Positions 1-64,000 of a stretch of DNA of 64,000 nt are shown piece after piece. The notes beneath the pieces were generated by a model. The model saw only the letters and a program-made list of their open reading frames with translations, did not search any database and was not told where the DNA came from. Position 1 is the first letter of the stretch. Every line of letters starts with the position of its first letter. The DNA is from Hexactinellida sp. DTS-2022 (lineage: Eukaryota > Porifera > Hexactinellida). Location of the stretch: NCBI GenBank assembly GCA_028753945.1, contig JAPNXP010000006.1, forward strand, positions 2,604,001 to 2,668,000, written 5' to 3'. The translations under genes were made by a program, and so were the position numbers.

Positions 1-72
1 TTATATAATTTATGTTGATGTAAGAACACTATATGCAGTTACTGACGATGTTCTTATAACCGGCATCCACTG
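1..72. mobile_element. Right end of a TA-flanked MITE, cut by the window edge
   Basis: The stretch ends in an inverted-repeat tip (ATAACCGGCATCCACTG) followed by TA. The same tip closes the complete 141 bp MITE at 48604-48744, so this is the right part of another copy whose left end lies outside the window. The TA target and CAGT-type tip resemble pogo/Tigger-derived MITEs; that class assignment is inference. Confidence 0.6.
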
Positions 73-220
73 TAACAAATAAGAAGAACCGATAATTTTT
101 TATTTCACAACTTGGAATACGTAAAACGGACATCATAAAATCAAACAGTACTCCAGACAATTTCTCGATAATCGAATTGTCCGGCTCAAAACCGGACGCC
201 TGGCAACCCCAACGTGTAAT

Positions 221-400
221 TTTCTGTCTAAAATGTAATCAAAACCGTGACCCAAGATGCACATCTGTAACCCGTGAGACACCCATCCTAAAAAATAGGG
301 CTGTTAGTTAATTAAACAAGAAAAGTTATGAACCAAAATAATATACAAAGCCTTAATTTCAGAACTGGTCCACTACACATTAGTCGACACAGGAATAATT
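221..400 (+). repeat. Degenerate copy of the 34-44 kb repeat family
   Basis: The text matches, with many substitutions, the outer end of the repeat units in the 34.5-44.8 kb cluster: a GTGACCC-AGATGCACATCTG block, the CCCGTGAGACACCCATCCT block, then TTAGTTAATTAAAC. It is followed at about 343-398 by a decayed P palindrome (ACTGGTCCACTAC...TAGTCGACACAGG). It is an old isolated copy. Confidence 0.55.
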
Positions 401-1020
401 AAACAAACATTAGTGATACATGACTAAGTAAATTTACTAATAATTACTAAGTAAGGGAGAGGTATATAATCTATGAATTACGAACTTAGTTAAACAACAA
501 AGATCAAGTTAGACAGTTAGTGAATACAGATGCGAGTATAGCACGAACACAGAAAATATTTTAAAACACGAAGACGAATTTTGTAGTTCAACACGAGACG
601 AACACAATTTATGTCGTGTTGGGTTGCTCAGCTTTATTTGGAAAGCTTTCACTGAAGCAGAACAAAGTGATAATCATTGAATATATAATTTTGGGATATT
701 ATTTACATATCCCAAAAATTAAAATTAAAAATCAACAAGAGGTAACACCGCGCAGCTCTTAATAGAAAACAACATTTTTGTATCACTTTAGTAATTCTTA
801 ATACTAATTTTTACGATAAAAAGTAAGTGGTTGAGTATAATTAATTGGGTATGTCGAGTGGATTGGTTCATAGTGGGCCAGAATGCTAATTTTCGGGAAG
901 TAGGTATAAATATTAACTTTAGCGATATATTATGTATTATTGTACTATAGGTTATTCACCCTTAGGAACCCATTTCTTCAAAGAGATTTATTGTGTGGCC
1001 ACTTTTCTTAAAGTTATAGT

Positions 1021-1123
1021 TTTATAATAAATTTTCATATAATTAATGTATTGTGGTTGTTTAATAGTTAATCAACAAATTTTTATATAATGAATGTATT
1101 GTGGTTGTTTAATCAACAAATTT
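1021..1123. repeat. Short tandem duplication
   Basis: Two adjacent copies of a roughly 45-55 bp AT-rich unit containing AATGTATTGTGGTTGTTTAAT. The second copy is a few bases shorter. The flanks from about 400 to 1190 hold no gene I can recognise. Confidence 0.6.
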
Positions 1124-1190
1124 TTGACAACAATGTTATGTAATAGCGATTCGACTAATAAATTCTGTTCTGCTGTGTTGTCCTGCTGTT

Positions 1191-2312
1191 TTATTCATTA
1201 AAATCGACAGAAATGATTGATTGCGCCACAAAATTTACATTTTTTAATAAAACAGGATCACTTTCACTCAATATACGTAAAAAGACATCTCTAATGTTTG
1301 AATTTAATGAACACTTTCTTGAAAGATACTCTCGATAGTTTCTAATCAACTTATTACAAGCCTCTAAAGCTTCTTCAGAATATTGTTTCATACCATATCC
1401 ATCATTGCAGCTTTGAATGAGTTCCACACTATGTGCTAAGATTTTATGCAGAGAGGGAGTGACATTTACCAACGGAAATTCGACGATAATAAACTCGTAT
1501 GTATATTTACAAATGTTGTCCAGTTTATCTGTGTCAATTGCCTGACCACAATTAAAGACTCGCAGAATAGCTGAAAGATTGAGATGTTTTAGTTTGATTG
1601 GTTCTCTTGATTCTAATGGTATTAAAGTTGATACCCATTCAATAAAATTATTCTTACCAATAAAACATGATGAGCAACATTACCAGTTGATGTTGTTCCT
1701 CAGTACTCGATACCTGATTTATCTTTATCCCAGTTTTTTCTAGTAAGAATTCACGTACAAATTTCATTGAATCCTGGATACGTTTCGATGTGGCGGCCCA
1801 TTTATAAGTTCCAGATTGTAATAGTGGGGTCAAAAATTAAGGTTCCGACCCCAACCTCTGGCTAGTTAAGTTTCATGCCTGATTCTGATACTTCAGGATA
1901 TAACTCGCGATTTAAGCTCCCATGCCGCTCTGGAAAGTTTGGGCAAACTTTTTATAGCGACAAATTCAAAGGGCCTCCGGCAATCATTTGAAAAATTAAT
2001 AGACTCCAACAAACTTACAAATATGTGGTGTAATAACACTCTGTATGAGATGTAAATCCCAATACTATGTTCATCAACAGGAGTTGATATGAATTTTAGA
2101 TCACTAGTGAGCACAATTTGTGATCGATATTCAAAAATGTCATTATATGTAGGGAGAACAAAGTTCTCAGTTTTACAAAGCCGACAAAGCTCATTGTATC
2201 CGTTTACCAATTTGAAGGTGATCAATAAGAAAAACAGACTTGGGTAAAGGCATATGTGACAAAGGTTTGGGGAAGGTACCGGAACGAATGAATATTGGAA
2301 CTTTCTTATCAC
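1191..2312 (-). pseudogene. Decayed transposase, unnamed DNA-transposon family
   Basis: Three pieces of one protein lie in order on the minus strand. The upstream piece (1893-2312) contains LPTYNDIFEYRSQI and a FSNDCRR-type helix. A middle piece near 1740-1810 reads AATSKRIQDSMKFVREFL. The last piece (1191-1472) contains SLHKILAHSVELIQS, a YSEEALEACNKLIRNYREY motif and a C-terminal SESDPVL. The motif SEEAxEAxNKxxRxYREy, followed by a basic stretch and SxSDPVL, is familiar from a widespread but poorly named invertebrate transposase family; I recognise the pattern, not a formal family name. Frame changes and missing sequence separate the pieces, so the copy is dead. A further open stretch at 2328-2552 may be the next upstream part but shows no motif. 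Confidence 0.55.
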
Positions 2313-2559
2313 AAAGCTCGTTTGATATCAGTTGCAATACGTACTAGCTATAGTTTTCTTGTCAGATTCTTCTTTGGTGGCTATAATATCAATCAGGTTT
2401 ATTAGTGAAAAAGACGAGTTCTTAAAGCTTTCAGAGTAAGTTCTGAGAGATGTTTTTTGTTTTCGTGAGACAAATGGATTTTTAGGATGGTACGTGACCT
2501 TCGATATAGAGGGATAATTAACACATAATTCATTATTAGGTAATGAACTCACAATCTCA

Positions 2560-3712
2560 AAAATTATTGAAGTTAGGCATAGAAAATGTATTATCGATGA
2601 ATAGGAAGTAACCTATTCCGGATGGATCAGTACCAGCCAAGTTTACATAACATTCATAGTTTTTGAGTTATGGCACATTTTAGGAAATATACATTTTCCA
2701 TGGGAACCGAGGAATGTGTCAATATTCCATTTATAATTTCGATATATTTTATTCAACTACTTCTGGGTATAACCATGTTCCAGTTTTGAACATTTATAAT
2801 GCGTTTAACTATGTTAAAAGTATGCTAGAAAAACAAGATAATTCGCAACCAAAATTACCATAACGTCATCTAATGATGACATATCACAATTCTGGAGGAT
2901 GCTATGTATACCTGGATACCATATTCCTATATAGTTATAATACACCTTCCAGCTCTATCATTGCTAATTATTGGAATAAAGATCAATTCTCCATTTTTCA
3001 ATGCACTTTAAGTGACCGATGGTTCAAACCAGCACTCAGGCCTTTTATATCGAAGGTCACGGGTGGTAGTATTATCTTGAAGTAAAATTTTCTTCTGAGG
3101 GCTATTTGTTGGCAAAGGGTAAAAAAGCATTGTATGCTTTAATAAATGTCTGTGTGCTGAACGAAGTGTTTCTGTATCCAGAAGAGTAACCGCTTCTTTG
3201 TTGTTTATTTAGTATTGAAAATAAGAAAAATAATATTATTGGAGAAAAAAAAATGCCGTTATAATTGTCAAAGTCCCCTGATATAATTAAAAATTTGGTC
3301 AACTGTGCGCCTTCGTGCGGGGTTGATAATTGATGGAAAACAATGACAATATCAATATAATAATTTTCAATCAATAAAAACATTTACCCAAGCTCACCCA
3401 AAAGTACTTTTTGATGTTTCAATACTGATTTTATAGTGGAAAATGTCATGGAAATATGGAAATAACCCTACTATTTTAAAATTTAAGAAATTCGAGTTCA
3501 TTTCAACTCTAATATTAACATATGCCAATATACTATGTATTCATTTAGTTTCTAAGGTGATAAAGCAATTATAGTAGCAGACAAAATATTTTGAATTTTC
3601 ACTGTCGAAACCACAAATAAGCTTTTTGTTTTCTTTTATATGCATTCCCACGATGACACAGCGTATCAGCATAACTAATACATATTTTATCACCAAAATT
3701 CATAAACCTATG
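2560..3712. other. AT-rich stretch with no recognised gene
   Basis: Only short unconvincing open frames are present (for example 2873-3085 + and 3102-3383 -), with no motif that I know. It ends at the target duplication of the hAT element at 3721. Confidence 0.4.
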
Positions 3713-3720
3713 TTTTAGAC

Positions 3721-5063
3721 CAAAGCTGGGCACTAATCCGTTAATCCGTTAATCGTTAATTAACGGAAATTAAATATTTCGTTAACGATTAACTTTAAGT
3801 TAACGTTGAAATTGTTAACGGACTTAATTAACTTCCGTTACATTTACAAGTCCGTTAACGCAATTATGAATTCTTGATAGTTTCTATTACAATAACCGAA
3901 CAAATGTTTTTGAACAACAGGTATTTTATCCCACACAATATGCTTCTTGTAGCGTATTAACGGCCGTTTAACCTACTTTAGAAGACTTTAAATATCTTGG
4001 TATAGTTATAAACTTCATAAACTTTCGATTTTAAGTAATTTTTTCCAATATCCATGAATACCTGTCCCTGCCACGTGCCACTTGTAGTCAAGTGGTACAA
4101 ATGGGAATGTGACTTGTATTTCAGTAGAAAATAATCGGAATGGTTAGAAGATAAGCATTTATGGTATTCGACCATGTGCAGGGTGTCCAGATCTACTATG
4201 TCAAAAAGAAGGACTTTTTCATATTCAAACATTTTTTGTTTAATAATATTGTTATTGTACTTGTAATATGAGATACAATTATATATTATGAGATATTTTG
4301 GCCATATTAATAGGTTTAGCTAATTTAACAATGTAAATAAGGACAATAAGAAAAAAGGATGCAAAAAATAGAAGGCAATTAGTCTAAAATAAAGGATTGT
4401 CCTTCCAAAAGAAGGACAGCTGGTCACCCTGACCATGTGGTATTCAAATCTTAAATCAGAATTTGTATATTCTAATTCTCTCATAATGATCATAAGTTGT
4501 ATATTTCATTACTTATTATATAGTTAATGAGTTTAACACCTCCATAAAATGCAAATTAATAATGTTTTGGTCAACTTGTCGTTTTATGTAAACATCAATG
4601 TTGAAGCATCTACAAATGCTATTATCGTGCTAGAAGCTTGAATGTATGAATACAAATTATTATTGTTTAAATCCTTTTGACCGTTTAGTGTATTTTTAGA
4701 TTTTCAATAGTGACACTTATGTGAATTTGAATCTTATATCTATATTAGTCAACATCCCTTAACATCCGGATTACTTGGGGTCAGGGAACCCGCGAGTTAA
4801 TTAAACAACTTATTTCCCTTATTATTCGCTGATTATACGATATAAAGGTTGTGCTAGCATATATCTTAGCTTGAATGACCCAACAAAGGAACATTTTATA
4901 GTTAGAGCACTTTTTGAGATGTCTTATAGCAAAAAACTGATTTTGTTGTTGTTTGTATAATATAAATTAACTGTAACGGATTAACGGTTAACGGAGTTAA
5001 CTTTTTGGTTAACGGATTAACGATTAACGAAGTTAACTTTTTGATTAACTGTGCCCACCTTTG
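3721..5063. mobile_element. Non-autonomous hAT element with 8 bp target duplication
   Basis: The inverted termini are CAAAGCTGGGCAC at the left and GTGCCCACCTTTG at the right. They are flanked by a perfect 8 bp direct repeat TTTTAGAC at 3713-3720 and 5064-5071, the target-duplication length of hAT elements. The subterminal regions are rich in GTTAAC-type repeats (cgttaat / ttaacgg) on both sides, as expected of transposase-binding arrays. No transposase is encoded. A separate hAT MITE sits inside at 4179-4431. A diverged fragment of the left half (about 3890-4030) recurs at about 6258-6410. Confidence 0.88.
4179..4431. mobile_element. hAT MITE nested inside the 3721-5063 hAT element
   Basis: The termini CAGGGTGTCCAG and CTGGTCACCCTG form an imperfect inverted repeat and are flanked by a perfect 8 bp duplication ACCATGTG (4171-4178 and 4432-4439). 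Removing the insert and one copy of the repeat rejoins an uninterrupted ATGGTATTCGACCATGTGGTATTC-like target, so this insertion is younger than its host element. It is 253 bp with no coding capacity. Confidence 0.88.
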
Positions 5064-5151
5064 TTTTAGACAATGGAGATAAATAATATTCGCTTTTTAG
5101 CATTATCAAGGAAGTCTAATTTTGAACCCACTTCCTGTTCCTGGCCCACTG

Positions 5152-5180
5152 TGGCATGCATGCATGCATGCAATAGCATG
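5152..5180. repeat. GCAT microsatellite
   Basis: A short run of GCAT repeats (gcatgcatgcatgcatgca) that is self-complementary. It lies between the hAT element and the dispanin gene. Confidence 0.6.
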
Positions 5181-5449
5181 GTTAGATTTATGAATAATTT
5201 TTCTGCTGTCTAAAGAAATAAACCTTATGTAGATAGTGAATAAGGCACCAGCTGTACTGACAAGCTTATAACTTGTTTTAAGTAACTATATTGCCCTTTA
5301 TCAATGAATAAATATATGAAACCTTAATTCTATACGAAGCTCATAAAACAAAGAACTTTTCAAGTTTCAGTGTATGCTTAGTCTCACAACATTTATAGAT
5401 CAGAAATTGATGGCGTTTCACAAATTTAATATAATACAACCCTACTAAA

Positions 5450-5998
5450 ATGAATAACTATCAAAACAATCCCCAAGTCCAATATCCCTCTGATCCAAGT
5501 TCCACACCACCTCCGCCTTATAATCCATCAATCCTACATTATCCAAAGCAAGGAGTGGCCCACCAAACACCCACACCTTATATACATGCTTATCAACCTC
5601 AGAAGTACCAACAACTTAATAATGAAGAGATAGTTAGAGTTGAAACTCCGCAGCCAAATAATGTATCCACAAGAAAGGATAGGATAAAACATGCTACTGA
5701 AATTATGGACTTCGAGCCAGTTATTGTCGGACCCTGCCTTTGGGTATTAATAATAGTCGGGATATTTTGTTGTTGTGTTTTTGGTCTATTTGCACTTATC
5801 TTCGCAATATTAGCTTGTTTCAAAGAGTATTCTGGAAAAATTGCTTCAGCAGTGAGACTAGCAAAGGCTGCTCGACTCCTTGCAATTCTATCAATTGTTC
5901 TGGGAATTGTGATTATTGGTATCAACTTACTTCTGAGATTTGCTGTACCTCAAGACTACTTCAAGTATATATGGGATGGAAGCAACAATAAAAATTAA
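5450..5998 (+). CDS. Dispanin / CD225 (IFITM-like) proline-rich membrane protein
   Basis: The 182-residue product starts with a long Pro/Gln/Tyr-rich cytoplasmic region. It includes a PPPPY motif near residue 22, the classic ligand of WW-domain ubiquitin ligases. A CD225-type domain follows from about residue 88: a first hydrophobic helix (WVLIIVGIFCCCVFGLFALI) with a CCC cluster that is a likely palmitoylation site, a short loop with the KIASAVRLAKAARLL pattern (G/A-x-A-x-x-A-K-A-A), then a second helix (LAILSIVLGIVIIGINLLL). Proline-rich dispanins related to PRRT1 have this layout and sit in plasma or endosomal membranes. Here the frame is one complete exon. The start follows CTAAA, a TATA-like TTTATAGAT lies near 5391, and an AATAAA overlaps the stop. 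It is probably a functioning host gene; the exact dispanin subfamily is uncertain. Confidence 0.82.
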   Translation: MNNYQNNPQVQYPSDPSSTPPPPYNPSILHYPKQGVAHQTPTPYIHAYQPQKYQQLNNEEIVRVETPQPNNVSTRKDRIKHATEIMDFEPVIVGPCLWVLIIVGIFCCCVFGLFALIFAILACFKEYSGKIASAVRLAKAARLLAILSIVLGIVIIGINLLLRFAVPQDYFKYIWDGSNNKN

Positions 5999-6000
5999 AA

Positions 6001-6559
6001 CAATACATGACTGATCTAATTATATATATATTTATCTCAATTATTTCATTTAAACGGTAATTTATTGCGTTATTTATAAATAATTGAGAAAATTATAATT
6101 AAAGATCTCTAATGATTATTATTCGACTCCGCTTATTTGGGACAATGTTACGGTCCCGAGGTCTCCTAATTAATTTATTTCATCTCATTTAGCTCCATCT
6201 TTAAAGTCAATATGTACCGTTAGGTCCATTTGTCCCATTAGGGGCCTAGGGGGTGAGTATACACTAACCAAACAAAAGAATTTGAACAACATGAATTTTT
6301 ATTCGACACAATATGCTTTGCAGCGTATTAACTGCTTTTTAACTACTCTGAAATGACCTTAAATATCTTTGTATAGTTATAAATTTAGTAATATTGTGAT
6401 TTCAAGCGGAGTAGACTGTACCACATTTAAATTTATACTAGCGAGCCCTTCGGGTATTGGTCGCTTCGCGACATTTGTTGGTTCGTGTTAGACGCTAAGC
6501 AACGGAATTAACGGCCGCTTCGAGACCTACCCTCTTCAAAAAACCATTCTCATAAATAA
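6001..6559. repeat. Repeat debris between the dispanin gene and P element A
   Basis: No gene is seen. About 6258-6410 is a diverged match to the left half of the hAT element at 3721 (shared ACACAATATGCTT and TTAAATATCTT.GTATAGTTATAAA). About 6440-6535 carries a CGAGCCCTTCGG...GGTCGCTTCGCGAC segment, then TTAACGGCCGCTTCG, which recurs at about 61690-61770. Confidence 0.5.
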
Positions 6560-6566
6560 GTTAAAC

Positions 6567-9289
6567 CATAGCCTACTTTATATAAGGCCTACTATCTCAT
6601 GTACCATGGATGAAGTAGTGTACGATGAGAAAGTGATAAACAAAGTTCAATGTTTTCAACTTCATTTACAAATTAATCTGTTATACTAAATAATTCTAGT
6701 AAATTAATAGATTTTCTCTATTGAGTCTTTATTGCTTACTTAACAACAATGATAAGAAACAAAAATAATAATGTGGGTTCAAATAACAATATTAATAAGA
6801 ATAATAATAATAGAAGAGTAGCCTTCTGGTGTATTTCATTAATGTGAGAACTTCTTCAGTTTTCGCTCTTGATACCTTAAAATGAACAGCGGAGTTATAA
6901 TTATTAACCTTGTTAGCTAGTAAACAGTTGCCCAAGTGAAAATAATTTTTTTAGGATAGTCAAATAGAGACACCACAAGAAATGCAACTAGATTTAGCAA
7001 TCTCATCAGTCTCTTCTAAGAATATCAAGGTTACTTCCACAGTAATTTTTCTGGATGATCCTTGCATCAATATCGCAAACAAGTTTTCCTTGCTTTCAAT
7101 TGCAATTAACGTCTTCCATAACGTTACTAGATGGATACTTAGGCCACCACGGTCAGTTAATTGTAAAGCCTGAACTCGGGTTGTGAATCTTCATCAAAGA
7201 TAAAGTCTTTGTCAATGGTCAAAATATCAATGTAAACATGACATGGCTGAGTTTAAAAATATATTTATGTACTGCATAACCAGCAATAAAAGCTAATGAC
7301 TGAAGAGTCTGTAAACTATATTCAATGGAAGTTAGATCATCAATTTCATCCCAGACTAGTTGGACATCGATTTCATCGCCATTATTCGTATCAAGGGATG
7401 TGTATGAATCAATAAATGTCTGAATTGAATATAAGCCACAATCTTGTTGTGAAGCAGAAATCTTTAATATGTTGGATAACTTGAGGCGGCGTTCAGTTTC
7501 AAGGATTTGAAGATACGAGATCGAGAAATGGTAGTTTGAACCTGACATCATACGATATAGGCCAAAGTGATGTTCTAATGGATCTGTCTGTAAAAAGGAT
7601 GTCAAAAGATAGTTAAATCCACAAAATCCAGTTAAATGGTTAGTTATCTGATGCAATCAGTACATGCATGTTTAAAACTGGTAAACGTTTGTTTACTTAA
7701 CTTTCCTACATTTCCTGGCAAGGCCAGCCAAGTCTCTAACAAAATAACAACACAAGCTAAGAATGAAAATCGTTCGTCCTGATATGTTATAGGTCTTGAG
7801 ATATCATCATTCAAACGTTTACCTCTAAGTGGGGAATTTATTTTGAAAAGTTCCAAATTTGAAGAAGCATTTCAACAAAGTATTGTGTATTGTTTCGGTC
7901 TTCTTGGTTACGGAGTTCATTCTGTGACTTCAGAGCTGCAACACTTAATTCGTTGAATACTTTCAAAACAAGTTTCACATTTTGGCGCTCAAATAGCAGA
8001 AGGATAACAAGCTTTGATAGTCAAGCTAGGAGCTAACTTAGCTAAGGATTCTTTCTCTAAATTATAGAGGAGACGCACAACACTAAAAGATGCAGAGTAA
8101 ACTTGAACAGGATACACACAGTAATCCAGTTTAATGTTCTGAAAGTTGGGAAAGTGAAAGGTTTTCGGAATATCTTTCTGATTCAACCAGTTGTTTCGAA
8201 TACTTTTCAAAATGTGCACAAAGTCAAAAGTTACATAGAGTTTTCTTTTATTATCAGATGGCCTCCTCAATATGTTATTTTGCTTTAGAGATATGGTGAG
8301 GATGTTTCTTATGAGGGGAAGAACTAAGTTTCAGAGTAATCTCTGTAAACATCGTTTTAATATGTCGAATATCAGTGATAGAGATAAGTGAGAGAGAAAT
8401 GGACTCCCCATATATATATACGTTCACAGATAAAAAAGATTTTATTTCGAGAGAAACATCTGCACAAATATTATGATTTTCCATCTTAGTCAAAAAATCT
8501 CACACAATTATCTGTTTGAATCCAAACTAACCAGTCAGTTGGGATTGTTATCAAAGCTAACTTATCTCATATTTCTTGTATACAACCAACACGAAACTTC
8601 TCCATTTCTGTATTCTCTGATCTCAAGCTGAGATTAGTTGCTTGATTCAATAAATCTTCCTCTTTGGAGTCGTAAGAGAACCGAGTTCGTTTGATTCTAA
8701 TTGAAGGGGTAGAGGAATAATAAGACGAACAACCAGGAAGGAGATAGGGGACAGCGCAAGGATATAATTTCGGTCTTCCTCGCGGGACCTCATAGGATGT
8801 GCCATCTCCTCTGCGTACCGTGTGAAAATATTGAATATCTTCCTTCGGAAAATGCTTAGCACACACATACACCATTTTGAGGTCAGAAATATCCTCACGA
8901 TGGAGAGCACGTATCCAGGCATGTCGTAACTCAGGTGTCCATCTGGAAGTTTTAAACTGGGACGCGCTCTTCTGGGGTATAATTACCACTACAACCAGGG
9001 GGAGAACAGTTCGGCATTGAGAAAAATTAAATATCTAACTATTAAAAAGAAACAAAGTCAAATATAGTACTAGGAAGTGCTTAAAATATCGGTGGAAGGA
9101 GAATTGTATTAATTAATTATTAAAAATTAACAAAAATCAGTAACAAGTTGATCCAACTATTTTTAAAATATTTCTAACTGTACAGAGATAAATGTAAATA
9201 ACTATGGGTCAATAATAATATCGTACACTACTTCATCCTTGGCGCAAAATATTAGATTTGATGGTAGGCCTTATATAGAGTAGGCTATG
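6567..9289 (-). mobile_element. P-type transposon A, internally deleted
   Basis: The terminal inverted repeats begin CATAGCC and run about 60 bp: left 6567-6626, right about 9222-9289, with shared blocks TATATAAGGCCTAC and GGATGAAGTAGTGTACG. A 7 bp direct repeat GTTAAAC lies at 6560-6566 and 9290-9296, or 8 bp if the ambiguous terminal C is counted in the duplication. P elements make 8 bp duplications. The inside carries a decayed THAP/P-element transposase on the minus strand. The termini match those of element B, so both belong to one family. Confidence 0.85.
7219..8989 (-). pseudogene. Decayed THAP9/P-element transposase (element A)
   Basis: Reading on the minus strand, 8567-8989 gives most of a THAP domain (HAWIRALHREDI, VYVCAKHF, then an AVPYLLPG tail) without its first cysteines. 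After 8275-8493, which keeps the region following the THAP domain, a deletion joins directly to 7989-8270 with FVHILKSIRNNWLN and KESLAKLAPSLT. Then 7644-7856 and 7219-7656 carry LTSFLQTDPLEHHFGLYRMMSG and the C-terminal LQSLAFIAGYAVHKY. These match the P-element transposase core and C-terminal domain in element B. About 250 residues of the catalytic middle that element B keeps are missing here, and at least four frame breaks are present. A C-terminal extension in another frame lies at about 7000-7145. The copy cannot make transposase. Confidence 0.85.
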
Positions 9290-9332
9290 GTTAAACCTGT
9301 GACTAGAGTTTGCAATCCTCGGATGTTTTGTC

Positions 9333-10551
9333 CAATCCCGGATTCGGGTTGACCTGATGATTGCCAGTCAACTCGTACCTATTTCAACTCGTACCATATA
9401 TCAACTCGCCCCAAATATCAACTCGTCCCAGTCAACTCGTACCTAATCAACTCGTCCCAAATACCAACTTTATTTGTACAATGTCAATGGTCAACAGGGG
9501 CTTGACTAGTTAACCAAATTTAGGGGATGGTTAAAAACTTGGATATATATGAGGGGTAAATTAATATCAAGCCATAGTGTTCTATACATATATAATGCAA
9601 TGATCAAGCCTTCTTTTTTATATAATTTTACGTTTACCTCTCAAAATCTTTAGAACAATGAATAATTTGTGGGAAACAACACCATTCGGTTAATCGATGA
9701 AATTTTCTGATACTTGAGATTAAAATGGAGCTTCCCTAATTCACGGAACCGAACGGACAAGTTTTCGAGAAGAAATTTCAAATTTGCATATTTGAAATTT
9801 CTTCTCGAAAGAAGCAACAAATATTTGTTGCTTCTTGAATTTGCACATTTGGCCTTATAAATCACGGAATATTGTATCATGACGGTTTTCAAGCATTTGT
9901 TATGACATTTCACGTCGATGGTAAGACACTATAAGCAATTTAGTTTGGGTTCAGACTCCAGAGGAAAATATATTTATAACTGTCATATTGTTTTGACCGT
10001 GTACCGTTTGTAAAAACGTCGTATACATTAGCTATACTCCCGGAAAACTAAAGGTCATTAAGGATTAAAATTAAACAGATGTGCTCAACTACTCATCTAG
10101 CTAGATATCATAATATATGATAAATATGTTATTGTTTCTCATCATTATATAAAAACGATCTCATTATTTAATATTAATATCAAGTTATTAATTAATCAAA
10201 TTGGGAATAAGTTGATGAACAAGGTTCTTATAGAATAGGTACGCGTAAGAGTTGCCCGAAATAAGAGGCACGAGTTGACCAAAAAATTTGTTACGAGTTG
10301 TCCGAAATAACATGTACGAGTTGACCAAAAAAATTGGTACGAATTGCCCGAAATAAGAGGTACGAGTTGACCAAAAAAATTGGTACGAATTGACCAAAAA
10401 TAAAGACCATTAATGCCTAAAATAGGCACGAGTTGACTAAAAATACTAGGGACAAGTTGACTAAAAAATAGGTACGAGTTGACCAAATAATTATGGACGA
10501 GTTGAAATAGGTACGAGTTGACTGGCTCCCGACCTGATGATCCCGGGATTG
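9333..10551. mobile_element. Element with clustered CAACTCGTACC motifs and inverted ends
   Basis: Both ends share CAATCCCGG, then GACCTGATGAT and CCAGTCAACTCGTACC, in inverted orientation (about 9333-9400 and 10490-10551). The left end has about six copies of CAACTCGtcc/acc and the right end about ten copies of GTACGAGTTG, spaced irregularly. That looks like a subterminal transposase-binding array. The 1.2 kb centre has no gene. No target duplication was found, so the exact borders and class are uncertain. Confidence 0.55.
9763..9836. repeat. Two abutting perfect palindromes
   Basis: A 21 bp stem with a 6-base loop occupies 9763-9810 (stem TTTCGAGAAGAAATTTCAAAT). It is followed at 9809-9836 by a perfect loop-free 28 bp palindrome (AAGAAGCAACAAAT plus its complement). 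They share two bases. They lie inside the 9333-10551 element. Confidence 0.85.
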
Positions 10552-11162
10552 ATTATTTAGAACTATATAATAAGTGAATCTATTTGTAAAATCTTAATTA
10601 TTAGAAATAAATATAATGAATATGTAAAGAATAATAATAGCCTACTATACATAATGCCTAAGAGTAACATGTGGATTTTGGACCAGGGATGCGTTAGCCG
10701 ATATACATGTTAAATTCCAAGTATTATTAATTAAACCAACTATGTAATGCCAGCATTGATTCAAGGTGTAGTAAATATCTTAGACACTGATATTTCAGTT
10801 TACCACCCCCCCTTACTTTATATTAACACTACCATTGAGAATTGATACTTTATTTAACAATACAAATAAGGATAACATATTACACAACAATACTGTATTC
10901 AAATAAATTCACAAAAAGTAATATAAACTCTATATCAGGACGTAGGTTTTTCATTGAACTTCTATATAACATCTTTCCAATATCAGCTTCCCTCTCCAAC
11001 TTGTCTACTTTGTGCTCGTCTACTCTAATATTCTATTATGAAGATAAACATGAATCAAAAAACATAAACAAAGGAACGGCATAATATAAACAAAGAAAAG
11101 TAATAAGAATACATGATGTCAGTGAATTTTTTTTAATTTTCGCTTCTCCGTTGCTCTGGAAA

Positions 11163-11400
11163 TTACCATTGAGTTGTAATTTTTACCATATTAGCTAAAA
11201 AACAATTCCCAACTACAAATATAAGCTTCTGAAGAATATAGAAACCACTTACAGTACAAGATGGAAATTCCTTTCTCCACGATTGGCAATAATCGGCTTC
11301 TAAAATTACATTCAAGGTTAGATTAACTATGATTTTCCTTGATGGACCTTTGACAAACGCCGGCATGAGGTCGCTATCATTTTCAATGCAGATTAGGATC
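11163..11400 (-). pseudogene. C-terminal tail of the P transposase after an in-frame stop
   Basis: This stretch is in the same frame as 11403-12794 beyond its TGA. It reads ICIENDSDLMPAFVKG and PSRKIIVNLTLNVILE. Element A has an aligned segment at about 7000-7145 (IAIESKENLFAILMQGSSRKITVEVTL), so this was coding in the common ancestor. Whether the TGA is a mutation or is removed by splicing cannot be told from the DNA alone. Confidence 0.6.
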
Positions 11401-11402
11401 TT

Positions 11403-12794
11403 TCAAGCAGTAACAATGGATTCTAGGACTACCTCAGATGGGTATTTCAATCCTCCGCGATCGGAGAGTTCTATTAGTTTGAATTGAGATAGAGTAGAGG
11501 GTTCATCGACAAGTAGATCCCTATCAAAAGTTAAGATATCCCGACAAACACGACAAGGCTGACTATGTTTTAAGTATTGGTGTACTGAGTAGCCAGCAAT
11601 AAAGGTTAAGGATTGAAGTACCTGTATATTACACTCAATAGCAGAAAGATCTGAAATTGCATGCAAGAATGGATCTAGATCAAAATCGTTATTAGAATCT
11701 GCACCTTCCAAAGATGAAAAAGAGTGAATGAACTCTTGAAAAGAAGATGTGCTAGAAACAGTTTGACTGGAAAACATGCTTAGGATGTTAGATACTTTAA
11801 GACGGCGCTCTGATTCTAAGATTTGCAGATAGGAAACATGGTAATTTGTTCCTGACATCATACGATACAGCCCAAAATGGTGTTCTAATGGGTCTGTCTG
11901 TAAGAATGATGTTAATAAGTAGGAATAACCACAAGTCTCTGTTAGAAAATTTGTTATCTGGGGTAACACAAGACATGCATGTTTTAAGATTGTAAATGTC
12001 TGTTTGCTCAATTTACCACCTTTCTCGGGCAGTGACTGCCAAGCATCTAACCAATAAACAATTCGTGTCAGAAAGATAAATCGCTCATCATTAAATGTTA
12101 GAGGTTTAGACATAGGATCATTCAAACGAACATGTTTGTAGGGCATGTTAACGTTGAAGATTTTCCAGAGAGATAAGAGAATCCCAACAAAGTCAGAAGT
12201 GTTGGATTTATATGCTGGAGATCGTTGTTCATTCTGTATGGCTAAACCAGCAATGGTGGATTCATGAACTACTTTCAAAACCAACTTAATATTCTGACGT
12301 TCAAGGCTGGATGGGTAACAAGATTTAGCTGTCAAACGCGGAGCGAGTTTTGCCAAGCTATCTCTCTCGGAGTTATATAGCATACGGATGTCACGGAAAG
12401 AAGCATGACATATTTTTAATGGATAGGTATACTGGTCAATAGAAATACAATTCAAATCCGGATAAGAAAACAGTTTACCATCAGATTGCTGATTTAACCA
12501 ATTATTTCGAACACTTTTAAGAATATGTACAAAGTCAAACGTGAGGAAAAGATTTCTATTGATATCACAAGGATGTGGTACTTTTGCATCCAGTTTACCA
12601 ATAGGGGAAAACAATTTAAAAAGTTTGACATTAAGAGGATAGTTGTCGGTAGAGATGATTTGAACGAATAAGCCACATTCCTCGACATCACGAATACAAG
12701 ATTTGATAGTCTCGAATATATTTTCAGCTGTTACAGAAGCACATGGCAAAAGACGAACAATAGAAGACCATTTCTTATACAAGCTGGAGACCAT
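11403..12794 (-). CDS. P-element transposase, C-terminal half
   Basis: The frame continues the product of 12731-14005 after the frameshift near 12822. It covers the rest of the RNase H-like core and the inserted GTP-binding-type region: VSSLYKKWSSIVRLLPCAS, IISTDNYPLN, FVHILKSVRNNWLNQ, then LTSFLQTDPLEHHFGLYRM and LQSLTFIAGYSVHQYL. These are hallmark blocks of THAP9 and Drosophila P transposase. The first ATG at 12794 is probably not a real start, because family sequence extends upstream of it. The frame ends at a TGA at 11403; family-like sequence in the same frame continues to about 11163, with a LMPAFVKGPSRKIIV block also found in element A, so this stop looks premature or marks an exon border. 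Confidence 0.88.
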   Translation of the reverse strand: MVSSLYKKWSSIVRLLPCASVTAENIFETIKSCIRDVEECGLFVQIISTDNYPLNVKLFKLFSPIGKLDAKVPHPCDINRNLFLTFDFVHILKSVRNNWLNQQSDGKLFSYPDLNCISIDQYTYPLKICHASFRDIRMLYNSERDSLAKLAPRLTAKSCYPSSLERQNIKLVLKVVHESTIAGLAIQNEQRSPAYKSNTSDFVGILLSLWKIFNVNMPYKHVRLNDPMSKPLTFNDERFIFLTRIVYWLDAWQSLPEKGGKLSKQTFTILKHACLVLPQITNFLTETCGYSYLLTSFLQTDPLEHHFGLYRMMSGTNYHVSYLQILESERRLKVSNILSMFSSQTVSSTSSFQEFIHSFSSLEGADSNNDFDLDPFLHAISDLSAIECNIQVLQSLTFIAGYSVHQYLKHSQPCRVCRDILTFDRDLLVDEPSTLSQFKLIELSDRGGLKYPSEVVLESIVTA

Positions 12795-14005
12795 AATCGC
12801 GAAAACAGTCTTTGTAGGATTCCTGGATCAAGGTTAGAACAAAGTATTTTACCCCCTTTATATGAAATATCGGATTTGACATGAATCTCATCCATTTGAA
12901 AAATAACATGTCTTTGTTCCAGAGAGAAAGATTGTGTGGCTTGTTTAAGGAATGTAAAGAACTCGTTTTCAAGACCAAAGGATGAATACAACTTTTGTAA
13001 TGTACTGGGGTGCGGAAGAGATAGACAGGACATACTCTGAAGATACTGGTATGATACAGGTGAAATGAAATGTGTTTTCAGAGATAAAATTTGGGTTAAT
13101 ACGTTATATCTCCGCCTATTTTTCGGGACAAGACTGTTTTGAAGTTGGCAAATAATAAATTGGAGTCTAGAAGCCTCTGGATAAGGAATCAGTTCGTCAT
13201 CGGATTTGGTTTCATGCATATTATCAATAATTTGTTGGAGGTGACGTTCTGCGGAAGCGAAATGAGATGCATTATTAGAACTAGTGGGAAAAGTTTCAGT
13301 GTCTATAGAAGGTGGTGGATTGGAAATTTCATCAAGGATAGATACAAGTTGTCGAATATCACTCAAAGTTACTTGAGAAATTGAAAACATTTCACCTTTA
13401 AAATAAGCATTTACGGATAAATCAAATTCGACTGACAAGTACGTATCAACTTCAATTTTACGATTATGAAAACCAGGACGCATAATGATTAAAGTCAATT
13501 CATCAGGGTACCATAAGGACCACGTTTTATGTATAGAGAGAAAAGGTAACTTATCTTGTAACTCCTGGAAACTTTGGATCTTAAATCTTTTATTTTCTTC
13601 AACTTTTGACTTGAGACTAAGTGTCACCGCTTGATTGAGGAGCTCGTCATCCTTGCATTCTCGAGAGAGACGGCTGCGTTTGTTGGTAGAGTGAGATGAA
13701 TAATATAGTGGACATCCTGGTAGTATAGCTGGCACTGCTCCCTCTTTCAGCTTAGGACGACTTCTTGGCATCTCTCGATAACTCCCGTCTCCATTCGGGA
13801 CTCTATGCATATATTCGATATCTTCCTCTCTAAAATGCTTCGAGCATACATACACGACTTTCAGCTCATCAACATCTTCTCTGTGTAGAGCTCGCAGCCA
13901 AGCGTGTTTCAGTTCATCTGGCTCAAGTGGCATCTTGAAAACTGGAATTCTGTCATTCGGGTCGTAATTGCTCCTGCAGCCTGGGGCAGAACAATTGTTC
14001 GGCAT
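12731..14005 (-). CDS. THAP9-like P-element transposase, N-terminal half
   Basis: The 424-codon frame opens with a THAP C2CH zinc finger: MPNNCSAPGC at residues 1-10, HAWLRALHRED, VYVCSKHF with the Cys-x2-His pair, and GAVPAILPG, the AVPxxxP signature that closes the fold. This domain binds the element's own ends. After a spacer come the leucine-rich dimerisation-like region and the first part of the RNase H-like catalytic core (FQMDEIHVKSDISYKGGKI, with its acidic Asp/Glu pair). The frame then leaves the family sequence near position 12822: the following DNA in the next frame reads NPTKTVFAIMVSSL, the expected continuation. A single lost base therefore splits one transposase into two frames; residues after about 395 are out-of-frame readthrough. 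Confidence 0.9.
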   Translation of the reverse strand: MPNNCSAPGCRSNYDPNDRIPVFKMPLEPDELKHAWLRALHREDVDELKVVYVCSKHFREEDIEYMHRVPNGDGSYREMPRSRPKLKEGAVPAILPGCPLYYSSHSTNKRSRLSRECKDDELLNQAVTLSLKSKVEENKRFKIQSFQELQDKLPFLSIHKTWSLWYPDELTLIIMRPGFHNRKIEVDTYLSVEFDLSVNAYFKGEMFSISQVTLSDIRQLVSILDEISNPPPSIDTETFPTSSNNASHFASAERHLQQIIDNMHETKSDDELIPYPEASRLQFIICQLQNSLVPKNRRRYNVLTQILSLKTHFISPVSYQYLQSMSCLSLPHPSTLQKLYSSFGLENEFFTFLKQATQSFSLEQRHVIFQMDEIHVKSDISYKGGKILCSNLDPGILQRLFSRLWSPACIRNGLLLFVFCHVLL

Positions 14006-14500
14006 TCGAAAATATTAGCAGCTAGCAAAATTTAGATAACAGGAATGTTAGAAGATGCGCTAATAAAGGAGAAATAGAATATAAATAAAGTTATCTAGAA
14101 AATCTATCAAAACATCTATTACTCAATTGTATTAATACATAATAGTCTAATTTAATAGATTATGGGTGATTAATAATTATATCGGCTAACGCATCCCTGG
14201 TCCAAAATCCACAAGTTACTCTTAGGCATTATGTATAGTAGGCTATGGAATAATTAAATTGTATTGAATATTAGAATATTTGTATAATAGATTTAATTAA
14301 GAAGTAGATAAATTTAATTATTTCGTATGAAGCAAGAGTGTCAAGGTTTGTATAACTAAGTCTAGTCCTAAATGTATTGCAAAGATATGCCGAAGAGAAA
14401 AATACCCGTTCTGCCATTACAGAAGTTGGAGGAACAACAGTTAGTAGCATTTGGTTAAAAAAAATTAAATTCCCCCTTTTCCTGTCTGCTCGGCAATAGT

Positions 14501-14997
14501 GAATTTGTTGCAGTCCAAATGCGTTTCAACGCCAAACGCGTTTGGCGCATTTTAATTCAGCCAAAAGCGTTTGGCGTGTTTTTATATACGCCATTCGCGT
14601 TTCTAACATTATTTCTTTTTATTTGGTGTTATTTAATTCAAATTTTGTTCAACAATACAAATAATTTTGAATTATTCGGAATTATATTTCCCCTAAGGCG
14701 AGGACATATTGTTCAATAACTTAGTTTTGAACGTGAATTGTTTTTAATTCACAATGGTTTTAAATATTTAGTATAAGTCGCAATGGTATCATTTTAGTAC
14801 AGAGATTAAAATTAACAGTAAATATTGTAGAACAGATATTTGAATATTAATTAGATACATACTCTGTTTGTGAATAATCTAACTAGCATTAATTAAATAA
14901 CACCAAATAAAAAGAAATAATGTTAGAAACGCGAATGGCGTATATAAACACGCCAAACGCGTTTGGCGTTGAAACGCACTTGGACTGCAACAAATTC
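14501..14997. mobile_element. Foldback MITE with GCGTTTGGCG arms
   Basis: The left arm, 14501 to about 14640, and the right arm, about 14883-14997, are inverted copies. They share GAATTTGTTGCAGTCCAA, CAACGCCAAACGCGTTTGGC, ATATACGCCATTCGCGTTTC and ATTTGGTGTTATTTAATT. The left arm carries an extra internal copy of the AAAGCGTTTGGCG motif. The loop is AT-rich without genes. No convincing target duplication was found. Confidence 0.8.
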
Positions 14998-15149
14998 ATA
15001 TTTCAATATGGATGACCGTTTCTTAGGATGAATCTGTGTGTTTGTAACCTGTAGAGATGCATCAATTGCTAATTGTAGTTTATTTGCAAATTGTAGTCAC
15101 CGGGATCTGAACTTTGTGAATTAGAAGGATTCACTTCTTATTAAGTTCT

Positions 15150-15269
15150 TAATAAATTTCTTCCAACAATTTGTCTTCATCTTCCACTTTCGGGATTAAT
15201 GTGGGGAGCAAGTCATAAAAAAATCTTTACTACCTCTTTTTCTAGCTGTGCATGGGAATTATGCAGACA
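15150..15269 (-). pseudogene. C-terminal fragment of the hAT transposase
   Basis: The minus strand reads CLHNSHAQLEKEVVKIF and, after a frameshift, PTLIPKVEDEDKLLEEIY, which looks like the region before the hAT dimerisation domain. It continues the fragment at 16840-17145 once the TTAA-flanked element at 15274-16835 is removed. Confidence 0.55.
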
Positions 15270-15273
15270 TTAA

Positions 15274-16835
15274 GGCCAAACTATACTCAAGAATGATATT
15301 GAGATTATGATCTTTTTGGATAGTACCCTATAAAATAAACCAGCATTTAAAATTTCAGCTGTTTCTGACTCATACTTTCGAAGTTGCGACCTTTTTAGAG
15401 CTTAGGAATGTATGCATCATCATCAAAAGCTCAGTTTTCAAATGGACGATCATAACTTTTGGTCTAGATTTCACAGATTTGGTTCAATATGCTTGAAACC
15501 AAGTTTAAATGAATGAATACATATGTTCCTTTATAGAAATACGTTTTTTAACACTTCCGAAAAAAACTTTCAGAGTTACAGCACTTTGATGTCAGATTTC
15601 TACCGCCAACCTATAACATTTCGATGTTTGGCAGTCAAAGACTGACTTCAATGGGCTGTTACTCTGAAAGTTTTTGTCGGAAGTGTTAAAAAACGTATTT
15701 CTATAATGGAACATATGTATTCATTCATTCAAACTTGGTTTCGAACATATTGAACCAAATTTGTGGAATCTAGACCAAAAGTTATAATGGTAGGTTTTTA
15801 CATACACCACTATTTTGACTCAAATCAAGTGAATTTATATGTTTATAACTATTTTGCAAATGCTTTCATCCGTTTTTCATATGAGTTGGTAATAGTACAT
15901 AGATGTGAATACAAAGTTAGTGCTAAGCTCTAGAGTTTATAGTTTTCGAGAAAAATATTTGCTAAATCATAAAAATGGGCACACTTTATGCCCATATATG
16001 GTCATTTGGAAAAATTGTGCGAGTTAGGGTCTCAAAATGTATTATTGAGGGATAGTAAACCGGGTATTGGGATCATTTTGCACTCAAAATTTTATTTATT
16101 GGTCTTCGGGTTACTGAGATTCAAAATAGAAAAGTGAAAGGACCACCCAATGAGTTGAAAGGTCAGAAAGTTTTAATTGCTTGAGCGTTCACAGTTTTTA
16201 TCCTAATTGTTTGAAACCAAGTGTAAACTAATGAATATATATTCAATTTGGGAATGACCCTTGATCTAAACTCCACAATGCGAACTTTCAGAGTTCCAGC
16301 CCTTTGAAGTCTGACTTGGCACATTGACAATCCAAATCTGACTTAAAATGACTATAACTCAGAATTTTTTGATTAGAATGTTGAAAATTTTGGTTTAGAT
16401 CCTAAGTATATATGCAAAGATACTATTGGATGAATAACAACGAAATTGATAGTAAATTATGGCAGTGCGAGCCTACAAACTTTTTAACCCATTTGAAAAA
16501 GTCACCCTCCATGATGTCCATCACATTCCAGGATCTTATAAAGGTCGCTACAGCAAAACTATCGGTCAGATTCACCTGAAATTTGAAATGTAGGTATACT
16601 TTACAGGGTACTATCCAAAAACAATCGAATCTCAATTTATCTGATGAGCATTGTGGGGCCGTAATTTAAATTTTCGTCCGAAATTGGCTATATAACAGGG
16701 AATTCCTGGTTCACAGAGCCCTACTGACTTCAAATCTACTCAGAATTCAAAAAAATTTTGCCAGATTATCTACCAGTGTGAAACAAACAGGAAAACGAAT
16801 TAAACTCATTTTCCCATTTGCAGTATAGTTTGGCC
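15274..16835. mobile_element. TTAA-flanked (piggyBac-type?) non-autonomous element
   Basis: The ends are perfect inverted repeats, GGCCAAACTATA at the left and TATAGTTTGGCC at the right, each bordered by TTAA (15270-15273 and 16836-16839). A second inverted block (GGATAGTACCCTATAAA near 15317; TTTACAGGGTACTATCC near 16600) lies inside. TTAA duplication is the piggyBac signature, although piggyBac ends usually start CC. The element is inserted in a hAT transposase sequence that resumes on both sides. It contains no transposase and carries a large hairpin at 15453-15795. Confidence 0.7.
15453..15795. repeat. Large inverted repeat inside the TTAA element
   Basis: Arms of about 150-165 bp fold together around 15620-15640. 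Shared blocks include ACATATGTTCC, AAATACGTTTTTTAACACTTCCG and GAACCAAATTTGTG versus its complement. It has no coding sequence and may itself be an older nested foldback. Confidence 0.8.
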
Positions 16836-16839
16836 TTAA

Positions 16840-17147
16840 AAGATTACAGAAGCATCTGTATACCGCTCCTGTACAAAGCGTTTTTTAAGAGCTTCTTTGA
16901 TTCTATCATCAAAATATGAATGACACATTTGTAGTTCATCTAACATAAACTTGATAGTCGCATCTGCTGTAATCAAATTTTCGTCACGTCTCCATAATGC
17001 CTCAATCGCTTCTTGATTGGCCGCAGAAATTTGCTAATTCTTGAGATTTCCGTTTTTCTTGATCGCTAAGAGCTATCATTTCGTGAATGTCTAACAATGC
17101 CTTTAGAACAGGCTTTTAATCTCGATTATACGTTCAAGCATATTACA
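16840..17147 (-). pseudogene. Middle/C-terminal part of a BED-finger hAT transposase, minus strand
   Basis: The minus strand reads NMLERIIEIK, then PVLKALLDIHEMIALSD and, after a frameshift, IEALWRRDENLITADATIKF, MLDELQMCHSYFDDRIKE and ALKKRFVQERYTDASVIF. This is the typical hAT sequence that follows the CKTRWGSLL motif. That motif is at the end of 17391-18455, but on the plus strand. The two parts thus join head to tail only if the 17148-18455 segment is turned around. Confidence 0.7.
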
Positions 17148-17310
17148 GTACACAGTCGCTAATCCGAACAGGGGTGTTCCGATTCAAAAAATTCTGTTCC
17201 GATTAGTGAATTCGTACGGATTAGTGGAGTAATACATGTTCTATAGGCCTTTATAAAATGAGATCCCGGTAATCCGAACCAAACTTGTCCAAACATTTTG
17301 AATTCAAATT
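17148..17310. mobile_element. MITE arm at the left inversion junction
   Basis: It begins TTACAGTACACAGTCGCTAA and contains TCCGAACAGG, GTTCCGATTC and GAATTCGTACGGATTAGTGG. A reverse-oriented copy of the same family is at 58037-58727, interrupted there by a foldback. A CAGTGCACCCTCGCTACCCG end of similar type sits at 18456, at the other end of the hAT N-terminal segment. Confidence 0.6.
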
Positions 17311-17390
17311 AACACTTAGTATAATACTTAAATACTAGTCTTGAGACATATTTATTTATAATTCCATTGTAATGAGAATTTGACGGAGCT

Positions 17391-18455
17391 GAGTTTTGGC
17401 AGCATTTCAAACGTTCCAAATCTGGCAAACTCTCCGAATGTAAAATCTGCAAAATAGTAATCAAGTGTGATGGCGGATCAACTAAAGGTTTGCATGTTCA
17501 TCTGAAAATGATCCATCAGATTGAATTACTAAGACGAACTAATTCAGAGAGTAATTCTGAGCATATATCAAAATCAAAACTTAATATAGCAGGAAAAGTT
17601 GACTGTTTTCTCGATGATTCTTGTGTTCCAGCAGTTCTAGTCAAAATGACTGCTAGTGATGGCCTTTCGTTTAATATTTTTGTAACTTCTTCGTACCTAA
17701 GAAAATCTGTTACTGCTCTTCTTGGTCATTCTCTTCCGAAATCTGTAAATGGAATAAAAGAACAAGTTATGAGATAAGCTGATAATTTAAGTCAAAGGGT
17801 TGCCAGATTTTTGCAATCTAGAAATCGAAAAATGAAAAGTTATCTCTTACATTTGATGAATGGACATCTTTACATATCAAAAGATATATTAATATCAATA
17901 TCCATAGCAAAGTATCCTTTCGGAATCTTGGATTGGTCAGGATAAATGGAAAATATTCAGCAGATAATGTTCCGAATTGATTTCAATTAAACTCCATGAA
18001 TTTAGAATGGATTAATCAAGAATCTGATGATATTGTAGCTATAACAACAGATAGCCTCGCCATGATGAAAAAACTGGGACGGCCATTTCTGCAATTATGT
18101 TACGCTCATGGTCTTCAATTTGTAACTCAGGATGTATTTTATACTCAATCCCATGATACAGAAGAACTTATATATCATTCAAAAACGAGTGAAACAGATG
18201 AAGATGATGATTTCGAAATATTGGATGACTGTGATGAGATTGATGGATTAATTGTCCTAGGTGATGCTGCTAAAGAGAATAAGAATTGTCTACGCTATGA
18301 TATTCTTGACTTATCAAATATAATACGTAAGTTTGTCAAGATCTTTAAACGATCTCCTTTTAAAAATGAAATACTACAACGCTATGTAAAGGAAATATAT
18401 CCGAACGGTTAAATTTGATTCTTGATTGCAAGACTAGATGGGGTTCATTATTACA
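17391..18455 (+). pseudogene. N-terminal half of a BED-finger hAT transposase
   Basis: A BED zinc finger opens the sequence: EFWQHFKRSK, CKIC at about 17440, then HVHLKMIHQ supplying the histidines (17391-17520). A stop at 17775 and frame changes follow, with coding pattern resuming as LTFDEWTSLHIKRYININIH (about 17845-17910), the hAT DEWTS motif, and AITTDSLAMMKKLGRPF with LCYAHGLQFVTQDVFY (17996-18150), which holds a catalytic acidic residue and the conserved CxxH. An acidic linker leads, after one more frameshift near 18411, to LILDCKTRWGSLL. There it is cut by a MITE end at 18456. The rest of the protein lies at 16840-17147 on the other strand. Confidence 0.8.
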
Positions 18456-18660
18456 GTGCACCCTCGCTACCCGAACAGAAGATCAAAAACTATTTTTTGT
18501 ATAAATTTGGGGGAAAAATATTAAATAATTGTATAAGTACGCACTTAAGTATGTACTTAACTAAGTACGAACTTAGTACTTGTACTTAAGTATCGGATAC
18601 CGACAATTAGGACTTCCCTAGTAATCTTAGTGACTACGGGCCCTGATAGTTAATGGTGGA
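18456..18660. mobile_element. MITE end(s) at the right inversion junction
   Basis: The segment starts CAGTGCACCCTCGCTACC directly after the hAT motif CKTRWGSLL. It then runs into a block of alternating AAGTAC/GTACTTAAG repeats closing in CTTAGTGACTACGGGCCC. The latter block matches one end of the MITE at 50167-50754, so two repeats are probably fused here. Confidence 0.5.
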
Positions 18661-19775
18661 TTATATTTCTTTCATAGAATTTCGTGGTGCTGGTTCCCAG
18701 TTAGAAATAGAGATTTCGGTATGGAATCTGGAATGAGAGTATGGATCTTAGCTATTATTGCAGTACAGAGTTCTTGATCTTTAGAGGTCATTAAACAATG
18801 TATGCCTGGGAGTGCATGTCGATCAATTACCACGAATACTGTCCACAATTGGGAGAATTAGGTTGGCAACAAGGGCGTCGCCAGGGTAAAATCTAGGGAG
18901 GGGGCAGGGACGTTGGTAGGATGTTTCACCTAGGGGGGGGGGCATAGAAATTGCCAGGGGGGGCAAACATTATATTGGTGTTAGATCTAGCAGTTGACGT
19001 TACCAAGAACTAGGCGATAAAGATAAAGCTTTCTAGTTTAATGTCCTGCAAAGTATGAAAAGTAGCCTACAAAAATTAACACATTAACAAGAATTTTGCA
19101 CTCCAGCAAAAGCTACAGCTTAACTACTAGCTATAATGACAGTAAAAGTCAATTTTGACAGGTAACAGGTCTAAAGAAAAGGTATATTGGGTTTGTAAAC
19201 AGTTGATTAGAAGTTACAACCAAAGTTGCCAAAATAACTAGGAATATCCTACAAGACGCATCTAGATTGCCAACAGTCCATTCCTGTCAACCGTACAGGG
19301 ATTTCAACCATGTTGAATGTTCTGTCCAGACGTACAGGGATGTAATAAATTGGTATATGGATTACTAGTTTGGATAAATTATAGATTGTTTGTCGAATAA
19401 TACCTAAAAATGCCTAAACCTAAATGTAGCATTATGTTTTGTGTAAATTAATATCCTATTCAAGCGTAAATGGATTCTCTGTACAAAATATATATTTCTA
19501 TATTATCTGCGTTCATAAGTGATTAAATTGATTTATGTCAAAATTAATAAGAATAAAGAACATTATCGTATGTATATCTTGACATACATAATAAAATGTT
19601 TTGGTTAGTAAAATTCGTTTCAGTATAAGTGTAGATTTACATTTTAGACGAGCGAGCGAGAAAAAATTGAGGTGTCTAGGGATCTTGACCAATCTACAGG
19701 GGAAAATCGGAGCCTCGTACAGGGATATGACTCAAATGGATTGGAAAGTTAAACTCATTAAATTGATTTAATAGC
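18660..19775. other. Repeat-poor AT-rich spacer with one G-rich patch
   Basis: No gene is recognised. A G-rich patch at about 18890-18970 (runs of 5-10 G) resembles a decayed GC-rich MITE end (GGCGTCGCCAGGG). Three copies of an ACAGGGAT-containing phrase occur at about 19295, 19335 and 19715. Confidence 0.4.
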
Positions 19776-20092
19776 ATCAATCGTGACCTACGTTATATAA
19801 GGCCTATGTACCAAATTTGTGAAACTGGACCATGGATTAAAAGAAGGCTATTGGTAAATAGGTTATTTATCGTTATCTAAATAACTAGTAGTGATAGTCC
19901 TCATAAATGTTCTATAACAATATAGGAACATGGTATCAAGGTGTACATAGCACTCTTCAGAATTGAGCTATGTCATCATTTGAATACGTAATCGCTATTT
20001 TTGGTAGGTATTATCGTGTTTTTATAGCCCGCTTTTAACATAGTTAGACGCGTTATAAATGTTCAAAATTGGAACATGAGGATGTCCATAAC
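19776..20092. repeat. Dispersed repeat shared with 51948-52256
   Basis: The two stretches share GTGACCTACGTTATA, AAGGCCTA, TGTCATCATTTGA.TACGTAATCG, TTTTTATAGCCC-type and GACGCGTTATAAATGTTCA blocks in the same order. Each is about 310 bp. No clear terminal inverted repeat was found. Confidence 0.65.
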
Positions 20093-20095
20093 TAG

Positions 20096-21866
20096 TTGAA
20101 TGAGATATATCGAAATTATAAATGGAATGTTGATACATTCCTCGGTTACCATATTATTTGTCTTCCAAGATACACTAAAGGAGGGGGTTTAGCAGTTATT
20201 GCTCGCAAAGGCTTTGATATCCAAAAACTTGCTATTCATAGTTTTGCTACATTTGAACATCTTGATCTAACTATTAATAATATTGCCAAAAATACTAAGA
20301 TCAGACTTATCTTAATTTATCGTCCGCCTTGCTCTAAAAAGAATAAATTTTCAGTATCTCAATTCCTTGATGAGTTGTCAGTGCTAATGGAGGATATACT
20401 AAGTTATCCACATAAAGTATGTATTATTGGTTGGGGATTATAATATCCAGTTTGACAACTCTGTGGATTTCTACACCTCTAGATTTATTGATATTCTAGA
20501 CTCTTTCTCACTTCATCAACATGTTCACTCGCCTACGCATGTATCAAATCATTAATTAGATATTATTGTTTCAAGAGTATGTGATATCAACATCAGAAAT
20601 TGAACTATTATATTCTACACCATCCGACCATGCCTGTGTACTCAGGCACGTAGCTACGGGGGGGCGAGGGGGGGCGACTGCCCCCCCAAAAAGTACTTCT
20701 CGCCCCCCCATCCAAGATAATTTAGGAAGTGTTCGTTATAGTAAATAGAGTGATTCGTCCCCCCTTGCCCCCCCGACTCCCTGCACTTGCCCCCCCAACA
20801 TAAAATTTGCCCCCCTGAATTACATACTCTAGCTACGTGCCTGTGTGTACTGTGTACTGTAAACTCACAATACCACGACCTGAAACTACCAGAATGAAAA
20901 TTGTATACAGGAAAAGTAAAGATATTGATATAGATAGTTTAACTAAAGATATCACTGCGGCCTGTTTGAATATTATAACTTGACAATGTTTCAGCTAGAT
21001 TAGAATCTATTTACAAAATTTGCTTGATATACATGCTCCTCTTTCCACAAGAGTGATAACATGCCGTCCTAAATCTCCTTGGTACAAAAATGAATTCAGA
21101 GATGCTAAAAGATTGAAGCGGAGAGCTGAAAGAAGATATCTAAAATCAAGACTTGCAATCCACCTTGGCGATCTAAAAGATAAATCTCGAATTTACAATG
21201 AGCTGCGTGAATCTGCTAAAACTAGTTATTACAGAACTAAATTGATGAATGTGACAATAATCGCCTATTTGTATTTATAAATTCACTTCTTGGAAAAAAC
21301 TATGTTGCCACCAAGCTCCCAAACACACTTCTAAGACTGATCTCGCAAATCGTTTTGCCGATTTTTTTCATCTTAAAATTGTTAAATTACACAATAGTTT
21401 AAATTGTGTGAGTAACACGATGTCTTTTAGTTTACTTGAATCATGCTCAGCTAAAATAACACACTTTGAATTTGTCCACCCGAGTGAGTTACTGAAGATA
21501 ATCACTGGTACATCAAAAGCAACATCTAATCTAGACCAGCTTCCTATTCCTATTTTGAAAAAGTGTATTCGGCCACTCCTTCTACCTATTACAGCAATCA
21601 TAAACAGATCATTATCAACTGGTGTTTTCCATCACACCTTTAGAAATCTCTAGTTTATCCCATGATTAAAAAATCCTCCCTAGATTTGGATAATTTAGCA
21701 AATTATCGTCCAGTTTCGAACCTTCCCTTTTTAAGTAAGATTATTGAGCGTATAGTGGTTTCTCAGATTGATTGCTATTTGCTTGAGAACAATCTTTACC
21801 CAAGTAAACAGTCAGCATATATGCGCTACCACTCTACTGAAACACTGCTGCTAATAGTCCAGCAAT
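20096..21866 (+). pseudogene. CR1/L2-like LINE ORF2 remnant (endonuclease and start of reverse transcriptase)
   Basis: The order is that of a non-LTR retrotransposon ORF2. At 20096-20440 an AP-type endonuclease segment reads RYTKGGGLAVIARKG and IRLILIYRPPCSKKN, then IIG at the phosphodiesterase motif. A frameshift leads to RFIDILDSFSLHQHVHSPTH (about 20480-20560). A hAT MITE interrupts at 20643-20843. The linker follows (PWYKNEFRDAKRLKRRAERR at 21020-21280), then the N-terminal reverse transcriptase blocks: PIPILKKCIRPLLLPI (21408-21650) and LANYRPVSNLPFLSKIIERI with NNLYPSKQSAY and STETLLLIV (21662-21866). The sequence stops there at the foldback element, so the catalytic FADD region is absent. 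Several frameshifts make it dead. Confidence 0.85.
20643..20843. mobile_element. 201 bp GC-rich hAT MITE inside the LINE
   Basis: The perfect inverted ends are CAGGCACGTAGCT and AGCTACGTGCCTG, with an exact 8 bp duplication TGTGTACT at 20635-20642 and 20844-20851. The interior is C/G rich (runs of 6-7 C or G). A fragment of the same kind occurs near 22525 (CAGGCCAGTAGCTAGGGGG). Confidence 0.92.
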
Positions 21867-23176
21867 ATGGTGAAAGATTGTGCATTTTCGAGATAAAAGT
21901 ACCAAATTTTGCACAATTGTAGTATTATAGGTTCTGATCAACTTCAGCTATGGCACATAGCAGAATTTTTGGAAGAACAAATTTTTCAGGGGGTCAAAAA
22001 TTGGTGCCCAATCGAATCGCCGGACGTATAAATACAGGATAGCTCATTCAAATGCATTATTTACTACTTTATATTGTCAGATTCGTGCTCAGCACTTAAT
22101 TTCCAGCATTTTGATAGGTATATTGACTATATTTGGTGAGAATATTTTGGTTTTCCATTGGTTTTCCATAGCAACGGTAAGAATGTGTTAAACATTCCGA
22201 TCTCCCAATTTGGAGTAACCATATCGAGTGACCCCTTGTTTTTCTCGGGTATGCGACAATGCGTACTGAGTGCGAATATACTATTAGAAACACTCTAAAT
22301 ATTAATTGTCAAGCCAAAAGTATGCATTTATCATATTCCAGCTCAAAGCCAAGATTTATCCAAGATCAAAAGTAGTAGTTGCTGGAAATTAAGTGCTGAG
22401 CACGAATCTGACAATATAAAGTCGTTAAGAACATGTCTTTGTACTTGTACTACTTCGCAGGCTTGACCGGCCATAGTTCCATAGTGCAATGCACATGCTC
22501 CCCCATTTATTCGTCCTTGTGTCAGGCCAGTAGCTAGGGGGAGGCTCGCCGGCTAGGTTAACTTTTGTGATATATCTGACATTTGGATTTGTTGTTGAAT
22601 TGTATATTATTGCAATTTATTGGAGTTTCAATTTCCTCATGCTCACATTTTGTAATAATACCCTCGAATATTCTAGTATCGCACTTGTACGTAGGTATTG
22701 AAATTTGGGTGAAATAGTATCTAATAGTATATTCTAATAGTATATTCGCACTCAGTACGCATTGTCGCATACCCGAGAAAAACAAGGGGTCACTCGATAT
22801 GGTTACTCCAAATTGGGAGATCGGAATGTTTAACACATTCTTACCGTTGCTATGGAAAACCAATGAAAAACCAAAATATTCTCACCAAATATAGTCAATA
22901 TACCTATCAAAATGCTGGAAATTAAGTGCTGAGCACGAATCTGACAATATAAAGTAGTAAATAATGCATTTGAATGAGCTATCCTGTATTTATACGTCCG
23001 GCGATTCGATTGGGCACCAATTTTTGACCCCCTGAAAAATTTGTTCTTCCAAAAATTCTGCTATGTGCCATAGCTGAAGTTGATCAGAACCTATAATACT
23101 ACAATTGTGCAAAACTTGGTACTTTTATCTCGAAAATGCACAATTCGACGATTTCCTGCACCATATTGCTGGACTA
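21855..23176. mobile_element. 1.3 kb foldback element with ~440 bp arms (copy 1)
   Basis: The arms 21855-22290 and 22735-23176 are near-identical inverted copies starting TAGTCCAGCAATATGG. They include GGTGCCCAATCGAATCGCC, TTTCCATAGCAACGGTAAG and TCGAGTGACCCCTTG. The loop (22291-22734) holds a further partial copy of the arm near 22380-22425 and a GC-rich MITE scrap. It truncates the LINE reverse transcriptase. The same TTTCCATAGCAAC and GGAATGT...ACATTCC core occurs in the elements at 26607 and 27312. Confidence 0.85.
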
Positions 23177-23423
23177 TAAGTCATGTTTAATTGGATTCTG
23201 TATAATATAATTTTTATAATTATCATTTATATTATTAGATTATATTTCTTTCTGCTCCTCGCATCTCCAACTTATTGTAATGCACTGTCCCAACGGTATG
23301 AATATGTCTACTGTTAAATTATATTATACTAAATATTGAAGTTATGTTGAATTAAAATCTAGACTTCATAATTAATTATTATGAGGAAAGATTTAAAATA
23401 CGATCCGATTAAATTAAAAAGAA

Positions 23424-25140
23424 CTCCAAAATTGCAGCTGTGCCGACGCATGTTCCTTTGGTGGCACTATATTTTGGTCGTGGTTTATTGATAGTGCCTC
23501 CAAAGGAACATGCTGTCGGCCCAATTTTGGATTTTTTTTCGCCAAGTCATGATCATTATGAATGTGTTTACATATTTCAGAAACGTGTTTCGGAAGGCAA
23601 CGACCCTTATAACAATTACATAAATAACATTCTTATTAGCTTAATTATTACTGTGCCGACTATACTATATAGTAGAGTGGCCCAGTATTGGTCTTAGTGC
23701 TTTGGTTACCGATTATTACTGTGCCGACTATACTATAGTATAGTGGCCCAGTATTGGTCTTAGTGCTTTGGTTACCGATTAGTCCGTAGATCGTACACAT
23801 AACATAGTTTAATTAACTAAGAGCCCAAATTTTCAGGATATGTGTCTCATGGGTTACAGTTGTGCACCTGGGGTCACTTTTTGATTACATTTATTTGGAC
23901 ACATTTTTACACCTGTTTAATGTTAGAAAAAGAACAATAAATGGTTTTCGGATATTCTATTTATATGCATTCGATAGAGAAAAAAATTCTACACCTTGTC
24001 ACAGTGCATGAATTTTTAAATTGGGTTTCGTTTGTGCCACAATTGAGTTGGAAATTTCCTTTGTTTACTAACACTTCAATTCAATTGAAAGTGTTAAATC
24101 TAATTCCATTGTTTCAACTTGTAATAATTATATTGATTCGACTTGTGAGATTGAGTAGGCTTCTATTTTCTAATTGAAACCTAAGATTTTACATTCCACA
24201 ACAACGACAGATTAAGTGATTACAGTCAACTCCGCTTAATAGAGCCACCTCGGGACCAGGTAGTTTTGACCCGATTAAGCGGAGAAACCGATTAACCGAA
24301 AATATTGTAGTAATTCTGTCCTATAAATCCTGTGAAATCTTGACCCGATTAAGCGGATAAACCGATTAACCGGTGGCTCTATTAAGCGGAGTTGACTGTA
24401 TATTTATTTCTGCGAGAATATTCTTGCACAATTAATGTACTGACGTAATTAATTATAATTCATTCATTCTGTATTTAACTTATAGACGGTTCCAATTAGA
24501 TTATCGGGGTTATCGAGTGCGTGGAATTCAAATATTATAGTGAAATTCAATTTAAATTAATAATAATTGCAAATAATTGAACTTAATTTATTTTGCTGTA
24601 TATAATAATGGTGTTAAATAATTAATAAATTAATTAAATATTTATACTAATTAGCTAAATTTCATTAATCTCAGAGATGATACAAGATAGAAACAAACTT
24701 TCAATTTATCAATTGGTCCTTATGCCAGGTTCCACCTATAGAAGTGGGTCTTGACACCTTGAAGTGATGATGACATCGTCAAAAAAATGTGTTTTTACAA
24801 TTTTGTGAATTCTATATTTCGAATGGGTTGGTTGGTGTTGGTGATCACCCAACACGCACATAAAAAATGCTGACTCATCACTTATATATTCTACTGAAAC
24901 TTGAATACTTTTGAAATGAATTGAGCTAAAACGAAACTTCCATCTCAGTAAGGGTCGTTGCCTTTTGAACACCTTTCTGAAACAATTTAACACCTTCATA
25001 GTGATGATGACATTGCGAAAAAATCCAAAATTGCAGCTGTGCCGACAACATTGTCCTTGGAGGCACTATCAATTAATCAACCAGTACCCACCAAAGGATA
25101 GTGCCACCCAAGGGAAATGCGTCGGCACAGCTGCAATTTA
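23424..25140. repeat. Copy of the H/R/P repeat family (isolated)
   Basis: The order is an H hairpin (23424-23537), a short stub of repeat unit to about 23620, two P palindromes (23649-23755), an inverted repeat unit (about 23790-25020) and a second H hairpin (25025-25140). Each H is a pair of inverted arms starting TCCAAAATTGCAGC, then TGTGCCGAC and CATGTTCC/GGCACTAT. Each P contains ACTATACTATAGTATAGT (the first P is altered). This is the same organisation as the large cluster at 34549-44767. Confidence 0.8.
24233..24398. mobile_element. TA-flanked MITE (166 bp), pogo/Tigger-like
   Basis: The ends CAGTCAACTCCGCTTAAT and ATTAAGCGGAGTTGACTG are perfect inverted repeats flanked by TA. The uninterrupted target (GTGATTATATTTATTT) is present in other copies of the surrounding repeat, for example near 38139, which confirms the borders. 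Fragments of the same family are near 45185-45235 and 51436-51476. Confidence 0.92.
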
Positions 25141-25639
25141 TTTTCTTATTACTACATACGTATACTATATAATTAAAACTCTATTTATATCATGTTATAA
25201 TTGAAATTAGAATAATTTCGGATCAAATGGAATATACGTATAGCTTGTGCAATAAGTATATTTCCTTTAATTCATTATCAACCAATTATTTAACATCAAT
25301 TAAGATGTATTAATTGAATTCACCTTTCACAACTACCCCCATATACAAGATAATTACAGAATACTGCTTTAAATCTATGGAGAATTTCAATTCGGTCCCT
25401 CAAGGCTGCTGATAAGAATCAGTGGGTGCACTTGGGACACACCTCAGTACCTTTTCCCCGAAATTAACCCATAAATTACTAATTGCACCATAATCCGTGT
25501 TACATAAGCCATATGCAAATACGGCACACTTATCATACAGACAAGCCATATGCCTGGCACACTTGCCAAAAAGCAAGCCACATGCTATCTCGCACACCTC
25601 ATAGAAACCATATGCGTTGCACACTTAGTTACAGACTTC

Positions 25640-26001
25640 AGGCATGGGGCCAAGCCCCAAAAGGCTTAAGCCCTTTGGACTTAAACCCATTTTTTAGAGG
25701 GCTTAAATCCGGACTTAAGTCCTCCTTTAATAAAAAGGCTTAAGTCCGTACTTGGACTTAAGCCCTTTATAGATGAGCTTCAAGCCTTTTCAAGCCCTTT
25801 TTCAAGGCACTTATTCAATAAAATAAGGTATGGATTTCTAAATAATTAAAGTAAAAGGACTTAAGCCCTGTATTAAGGGCTTGAGCTTGGACTTAAGCCC
25901 TTTTTCAAAAAGGGCTTAGAAAAAGGGCTTGGGCTTAAGCCCTTCTGATAAGGGATGGGCTTGGACTTAAGCCCTTTTGAAAGGGCTTGACCCCATGTCT
26001 G
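25640..26001. mobile_element. Hairpin MITE made of CTTAAGCCC-type repeats
   Basis: The ends CAGGCATGGGGCCAAGCCC and GGGCTTGACCCCATGTCTG are inverted. The interior repeats GGGCTTAAGCCC / GGACTTAAGCC about fifteen times in both orientations, so the whole element can fold. The tip resembles hAT ends, but no 8 bp duplication is visible. Confidence 0.65.
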
Positions 26002-26606
26002 ATTTATTATTGTTACTTACTTACAGTTACATGTATTAATTAGCAAAGTATTATTAAACCTGATTGTACTCATAATGACAAACAATAATAGTACCAACCC
26101 CAGGAAAATTTGGAATCTCATAAAGTTATGAAATAGCATAATCCATTATTTGTCAAGAAATTCTATATAAGAAAATAAACGCCAATAGCTAAAATACTAT
26201 TAAATCATGTAGATTGCATCATAGTGGTTCGCACCACTTCCACAATGATTAATGGAATGAAATAGAACTATTAATGACTTTCCTTGATAGATAGGATCAT
26301 TGGGTATACCTAGACATAGCATTATATACATAAGGCAATGGTACGCACTCAAATTTCTGGACCAGAGATTAACTAGTATAGTCAACTAAATAGATGTGAT
26401 TCAATTATTCTTCGAAATAAGTAATCCAGGGTGCTTCTACTTATGTAATTGTTTTTTATAAAGGTGGTCATATACAAGACGCATATTTTTGAGATGCGAC
26501 TTGGGCGAAATGACGTCACTGTATTGTCTAATAGTCCAAATATGCCAGAACTTTGAACGCATGTAAAATGTTCAATTTCGCTTTTAAAACAAAACGCTGT
26601 GAAAAA
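26002..26606. other. No recognised gene
   Basis: AT-rich sequence with short unconvincing frames only. The last 30 bp adjoin the foldback at 26607. Confidence 0.4.
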
Positions 26607-27087
26607 CCCATCTAGGAGCTATTTTACATAAAATATCTCAGAATCAATTATGGAATGTTGACACATTCCTCTGAGCTATGGAAACGTGATTTCAATGCTT
26701 GAGGTCATATCTCGAGAAGAAATATAGTTACAGCTTAGTCAATGGATCCAATTGATAGCCCGTCATCAACTTCCTATTCGATGATAATACATTTCGATGC
26801 TCCATCTCAACCAATTTTGCGCAAAATGTGTATAACCGTTTGAATGTATATTACAATAATCACAATTCTCAGAAAATTGGTTGGAGATAGAGCATCGAAA
26901 TGTATTATCATTGAATAGGAAGTTGAGGACGGGCTATCAATTGGATCCATTGACTAAGCTGTGACTATATTTCTTCTCGAGCTATGACCTCAAGCATTGA
27001 AATCACGTTTCCATAGCAACAGAGGAATGTGCAAACATTCCATAATTGATTCTGAGATATTTTATGTAAAATAGCTCCTAGATGGGT
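26607..27087. mobile_element. Foldback element (copy 2)
   Basis: The arms 26607-26826 and 26872-27087 are inverted copies starting ACCCATCTAGGAGC. They contain AAACGTGATTTCAATGC, TCTCGAGAAGAAATATAG and GCTCTATGGAAACG-type core sequence, with TTTCCATAGCAACAGAGG in the right arm. The loop is about 45 bp. It shares the TTTCCATAGCAAC and GGAATGT-ACATTCC core with the copies at 21855 and 27312. Confidence 0.82.
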
Positions 27088-27092
27088 TACTA

Positions 27093-27297
27093 TTAGAGAA
27101 CCACGGATATTATGATGCTCACTTCCATCACCAAAGATTATGTGAGACAGTGTTCTAAAGAAACAATTCCCATCACCTGTTACAGGAACTATCCTGAAAT
27201 TAAACCGATCTCTTACATTTGTACGCATAAAATCGTAATAACCAGTAGCAGAGACTCTAGACCCAGTATAGTTAGTTGGTCTTAAGGTATTCTCTGT
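27093..27297 (-). pseudogene. OTU cysteine-protease domain fragment
   Basis: The minus strand reads TGSRVSATGYYDFMRTN, then FRIVPVTGDGNCFFRTLSHI and IFGDGSEHHNIRGSLI. The block GDGNCFFRTLS is the catalytic Asp/Cys signature of OTU-family deubiquitinases (D-G-x-C). The histidine-bearing C-terminal part is missing because the foldback at 26607-27087 interrupts it. OTU domains are known passengers of Helentron/Helitron proteins, and the fragment lies on the same strand just downstream of the Helentron endonuclease, separated by the foldback at 27312-28142. It is probably the tail of that element, though a separate element cannot be excluded. Confidence 0.7.
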
Positions 27298-27311
27298 AGA
27301 TTAATTCATTG

Positions 27312-28142
27312 TAGTGCAGCGGCACAACCATACAATTGTTCATTTTTTTGATAAAAGCACCAAAGTTTGTACACCTGTACTTTGATGTAGTTCGAACATT
27401 TTTGGATATTGAGGCAATCGAAAGAGTGTCTAAATCGGCCATGACAGCTCGTCAAAGTTAACACTTCCGATAGTGTTCGCCGGGACTTGTTTCCCATAAA
27501 AAGTTGTTCAAATTATGTTATATCGTCTTTTTATTGTTGAATTCGGTTTCCAAGTAAAAATTCCGATAATTTGATATATCACATGACCATTTTTGGAAGA
27601 ATTTTTTCCATAGCAACGCTGGAATGTACCAGGAATGTGTCAAAAATTCCATTCTCCAATTGTGTACTTACCCAATCGAGTGACCCCTATTTCGACTCCA
27701 ATCAAATTCCTGAGTATAATTATACACATACCGACCCTGTAAAACGTGATTTGATAAAATTCTTCGATATTTATGGTAATCACGGTGAATCTCGAAATTT
27801 TTTATCAAATCACGTTTTACAGGGACGGTATGTGTATAATGTGTATAATTATACTCAGGTAGTGTGATATATCAAATTATCGGAAATTTTACTTGGAAAC
27901 CGAATTCAACAATAAAAAGACGATATAACTTAATTTGAACAAGTTTTTATGGGAAACAAGTCCGGCGAACAATATCGGACGTGTTAACTTTGACGAGCTG
28001 TAATGGCCGATGTAGACACTTTTTGAATTGCATCAATATCCAAAAATGTTCGCACTATATCAAAGTACATGTGTACAAATTTTGGTGCTTTTATCAAAAA
28101 AATGAACAATCTGTTGAAACTTTATGTCTATGCCGCTGGACT
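27312..28142. mobile_element. Foldback element (copy 3)
   Basis: The 831 bp element has arms of about 390-440 bp starting TAGTGCAGCGGCA and ending TGCCGCTGGACTA. Shared blocks are ACTTTGATGTAG, CGTCAAAGTTAACAC, TTGATATATCACA and GTATGTGTATAAT. The left arm holds TTTTTCCATAGCAACGCTGG. The central loop, about 27760-27800, is short. It lies between the Helentron endonuclease and the OTU fragment. Confidence 0.85.
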
Positions 28143-28160
28143 ATTGTGCTAATGACTGCC

Positions 28161-28667
28161 TCAACGTAAAAGTAAATGAATTAGCATTATCATATGTAAT
28201 AATGGGAGACAGCACAGGAGTAGGGATGTATGACTAACAATTACATCCTGAATATCCTTGGTTGTATTATCATTTGGTATTTGGTCAATATCAATAATAT
28301 CATGTTGACTAGTAGCATGTGATATAATTGGTTGATTATCCACATTACTACAGTCACTAACAACAGTTCCAAGAGAAATCAACATTGGCTTATGATCACT
28401 AAAGTATGATTCATAAAAACCAGATGAACAGGTCAAGTTTTTAGTGAATACACAATCCAGGTGAGATCCATAGTTAGTGGATACTCCAGACAAAGATTGC
28501 ATCATCCCTTTATTTGCAAAATACATAATCAAAGTATCTCTCTCAGGAGATCGCGCAAATAAATCTATATTGAAGTCCCCAGTAATTATCAAGGGATCAG
28601 AGTTATCAATTTTACATAGAACCTGATCAAGTTCCGAGTAAATTCCTTCATTGGGGATTGTGGTCAT
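28161..28667 (-). CDS. Helentron endonuclease, C-terminal part
   Basis: This is the second half of an exonuclease-endonuclease-phosphatase fold. NSDPLIITGDFNIDLFARSP carries the catalytic GDFNxD; YGSHLDCVFTKN follows, and YFSDHKPMLISLG gives the SDHxP active-site histidine. It is the continuation of the frame at 28664-29434; the join at 28664 is a small frame break. The tail after residue ~110 is poorly conserved. The enzyme is thought to nick DNA during Helentron mobilisation, and the domain was derived from CR1-like LINEs. Confidence 0.85.
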   Translation of the reverse strand: MTTIPNEGIYSELDQVLCKIDNSDPLIITGDFNIDLFARSPERDTLIMYFANKGMMQSLSGVSTNYGSHLDCVFTKNLTCSSGFYESYFSDHKPMLISLGTVVSDCSNVDNQPIISHATSQHDIIDIDQIPNDNTTKDIQDVIVSHTSLLLCCLPLLHMIMLIHLLLR

Positions 28668-29434
28668 CGGTATATAGACATTACCACGATAGGCTTATCG
28701 ATTATCATGGGATCATAGAACTGGAGAATCAATATCTCGATCCTAGCGCCATTATAACAGCCTGAGTGTGCAACTAAAAACTTACACACCGCTGGATTTC
28801 GGGAGTATATGTGTGTACCAGAACCAGGAAGTCTAGCACTACTATCAATTCTACCAATGAGAGTATGACCAGGGATATGAAAGTTATCAGTGGCTAAAGT
28901 AATTGTCTCCTGCAAGATTAACACTTGGGATTGTACTATGAATGGATTTACGGTCAAATTTTCCCAGTGTTTGTTCAATGAACGAACATTGTGTACATAG
29001 ATATCTGGACTAGTTTGTGGAATAGACCACATAATAGCACAGTGTTCTCTTAACCGCTTAAGTTCTAAGTGGACAGGATCTTTTTCAGATAACTTATTAG
29101 TTAGTTTTAGATTACCAACTACAAACAGACCAGATGCAGATTTAGCCCTACTGAGCGCGGTGTATAACGCATTACGTAGCATACGTAATTCTATATGGAC
29201 TACAACAAAATCGTAAGTATCGCCTTGACTCTTATGAATTGTAAGAGCTTCGGCTACAATGAAAGGAAACTGCTTCCTAACTATCTTATAGGAACTCACA
29301 CCTTTCCCTCTTTGGAAAGGTCGTGTTTCCAAGCCAATAGGAGTCCAGTTCCTTGGAATTGCACTATCTCTAATATAACGATGTTGAGACTTTGCTCGTT
29401 TGTCCTTTCCTACAGTAGGATCATCAAACTCCAT
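28664..29434 (-). CDS. Helentron helicase C-terminus fused to endonuclease N-terminus
   Basis: Residues 1-110 give the end of a Pif1/RecD helicase: RGKGVSSYKIVRKQFPFIVA, EALTIHKSQGDTYDFVVVHI (motif V) and ALYTALSRAKSASGLFVVG (motif VI). From about residue 142 an endonuclease starts in the same frame: PDIYVHNVRSLNKHWENL, VLILQETITLATDNF with the catalytic Glu, and LPGSGTHIYSR. The fusion in one uninterrupted frame is direct evidence for a helicase-endonuclease polyprotein. Confidence 0.87.
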   Translation of the reverse strand: MEFDDPTVGKDKRAKSQHRYIRDSAIPRNWTPIGLETRPFQRGKGVSSYKIVRKQFPFIVAEALTIHKSQGDTYDFVVVHIELRMLRNALYTALSRAKSASGLFVVGNLKLTNKLSEKDPVHLELKRLREHCAIMWSIPQTSPDIYVHNVRSLNKHWENLTVNPFIVQSQVLILQETITLATDNFHIPGHTLIGRIDSSARLPGSGTHIYSRNPAVCKFLVAHSGCYNGARIEILILQFYDPMIIDKPIVVMSIYR

Positions 29435-29910
29435 CCAGAGGATACAGGAAACTCGTTCCAGAGAATCGCTCTTGGTCCATACACTATTTTCTTCAAGAGG
29501 CCAGTAGCTCCATTAACCAGACCATCTTGTATGTCGTTATTCACCGTCATGAGGTATCTAGCGCCCAGCTTCAAGAAGAGCTCATAGGGTAGTCCCTGGG
29601 TGTCACACACCTTTAGGTGTTTAATAAGGTTACTCAGCTTGTCAGTTATACCTCCAGCAGTGTCTCCTACTAAAGAATCAATAGCTATAAATCTAAAACC
29701 TTCAGTGGTTAATGCATTGAGAACAATCTCGTTATGAGCATTAACACTGGCGTTAGTACTAAACAGATGGATAGATTTTATGGGAAGATTCTCATAAAAA
29801 TCTTTCTGTATAATTATAATAGTAAATAGATTTGTGTCATCCTCAGTTAAACAACAGTTAGCAAAATTGTTCAATGCTAATGCAAACTTCTGATCATCTT
29901 TTTGTCTCAT
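29410..29910 (-). CDS. Helentron Pif1-type helicase, middle part
   Basis: The frame contains the helicase 2A/2B region: KFALALNNFANCCLTEDDTN, NAHNEIVLNALTTEGFRFIA, the DTQGLPYELFLKLGARYLMT block and VNNDIQDGLVNGATGLLKKI (Pif1 signature with N-D-x-x-x-G-L-x-N-G). It ends slightly past the start of 28664-29434, into which it shifts frame. The MITE at 29944-30080 separates it from the upstream helicase segment. Confidence 0.85.
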   Translation of the reverse strand: MRQKDDQKFALALNNFANCCLTEDDTNLFTIIIIQKDFYENLPIKSIHLFSTNASVNAHNEIVLNALTTEGFRFIAIDSLVGDTAGGITDKLSNLIKHLKVCDTQGLPYELFLKLGARYLMTVNNDIQDGLVNGATGLLKKIVYGPRAILWNEFPVSSGWSLMILL

Positions 29911-29943
29911 TATTTCCGTCAGTTCTATTATTTATTTAATTTT

Positions 29944-30080
29944 CAGGGTTGATAAAAATCATGATTTTTTTTAAAATTAAAAAAATCCGATTTTTTGATT
30001 TAAATAAGATTTTTTGATTTAAATCAGATCATTGATTTAAATCATAATTTAAATCACTTGATTTAAATCAAACAACCCTG
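29944..30080. mobile_element. hAT-like MITE inside the helicase
   Basis: The ends are CAGGGTTGATAAAAATCATG and TTTAAATCAAACAACCCTG, with an interior of GATTTAAATC palindromes. It lies exactly between two pieces of the helicase reading frame. A near-match GTTCTAT(T/A) occurs just left (about 29922) and right (30081) but not abutting the left tip, so the duplication is imperfect. Confidence 0.75.
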
Positions 30081-30083
30081 GTT

Positions 30084-30847
30084 CTATATATGAGAATTTT
30101 TCCCAAAGGTACGGACCAACCAGTCCGTCGTAATTATTGGCACTGGATACTGAAATTTGAAATACATAGTTGTCCTTAACCGGACGTAACTGATGGAAAT
30201 CTCCAAAACAGATGATGGAGCACCACCAAAGTCCAGTGAATTGTCCATAATGGCTTTCAATCGCTTATTAACCTGAGACAAAATTTTACTACCAACCATG
30301 GAAATTTCATCTATTATAATAACTTTTAAACAGCTTAGCTTACTTCTTAATGTGTTACAAACATCAGAAGATAAATTGGGCATTTCGCCGTTAAACTCCG
30401 TTACAGGTAAAGCAAATGCAGAATGTAGTGTCATACCACGGATTTTAAAAGCAGCTTTACCTGTAGGAGCTGTTAGCAGTACCTTAATTGCATCAGGCTT
30501 AGTGCCAGGTAGTGAATTCATAAATCTCATCAAACCTTCGTATAAGACTCGTACCACCGTACTCTTCCAACACCAGCACCTCCTCCTATATAGAGATACA
30601 TATGCAGCTGCTTCATAGTCTTAAGGCAGTGCAGAGTGTGGAGGAATACAGTACGCTGAACTTTGTTCAAGCTGCGACACATCTGAAGGAATACCTCCTC
30701 AGTATTCATGTTAGGAATATTGAAGAATCCTCCTACAGATTTAGTACCGGGGTCACTATTTGGATCGACTGTCCAGGGATTGTTGTTCCCTGGATTGTCT
30801 ATCTGGAAGTCAGTATCCTCAATAACCACTGCACCCTCATTGTTCAT
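30084..30847 (-). pseudogene. Helentron helicase, Walker A/B region
   Basis: The upstream frame (30530-30847) ends in LYIGGGAGVGR. The downstream frame (30084-30557) starts VRVLYEGLMRFMNSLPG and continues KVLLTAPTGKAAFKIRGMTL, HSAFALPVTEFNGEMP and CLKVIIIDEISMVGSKILSQ (Walker B DE). The two frames meet in the Walker A loop. The DNA after GGTGTTGGA lacks one A, so GKS is lost and the ATP-binding loop is broken by a single-base deletion at about 30562. The family is Pif1/RecD-like 5'-3' helicase, which unwinds the displaced strand in rolling-circle transposition. Confidence 0.85.
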
Positions 30848-31053
30848 TATTTCCTCAATAGCAATCCTATCAAAGCAAGCTCATCAGGGTCCAAGTCCTC
30901 GAGGATATTAATAGCCTCGTCAATTGAGGATTGGTCTCTGCTTTCAAACAGTTCCATATTCTGAGTAATCAGATTAAGGTGGGTAGCATACATAGACTTA
31001 AAGTCGATATTGTCAGTATCACTAGTTTCAACTCTCCATGGTACAAACAGCAT
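30847..31053 (-). pseudogene. Rep-helicase linker of the Helentron
   Basis: The frame reads LFVPWRVETSDTDNIDFKSM, then YATHLNLITQNMELFESRDQ and an acidic stretch. F-x-P-W-R-x-E and the Y..H...I..N...F pattern are typical of the region before the Helitron helicase. It is followed in the next frame by the Walker A segment. The gap upstream, to 31570, contains a hAT MITE and frame-broken sequence. Confidence 0.75.
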
Positions 31054-31311
31054 TAACTGTTCTCTATAAAAGTTAACTTCGTACTGTATAGTGTATAATA
31101 CTATACATTCTAAATCGGATAATTTTAGCTTTACGACGGAGTCTCATAAAACCTGTATTTTTTTAGAGGAAATAATCTCGGATTATCTACCAGGGAAGAT
31201 TCCTCGTCTTCCATATTTCCTCATCAAAGTCGGGAATAGTTTTACACATTCTCTTACTAGATTGGAATTCATATCATGCTGCAAACTCAGCTAGGCATGT
31301 TTCCTCTAACT

Positions 31312-31437
31312 CAGTGGTTCCCAACCTGGGGTCCACAGATGGCTGTAGGGGGTCCACAGGATGTATTACGGTCAATGGGAGGGGGTCCACAGAATGATTA
31401 TAGGGGGTCCACGGTTGAAAAAGGTTGGGAATCGCTG
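31312..31437. mobile_element. 126 bp hAT MITE inside the Helentron
   Basis: The inverted ends are CAGTGGTTCCCAACCTGGGG and AAAGGTTGGGAATCGCTG, the familiar CAGYGGTTCYCAACC hAT (Charlie-like) tip. An exact 8 bp duplication CTCTAACT lies at 31304-31311 and 31438-31445. The interior repeats GGGGGTCCACAG. Confidence 0.93.
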
Positions 31438-31569
31438 CTCTAACTCATCAGGTCGTTGCATGTAGTGCTCAATTAGACCTGATAGAAGTATATCTACAGA
31501 ATCCTGCTCCATACCCATTAGAACGGGTTTAGACTTTATTATCCTAACAATTTATTAGCAGGATTGGTG

Positions 31570-32367
31570 TTAATATAGATCATTTGCTCTGCTGCACTTA
31601 GACAGAGGGAGACTGAGGAGATGATAAGAAACCTCCTGAGCTGATACCTCGCTACAACTCTGAAACTTGTATGCAATTCCCCTCAGTCTCTCTTTAATAG
31701 TGGCATTACCTGCTTTCAGATGCATTAAGGCATCTCTCAACAACTTAGACATCCCACGATGGGACTTTCCGATATACGTAATAACGTAAATAGCACAAGC
31801 GTATGGATCCAATATGTATTGGAGATCCATATTAGTTTTCCAGAGATGCAATATAGTCTTATTATGAGCATTGATTAATATCTCATTCAAATTTCGTTTC
31901 AGAAATATAGTTGGTCTATTTATACAAGATCTCAGTGCAGTTATGTATTGCTCTTCGGTAACATAGAGTTCATTAAAGAAATCCTGTATCGTTATACTAC
32001 TTAATTCAGTATCGCTCTTATCATAGGTGTCAATGAGAGTATATATTTTCTTAGCAGTCTCCTTATGAGCTGCATTAGCAGCTATCTCCTCTTTGGTAGC
32101 CGTACTGGCATCAAACTCCAATGGTTCTAAAATTTTAGTTGAAACCACTGGAGGGTACGGAATACCAAACCTACAGCGCCGAAACGACTTTTTCTTATAA
32201 CACGTATTTGTGTGCTTATGTCGCTGTAACTTAATGTCATCCTCAGTTATTATACTAGTCTCATCTGGCAATTTACATGAGATAGTACGATCAATACATT
32301 TTAGTACTTCATTTAACGGAGTGTGGTCATACTTAGGGGCATTTTGTACCCAAAGTAATGAATGCAC
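31570..32367 (-). CDS. Helentron Rep (HUH nuclease) domain
   Basis: The frame begins HSLLWVQNAPKYD, directly after the HUH histidines (P-H-V-H; the first His lies across a one-base frame break near 32370). It continues with a Cys/His cluster (KHTNTCYKKKSFRRCRFGIP), then LKRNLNEILINAHNKTILHL and YACAIYVITYIGKS. The last block is an exact YxxxYxxK motif with the two catalytic tyrosines. These are the defining residues of Helitron Rep, which nicks and joins single strands at the element ends. Confidence 0.9.
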   Translation of the reverse strand: MHSLLWVQNAPKYDHTPLNEVLKCIDRTISCKLPDETSIITEDDIKLQRHKHTNTCYKKKSFRRCRFGIPYPPVVSTKILEPLEFDASTATKEEIAANAAHKETAKKIYTLIDTYDKSDTELSSITIQDFFNELYVTEEQYITALRSCINRPTIFLKRNLNEILINAHNKTILHLWKTNMDLQYILDPYACAIYVITYIGKSHRGMSKLLRDALMHLKAGNATIKERLRGIAYKFQSCSEVSAQEVSYHLLSLPLSKCSRANDLY

Positions 32368-32840
32368 ATGTGGGACCCTCTTTGTTGAAATTCTATTCTC
32401 AAATAGTAATCAGTCAATTTACCAAGGGGACTAACCTCTGATCGAAGTACCTTAAATAGCTCCTTGGAGCGGTGATCAAAGTACCTAGCACAAGTGACAG
32501 GATCTCTCCTTATCAGATCTGCTCTCTCGCTCCACTGGAATTCCAGAACCTCTTCAACAGACAGCTTAACGTCATTTAGGATCTGTTTCAGTATCCTCAG
32601 CAGCTGTAGCCATTTAATCTCAGCAGCAGCAGAGTTAGAAAGAACGTGGGACATCCCAGCTGTCCTATCATAGACATCAGCTCTCTCTGTTTCTGCTGCC
32701 AGAATGCGGGGGTAGACCGGACTTGCTTTAAGAACTTAAAAGCCTCATCGTCCTCAACCATTCTCTCCAGATTATCGTCATTGAGAACATCAGACACAGT
32801 TATAGCCTGTCCGTCTGTAGACTTAGTCTTTCTCATACAA
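32313..32840 (-). pseudogene. Helentron Helitron_like_N region
   Basis: Two overlapping frames (32597-32836 and 32313-32654) read RSTPAFWQQKQRELMSMIGQ, LGCPTFFLTLSAAEIKW, LQLLRILKQ, DPVTCARYFDHRSKELFKVL and YYLRIEFQQRG. These are the standard blocks preceding the HUH motif (yW....L.amI.qlG.PtfFlTlSaaE..W; dPv.ca.yf..r...f). A frameshift near 32645 joins the two. Confidence 0.85.
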
Positions 32841-33104
32841 ATATTGATAGCATTGTTTGGCTAGCTGTCTCCACCAGTTTGTACTTGAGAAGCAGCAGAG
32901 GGATGTTAGTGCTACATCTCCTATTATATCTAAAGATGGAAGTAATTTGGAACTTAGCTAAATGTAATTGAAATAGTTAATCTATTATTGGACCATGGAT
33001 ATCTAAAATAATTTACTTTAATAAATATCCATAAATATCCAAAATACCCTTTATAGAAAAAGATTGAGATTATAAGTACGCATTATAAAACTATAAAACT
33101 AACC

Positions 33105-33930
33105 TCAAAATGTCAGACTTTGATTTATTGAGGATAGATAAGTCCTCAGGTAAGTCTCTGTGGAGACCAGCAACACACAAGGGTAAGCTAGTTCTTCTAT
33201 AAACCTATCCGTGGATAAGTACAGAGGCTTCCTCCCATCTCCAGGAGCCAATTTCATTAGTAGGTTCTCATTAGACAGCAGCAGTGTGCCTAAAGAACCA
33301 GGGTTAATGGGGAAATCATCCTTGGTCTCATCCCAATCATCAATCTCCTTCAACAACTCCTCAAGGTTATTGAAGAGCTCCTCAATAGAAGGAACGGTCT
33401 CAGAATCCTCTTGTTCTTCATCCACAACTATATCACAAGGCTCGTAATTCGGGTTAACAATAAAATTAATATTACCAGAACCAGTACGTGTTACAGAGTT
33501 AACCCAATCCTCTGAAACTACTACCTTCTCTAGCTTGAAGAGCTCAGTGGTAGAGAGATAGAGAGCCGCTTCTAACACTACATTCGGTCTTATCGTTTCG
33601 TATAAATACGGTTTCGCGAACGATAACTTACGAAACAATGCAACTGAATGGTTTGGGACTGTAAGAAATTCCTAGGTAACTGATTAACAGTCTTATCTAC
33701 GTCTATGGGAACATTTACAACCATGCCATGAGTCCGTGCTGTCTCTCCCTGCCCAGAGATCTGATGTTCATGAACTCGTGTCTGGGAGATACCAGTCTCT
33801 GTTCTATCACAGTCAGACCAGATAGCTCAGGGGGGATCTCGGTGAAAGACAAGCCACGGCATAACGCTATTTAGGGACTCTGCCATATTTTATATTAATC
33901 AGACAGGTCTTACACACATACTCCATGTTG
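33105..33930 (-). pseudogene. Helentron N-terminal region (DUF6570-like and following)
   Basis: From 33930 the minus strand reads YVCKTCLINIKYGRVPK, then GLSFTEIPPELSGLTVIEQR, LVSQTRVHEHQ and MVVNVPIDVDKTVNQLPRNF, the Helitron-associated DUF6570 pattern with its CxxC. After a frame break, 33105-33638 reads SFAKPYLYETIRPNVVLEAA, an acidic region, and LAPGDGRKPLYLSTDRFIEE followed by LAYP, the PGxG..P motif. This region normally precedes Helitron_like_N. Confidence 0.82.
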
Positions 33931-34287
33931 ACTGTCTCATAGAGAAAAATCTAAATAGAAATAATTATAGATAAAATTAATAAGATTAATTGAAGATTAT
34001 ATTTAATACCTACTTATCAATAAATAATTTCTAAATAAATCTTATTATATTAAAAGATATTGATAATAATACCAATGGAGTATAATATAATTACCTGTTT
34101 GACGAAATCATGTTTGCACACATTCTTTGAAACAAGTTTTTCTCTCTTACGAATGACAACTGTTTTTCCTGAAATGGAGACATCCACAGCAAGAACAAAC
34201 AAAATGGGGCCTTCACTATCTCACATAGATATTTGAAAATAACCGACTTAAGTGCACCTAGCATAGTACTATATCTATCTATCTCAG

Positions 34288-34530
34288 CTAGGTTGGTTTC
34301 ATTTTCTCTTTAGAGTCTATCCGTTTCTTGGCAATAGCGTAATTATGCTTTGCCCTCTCAGCCGGATCCTTAAGTTTAGCTGCAACAGATGCATTATGCT
34401 TAGCCTTCTCAGCTGGATCCTTGAGCTTATCTGCAATAGCGGCATTATGTTTAGCCCTCTCAGCTGGATCCTTGATCTTATTTGTCATTCTCTTCGACTC
34501 ATCACTATTATGTTTCGGTCGTGTTTCAGG
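34288..34530 (-). CDS. Basic 15-residue repeats at the Helentron N-terminus
   Basis: Three or four copies of a repeat of the form (D/K)KxKDPAE(R/K)AKHNAxIA are followed by KKRIDSKEK. The frame continues upstream of the first Met (RPKHNSDESKR) without a stop until the P palindrome at 34549, so the true N-terminus has been removed. Such lysine-rich repeats are common before the Cys-rich region in Helitron-like proteins and may bind DNA; that role is inference. Confidence 0.7.
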   Translation of the reverse strand, partial: PETRPKHNSDESKRMTNKIKDPAERAKHNAAIADKLKDPAEKAKHNASVAAKLKDPAERAKHNYAIAKKRIDSKEKMKPT

Positions 34531-34548
34531 TTGCTCTCGATCGTTTTT

Positions 34549-37130
34549 ACTGTGCCGACTATACTATAGTATAGTGGCCCAGTTTTAATCTTACTGCCTT
34601 GGTTATTATTATTCTTCCGTAGCCACTCCACAGAACAGAGTTTTATTAACTAAGAGCCCAAATTTTCAGGATATGTGTCTCATGGGTTACAGATGTGCAC
34701 CTGGGGTATCGATTTTTGATAACATTTTTTTGGATTCATTTTTGAACCTGTTTAATGTTAAAAAAGTAACAATAAATAGTCCTCGAAAATTCAATTTATA
34801 TGCATTCGATAGGAATTAAATTCTACACCTTTTCACATTGCACGAATTTTCAAATTGAGCTGCAATTTTGGATTTTTATTATTGGTCCGTAGATCGTACA
34901 CAGAGCAGAGTTTAATTAACTAAGAACTGAAATTTTCAGGACTGGTGTCTCATTGGTTACAGATGTGCACCTGGGGTCACGATTTTTGATTACATTTTTT
35001 GGACACATATTAAAACCTGTTTAATGTTAGAAAAGAAACAAAAATTGGTGCCCGAATATTTAATTTATTTGCATTCGATAGAGGATTAAATTCTACACCT
35101 TTTCACAGTGCACGAATTTTCAAATTGGGCTTCGTTTGTGCCACAATTGAGTTGCAAATTTCATTTGTTTGCTAACACTTCAGTTTAAATAAAGTGTTAT
35201 ATCTAATTCTATTGTTTCGACTTGTAATAATCATATTGATTCAACTTGTGAGATCGAGTAGGCTTATATTTTTAATTGAAAACTATGATTTTACATTCCT
35301 TAACAACGACAGAATATGTGATTATATTTACTGCAGGAATACTGTTGCCCTATAAATATACTGACGTAATTAATTATAATTAATTCAGTCAGTATATGAC
35401 TTATATAGATGCTTCCAATTTGTTTGTTTATTAGGGGGTATCGAGTGTGCGGAATTTAAATTCTATAACCAAATTAATTAATTTATTATTTATGACAAAA
35501 TAATTTAACTTAATAATTTTAAGTTGACATTGAAATTGGTGTTATATTATAAATAATATTAATAATTAATTATACTAATTAATATATATCATAAATCTCA
35601 GAGATTATACAAGATAGAAACAAACTTCCAATTAACCAATCGGTCCTTATGCCACGTACCACCTATACAAGTGGGTCTTGACACTTTGAGGTGATGATGA
35701 AATCGTCAAAAAAAATGCATTTACAATTTTGTGAATTAAATAATTCGCATGGGTTGGTTGGAGTTGGGTGAACACCCAACACGCACTTAAAACACGCACT
35801 TGATAACATGGCTGAAAAAAATCCAAAATTGCAGCTGTGCCGACGCATGTTCCTTTGGTGGCACTATATTTTGGTGGTGGTTTATTGATAGTGCCTCCAA
35901 TGGGACATGCTGTCAGCACAGCTGCAATTTTGGATTTTTTTTCGCCATGTCATCATCACTATGAAGGTGTTAAAATATATCAAAAGGAGTTACAGAAGGC
36001 ATCGACCCTTAGAGTGGCGGAAGTTTCCATTTAGTTCACTTCATTTTAGAGATATTCAAGTTTGAGTAGAATATAATAGCTGATGACTCAGCATTTTTTA
36101 TGTGAGCTCTGGGTCATCACCCAAAACGAACCGACCCATTTGAATTATATAATTCACAAAATTGTGAAAACACATTTTTTTTACGATGTCATCATCACCT
36201 CAAGGTGTCAAGACCCACTTTTATAGGTGTTACGTGGCATAAGGATCAATTGATAAATTGGAAGTGTGTTTCTATCTTATTTGATTTCTGAGATTTATGA
36301 TATTTAATTAATTAGTATAAATAATAATTAATATTATTTATTATTTAACACCAATTTCAATGTCAACTTACAATTATTAAATTAAATTATTTTGTCATGA
36401 ATAATTAATTAATTATTTTGTTATCAAATTTCAATTAAGCACTCTCGATAACCCCTAATAAACAAATTATAAGCATCTAAATAAGTAATATACTGACTGA
36501 ATTAATTATAATTAATTACGTCAGTATATTAAGAGTGCAATAATATTCTCGCAGAAGTAAATATAATCACATAAACTGTCGTTGTTGTGAAATTTATAAT
36601 CTTTTTTCCAATTGGAAAATAGAAGCCTACTCGATCTCACAAGTTGAATCAATATTATAATAACGAGTTGAAACAATAGAATTAGATTTAACACTTTCAA
36701 TTGAACTGAAGTGTTAGTAAACAAAGGAAACTTGCAACTCAATTGTGGCACAAACTAAGTACAATTTGAAAATTCGTGCACTGTGAAAAGGTGTAGAATT
36801 TAATTCTCTATCGAATGCATATAAATTGATTATTCGCGCACTATTTATTGTTCTTTTTCTAACATTAAACAGGTGCAAAAATGTGTCCAAAAAAATGTGA
36901 TATAATATCGTGACCCCAGGTGCACATCTGTAACCCATGAGACACATATCCTGAAAATTTCAGTTCTTAGTAATTACAACTCTGTTCTGTGGAGACAATA
37001 TGGACCAATAATAACCAAGGCAGTAAGATTAGAACTGGGCCACTATACTATAGTATAGTCGGCACAGTAATAAAGGCAGTGATTCCAATACTGGGCCACT
37101 ATACTATAGTATAGTCGGCACAGTAATAAT
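34549..37130. repeat. Large inverted-repeat unit: P - R(-) - H - R(+) - P P
   Basis: A P palindrome (34549-34590) opens the unit. Next comes the minus-oriented repeat R: about 34620-34870, then again 34885-35818 with a junction at a TGCAATTTTGGAT scrap. An H hairpin at the centre (35819-35941) is followed by the plus-oriented R (to about 36990) and two P palindromes (37028-37128). Opposed arms share GACACATATCCTGAAAATTT and CCCCAGGTGCACATCTG at the outside and ACGATGTCATCATCACC near the centre. The extreme ends ACTGTGCCGAC and GTCGGCACAGT are inverted repeats. No protein is encoded. Confidence 0.8.
35819..35941. repeat. H hairpin at the centre of the inverted unit
   Basis: The inverted arms TCCAAAATTGCAGCTGTGCC and GCACAGCTGCAATTTTGGA enclose GACGCATGTTCCTTTGGTGG, CACTAT and their complement. 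Nine versions occur in the window: 23424, 25025, 35819, 37143, 38768, 39604, 41038, 42472 and 59588 (the last partial). All carry the TGTGCCGAC core, sometimes as TGCGCCGAC, which is also present in the P palindromes. Confidence 0.85.
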
Positions 37131-37139
37131 AATAATAAT

Positions 37140-40100
37140 AAAAAAATCCAAAATTGCAGCCTGCGCCGACAGCATGTTCTTTTGGAGGCACTATCAATAA
37201 ACAACCAACAAAATATAGTGCCACCAAAGGAACATGCGTCGGCACAGGCTGGAATTTTGGATTTTTTTTTATTACTGTGCCGACTATACTATAGTATAGT
37301 GGCCCAGTATTGGAATCACTGCCTTTATTTTTACTGTGCCGACTATACTATAGTATAGTGGCCCAGTATTGGAATCACTGCCTTTATTATTATTTTTATT
37401 ATTACTGTGCCGACTATACTATAGTATAGTGGCCCAGTATTAGAATCACTGCCTTTATTTATATTATTATTATTTCTCCGTAGCAGGTGCCCTGGCCACA
37501 CCTGTATACATAGAGGGCTGAAACTTGGCATGTAGATTCGGAGTCGACGTCTAATTTGCACCTGGGGTTACGATTTTGTATTAACAAATTTTTGACACAT
37601 CTTTAACACCTTTCAAAATTTGTCTGGTCCATAACTCAAAAAATGTTTTACTAAACCCCAAAATTTTATTTCACATTTGGATTCGCCATAAAATTTTGCG
37701 TCTGATGGGAGAAGAAATTTTTCAATAAAGGGGTCAATTTCTGCCATAAATGGGGGTTGAAATTTCTTTGTTTACTGACACTTCAATTTCAGTAAAGTGT
37801 TAAATCTAATTCTATTGTTTCAACTTGTAATAATTATATTGATTTAACTTGTTAAATCCTACTCTAGTGATTCAACTTGCGATAATTATATTGATTTAAC
37901 TTATAAATTCCAGCTGGCTTCTATTTAATTTTAGTATTACTATACAATTGATTAAATTAAATAATATAATATAAGGAATTTGTTGACTCAACTCAACCAA
38001 CCATGGATAACATTGCTAAAATAAATAACTAATAATATAATTTATTATCAATACATAATGAATGAATGGCATTAAACTAAAGATGGTTTATGATAGAACC
38101 GTTAAGATTTTACATTCCACAACAACGACAGATTAAGTGATTATATTTATTTCGGCGAGAATATTCTTGCACAATTAATGACTGACTTAATTAATTATAA
38201 TTAATTCATTTTGTATTTAACTTATAGACGGTTCCAAATAGATTATTGGGGTTATCGAGTGCGTGGAATTCAAATATTATAGTGAAATTCAATTTAAATT
38301 AATAACATTGCAAATAATTGAACTTAATTTATTTTGCTGTATATAATAATGGTGTTAAATAATAAATAAATAAATTAAATATTTATACTAACTAGATAAA
38401 TTTCATTAATCTCAGAGATGATACAAGATAGAAACAAACTTTCAATTTATCAATTGGTCCTTATGCCAGGTACCACCTATACAAGTGGGTCTTGACACCT
38501 TGAGGTGATTATGACATCGTCAAAAAAATGTACTTTTACAATTTTTTTAATTCGATATTTAAAATGGGTTAGTTGATGTTGGGTGATGACCCAACACACA
38601 CATAAAAAATGCTGAGTCATCAGCTATTATATTCTACTCAAACTTGAATATCTCTAAAATTATATGAACTAAATGGAAACTTCCACCACTCTAAGGGTCG
38701 ATGCCTTCTGTAACACCTTTTTGAAATAATTTAACACCTTCATAGTGATGATGACATGGCGAAAAAAATCCAAAATTGCAGCCTGCGCCGACAGAATGTT
38801 CTTTTGGAGGCACTATAAATAAACAACCAACAAAATGTAGTGCCACCAAAGGAACATGCGTCGGCACAGGCTGCAATTTTGTTATTTCTCCGTAGCAGGT
38901 GCCCTGGCCACACCTATATACATAGAGGGCTGAAACTTGGCATGTAGGTGCGATGGGACCGTATAATTTGCACCTGGGGTTACGATTTTTAATTAACACA
39001 TTTTGGACACATCTTTAACACCTTTCAAAATTTGTCTGGTCCATAACTAAAAGAATGTTTTACTAAACCCCAATTTTTATTACATATTTGGATTCACCAT
39101 AAAATTCTGCGTCTAATGGGAGAAGAAAATTTACATTAAAGGGTTTAATTTCTGCCATAAATGGGGGCTGAAATTTCTTTGTTTACTCACACTTCAATTT
39201 CAGTAAAACTGTGAAATCTAATTCCATTGTTTCAACTTGTAATAATTATATTGATTTAACTTGTTAAATCTTACTCTATTGATTCAACTTGCGATAATTA
39301 TATTGATTTAACTTATAAATTCCAGCTGGCTTCTATTTAATTCTAGTATTACTATATAATGGATCAAATATAATATAATAATATAAGGAATTTGTTGACT
39401 CAACTCAACCAACCGTGGATAACAATGCTAAAATAAATTACTAATAATATATTTTATTATCAATACATAATGAATAAATGGCATTAAACTCTTGATGGTT
39501 TATGATAGAAACAAACTTCAAATTCAACAATCGTTCCTTGTGACTCCGCCCAATCAACAAATGGTTCTTCACACCTTGGGCGTTAATGACTTGGCGAAAA
39601 AAAATCCAAAATTTCATCCTGTGCCGACGCATGTTCCTTGGGGTGCACTATATTTTGGTTGTGGTTTATTGATAGTGCCTCCAAAGGAACATGCTGTCGG
39701 CACAAGCTGCAATTTTGGATTTTTTTTCGCCATGTCATCATCACTATGAAGGTGTTAAATTATTTCAAAAAGGTGTTACAGAAGGCAACGACCCTTATTG
39801 AGATGTAAGTTTCGTTTTTGATCACTTCATTTCAAAGATATTCAAGTTTCAGTAGAATATAATAGCTGATGACTCAGCATTTTTTATGTGAGTGTTGGGT
39901 CATCACCCAACATCAACTAACCCATTTTAAATATCGAATTAACAAAATTGTAAAAACACATTTTTTTGACGATGTCATAATCACCTCAAGGTGTCAGGAC
40001 CATCTTGTATAGGTGGCACGTGCCATAAGGACCAATTGAAAAATTGAAAGTTTGTTTCTATCTTGAATCATCTCTGAAATTAATGAAATTTAGGTAATTA

Positions 40101-43100
40101 GTATAAATATTTAATTAATTTATAATTATTTAACACCATTATTATATACAGCAAAATAAATTAAGTTCAATTATTTGCAATTATTATTAATTTAAATTGA
40201 ATTTCACTATAAAATTTGAATTCTACGTACTCGATAACCCCAATAATCCAATTGGAACCGTCTATAAGTTAAATACAAAAGGAATTAATTATAATTAATT
40301 ACGTCAGTACATTAATTGTGCAAGAATATTCTCGCCGAAATAAATATAATCACTTAATCTGTCGTTGTTGTGGTATGTAAAATCTTAACGGTTCTAACAT
40401 AAACCATCTTTAGTTTAATGCCATTCATTCATTAATTATTGATAATAAATTAAATTATTAGTTATTTATTTTAGCAATGTTATCCACGGTGAGTAGAGTA
40501 AAGTCAATAAATTCCTTATATAATAATATTTTATTTAATCCATTGTATAGTAATACTACAATTAAATAGAAGCCAGCTGGAATTTATAAGTTAAATCAAT
40601 ATAATTATAGCAAGTTGAAACAATAGAGTAGGATTTAACAAGTTAAATCAATATAATTATTACAAGTTGAAACAATGGAATTAGATTTCACAGTTTACTG
40701 AAATTGAAGTGTGAGTAAACAAAGAAATTTCAACCCCCATTTATGGCAGAAATAAAACTCTTTATAGAAAGTCTTATTCTCCCATCAGACGCAGAATTTT
40801 ATGGTGAATCCAAATATGAAATAAAAATTGGGGGTTTAGTAAAACATTTTTTGAGTTATGGACCAGACAAATTTTGAAAAGTGTTAAAGATGTGTCCAAA
40901 ATTTGTTAATCAAAAATCGTAACCCCAGGTTCAAATTAGAAGGACCTTCCACATCTACATGCCAAGTTTCAGCCCTCAATGTATAAAGGTGTGGCCAGGG
41001 CACCTGCTACGGAGAAAAATAATAAAAATAATAATAAAATCCAAAATTGCAGCCTGTGCCGACGCATGTTCCCTTGGTGGCACTATATTTGGGTCGTGGT
41101 TTATTGATAGTGCCTCCAAAGGAACATTCTGTCGGCACAGGCTGCAATTTTGGATTTTTTTTTTGCCAAGTCATCATCACTATGAAGGTGTTAAATTATT
41201 TCAGAAAGGTGTTTCAGGAGGCATCGACCCTTAGAGTGGTGGAAGTTTCCATTTAGTTCACTTAATTTTAGAGATATTCAAGTTTGAGTAGAATATAATA
41301 GCTGATGACTCAGCATTTTTTATGTGAGTGTTGGGTCTTCACCCAACTTCAAATAACCCATGCGAATTATTTAATTCACAAAATTGTAATAATACATTTT
41401 TTTGACGATGTCATAATCACCTCAAGGTGTCAAGACCCACTTGTATAGGTGGTACCTGGCATAAGGACCAATTGATAAATTGAAAGTTTGTTTCTATCTT
41501 GTATCATCTCTGAGATTAATGAAATTTAGCTAATTAGTATAAATATTTATTTAATTTATTAATTATTTAACACCATTATTATATACAGCAAAATAAATTA
41601 AGTTCAATTATTTGCAATTATTATTAATTTAAATTGAATTCCACTATAATATTTGAATTCCACGCACTCGATAACCCCAATAATCTATTTGGAACCATCT
41701 CTATACGGTAAACACAGAGCGAATTAATTAGAATTAAATATGTCAGTACATTAATTGTGCAAGAATAGTCTCGCCGAAATAAATATTATCACTTAATCTG
41801 TCGTTGTTGTGGTATGTAAAATCTTAACGGTTCTATCATAAACCATCTTTAGTTTAATGCCATTCATTCATTACTTATTGATAATAAATTAAATTAGTAG
41901 TAATTTATTTTAGCAATGTTATCCACGGTGATTTGAGTTTAGTCAACAAATTCCTTATATCATTATATTTTATTTAATCCATTGTATAGTAATACTACAA
42001 TTAAATAGAAGCCAGCTGGAATTTATAAGTTGAATCAATATATTTATCTCAAGTTGAAACAATAGAGTAAGATTTAACAAGTTAAATCAATATAATTATT
42101 ACAAGTTGAAACAATAGAATTAGATTTAACACTTTTACTGAAATTGAAGTGTGAGTAAACAAAGAAATTTCAAACACCATTTATGGCAGAAATTAAACAT
42201 ATTTTTGAAAATATTCCTCTCCCATCAGACGCAGAATTTTATGGTGAATCCAAATGTGAAATAAAATTTGGGGGTTTAGTAAAACATATTTTAAGTTATG
42301 GACCAGACAAATTTTGAAAGGTGTTAAAGATGTGTCAAAAATTCGTTAATCAAAAATCGTAACCCCAGGTGCAAATTAGACGGTCCATACGCACCTACAT
42401 GCCAAGTTTCAGCCCATCAACTATAAAGCTCAGGCCAGGGCACCGTCTACGGAGAAAAAATAAAAATAAAAAATCCAAAATTGCATCCTGTGCCGACGCA
42501 AGTTCCTTGGGTGGCACTATATTTTGTTGGTGGTTTATTGATAGTGCCTCCAATGGAACATGCTGTCGGCACAGGATGCAATTTTGGATTTTTTTTCGCC
42601 AAGTCATCATCACTATAAAGGTGTTAAATCATTTCAAAAAGGTGTTACAGAAGGCATCGACCCTTAGAGTGGTGGAAGTTTCGTTTTAGTTCACTTCCTT
42701 TTAGCGATATTCAAGTTTGAGTAGAATATAACAACTGATGACTCAGCATTTTTTATGTGAGTGTTGGGTCATCACCCAACATGAACTAACCCATTTTTAA
42801 TATCAAATTAACAAAATTGTAAAAACACATTTTTTTAACGATGTCATCATCACCTCAAGGTGTCAAGACCCACTTGTATAGGTGGCACGTGCCATAAGGA
42901 CCATTTGATAAATTGAAAGTTTGTTTCTATCTTCTATGATCTCTGAGATTTATGATATTTAATTAATTAGTATATATAATTATTAATATTATTTATAATT
43001 TAACACCAATTTCAATGTCAACTTATATTTATTAAGTTTAATTATTTTGTCATAAATAATAAATAAATTAATTTGTCCATCAAATTTCAATTCCGCACAC

Positions 43101-44767
43101 TCGATAACCCCTAATAATAAAATTGGAAGCATCTATATAAGTCATATACTGACTGAATTAATTATAATTAATTACGTCAGTATATTAACAGTGCAATAAT
43201 ATTAACGCAGAAGTAAATATAATCACATAATCTGTCGTTTTGTGGTATATAAAATCTTAACGGTTCTATCATAAACCATCTTTAGTTTAATGCCATTCAT
43301 TCATTACTTATTGATAATAAATTAAATTATTAGTTATTTATTTTAGCAATGTTATCCACGGTGAGTAGAGTAAAGTCAATAAATTCCTTATATAATAATA
43401 TTTTATTTAATCCATTGTATAGTAATACTACAATTAAATAGAAGCCAGCTGGAATTTATAAGTTAAATCAATATATTTATCTCAAGTTGAAACAATAGAG
43501 TAAGATTTAACAAGTTAAATCAATATAATTATTACAAGTTGAAACAATAGAATTAGATTTAACACTTTTACTGAAATTGAAGTGTGAGTAAACAAAGAAA
43601 TTTCAAACCCCATTTATGGCAGAAATTAAACATATTTTTGAAAATATTCCTCTCCCATCAGACGAAAATTTTTATGGTGAATCCAAATGTGAAATAAAAT
43701 TTGGGGGTTTAGTAAAACATATTTTGAGTTATGGACCAGACAAATTTTGAAAGGTGTTAAAGATGTGTCAAAAATTCGTTAATCAAAAATCGTAACCCCA
43801 GGAGCAAATTAGACGGTCCATACGCACCTACATGCCAAGTTTCAGCCCATCAACTATAAAGCTCTGGCCAGGGCACCGTCTACGGAGAAAAAATAAAAAA
43901 AATAAAAATAATAAAGGCAGTGATTCCAATACTGGGCCACTATACTATAGTATAGTCGGCACAGTAAAAAATAATAAAGGCAGTGTTTCTAATACTGGGC
44001 CACTATACTATAGTATAGTCGGCACAGTAATAATAAAGGCAGTGATTCCAATACTGGGCCACTATACTATAGTATAGTCGGCACAGTAATAATAAAGGCA
44101 GTGATTCCAATACTGGGCCACTATACTATGGTATAGTCGGCACAGTAATAATAAAGGCAGTCATTCCAATACTGGGCCACTATACTATAGTATAGTCGGC
44201 ACAGTAATAAAAATAATAAAGGCAGTGATTCCAATACTGGCCCACTATACTATAGTATAGTCGGCACAGTAATAAAGGCAGTGATTCCAATACTGGGCCA
44301 CTATACTATAGTATAGTCGGCACAGTAATAATAAAGGCAGTCATTCCAATACTGGGCCACTATACTATAGTATAGTCGGCACAGTAATAAAAATAATAAA
44401 GGCAGTGATTCCAATACTGGCCCACTATACTATAGTATAGTCGGCACAGTAATAAAGGCAGTGATTCCAATACTGGGCCACTATACTATAGTATAGTCGG
44501 CACAGTAAAAATAAAGGCAGTGATTCCAATACTGGGCCACTATACTATAGTATAGTCGGCACAGTAATAATAATAAAGGCAGTGATTCCAATACTGGGCC
44601 ACTATACTATAGTATAGTCGGCACAGTAAAATAATAATAATCGGTAACCAAAGCACTGAAGATTAGAACTTGGCCACTATACTATAGTATAGTCGGCACA
44701 GTAATAACTAACCAAGGCACTGAGATTAGAAATGGGCCACTATACTATACTATAGTCGGCACAGTAA
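37140..44767. repeat. Complex cluster of H/R/P units, subfamily R'
   Basis: The order is H (37143-37272), three P (37272-37460), R'(-) (37467-38765), H (38768-38882), partial R'(-) (38885-39598), H (39604-39729), R'(+) to about 41020, H (41038-41163), R'(+) to about 42455, H (42472-42597), R'(+) to about 43895, then the P array. The three plus-oriented units repeat with a period of about 1.43 kb. R' starts or ends at CTCCGTAGCAGGTGCCCTGG and GGGCTGAAACTTGGCATGTA, which distinguishes it from R. Short (AAT/AAAAT)n runs lie at the unit joints. No open frame of note occurs. Confidence 0.8.
43914..44767 (+). repeat. 14-copy tandem array of the P palindrome
   Basis: The unit is 56-65 bp: AATAAAGGCAGTGATTCC, AATACTGGGCC, the 18 bp perfect palindrome ACTATACTATAGTATAGT, then CGGCACAGTA and a variable AT-rich spacer. 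A three-unit block of 180 bp (44161-44340) is repeated almost exactly from 44341. The last two units diverge (CTAACCAAGGCACTGAGATT) and match the P next to subfamily R, so both P types meet here. Confidence 0.9.
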
Positions 44768-44769
44768 AA

Positions 44770-46560
44770 AATGTTGATTACTAAACCCAAACTCAAAACG
44801 AATATAACTATAATATATATCATATTTACCTATACATAAATGTATAACAGGGTTTGCAATGCAAAATTAGTGGAAATGTATTACAAAAATACACTATATT
44901 TATGAAACAATTTACAAGACTATATACAAATAAATGGCTAAAGAGATGAATTATTAGTTACCCAACACAGACAGTTTAGACAGGACACATACAATACAAC
45001 AGCTACACTATACCAATACCGCTATAACCTAGCTGATAATAGTCTCCTAATTAGCCCTAACCTGGTGGTGAATCCCAGATAGCAGGTACTCATATATAGC
45101 GTAACTATTGTAATTACAATACTAAACTATGTAAACCAGACACAGCTCAGACAAGACACATACATCAGTCGATTCTGATTAATTGGGTCAAACTATCCTC
45201 GGATCAAAGTTACCCAATTAAGCGGAGTCAACTGTGTTTAAACTAGGGCTGAAACGAATATACCGAATATTCGTTCGAAATGATTGAACGAATATTCGTT
45301 CGTTTGAAAGAATATTAGATTGAACCGGATATCGTTAACCACTTTTCGATAACATGACTTGTGTTTAGATTGGAGAGATCGTCAATATACATTCCTACCT
45401 AAACTAATCTTTGTAATATCTAAATTATGTCTAATACTTTATCGCTAGGATTAAACTATTGCAACATAAACAAATAACTATTTTCCACTGTATTTACAGT
45501 CTTGAATTTGGTTTAGCTTAGCTATCAAAACGAATGAATATTCGAATATTCGTTTCAGCCCTAATAGTAACCGAATCGAATTTTTCTTTCACATTTGGGA
45601 ACCTTGCATATCAAAGTATATTTGGAAATGCTAATACAAGAAATGTGGACTTTGTTATATTTCATGAAATTGACTTGTCTATCTCCTTAATTTTTTCACG
45701 TCACTCCTGAATATTTACTGCCATGAATTTTTATTGGGCTTTTTCGTTTATCCTACTGGCTATACTTTTGGCTCATTGATTAACCATAGAATAGACAATG
45801 AAATTCCAAAAAGTTGGCGCGATGGACTCTTCAAAAAGCTAGGATTTGTATAGAACCCAATAATCTAGCAGAAGCCATCAATAATCACCCAGAAAGAGAT
45901 GTTTTGAGGATGATAGCGATATTGACAAACTTTGATTATATAGTAGTTGTACAACATTTAGTTTATAAATAATAAATATACATAAATATAGGACCTATAT
46001 CTTCTGGATATTTTGTTGATATTAGGTGTTAGAAATATATCAATATTCAATGGATATCCATGGATATCCAAAAAAAATGGTCTGGAAATGGATATGGATA
46101 TGGATGCGATTTTTCATCTCCACGGCAAGCCTGATGACAACAGTCATCGATCTTTTGTATTGTACGTATGCATTGTCAACACTTAACTTAATCTGCAACG
46201 TAGCATTTTTCGTGTAAATAAATGCATGACAATAGCTGATTATTCTATTTGCTTCGATTTTCAACTCTTACTTTCTATTCTGCAAACAGCATTGATGCAC
46301 GACAAGATTTATGTTTTGACTAGTGGATTAAAGCTTCACTTGCAGTGCGAAACTGCACCATGTGATGCAAATATCATTCATCAGTCAACATATATACCAT
46401 GTATAAAAATTATATTACTTTCTGAAGATCAAAGGAATTGATGAATAACTATGTATTACATATTTTGAGTTTAAATGCTCCAATTAATTAATGTTTTTCT
46501 GCTACAGGCATTGAAATTTTATTTTATTTTACAAGACTTAATAATTAAACAATTCTCTTA
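44770..46560. other. AT-rich region with one hAT-like MITE and a MITE scrap
   Basis: No gene is recognised. A TTAAGCGGAGTCAACTG scrap of the MITE family at 24233 lies near 45219. Two related phrases, CAGACAGTTTAGACAGGACA and CAGACACAGCTCAGACAAGA, lie near 44968 and 45138. A GGATATCC-rich patch with a self-complementary AATGGATATCCATGGATATC core is at about 46045-46110. Confidence 0.4.
45244..45563. mobile_element. hAT-like MITE with AGGGCTGAAACGAAT ends
   Basis: The left end TAGGGCTGAAACGAAT and the right end ATTCGTTTCAGCCCTA are inverted repeats. The interior is rich in GAATATTCG palindromes at both ends. No exact 8 bp duplication is visible (GTTTAAAC versus ATAGTAAC share five positions). 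Confidence 0.65.
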
Positions 46561-46564
46561 CAAA

Positions 46565-46757
46565 CAGGTTGGCACAGAGTCATAACTTACATATTCAATA
46601 ACGTCTTTATTGAGTCCTGGACAGAAATGTTTCTGCTTGATGGCTCTAATGGTGGCATTGATGCCAAGATGTGCAGCGCTATCGTGGTACAACTTAAGTA
46701 CACCAACCAAATTGTCTGATTTCAAGACTTCAATCTTGTTCTACTAGAATTTGCAAT
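46565..46757 (-). pseudogene. Integrase H2C2 zinc-binding fragment
   Basis: The minus strand reads KSDNLVGVLKLYHDSAAHLG, then INATIRAIKQKHFCPGLNKD and VIEYVSYDSVPTC. This is the HHCC zinc-binding module of retroviral-type and Ginger integrases: the pair YHDSAAHLG supplies the histidines and PTC one cysteine, but the first expected Cys is replaced by Tyr. It is an isolated fragment with stops just upstream and no catalytic core. It could come from a Ginger element like 55768-57623 or from an LTR element. Confidence 0.65.
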
Positions 46758-46821
46758 GTATTAATTTCAAGCTCCGTAGATAATCATTGAATATGGTTAA
46801 AATTAGAATGGAACATGTATA

Positions 46822-47201
46822 CCGTATTTAATCGAACAGCATAGGCGATTATTGTATTTTCGCCATATTGGAAGCAAAAGATTTATGAATTTTCGAGTAT
46901 TTAACAATTTATTATTATTAATTTATTATAATTGGTTGATAATCGTATTGCGACGTATATTAGATCAGGGATTTTTTTAAAGGTTGAGACCTTTGTGTAA
47001 CTCAATACTGCATCGGCCGCGGCTTAACAGAATCGTGGTGTAACTCCCAAAATTCTTGGTGCAAATTTTACACCAAGATTGGCCTTAATTTAAAAAAACC
47101 TGTATTAGATAACGTTCTTGACTCCGGGCAGAGTTAACAAATTTTATTTGATACTTTGGGGGGGGGATTATTCGAGGGGGGGCTACTATTCGAGTATACG
47201 G
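46822..47201. mobile_element. TA-flanked MITE with CCGTATTT ends
   Basis: The ends CCGTATTTAATCGAACAGCA and CTACTATTCGAGTATACGG are inverted and bordered by TA. Two relatives are at 55519-55761 and 62340-62599, all sharing GGCGATTATT and a G-rich right half. The TA target suggests a Tc1/mariner-type origin. A younger hAT MITE occupies 46966-47102. Confidence 0.8.
46966..47102. mobile_element. 137 bp hAT MITE nested in the CCGTATTT MITE
   Basis: The ends CAGGGATTTTTTTAAAGGTT and GGCCTTAATTTAAAAAAACC(TG) are inverted and flanked by an exact 8 bp duplication TATTAGAT (46958-46965 and 47103-47110). The interior has GTGTAACTC and TTACACCAAGAT. Relatives are at about 48150-48290 and 51683-51879. 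Confidence 0.9.
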
Positions 47202-47584
47202 TAATGTGGGCTCTGAAACCAATTTAATTAGCTTGACATTTCCCGGGACTGTCAAAAGAACAAAGTGCCCATAATGTTCCACTGTATTATGAGTTATATA
47301 CATGCAATTGAGAATATTATTAGAGATTACCTTGAAGATTTTGCCAATCTCTCCTAATTGATATTGGGAAGCTTTTACCCGAAGGTCTTCTTGACATGTC
47401 GACAATGCTTGAGTTGCAGAATGGATTGAGGATAGACATTATCAGATAAATAATGTGAAATATGATCGTACTCCTCAGAATTCATTTCGAAAAATAAAGA
47501 ACGAGTAAACGATGGACAAAATAGAGTAAATTGAAAAGGAACTAGTTTTGATCAAATTATATAAGTACTGAATGAATTTGTATA

Positions 47585-48137
47585 TCCTCTATATAATAGT
47601 AAATTAATCACTAAGTAATCATTAACGAGCGAGAATCAGATGTTAATGCAGTACCCATGGTGAGAGCGAAAATCAAACAGCGACCGATAATCATACGCAA
47701 CATCACTAAATGCACAATTGTGTCTGCTAATCCGCCCAACTATGGTGGGTAAATGTTTATATGTTCCGAGTTGATTGAAGAACTGGACGGTTTCCAAATC
47801 TGATTTTGGCATATATGGGTAACTTTTGGCACCCGACAACTAATTTAGGTTTCCACTCGAAATTCTTCACACCTCATCATGAAAATTCACTTAATCGCAC
47901 ATAAATAGAACATGAACATTAAAGAAACAAGTTGGTAATTACCACCAGATTGTCAATATGCTTCATTATTGCATGATGACGTATTCAATAAAATTTCGCA
48001 TTTTAAAATTTGACTCTTTTAGGCCTATTACGCTTTATAATCAAGGTGAGAAGTATATAAACACCACACCAACCGCAAATCGGTTGGTGTGTGGTTGTGT
48101 ATTGTTGCGAAGCGACCTAGCAAGCGAAGCGCGCTAG
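47585..48137 (+). mobile_element. Non-autonomous Helitron
   Basis: The 5' end begins TCCTCTATATAATAGTAAAT after an A. The 3' end is GCAAGCGAAGCGCGCTAG followed by T, which fits the Helitron rules (TC...CTRR, insertion between A and T) with GC-rich self-complementary sequence before the end. It shares GAACTGGACGGTTTCCAAAT, TGGCACCCGACAAC and CACTTAATCGCACATAA with the copies at 52380 and 60396 and the reversed copy at 59199. No coding sequence. Confidence 0.78.
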
Positions 48138-48145
48138 TATAAGTA

Positions 48146-48292
48146 CATTTAGCCACTGGTTGAGACCTTGGTGTAACTCAGCAGCGACCTTGGTATAACA
48201 ACACTTCAGCGGCCACGGCCGACTCGAATCGTGGTGTAAATCCTGAAATCTTCGTTCAAATTTACACCAAGATCGGCCTTAAAAAACCCCCT
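48146..48292. mobile_element. Copy of the GTGTAACTC hAT MITE, left end decayed
   Basis: It shares GGTTGAGACCTTGGTGTAAC and ATTTACACCAAGATCGGCC with the MITEs at 46966 and 51683, and ends CTTAAAAAACCCCCTG. The left tip is degraded. It lies immediately after the Helitron. Confidence 0.7.
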
Positions 48293-48603
48293 GAACAACC
48301 GTAATAATACTACTCAATAAGACAAACAATTTCATAAGTTGCTTACATGTAGTCTAATGAAATATAATCACATTTTATATTCTACAGGGATTGCTTTATT
48401 TTACTGTTTAAAAATAACAAGATTATACCAAGTTACTACAGTTAATTACTTTTTTAATTTATTTGGCAAATTACCGTGTTTGCAAAATAATTTCAGGCAA
48501 GTGTTAATGATAAATTTGATTCGACTCCCAAAGCTCGCATCTTATTTTTTTCCAAGGAAGATTATTGTCATTATTGCCAATTATGTGGGTAGATTAACTA
48601 GTA

Positions 48604-48744
48604 CAGTAGATGTCGGATATAAGAACATATGGGATATAAGAGACCATGTTGGAAAACGGTTGCCATATACCCTATATAATTTATGTCGGTTATAAGCACT
48701 TCAAGTGCAGTTCCCGACGATGTGCTTATAACCGGCACCCACTG
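48604..48744. mobile_element. TA-flanked MITE (141 bp), CAGTAGATGTCGG ends
   Basis: The left end CAGTAGATGTCGGATATAAG and the right end CTTATAACCGGCACCCACTG are imperfect inverted repeats between TA dinucleotides. The interior repeats CGGTTATAAGCAC. It is probably pogo/Tigger-derived. The right end of a second copy is at 1-72. Confidence 0.8.
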
Positions 48745-49113
48745 TATTAAGACACTTTAAAATAGCCATAATTAGCTACCCAACGATTGCATAATTATCA
48801 AAAAGCATTCCCAAGTTAGAATATTATAAAGCGAATTGTTAAACTATGCCGTCATCAAATAATAAGATAATGATCATGAGATTTCGCCCGCCCGCATCCT
48901 CAGATAGAATTCGGGTGAATATTCCATTAACACTGGCCAAATTCAAAATAAGATTTACTATTAAAGCGAACTACTAACCTATCTTGGGACTAAAGGTATT
49001 TAGAAATCTTGCTATTATCTTACAAACTTACTTGTGTGTGAATGGAATAAGGACTCGATAGTGGTAGTTATTGCACCATTATTACTATTCATATCTAACA
49101 AATAGAAATAAAT

Positions 49114-49560
49114 TCATTTTTTAACAATTTGCATTACATCCTCATCGCACACAATATGTCCCTTCCCTACTCTTTGTGGGCTGTACTTAGTAGAGACCCC
49201 CCACACCAATGCGTACTTAAATGTGTCTGCTATGCTCCTGTGTATCGCGTGACACACATGCTCTACTGTAGCTCCACTCCTCAGAATAAGAGGATCTGTG
49301 AAGTCGGGAGGTTGACTACGCTTCTTAGTGTATATCCTCATGAGTGATAGTTTCTCCCAAAGCTCTTCCAGCAGATATTCCATGTTTAGTTTGAGTCCAC
49401 AGCTTATCACGACACTGTCTGGTTGTCTAGCTAGTTTATCCACATCCTCTAAACAAATAGTGTCTATCTTGTTGTACACATACAGACATTTCATGTATAC
49501 TCTGTTGCCCTGTATCACGTCAATGAGATCATCTGCAGTGCAATCCTCTCTCACCAGAAC
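49114..49560 (-). CDS. DRG2: DRG2, last coding exon (GTPase G4/G5 and TGS domain)
   Basis: The exon starts after ATATTGCCAG at 49560 in phase 0 and ends at TGA 49114-49116, giving 148 codons. It covers the end of the Obg-class G domain, with CLYVYNKIDTICLEDVDKLA (G4 NKID) and SVVISCGLKLN (G5-like SCGxK). The C-terminal TGS domain follows: PPDFTDPLILRSGATVEHVC, HAIHRSIADTFKYALVWGVS and TKYSPQRVGKGHIV, finishing DVMQIVKK, the usual DRG2 end. DRG2 pairs with RWDD1 (DFRP2) and acts in translation and microtubule-related processes. The reading frame is intact and continues the exon at 53468-53801 exactly (..IFNAE | VLVREDC..). DRG2 rather than DRG1 is favoured by VREDCTADDLIDVI and the TGS sequence. 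Confidence 0.95.
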   Translation of the reverse strand, partial: VLVREDCTADDLIDVIQGNRVYMKCLYVYNKIDTICLEDVDKLARQPDSVVISCGLKLNMEYLLEELWEKLSLMRIYTKKRSQPPDFTDPLILRSGATVEHVCHAIHRSIADTFKYALVWGVSTKYSPQRVGKGHIVCDEDVMQIVKK

Positions 49561-49929
49561 CTGGCAATATACAGTATAATACCTAATATATACGACAATG
49601 TACAGTATAATATTACTACTAATATATACGTAATGAGGATTTCTTGGTCATGATGTTTAAACCTGGCTAAGTAAAATATTTAAAATACGTATATCAACTG
49701 TTATATAGATACGATACTTATTATTCATAAAATGGGAGAATTAGGTTAGAGATCTTAATAATTAAAACACAAGGCTGTGTATACTAGTATATTAAAGTTG
49801 TATAATAAGTTAATTCTCCCTCAAGTATTACGTATTACAAGTTTGGTTTAAACGTAAAAGCAATTAATTTTATGGTATACAAGCATTGTATATTACTTTA
49901 CTTTACTTAACTACTAGCTAAACTTGCTA

Positions 49930-51318
49930 GTTCAGTAAAAACGAGTCCTTCGGTCTCGGTCGCTTCTCAATCTAAAACTCGGACTAAAAAGTTTTCTATT
50001 GATGAAATCATGTCTTTACTGGATATAGTGGAATAATATAAATCCAAATTTTGCAGCTTTAAGCTCAACACTGTGCTGTGCTGATGATAAGAACAAAATC
50101 TGGGAGAAAATCGCAGGGCAAGATTTCGGAAATACACGGAAGTACAAGGACGAGAGATTAAATCAGGGCCCGATTTCACTAAGATTACTTAGTACTTAAG
50201 TACTAAGTTTATACTTAAGTTCTAAGTACGTACTTAGTTAAGTACATACCTAAGTCGTATTCACTAAGAAATATTGTTGTACTTAAGTACATACTTAACT
50301 AAGTACGTACTTAAGTACGAAATTGAATTATATTTATTGAATTATATTTAATAGCGTAGCATATTAGTGTATGGAATGCTATTGTAGTAGCTTGCTGTAT
50401 TCTTTTAGCTTTAAAAAGAACATTCTCTTTGAAGTTCCTGCGATTTGCGTGCTTTGGAAAAACAGAAACTTTTGAAAACAACAAATAATAGTAATAAATG
50501 TTGAAAATAGAATCATAAACTTCCCCTAAATGAAAGCAAGTACTACTATAAATATAAAACAATGTTCTAATAAAACACCAACGTCTAAAGAGTCAATAAA
50601 AGACTATTCTTATAAGTTAAGTCAACTTAGTAGGTTACTTAAGTTTTGTACTTAAATCTTAGTGAATACCAATCTTAGGGAATATGACTTAAGTACGTAC
50701 ATACTTAGTACTTAAGTACTAAGTACGTACTTAACTGCTTAGTGATACGGGCCCAGGAAGTGGTATAACATTTTAGCTAAACATAAATCCCAAATAGCAG
50801 AGAAAATATCTTCTGTCAGAAGGACAGGAGGACAAGCTCAAGATTGCCTAGACGAACTAGAAGCAAAGATTTTCACTATAAAAGCAAAGGAGGCTTTCGA
50901 AGGTATTGAATCAGGTAATGATTTATCATTTGGAAGCCCTTCAAGCTCAATAATAAATGACGAGCCAATGGTAGTAAGCCCAATGGCCTTTCAGAACTCT
51001 GAAATAAAGTTCTTTCGAAAGCCAAATTTTTCAAAGAAAAAGAAAGTTTCAGCAGAAACAGAGTGTGACTATGAATCAAACAAGCTGATTCTGCTCAACA
51101 ACGAGGAAGAGAAAGTGAAGTTGCTGAAGCAAATAGATTGTAAATTTGATAGAATGGTGTTAATATTTGAGCGTGTCGCTGAGGACCAGGCCAAAATACT
51201 ATCATGGTTGGTCCACAACCAAACGGCTCAATATTATCTCATGCTTCCACCCTTTCCTCAAATGTATCACACTCAGGACGAAGAACCTTTCTTGAATTTT
51301 CTTAGAATCCATAAATAA
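49930..51318 (+). pseudogene. Myb/SANT-like DNA-binding protein gene, interrupted by a MITE
   Basis: Before the MITE the plus strand reads SKTRTKKFSIDEIMSLLDIV, then YKSKFCSFKLN, NKIWEKIAGQDFGNTRKYKD and ERLN, with stops between the blocks. After it (50755 on) come KWYNILAKHKSQIAEKISSV, RRTGGQ and LDELEAKIFTIKAKEAFEGI. F-x-x-x-E-x-x-x-L-L, then W-x-x-I, then KWxNL-xx-K and TGG, is the arrangement of invertebrate Myb/SANT-like domains, often in transposon-derived proteins. The intact tail (50968-51318) has a basic patch, a coiled-coil-like segment (NNEEEKVKLLKQIDCKFDRM) and no known motif. It lies on the opposite strand inside the DRG2 intron. Origin as a Harbinger-type accessory or retrocopied host gene cannot be decided. 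Confidence 0.65.
50167..50754. mobile_element. GGGCCC-ended MITE in the Myb/SANT-like gene
   Basis: The left end GGGCCCGATTTCACTAAGAT and the right end CTTAGTGATACGGGCCC are inverted. Both subterminal zones are stacks of AAGTACTTAAG/GTACTTAGTT repeats. It splits the Myb/SANT-like sequence between DERLN and KWYN. A fragment with the same end is at 18640-18650. No convincing target duplication. Confidence 0.8.
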
Positions 51319-51519
51319 TTTAAAGTTATATAATTCTATAAATATTCTAATAATTTTTTGTAAATCCATAGAAAAATTATTAAGGATAACACAGAATTAA
51401 TTTAAGAAAATTCTAAGAATTTTAGTAAATATGGCCCCTGGTCCCGAGGTGGCTCTATTAAGCAGAGTCGACTGTAGACAAATGAGAAATTTGTGTTGAG
51501 CAAACTTGTTTAGCTAATA

Positions 51520-51682
51520 CCCGCTGAAAACTAGCTTCTAGGATCGTTTTCAATTTCATCAATTTCATCAATTTGTTCACCAATTTGTTCACCAATTTTT
51601 GCTAAACAACAACAATTAATTTCATATGTATTAGAAATGTATAAATGCGAAATTCGAAACCAGCATACTTGTTTACCTATAG
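51520..51682. repeat. Single diverged unit of the 61.8-62.9 kb satellite
   Basis: It contains ACCCGCTGAAAACTAGCTTC, an AATTTGTTCACCAATTTGTT duplication, AAACAACAACAATTAATTTC and GTATAAATGCGAAATTCG, ending CATACTTGTTTACCTAT. These are the blocks of the 140 bp unit at 61820-62900. Confidence 0.7.
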
Positions 51683-51879
51683 CAGGATTTTTTTTAAGGT
51701 TGAGACCTTGATGTAACTCAGCGCGGCATTGGTGTAACTCAACTCTGCAGCGGTAGCGGCCGGCCCATAATCGTGGTGTAACTCAACACTGCACAGGCCC
51801 AGGCCAACCCGAAACGTGGTGTAACTCCAAAAAATATTGGTGCAAAATTTACACCAAGATAGGCTTAAAAAAAACCCTG
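51683..51879. mobile_element. hAT MITE, GTGTAACTC family
   Basis: The ends CAGGATTTTTTTTAAGGTTG and GGCTTAAAAAAAACCCTG are inverted. The flanks ACCTATAG (51675-51682) and ACCTATAT (51880-51887) match at 7 of 8 positions. The interior has three GTGTAACTC copies, longer than in the 46966 copy. Confidence 0.85.
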
Positions 51880-51947
51880 ACCTATATTAACATTTGAAAG
51901 TTGGTTTCGATCTCAATTATAAATGCGGTACAAACAAATAATATAGA

Positions 51948-52256
51948 CCGTGACCTACGTTATAATAAGGCCTAATCAGTGTTATCAAAATATGGACTAT
52001 GGATATTGTCGAAGGCCATTGTAAAATAGAGGGCACTTCTTTATCTCAATTATTAGTAATGGTAGACCTGAATATGTTTTGGAACTATATGGGAACATCC
52101 GAATATGATATATAGAACCTTTCAGAATTGAAATATGTCATCATTTGATGACGTAATCGTCAATTTCCGTTCGAATTATAATGTTTTTAAAGCCCTGTTT
52201 TAACACAGTTAAACGCGTTATATATGTTCAACATTGGTACATGATGATACCCAAAA
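51948..52256. repeat. Second copy of the 19776-20092 dispersed repeat
   Basis: It shares ordered blocks with 19776-20092, including CCGTGACCTACGTTATA, TATGTCATCATTTGATGACG and AAACGCGTTATATATGTTCA. Confidence 0.65.
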
Positions 52257-52379
52257 TAATATATTAGTTTTGTACTTTCTAGTTTCTACTTCAGTGACAT
52301 ACTCTAAGACGCACCTTCGTGCGAACTTAGATACGCCTATCTGTGTATAGTCCACACAATAACATGCTAATTTGTCTAA

Positions 52380-53416
52380 TCTATACTATTAAAACACAAG
52401 GTTGTGTATATTCAATTGTTTGTATGTTTCGAGTTGACTGAAGAAACTGGACGGTTTCCAATTCTGATTCTTGGCATATAGGGGTAACTTTTGGCACCCG
52501 CCAACAAGTTGAGGTTTCCACTCGAAATTTATCACACCACGACAAGTTATGACGTCTTTGTCACAATTCGAGAACCACGAAAATTTACTTAATCGCACAT
52601 AATTCCCGCCCTCTAAGAGATAAAAATCTGAAAATCTAATAAAACATGTACATTAATGATGCGGACACGTTGATCACACCAGATTGCCAACATGCTTACC
52701 AGGGAATGAAAGGTTCACGAACGAACTTATTGAACTCGAACTGAACGAACTGAACGCAGGGCTTTTAAGGGATTCACGGTGAACGAACTGAACGAACGTC
52801 AACAGTTTCCGAACGTCAGTTGAACGAACTGAACTAACTAAATTGAACGAATTGAACGGATTGAACGAACTAAACTGAATAAAGTTGAAGTATAAATATA
52901 GATCCATTAAATATATTAGGTGACTGCATAAATCTAATTCCGGACATCCCTAGTGGACTCATGACACTTAGCTTAGATTTTAGGTTCTCAACCTGAACTT
53001 CAATAACAGCTTGGAGGATTGAACAGTCTCTCATAAACGGAATAGTTCGACCCACTCACTGTACACTGAACGAACTGAACTAAACGAATTGAACGGAATG
53101 AACGAACTGAACGAACGTAATTGAACGATTGAACGAACGCGGGTTAGCCCGTGAACGAACTGAACGAACGCTGGTGGAGCTGAAGTTAGGAAGTGAACTT
53201 GAATTAACTGAACGTGCGTAAATTTGAGATGAACTGAATTGCGTCTTTTCAGTCCGTTAGTGAACCTTCATTCCCTGATGCTTACTCTTATCACATGATG
53301 ACGTAATCACTAAATTTCACAATGTTAATTAAATTTGACTATTTAAGCCTACTTACGCTTTATAATTAATGTTAGAACCAACCGGTATGGTTGTGTAAGC
53401 AAGCGAAGCACGCTAG
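52380..53416 (+). mobile_element. Non-autonomous Helitron carrying a hAT MITE
   Basis: The 5' end TCTATACTATTAAAACACAA follows an A. The 3' end GCAAGCGAAGCACGCTAG precedes a T, consistent with Helitron insertion between A and T. The body shares GAAACTGGACGGTTTCCAAT and CACCCGCCAACAAGTTGAGG with the copy at 47585. Its own length without the hAT MITE (52700-53277) is about 450 bp. Confidence 0.85.
52700..53277. mobile_element. hAT MITE packed with GAACGAACTGAAC repeats
   Basis: The ends CAGGGAATGAAAGGTTCAC and GTGAACCTTCATTCCCTG are inverted, with an exact 8 bp duplication ATGCTTAC at 52692-52699 and 53278-53285. Both sides contain dozens of GAACTGAACGAAC-type short repeats in tandem, surrounding a central unique segment (about 52875-53060). 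Confidence 0.92.
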
Positions 53417-53467
53417 TAATTATTAAATGAACATTACACACTGATCAGGAATAGATACAATTATTAC

Positions 53468-53801
53468 CTCTGCATTGAATATCTTGTACTCGTGGAGAAT
53501 TAGTTGCACTAGCTTCTCACTGAGCTGTGTCAGAGGACAAGTAGCAGTGAACCCCAGACCACCTCCCTTCTTTCTCTTGAAATATATGTTAGGAGGTCTC
53601 TTATTGAGTCGTATGCCTACCTGTTCCAGCTCAGCAGTGAGCAGTTCCTTCTGAATCTCTCCCTTACCAGAGTCTAGCATCATAATAACAAGGTCTGCTG
53701 TACGTGCTACGGCTATTACCTGTCTACCCCGACCCTTCCCATGAGCCGCTCCCTCAATAATACCCGGCAGATCTAGCAGCTGGATGTTAGCCTCGTTGTA
53801 T
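53468..53801 (-). CDS. DRG2: DRG2, internal exon (G3 region)
   Basis: The exon follows TTTATAG at 53802-53808; its first base completes a codon from the upstream exon. It encodes 111 codons to GAG|GTAATAA. The product reads [20 protein letters not shown], then [60 protein letters not shown] and [29 protein letters not shown] is the Obg-type G3 motif and GKGRGRQV the DRG switch II region. The N-terminal exons with the P-loop (GFPSVGKST in the family) should lie further right on the minus strand. I did not find them up to 64000, so they are probably outside the window. Confidence 0.95.
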
Positions 53802-54100
53802 CTATAAACATAATCTCAGTACAGAACACGTTGTTATATAAGGGACCATAGATCCAACTCAAGGTTGAGGTTCCTTTTTATTTTGCGAATTTGCGTCCTA
53901 GCAAGCGAACGAGAAAGTTAATATTTTAATACAGTCAAGTCTGCTGCTTGAGAACAATATTAGTCTGCTTTTAAGAAGGTTAACAACTGACAGAGGGTTT
54001 GTATTAAGTTGAGATCGCATATTATTAAGTCTCTCTATCACAACTGAATTTTTTCCCCATGCATGTTCATAATAAAAGAACCTGACTGTATTAATACTTA
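53802..54100. other. Upstream DRG2 intron sequence with no recognised gene
   Basis: Non-coding AT-rich sequence between the DRG2 exon and the MITE at 54103. Confidence 0.4.
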
Positions 54101-54102
54101 TA

Positions 54103-54272
54103 CAGTTAAACCTCATATAGTGAGCACTCTGTTAAGTGAACACCTCAATTGAGTGACAAAAGTTCCGGTAGAATTATTCATAACATTTTAATATGAACCT
54201 CTGATTTATAACACCTCGATATAATGAACACAAATAATGGACCCGAGGGTGTTCACTGTAGAGGTTTGACTG
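54103..54272. mobile_element. TA-flanked MITE (170 bp), Tigger-like
   Basis: The left end CAGTTAAACCTCATATAGTG and the right end GTGTTCACTGTAGAGGTTTG(ACTG) are imperfect inverted repeats between TA dinucleotides. CAGTNNNACCTC with GAACACC subterminal repeats is typical of Tigger/pogo-derived MITEs. Confidence 0.85.
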
Positions 54273-54508
54273 TAGCATTAAGAAATCAGTTATTACATTT
54301 AAGTGATCGTATTTCGAAGGGTCGAAGGGAGGTAACCAATGTGTGACATACCACCCTTTTTGTATTACAAATGGTAAAAAAGCGTGATATGAGGGGCTGA
54401 CTATTTTCCCTCTAATATTTAAGTAACGTAACGTTTGAATGGCCCAAGGTTCTTCATTAATCAAGAACAATTCATCACGGCTACAATTCATCCCCTGGTA
54501 TAATAATA

Positions 54509-54661
54509 TAGTGAACTCCCGTTATAACGAAAACCCATTTATAACGAAATGGAAATTTTCCCCAGAGCACTAAATGCATTAATAATTAACGAATATCCGG
54601 ATATAACGAAGGAATTGCTAGATCCAAATCCAATGCACTTATGTATAACGAGAGTTGACTG
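54509..54661. mobile_element. Tigger-like MITE (about 153 bp)
   Basis: The left end AGTGAACTCCCGTTATAACG and the right end GTATAACGAGAGTTGACTG are inverted, and TA follows the right tip. The interior repeats TATAACGAA. It is related in style but not in sequence to 54103-54272. Confidence 0.75.
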
Positions 54662-54944
54662 TAGTATGTAAGAATTTTTTCTAAAACTGGAAAATAATAA
54701 TAGTAGTACAAAAATAATTATATCAATATGAAATTCCTTTCAAAGTTGGGATTTGGTACTTCCAGCAATATTGTCTAAGATACTCTGAATTCGTTCATCA
54801 CAATCGATATTTTTATTTTTGACAGAGGCTCATGACCTCCGATGAGCGGGCACACTTGTCTCTTTAACATCTGCTGCTATCAAGGCATGCGTATTTGAAG
54901 AATCCCCTGTGATTGTATTTACCCACGTAATTTATAGCAGCGTT

Positions 54945-55260
54945 TCTCAACATTTTTAGTCTATCGCCCCCTTAGCGAATCGCGGCAGTTCCCATCGCCC
55001 CCTCCAATTGCATTATATTGCCCTGACCGGAGGACGGGTTCCATTTATAAGTTGAACCGACGATTGCATTTGAATGGCGTTTTAAGTATAAAGCATTGTT
55101 TCTCAACGTGGGCAATATCTCCCCCTAGGGGGCGATACGAAACTCGAGGGGGACGATATCATGGCCACGACACTATGTTTTGGTTTTATGGTCACACATG
55201 GGCTACTTAATATATGGCTATATATGTCGCCGAGAAGGCCATAAAACAAAGAGGCCAGTT
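54945..55260. mobile_element. Charlie-like hAT remnants
   Basis: Two copies of a CAGCGTTTCTCAAC / CATTGTTTCTCAACGTGGG tip occur at about 54948 and 55095. Each is followed by a C- or G-rich stretch about a CGCCCCC/GGGGGCGAT block. Both look like left ends of CAGYGTTTCTCAAC-type hAT MITEs. Borders could not be set. Confidence 0.5.
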
Positions 55261-55518
55261 TCTAATTTTAATTCTAGGTTAAACTATGCCTCCTATTGTT
55301 GTTATTTGGTTTGTATATGGGGTAATCAACTATTGCGAGTCCATTAGAATCACTTTTGAGAATCTCAGATTTGTGGTTAAGCAATGGTTAAGCAATTTAA
55401 TGATGACACCACAAATATACAAAAATATACAATTCGAGTCTAAAGAACTACAAGAAAATGAAAATAATTTGCTAATATACTTAGAATATATTTTCCGAAT
55501 ATATAATGAGAATGAATA

Positions 55519-55761
55519 CCGTATTTCCTTGAATAGTAGCCCCCTCGAATATCGCCCCCCCCCCCAAATAGGTACTAATTACTTTTTGACACCGCCTAGA
55601 ATAACCGTTGATATCAAATAATCGCCTCCCTACAATTATTGACTCTCTCAAATGATTATATTCCACAAATATTCGCCATTCTCGAAAATCATAACATTTC
55701 ACTTGGGCCTAAATGGTGCTTGAAATTAATAATCGCCCCGCTACTATTCAAGGCAATACGG
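55519..55761. mobile_element. TA-flanked MITE, CCGTATTT family
   Basis: The left end CCGTATTTCCTTGAATAGTA and the right end TACTATTCAAGGCAATACGG are inverted and bordered by TA. The interior has C-rich ATCGCCCCCC and TAATCGCC blocks. The Ginger element starts just 6 bp to the right. Confidence 0.85.
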
Positions 55762-56172
55762 TATATATGTTACAGTAAGATAGTGAAACCAGTTATTACG
55801 GGAAATCCCTGAAAATTTCAGGGATTTCGCGTAATTACTATTTCACTCAGGTACTTCACGAATTTACTGAAATGTCTAGTAATTTCGTGGAATTCCTAAA
55901 TTAAAGACTTAGTTTTTTTCCTGAAATCATTAGTGAGATCCCTGAATTCTCGACACAAACTAAACAAATCTGTGCTATTAACGAGTAGAAAACATCCAAA
56001 TGATTGGTTTCTTAAAATCAATAAATGTATGGCTTTCGAATTAGTGCTAACACATATCTGTGATAAGGTAAACACCTATTCTTGATGGATTACCCCTGAT
56101 TTCTTGGTGCCTCATCAAAAGAGCGTGTGATTTAAGAATGTGATATAAATAGATGTCATTAAAAATTTAAAA

Positions 56173-56388
56173 TTGTCTAACGGTCAACTTACTGCTATTT
56201 TGGACATGTATTCAGAAAGCCTGGAGCTAGAAGAAATATTCAAGCGAGAATTGTTGAAACGATACGATGAATATAAGAAGTATCTTATCCCAAAGGATGA
56301 ATACTATAAAATCATAGACAGTATAAAATCTGCCTCTGCAAACAGTCATACGAAAAGCAGAACTGACTACTATCTTATATCCAAGTAA
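56173..56388 (+). CDS. Ginger/KRBA2-type transposase, N-terminal segment
   Basis: The 71-codon frame reads LEEIFKRELLKRYDEYKKYL, then IPKDEYYKIIDSIKSASANS and SRTDYYLISK, followed by GTAAGT after AAG, a good splice donor. The next coding block starts after TTATTTAG near 56452 with YEVLKCGDVEKLI, so a short intron of about 65 bp is likely. The pattern is that of KRBA2-like proteins. There is no ATG here; translation must begin upstream or use an earlier exon. Confidence 0.65.
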   Translation: MSNGQLTAILDMYSESLELEEIFKRELLKRYDEYKKYLIPKDEYYKIIDSIKSASANSHTKSRTDYYLISK

Positions 56389-56451
56389 GTAATTCAAAAT
56401 AAAAAATTTATTTGTCACTCTTGATTCTACTTAAATAATATTACTTATTTA

Positions 56452-56753
56452 GATACGAGGTACTCAAATGTGGTGATGTGGAGAAGCTTATCAAGAAATG
56501 TTCGAATCTGGTTGATTCCCCCCTTTATTATATTTCTCTCGAGGACACCTTTGATGTAATTAAACGTGCACATATTGCGACTGGACATGGTGGTCGGGAT
56601 CGAATGATTAAAGAACTCCAACGTAAGTATGACAACATCACCACCAAATCCCTAGAACTCTACAAATCTCTTTGTGAGGAGTGCCAAAAGAAAAGAAAGC
56701 GACCTATGACAAAAGGTGTTGTTGTACGCCCCATACTCACCAAGGAGTTTTGA
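56452..56753 (+). CDS. Ginger/KRBA2-type integrase zinc-binding (H2C2) exon
   Basis: The product reads LEDTFDVIKRAHIATGHGGR, then DRMIKELQRKYDNITTKSLE and LYKSLCEECQKKRKRP. The AHxxTGHGG histidines and CEEC cysteines form the HHCC zinc-binding module found before integrase catalytic domains. After VVVRPILTKEF the frame stops at 56751, exactly where the DDE catalytic core should begin. A large internal deletion is inferred. Confidence 0.82.
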
Positions 56754-57390
56754 CGACTTCCCGCCAGCTTCGACTGACAATTCTACTCCAAATGATTTTA
56801 CCCTACCAGATATTAACACTGCAACGCAACCCTCGGATACCGGGAGTTCACTTGAAGATGTCATTCATAATCAAACTCCATCACAAGTTATTGAAGAAAA
56901 TACAGCCCAAATCAGAATAAATAGGGAAAATGCTCACACGGCACAAGTGTTACAGGCCGAAAGGATGGTGAAACGTAGTCGACTTGACCTCCAAGCGGGC
57001 ATAATTGGAGATAATGTAGCTGTTCCAATCCCGACAGTGGATCGTGGTAGAGGGGATCCCCGAAATATCCTTGGAGTAATAATACACAGAGACCTGAACA
57101 CAGACCAGTATACAATTGGGGTAAAGGCTGGTATATTGAAGGGGCAATATTCCCGAAATCAGTTTGACCTTTGTCCTCAACGTTTGTTGTCAGAAACCGG
57201 CATTAACACTGAGACCCTAGTATCACTGCGTACAGCTGTCATTGCCCAGTCAGCTTCTGGTGGACAAGGTTTTGTTAAATGCAATTGTAGTGGTCCGAGC
57301 AAGTGTAAAACTAACAGATGCAAGTGCTTCAAAGCAAAGCTAAAGTGTAATTCTAGGTGCCACGGAAGTCTCACTTGTGCAAACAAGTAA
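56716..57390 (+). CDS. Ginger/KRBA2-type C-terminal Cys-rich region
   Basis: The 224-codon frame overlaps the preceding one in a different frame and so probably starts after the deletion join, not at its first codon. It contains a low-complexity linker, then VVSRLDLQAGIIGDNVAVPI-type sequence (TAQVLQAERMVKRSRLDLQA, GIIGDNVAVPIPTVDRGRGD), ILGVIIHRDLNTDQYTIG and a C-terminal cysteine knot-like tail, VKCNCSGPSKCKTNRCKCFK then CNSRCHGSLTCANK. The CNCxGxCKTxRCxCxKxxxxCxxxCHxxxxCxN pattern closes KRBA2-like/Ginger proteins. The frame is open to its stop and well preserved. Confidence 0.8.
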   Translation: MLLYAPYSPRSFDDFPPASTDNSTPNDFTLPDINTATQPSDTGSSLEDVIHNQTPSQVIEENTAQIRINRENAHTAQVLQAERMVKRSRLDLQAGIIGDNVAVPIPTVDRGRGDPRNILGVIIHRDLNTDQYTIGVKAGILKGQYSRNQFDLCPQRLLSETGINTETLVSLRTAVIAQSASGGQGFVKCNCSGPSKCKTNRCKCFKAKLKCNSRCHGSLTCANK

Positions 57391-57629
57391 ATTATACTTT
57401 ACCATGGTTGTTGCGTTATTAGTAATAAAGTAGTATCGCCTTAGTATTTGCTTAGTGTTCTAGTGATTTCAGGAAATCACTAAGTCTTTAATTAGGAATT
57501 CCACGAAATTACTAGATATTTCAGTAAATTCGTGAAGTACCTGAGTGAAATAGTAATTACGCGAAATCCCTGAAATTTTCAGGGATTTCGCGTAATCACT
57601 GGTTTCACTATCTTACTGTAACATATATA

Positions 57630-58036
57630 AACCAGCAATTATATACGTTTTATGGACGAAAATAGTAAGTTGTAATTCGGATAATACTTGTATTTTAGCA
57701 TGTGGTTGCTTTATAATTTTTTAAAAATAATATAATGTCGCCATTTTGTGATTTAGTAGCCTTTGGGGTATGAAATATATCCCTATTTTAGTATTCATAT
57801 TATAAAATTATTAGAAAGTAGAAAGTAAATCTCTTCCATAGCAGATACTTATTATAAAGCCAATTTACTATATTCGTTGACACCTTGTATCCATGACCAT
57901 TCTTACCATCTTTGTTATAAGCTTGTTAAATAAACGGTCATGGATACAGGGCACATCTGGTTATAAGTACAAGAGGCAAGTAAACTGCAATGGTAAACAA
58001 AGTCATAGAATAAGCACATTGATTAAATTTTGATTG
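57630..58036. other. No recognised gene
   Basis: AT-rich sequence. A small inverted pair, CTTGTATCCATGACC (about 57885) and GGTCATGGATACAGG (about 57938), could be the ends of a decayed roughly 70 bp MITE. Confidence 0.4.
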
Positions 58037-58727
58037 GATCATCGGGTCTCATTTTATAAAGGCCTGTTGCGTCTGATCTTAACTCGTCACTATAGCAGTA
58101 CCATGGATACTTTTTACCGTCTTATTTTAACTCGTTCTTGATAACATCAACTGTGTTGAATAGTGGTACTCATTGAATTAGAATGTATTGCACAAACGGC
58201 AAATAATGAAAGTATGATTTCATAATTTGCTTGTAATCATTGTTTGCAAAATATTCACTACCCAAAAGCAAAGGAATTTGTTAGTGGGAATAAAGCTATG
58301 AAAATTTCATAATAGATACCTGTTATTGGAATTAAAATAGAGTTATCATAACGCAATAATGCAAATGTATCGTAAACATCCTGTGTTAGTTGATCAATTC
58401 TTTGAGAAGAATTAATGTTGAACTGTATGAATTGTATAGGCTCAATATATTACTTGAAAGCATTACGTAGTCATCAAGAACGAGTTAAAATCAGACGGTA
58501 AAAAAGTATCCATGGTATGCTATAGTAACGAGTTAAAATCAGACGGTATAACAGTATCCATGGTACTGCTATAGTAACGGTTAAGATCAGACGCGAGTTA
58601 AAATCAGACGCACAGGTCTATAGAAAATGTATTACTTCACTAATTCGAACGAATTCACTAATCGGAACAGAATTTTTTTTGAATCGGAACACCACTGTTC
58701 GGATTAGCCAGGATGTACTGTGTTGCT
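58037..58727. mobile_element. MITE of the 17148 family split by a foldback
   Basis: The right part (about 58613-58727) is the reverse of 17148-17260: TCACTAATCGGAACAGAATT, GAATCGGAACACC and TGTTCGGATTAGCC, ending near TGTACTGTG. The left stub (58037-58067) matches its inner part (GGTCTCATTTTATAAAGGCC). Between them is a separate foldback, about 58068-58612, with arms GCGTCTGATCTTAACTCGT and ACGAGTTAAAATCAGACGC and a repeated CCATGGTA-containing block. Confidence 0.7.
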
Positions 58728-59198
58728 GAAATCTGAGTACGTAAAAATATGTTTCAACCAATTTGCCGACAGTTCTCTTCCCTACTAACTGTAATTAATC
58801 AAATTTACTCAGAATTGTTTGCTATTAGCTAGAACCCCATTTATCGTAATCCATAAAGTCACTGGATTGGAATCTTCTCTCACAAAGGTTGCGTTTTGAG
58901 AAATTGACGAGCTTTTCGATTGTTAGTGGTGCTATATAATTACTGATGTGGTATATATATTTGTAAATAAAGCGTGCGCACTCCGTGTGGGATAAAATAC
59001 TTTGTAATTTGAATATTGGTAATTAACTTATACTTCAAAACAATACAGATTTCAAGACACGACCGACACCATAAGTTCCATAAATTTTAAAATGGCCTAC
59101 TAAATGTATATTTTTGTCCGAAAACGAAAGTCGATGCCAAAAAACGAAGTCTATTGTAAGAAATCAAATTGATTAAATCGATGTAGTTATAATAGTAG
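58728..59198. repeat. Spacer; 58728-58810 is inverted relative to about 63165-63270
   Basis: Blocks AATTTGCCGACAGTTC, a CCCTACTAA/TTAGCAGGG pair and AATCCATA..GTCACTGGATT occur in opposite orientation near 63110-63270. No gene is seen. The pair could be the arms of a larger element spanning the MULE fragment, but this is weak. Confidence 0.4.
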
Positions 59199-59585
59199 CT
59201 AGCTCGGTTCGCTTGCTAAGTCGCTTCGCGGCAGAACACAACCACACACACCAACCGCTTCGCGGTTGGTATGAGGTTTATGAAAGCGTAAATAGGCCTA
59301 AAATAGTCAAATTTACAATGCGAATTTTTTGTGATTACGTCATCATGCTATAATCAGTAAGCATATTGGCAATCGGGTGTAAACCCGTGTCCACAACATT
59401 ATTGTACGTGTTCTAATAAAATTTCTGATTTTTATATCTGAGGGGGGCGAAGTATGTGCGATTAAGTGACCTTTCTCTTCTCGAAATGTGATAATGACGT
59501 CATAACTTGATGTGGTGTGAGAAATTTCGGGTGGAAGCCTCAACTTATTGTCGGAGGCCAAAAGTTACCCTTATAAGCCAAAAAT
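59199..59585 (-). mobile_element. Non-autonomous Helitron, reverse orientation, 5' part missing
   Basis: Reading the minus strand, the body (AACTTTTGGCCTCCGACAAT, CACATCAAGTTATGACGTCA, CGCACATACTTCGCC) leads to AACCGCGAAGCGGTTGGTGT and a 3' end GCAAGCGAACCGAGCTAG at 59199. This is the family of 47585 and 52380, although the base after CTAG is C, not T. It is cut at about 59585 by a copy of the H/R/P repeat. Confidence 0.65.
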
Positions 59586-60395
59586 CACAAAATCCAAAAA
59601 TTCCTTTGGTGGCACTATATTTTGATGGTGTTTTATTGATAGTGCATCTAAAGGAACATGCTGTTGGCACAGGCTGCAATTTTGGTGTTTTTTTCGCCAT
59701 TTCATCATCACCATGAAGGTGTTAAATTAATTTAGAAAGGTGTTTCAAAAGGCAACGACCCTTAGTGAGATGGAAGTTTCGTTTTAGTTCACTTCATTTC
59801 AAAGATAACAAGTTTCAGTAGAATATAATAAGTGATGAGTCAGCATTTTTTATGTGAGTGTTGGGTGATCACCCAACACCAACCAACCCATTAGAAATAA
59901 AAATTGTAAAAAGACATTTTTTTGACGATGTTATCTTCACCTCAAGGAGTCAAGACCCATTTGTAGAGGTGTTATGTGGCATAAGGATCAATTGATAAAT
60001 TGGAAGTTTGTTTCTATCTTCTATAATCTCTGAGATTTATGATATTTAATTAATTAGTATAAATAATTATGAGAATACTTATCCAGCGATCATCGGTAGC
60101 ACCGATCATCGGCTTTTGTATTAAAAAACCTCGCTACTTTCTACCGATGATGTTATTTATAAACATAAAAAAACAATCGGTAGAAAGTAGCGAGGTTTTT
60201 TAATACAAACGCCGATGATCGGTGCTACCTATGATCGCTGGATAAGTATTCTCAATAATTATTAATATTATTTATATTTTAACACCAATTTTAATGTCAA
60301 CTTACATTTATTAAGTTAAATTATTTTGACATAAATAATTAATTAATTAATTTGGCAATCAAATTTAAATTCCGCACACTCGATAACCCCTAACA
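59586..60395 (+). repeat. Truncated H/R copy between two Helitron pieces
   Basis: A partial H hairpin (59588-59697) is followed by plus-oriented R: CCATGAAGGTGTTAAATTAA, CTCAGCATTTTTTATGTG and GACGATGTTATCTTCACCTC, ending at TCGATAACCCCTAA near 60394. It lacks the outer half and the P palindrome. A palindromic MITE is inserted at 60071-60253. Confidence 0.75.
60071..60253. mobile_element. 183 bp near-perfect palindromic MITE
   Basis: The arms start GAGAATACTTATCCAGCGAT and extend through GGTAGCACCGATCATCGG, AAAAAACCTCGCTACTTTCT and ACCGAT to a loop of about 30 bp. A 9 bp duplication AATAATTAT flanks it (60062-60070 and 60254-60262), and other R copies show the empty site. A 9 bp duplication suggests a MULE-type transposase. 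Confidence 0.9.
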
Positions 60396-60874
60396 CGGGC
60401 TTCTAGAATACCCGGACGGGAAACTCGCAAAGTATTGAAAAGAAAACTGGAGGCTGAGAGGCTCCAATTTAAAAATTGAGAAGGCAATAAGTTTCCGGTT
60501 TCCAAATGTGATTTTTGGCATTTAGGGGTAACTTCTGGCATCCGACAACAAATTGAGTTACCACTCAAAATTTCTCACACCTCGACAAGTTATGACGTCA
60601 TTGTCACATTTCGAGAACCCTGAAAATTCACTTAATTGCACATAATTCGCGCCCTCTAAGAGAGATAAATCTGAAACTTTAATAGAGAGGTTGTTCACAC
60701 CAAATTCTCAATATGCTTACTCATTATCGCATGATTACGTAATCATTAAAATTTCACATTGTTAAATTTGACTATTTAGGCCTATTTACGCTTTATAATC
60801 ATTGTTAGAAGTATATAAACCGCACACCAATCACGAAGCGGTTGGTGTGTGGTTGGGTTCTGCCGCGAACCTAG
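60396..60874 (+). mobile_element. Non-autonomous Helitron, plus orientation, ends altered
   Basis: It shares GGTTTCCAAATGTGATTTTT, TGGCATTTAGGGGTAACTTC, CATCCGACAACAAATTGAG and the AAGCGGTTGGTGTGTGGTTG hairpin with the other copies. The 3' terminal CTAGCAAGCG...CTAG is shortened to GCGAACCTAG at 60874, where MULE coding sequence begins. The 5' end is lost at the R border. Confidence 0.65.
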
Positions 60875-60884
60875 AGCGTGTGAA

Positions 60885-61190
60885 GTTTCCTTCACCGAGT
60901 GCGAGTCAGCAATGTATCGCGCTAGACGAAAATTGCAACCTAAAATCCCATTAGGAGCTAGTGAATTTTGCGAGATGATTTCTACAACGAGTTTTGGGAA
61001 ATTGTATCAATTTTCAGTAACATGTGGTACTAACACTGCTGCGATTTTCTTTTCTGAGGAGATGAATATTTTATTACATCAAGTCGTTCACATACAATTT
61101 GATGGTACCTTTTATACAGTGCCCATTCAATTTGCACAGTTATGCACCATTTTCGTTGCTGTGGCACAATGGGAATTTAAGGGGAAATAG
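60885..61190 (+). pseudogene. MULE transposase, N-terminal part of catalytic domain
   Basis: The product reads SFTECESAMYRARRKLQPKI and, near the end, VVHIQFDGTFYTVPIQFAQL followed by CTIFVAV. DGTFxxxPxxFxQL is the first catalytic Asp block of MULE/FLYWCH-associated transposases, and the preceding SxMYRARR is the usual upstream helix. After VAV the frame runs a few residues to a stop at 61188. Family sequence resumes at 63652 with RHSLPAIHCLMTSKSQ. A possible splice donor (GCT|GTGGCA is weak) or an insertion explains the break. Confidence 0.75.
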
Positions 61191-61819
61191 AGTAAAATTA
61201 TTATTCTCTTGATGAATTCGTGGTTACCACTTAATTCAGAATATCAAATAACCTAGTAATGCATAATTTCATTCTGATCTAAGAAATATTTTGGTTGTTA
61301 TGACTGTTCAAAGTTTTAGATTTTTGACAATTGGAATTTCTATTTTGCGGTAATAGAAAGTTACTAATGCTTCATTGCAGATTTTGAGAACACTGTTCTT
61401 GAGAATGACTTCTCTTCTGAATATTCTGATATACATGGTTTAATTATATATATTAGATATCATAATAACAGTTGAGTATAAATTGATTATGGGATGTGGC
61501 TAACGGAAAATATACAATTCGGAAAATAAATTCTTGCTTAATCCCCCTCCTTCAAGGTGATGGGAAATATCGTGTCCAGTTTATGGGGGTTTTTTTGTGT
61601 TTTTAATATAAAGTAGACATATTTAACTTCAATATAAACCAAATTCCAGATTCCCAAAAATTTGCCCACAGATATTTTCTTTTAATATTAATTAATACGA
61701 GCCCTTCGGTCTCGGTCGCTTTGCGACAGATCGGTGCTACGCACCTCAAGTTAACGGCCGCTGTGCGGCCTTACTCCTCACACTTTCTACCATGGAAATG
61801 GTAGAAAGGGACGTTATGA
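61191..61819. other. Break region of the MULE gene, no recognised gene
   Basis: AT-rich sequence. About 61690-61770 holds CGAGCCCTTCGGTCTCGGTC and AGTTAACGGCCGCTGTGCGG, repeats also at 6440-6535. Confidence 0.4.
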
Positions 61820-62900
61820 TTTTGAATTTTCATTAATTTGTTTACATATTTGTGTGAACAACAACAACAAATATTCATATTAGAAATTTTTAAACGCGAA
61901 AATCGTGTTCATCATCTTGTTTACCTATAATACCCGTTGAAAGCTAACTTCTAGGTTGATTTGAATTTTCATTAATTTGTTTACATATTTGTGTAAACAA
62001 TAACAACAAATATTCATATTAGAAATTTTTAAACGCGAAAATAGTGTTCATCATCTTGTTTACCTATAATACCCGTTGAAAGCTAACTTCTAGGTTGATT
62101 TGAATTTTCATTAATTTGTTTACCTATTTTGTGTCAACAACAACAACAAATATTCATATTATAAATTTGTAAATGCGAAATTCGTGTTCATCATCTTGTT
62201 TACCTATAATACCCGTTGAAAGCTAACTTACAGGTTGATTTTGAATTATCATTAATTTGTTTACCTATTTTGTGTCAACAACAACAACAACAAATATTCA
62301 TATTATACATTTGTTATTGCGAAATTTGTGTTCAGCATACCGTATTTACTCGAATAGTAGCCTAGGCGATTATTGTTTTTTACTCCATTTTTCGACCAAT
62401 AATTTTGCGCAATTTTCTAGAATATCACATTTTATTACAATTTATTTATGATAATCGGTTGATAATCGTATTGTAGGTTATATTAGATGTAAATGTTTAC
62501 TCCGGGTAGCAGTAATAAATTTTTATTTGCTACTTTAGGGGGGCGATTATTGGAGGTAGGCGATTATTCGAATAGAGGCTACTATTCGAATAAATACGGT
62601 ACTTGTTTACCTATAATACCCGTTGAAAGCTAACTTCTAGGTTGATTTTGAATTTTAATTAATTTGTGTACTTATTTGTGTCAACAATAACAACAAATAT
62701 TCATATTATAAATTTATAAATGCGAAATTCGTGTTCAGCATAATTGTTTACCAATAATACCCGTTGAAAGCTAACTTCTAGGTTGATTTTGAATTTTCAT
62801 TAATTTGTTTACCTTTTTGTGTAAACAACAACAACAAATATTCATTTTAGAAATTTATAAATGCGAAATTCGTGTTCAGCATACTTGTTTACCTATTCTA
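61820..62900 (+). repeat. 140 bp tandem satellite, about seven units
   Basis: The unit has CTTGTTTACCTATAATACCC, GTTGAAAGCTAACTTCTAGG, TTGATTTTGAATTTTCATTA, ATTTGTTTAC, CAACAACAACAAATATTCAT and AAATGCGAAATTCGTGTTCA. Unit starts fall at about 61916, 62055, 62195, 62602, 62742 and 62883, a step of 139-141 bp once the MITE at 62340-62599 is removed. A lone diverged unit is in the DRG2 intron (51520). Confidence 0.9.
62340..62599. mobile_element. 260 bp TA-flanked MITE inside the satellite
   Basis: The ends CCGTATTTACTCGAATAGTA and TACTATTCGAATAAATACGG are inverted and flanked by TA (62338-62339 and 62600-62601). Removing it restores GCATACTTGTTTACC, present in the neighbouring units. It is the best preserved of the three copies in the window. 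Confidence 0.93.
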
Positions 62901-62940
62901 ACATTTGTTACCAATTATAACATTTGACAGTTAGGATATA

Positions 62941-63650
62941 TCTCATATATTAATGCGGTTTCTACCCCCCGTCACTTTAATACAATCCGGACAAACACAC
63001 AAACAAACAACAATCGAGATTTAATAATATCGATTTTAAGATAAGTGATTCAAGTACAAATTATACTCCTTCAATTAAATTATTTCTTATGCATAACAAG
63101 GAAGCTTTTGAATTTCTTAACTCGAATCCAGTGAGCTATGGATTACAATGAATTAGAATCTGACTAATATCAAACAATTCGGTGTCAATTTGATGAATTA
63201 TAGTTTAGCAGGGAGCTGAACTGTCGGCAAATTAGTGGAAACATACTTTTTACATACTGAGATCTCAACAATATTGTCAAAACTAGGTTCTACTAGCTCT
63301 AAAACCTAGGTGATGTATTATTCTTATAAAATAGTTTCTAAATGCGCGAAAAGGCGCGACGTAGATTACTTAATAACTTTGAACCATATATACGGTATTA
63401 GGATTTTTGAAAAAATTATACCTTGTTCAAGAAATATAATCAATAATCATGGGTGAACAATAAAAAATTTGTTAACAAACCTAAAGTATAATTTATGATT
63501 GAATTAACATGAATTGTCTAGAACTACGTTTAGGAGACTACGTACATCATTTTTGATAATGCCATTCAGTTTGCAGCTACCAATAACATATATGTCAAAT
63601 AATACTTCATTAGAGTCTATCTATCATAGTTTTCCTATTTCCACTTACAC
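62941..63650. other. AT-rich spacer before the second MULE fragment
   Basis: No gene is recognised. A short open frame at 63514-63708 overlaps the MULE fragment in the wrong frame. Confidence 0.4.
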
Positions 63651-63651
63651 C

Positions 63652-64000
63652 CCTGAAAATTCCCACTGTGTGTGGACAGACATTCTTTGCCAGCCATACA
63701 TTGCCTGATGACCAGTAAGAGTCAAGCATTATATATTGCTGTTTTAGAAAGGATTAGCTCCAAGGTTCCTCACTTTAAACCATCCGCATCGATGTCTGAA
63801 TGGGAAATTGCACCTAGGAATGCTTTGTAAGAAGTTTATCCTCAAATTGGAATTTATAGTTGTTGGTTTCATTATACGCAGTGTATTTGGAGGACGACAC
63901 ACAAATTAGCCCTCAGCCACTCATTCAAGACAAATAGTGAAGTATCAACATTTGTGCGACTCTTGATGACTATCCCATTTCTTCCCGCTAGCTTGATTAA
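63652..64000 (+). pseudogene. MULE transposase, C-terminal part of catalytic domain (runs off the window)
   Basis: The product reads VDRHSLPAIHCLMTSKSQAL, then YIAVLERISSKVPHFKP, SMSEWEIAPRNAL, a TAA stop, and VYPQIGIYSCWFHYTQCIWR, ALSHSF and FVRLLMTIPFLPASLI. These are standard MULE blocks: the second catalytic acid in M-S-x-W/F-E, the C-x-F-H-x-x-Q motif and the LPFLPA segment. It continues 60885-61190. A GGACAG acceptor-like sequence precedes RHSLP. The in-frame TAA after RNAL (63829-63831) indicates a dead copy. Confidence 0.78.

Follow-up and report, generated by a model that had tools for sequence, protein, structure and literature searches.

The window analyzed in this study, a stretch of 64,000 nucleotides from the glass sponge Hexactinellida sp. 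DTS-2022, contains a cluster of repeat units bounded by two hairpins, H and P, together with a 5'-truncated Helentron and the two halves of an interrupted target repeat, F (Table 1). Read in the coding sense, an element starts with P (TT/ACTGTGCCGAC…) and ends with H, a hairpin of 108 nt, followed by Ts. The two types of unit body, R and R', have their first 665 bp in common at 89% identity and are mostly different in the remainder, and a short form of R' is also frequent. The sequence-only reading had placed the units between H and P, and this arrangement was borne out, with a unit length of about 0.7–1.3 kb.

Table 1. Features of the cluster and its surroundings (positions in the window).
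Feature	Positions	Strand	Evidence or remark
Left half of target repeat F	23177–23419	.	Alignment with intact F copies runs to within 3 bases of the 44766 breakpoint
H, 3' end of 21-kb composite insert in F	23422–23520	-	BLAST to H; fold z -10.7; empty site
R' 1–75 joined to Helentron 3' tail motif	23531–23645	-	Tail motif at 23615; it recurs in Helentron copy L091
Two P hairpins, 5' end of + unit	23650–23780	+	
R-type unit body, interrupted by other repeat at 24223–24398	23796–24976	+	
H adjoining Helentron 3' tail	25020–25139	+	
Helentron, 5' truncated in N-terminal coding region	25140–34548	-	
Unit: P (34549–34583) and R body	34549–35817	+	Junction with Helentron at TTTTT/ACTG
H common to two head-to-head units	35818–35938	.	
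Unit with R body and a pair of P (35-nt cores 37034–37068, 37090–37124)	35939–37124	-	
H between two P groups (single tail-to-tail case)	37143–37265	.	
R' unit: three P, R' body, H (38765–38881)	37274–38881	+	
Short R' unit (part of R' 624–1242)	38885–39600	+	
H common to two head-to-head units	39601–39722	.	
R' body; its 3' H is 39601–39722	39723–41030	-	
Unit: H (41036–41158) and R' body	41036–42465	-	
Unit: H (42470–42592), R' body, 14 P (43907–44765)	42470–44765	-	5' end of composite insert
Right half of target repeat F	44766–45565	.	
Truncated H and partial R, broken by other repeat	59601–60393	-	BLAST

Several further features were observed in the window. Two overlapping frames on the minus strand at 11403–14005 encode a THAP-domain, P-element-like transposase (THAP 2e-14; Tnp_P_element 0.0019, below its cut-off), and two stretches of a 139–141-bp tandem repeat, 93% alike, occupy 61821–62893. 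A search with the CD225-domain ORF at 5450–5998 gave six relatives (Oopsacas minuta, a glass sponge, at 63% identity; three others at 76–88%), which points to a hexactinellid as the probable host. The repeat at 24223–24398 within an R unit is a small palindromic element (arms GTCAACTCCGCTTAAT...). In the unit at 23422–23645, R' 1–75 is fused to a tail motif that is present in the Helentron copy on C2, and the stretch 23531–23645 is a probable deletion derivative of the Helentron. The copy previously placed at 59586 has been corrected to a truncated H with a partial R.

Motif counts and folding showed that both hairpins, at the positions first proposed for them, are far beyond chance. For the motif TGTGCCGAC, with at most one mismatch, the window has 44 occurrences where 4.4 would be expected, and the maximum among 100 shuffles was 10. 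Folding of one H (122 nt) gave -52.4 kcal/mol (z -14.8) and folding of one P gave z -4.7; a 3' palindrome, as expected of a Helentron or HINE, was found in all three of the H copies folded (z -10.7 to -14.8). Across the 112.4-Mb genome of 18 contigs, the P core ACTGTGCCGAC was counted 7,147 times versus 9 for its reversed control, with TT before 6,648 of the 7,147, and the H arm 6,491 times versus 0 for its control. By BLAST in the mapped loci, 157 P monomers were found in 60 runs of 1–14. A regular expression caught 123 of these 157, with TT preceding 121 of the 123, and the run lengths obtained from it were discarded. Among 15 aligned P rows, the 11 that represent outer edges all begin with AA (TT in the sense strand), and the other four lie inside window arrays. 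A subterminal inverted core of 10 bp, CTGTGCCGAC / GTCGGCACAG, is present at both ends, compared with 11–15 bp in the Helentrons described in PMC4067079. From the GTGCCGAC core common to H and P, it may fairly be inferred that one protein recognizes both. A known structured RNA was ruled out, since Rfam gave no match at gathering score.

To describe the arrangement of the units, H, R, R' and P were mapped in 53 non-overlapping genome loci and in part of the window; these loci are the best-scoring matches (29 of 4,125 and 23 of 3,638 candidates scored) and not a random sample. Fifteen of 68 loci were removed for overlap before the junction count and 16 before the outer-edge count, the additional one being L051, a near-identical twin of L050; the junction count includes L051. 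In these data, 139 of 147 two-sided H junctions were head-to-tail, seven were head-to-head and one, at 37143 in the window, was tail-to-tail. The order H-R-P was also obeyed by 472 of 481 neighbor pairs, in a test that is lenient because H had no assigned orientation, so that the head-to-tail count is the stronger of the two. The arrays are thus repeats of H–R–P^n, mostly head-to-tail. The basic plan P-R(-)-H-R(+)-P proposed from the sequence alone is therefore a local head-to-head pair and not the rule, and its extension to a giant foldback with H at the center is not supported, the unit being P-R-H in the coding sense. Independent movement of H, R and P, named at the outset as a possible refutation, was not seen among the genome copies; an apparent solo H at L083 was rejected as such, since a decayed short R' remnant (56 bp, 82%) lies where one would be expected. 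At L015, L025 and L036, a single unit stands between two flanks that are unrelated.

The position of P within the arrays is strongly uneven. Of the 18 outer 5' edges, 13 carry P, whereas of the 153 inner junctions 34 do and the other 119 do not (p 4e-5, Fisher test). The remaining outer edges consist of three cut R, two of which are short or weak R matches, and two H (L020 and L050); without the two H edges, the proportion is 13 of 16 (p 4e-6). The outer edge of L027, where P points in the wrong direction, was set apart from the 18. In the window, the tandem units have a period of 1.41–1.44 kb, and their copy number is variable. Multi-unit blocks common to different contigs, namely 3.56 kb at 99.4% (C1/C4) and 2.1 kb at 98% (C1/C14), fit block movement or duplication. 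Separately, L050 and L051, about 15 kb apart on C7, are 99.9% identical across 4.4 kb including flank, which would represent either a recent segmental duplication or an assembly duplicate.

The Helentron on the minus strand contains an in-frame Helitron_like_N domain at 32313–32735 (2e-9, Pfam), a PIF1 domain at 30084–30620 (9e-11), a UvrD_C_2 domain at 28664–29512, an endonuclease (Exo_endo_phos_2) at 28161–28694 with E 7e-6 and 26.3 bits against a Pfam cut-off of 27.4, and a weak OTU-like match at 26965–27300 (E 0.054). Rep, a PIF1-type helicase and a C-terminal endonuclease, the combination by which a Helentron is recognized, were therefore found in the window copy, and long open frames were found elsewhere: a 279-aa piece of the Helentron gave 102 genome match rows, 20 of which lie in open frames of 1,652–1,709 codons. 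The missing 5' part of the window copy was sought within the window and not found. Two other palindromic repeats are nested in this copy, at 26315–27089 (dozens of copies, up to 96% identity) and 27335–28110. In addition, GGVELNPGP is readable by eye in the DNA upstream of the Helentron Rep exon at L085 and L086, a peptide that we take to resemble the 2A ribosome-skipping motif.

The relationship between the units and the Helentron was evident at both ends, read on different copies. Upstream of the coding exons, two of the long-frame, intact-looking copies, on C11 and C15, contain R 679–1076 or 679–1056, reversed, with an identical inner breakpoint at R 679. Two further places extend beyond this breakpoint within the 5' piece, one of them across the full 900 bases at 87%; as evidence to the contrary, 41 of 44 matches stop short of leaving the R part (40 of 3,184 candidates scored). 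At the other end, the copy at C1:9200370, with a frame of 1,699 codons, has its tail followed by R 108–1 reversed, then H, then a T run, and two more Helentron copies have the H-proximal part of R and H 56 bp past the tail, according to coordinates only. In contrast, the C2 copy has no R or H within 462 bases past its tail, and the C11 copy runs from its tail into an R' unit without H. The ends that a HINE shares with its autonomous partner were accordingly found, although the tails on C2 and C11 do not show the 3' end. At the 5' ends read on two autonomous copies, H precedes R in one and an R remnant in the other, and P directly before R was found at neither. On autonomous copies, the 5' region (two copies) and the 3' region with H (one read, two by coordinates) are there, and P stands at no autonomous 5' end read; both ends together on one autonomous copy were never seen among the copies read. 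These alignments indicate that the units and the Helentron have both end regions in common and differ in the body. Since the R body (108–665) was not found as a Helentron part in any Helentron sequence examined, R does not appear to be a simple internal deletion of those copies. When 32 Helentron copies (taken from the 102 match rows) were compared with 50 R/R' places, five copies had such a place no more than 15 kb away, against 0.39 expected, a comparison that general clustering of repeats may inflate.

Breakpoints in F and in the Helentron provided evidence on insertion. The left P of the cluster begins where six other Helentron copies continue with coding sequence, these copies aligning up to 34548 (three), 34546 (two) and 34530 (one). 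The right P adjoins F, and the missing half of F lies 21 kb away at 23177–23419, next to H. The empty F site, ...CAACATTTATTTTAATTTAATCGG..., is exact in two of eight F copies, with small changes in the rest, and at the filled site the sequence is ...CAACATTTTTT/P ... H...CTTTTTAATTTAATCGG. In the simplest reading, everything between the two halves of F would be one insert, beginning with P (5') and ending with H (3'), in a T-rich target that was not duplicated; this 21-kb stretch has a complex interior, with units of either orientation and the 5'-truncated Helentron. Because halves of one F repeat flank them, the copy at 23424, formerly described as isolated, is placed in the same insert as the cluster and appears to be one of its ends, and an independent copy was rejected since its F half-site matches that at 44766. 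Beyond Ts, no duplication was seen at the empty sites, whether those of F or that of the Helentron, and by eye none was found in the three single units with both flanks (L015, L025, L036), in keeping with the earlier remark that no standard target duplication is present. Insertion into TT or T-rich sites without duplication characterizes Helentrons and HINEs, and the P cores after TT and the empty sites observed here agree with it. A TA-duplicating TIR element, suggested by TTA...TAA at P, was rejected, as the empty sites show only Ts.

Based on the shared ends and the T-rich insertion without duplication, the most fitting classification of R and R' is as HINEs, and the cluster is very probably a stack of such non-autonomous rolling-circle transposons of one Helentron family. 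The sequence-only reading had regarded the units as fitting no known class, which is not supported, and had named HINEs as one candidate, which now has good support: the genome contains Helentrons whose end regions are the same, a Helentron is present in the window, and the target and flanks fit. Other classes were considered and rejected. Foldback or TIR transposons have long terminal inverted repeats and a target duplication, and here a single unit has the structure P-R-H, with neither long inverted ends nor a duplication. Satellite DNA, as tandem monomers without transposon ends, does not agree with single insertions and empty sites. Canonical Helitrons have 5' TC and 3' CTRR ends, and the present elements start with TT/ACTGTGCC and end with GGATTTT. 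Canonical insertion takes place between A and T (PMC4067079).

An independent foldback or MITE-like family, into a few places of which Helentrons inserted, would account for hairpins at both ends, for Helentrons near R/R' loci beyond expectation (5/32 vs 0.39) and for the H adjoining the window Helentron, but it is an improbable explanation in view of the identical R 679 breakpoint that precedes the Helentron genes of both C11 and C15, the R 1–108 and H in matching orientation after another Helentron copy, and the T-rich target with no duplication seen. Even less probable is ordinary satellite DNA formed by unequal exchange alone, with no mobility; the tandem period and variable copy number agree with it, but single units amid unrelated flanks, exact empty sites and the spread across many contigs do not. 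Unequal exchange can still act on arrays after insertion. As for an assembly artefact of collapsed inverted reads, raised at the outset as a possible refutation, the inverted pieces in the window might suggest it, but we consider it extremely unlikely, because arrays and single units with unrelated flanks follow the same grammar on many contigs, and the units are several percent different from each other.

Within the Helentron reading, the main rival for array growth is the insertion, as a block, of rolling-circle concatemers produced by read-through of a circular intermediate. Head-to-tail order, the multi-unit blocks common to C1/C4 and C1/C14 and the P at outer 5' edges are consistent with such concatemers, whereas a circle junction predicts P at each junction, in conflict with the 119 of 153 inner junctions that are without P, and the shared blocks could be segmental duplication or gene conversion. 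This origin of the arrays is possible, though doubtful. HINE arrays probably grow, instead, by same-orientation self-insertion into T-rich linkers together with unequal exchange.

The proposed element plan in the coding sense is T-tract, P (1–14), (TTA)n, 5' region, body, 3' region, H and T-tract. In this plan, P is the palindromic 5' subterminal repeat, the 5' region measures about 400 bp and the 3' region about 108 bp, and H is the long 3' hairpin with an identical core on both arms. The autonomous body comprises Rep, a PIF1-type helicase, endonuclease and an OTU-like region, and that of R about 570 bp of non-coding DNA. Following published Helitron and Helentron models, Rep/helicase would nick at P, displace a strand and stop at H, and the displaced strand would be joined into T-rich DNA without target duplication. 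Because the linkers are T-rich in the sense strand, copies newly arriving between units may all face one way, and P could then be multiplied or removed by unequal exchange at (TTA)n and H, as could the units themselves by unequal exchange. It is further possible, if on balance unlikely, that the arrays constitute a self-assembling transposon satellite, in which the linkers serve the same Helentron protein as orientation-locked landing pads, so that elements stack head to tail through targeted self-insertion, in which repeated P are multiplied start sites, and in which an array together with the Helentron inside it (the 21-kb insert in F is an example) can move as one composite from outermost P to outermost H.

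Several of these properties are already in print. The Helentrons and HINEs described by Thomas, Vadnagara and Pritham 2014 (PMC4067079) have in common with ours Rep/helicase with a C-terminal endonuclease, in some cases accompanied by OTU genes, subterminal inverted repeats that are palindromic (mite, Culex), a 3' palindrome, a T-rich target with variable flanking Ts and no target duplication, and non-autonomous families with the ends of an autonomous partner. The 3' subterminal repeat lies inside the 108-nt hairpin here, whereas in mite Helentrons it is 38–60 bp from the end with a separate palindrome of 5–10 bp (PMC4067079), and, unlike the Helentrons of that paper, the present family has a 5' palindrome repeated up to 14 times and whole units in arrays. 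Satellite-like repeats inside HINEs are likewise known from Cg_HINE of the Pacific oyster (PMC7492417), non-autonomous Helentrons that also carry a microsatellite and a 3' palindrome; however, their tandem repeats are inside one element, whereas here the repeat unit is the whole element, and linking them to an autonomous partner did not succeed, whereas a partner was identified here. Whole elements in tandem were reported for Helitrons by Pritham and Feschotte 2007 and Xiong et al. 2016, as cited in PMC7492417; according to the latter, inner copies are often 3' truncated, whereas our inner units keep the 3' hairpin and are mostly without the 5' P. Our literature search, which covered few subscription journals, found neither repeated 5' ends nor HINE arrays in which the 3' hairpin is retained and the 5' end lost, and no paper on Helentrons in sponges. 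The present family is unusual in having P repeated up to 14 times, a long 3' hairpin within which the subterminal repeat lies, whole units arrayed like a satellite, and P mostly at the outer edges.

This study ties a family that numbers in the thousands (112 Mb of genome contain 7,147 P cores) to a glass-sponge Helentron. With its many long open Helentron frames, a 5' end present 1–14 times and a very strong 3' hairpin, this genome is a natural system in which to examine what start site and terminator each do when a Helentron transposes, and also how transposons give rise to satellites.
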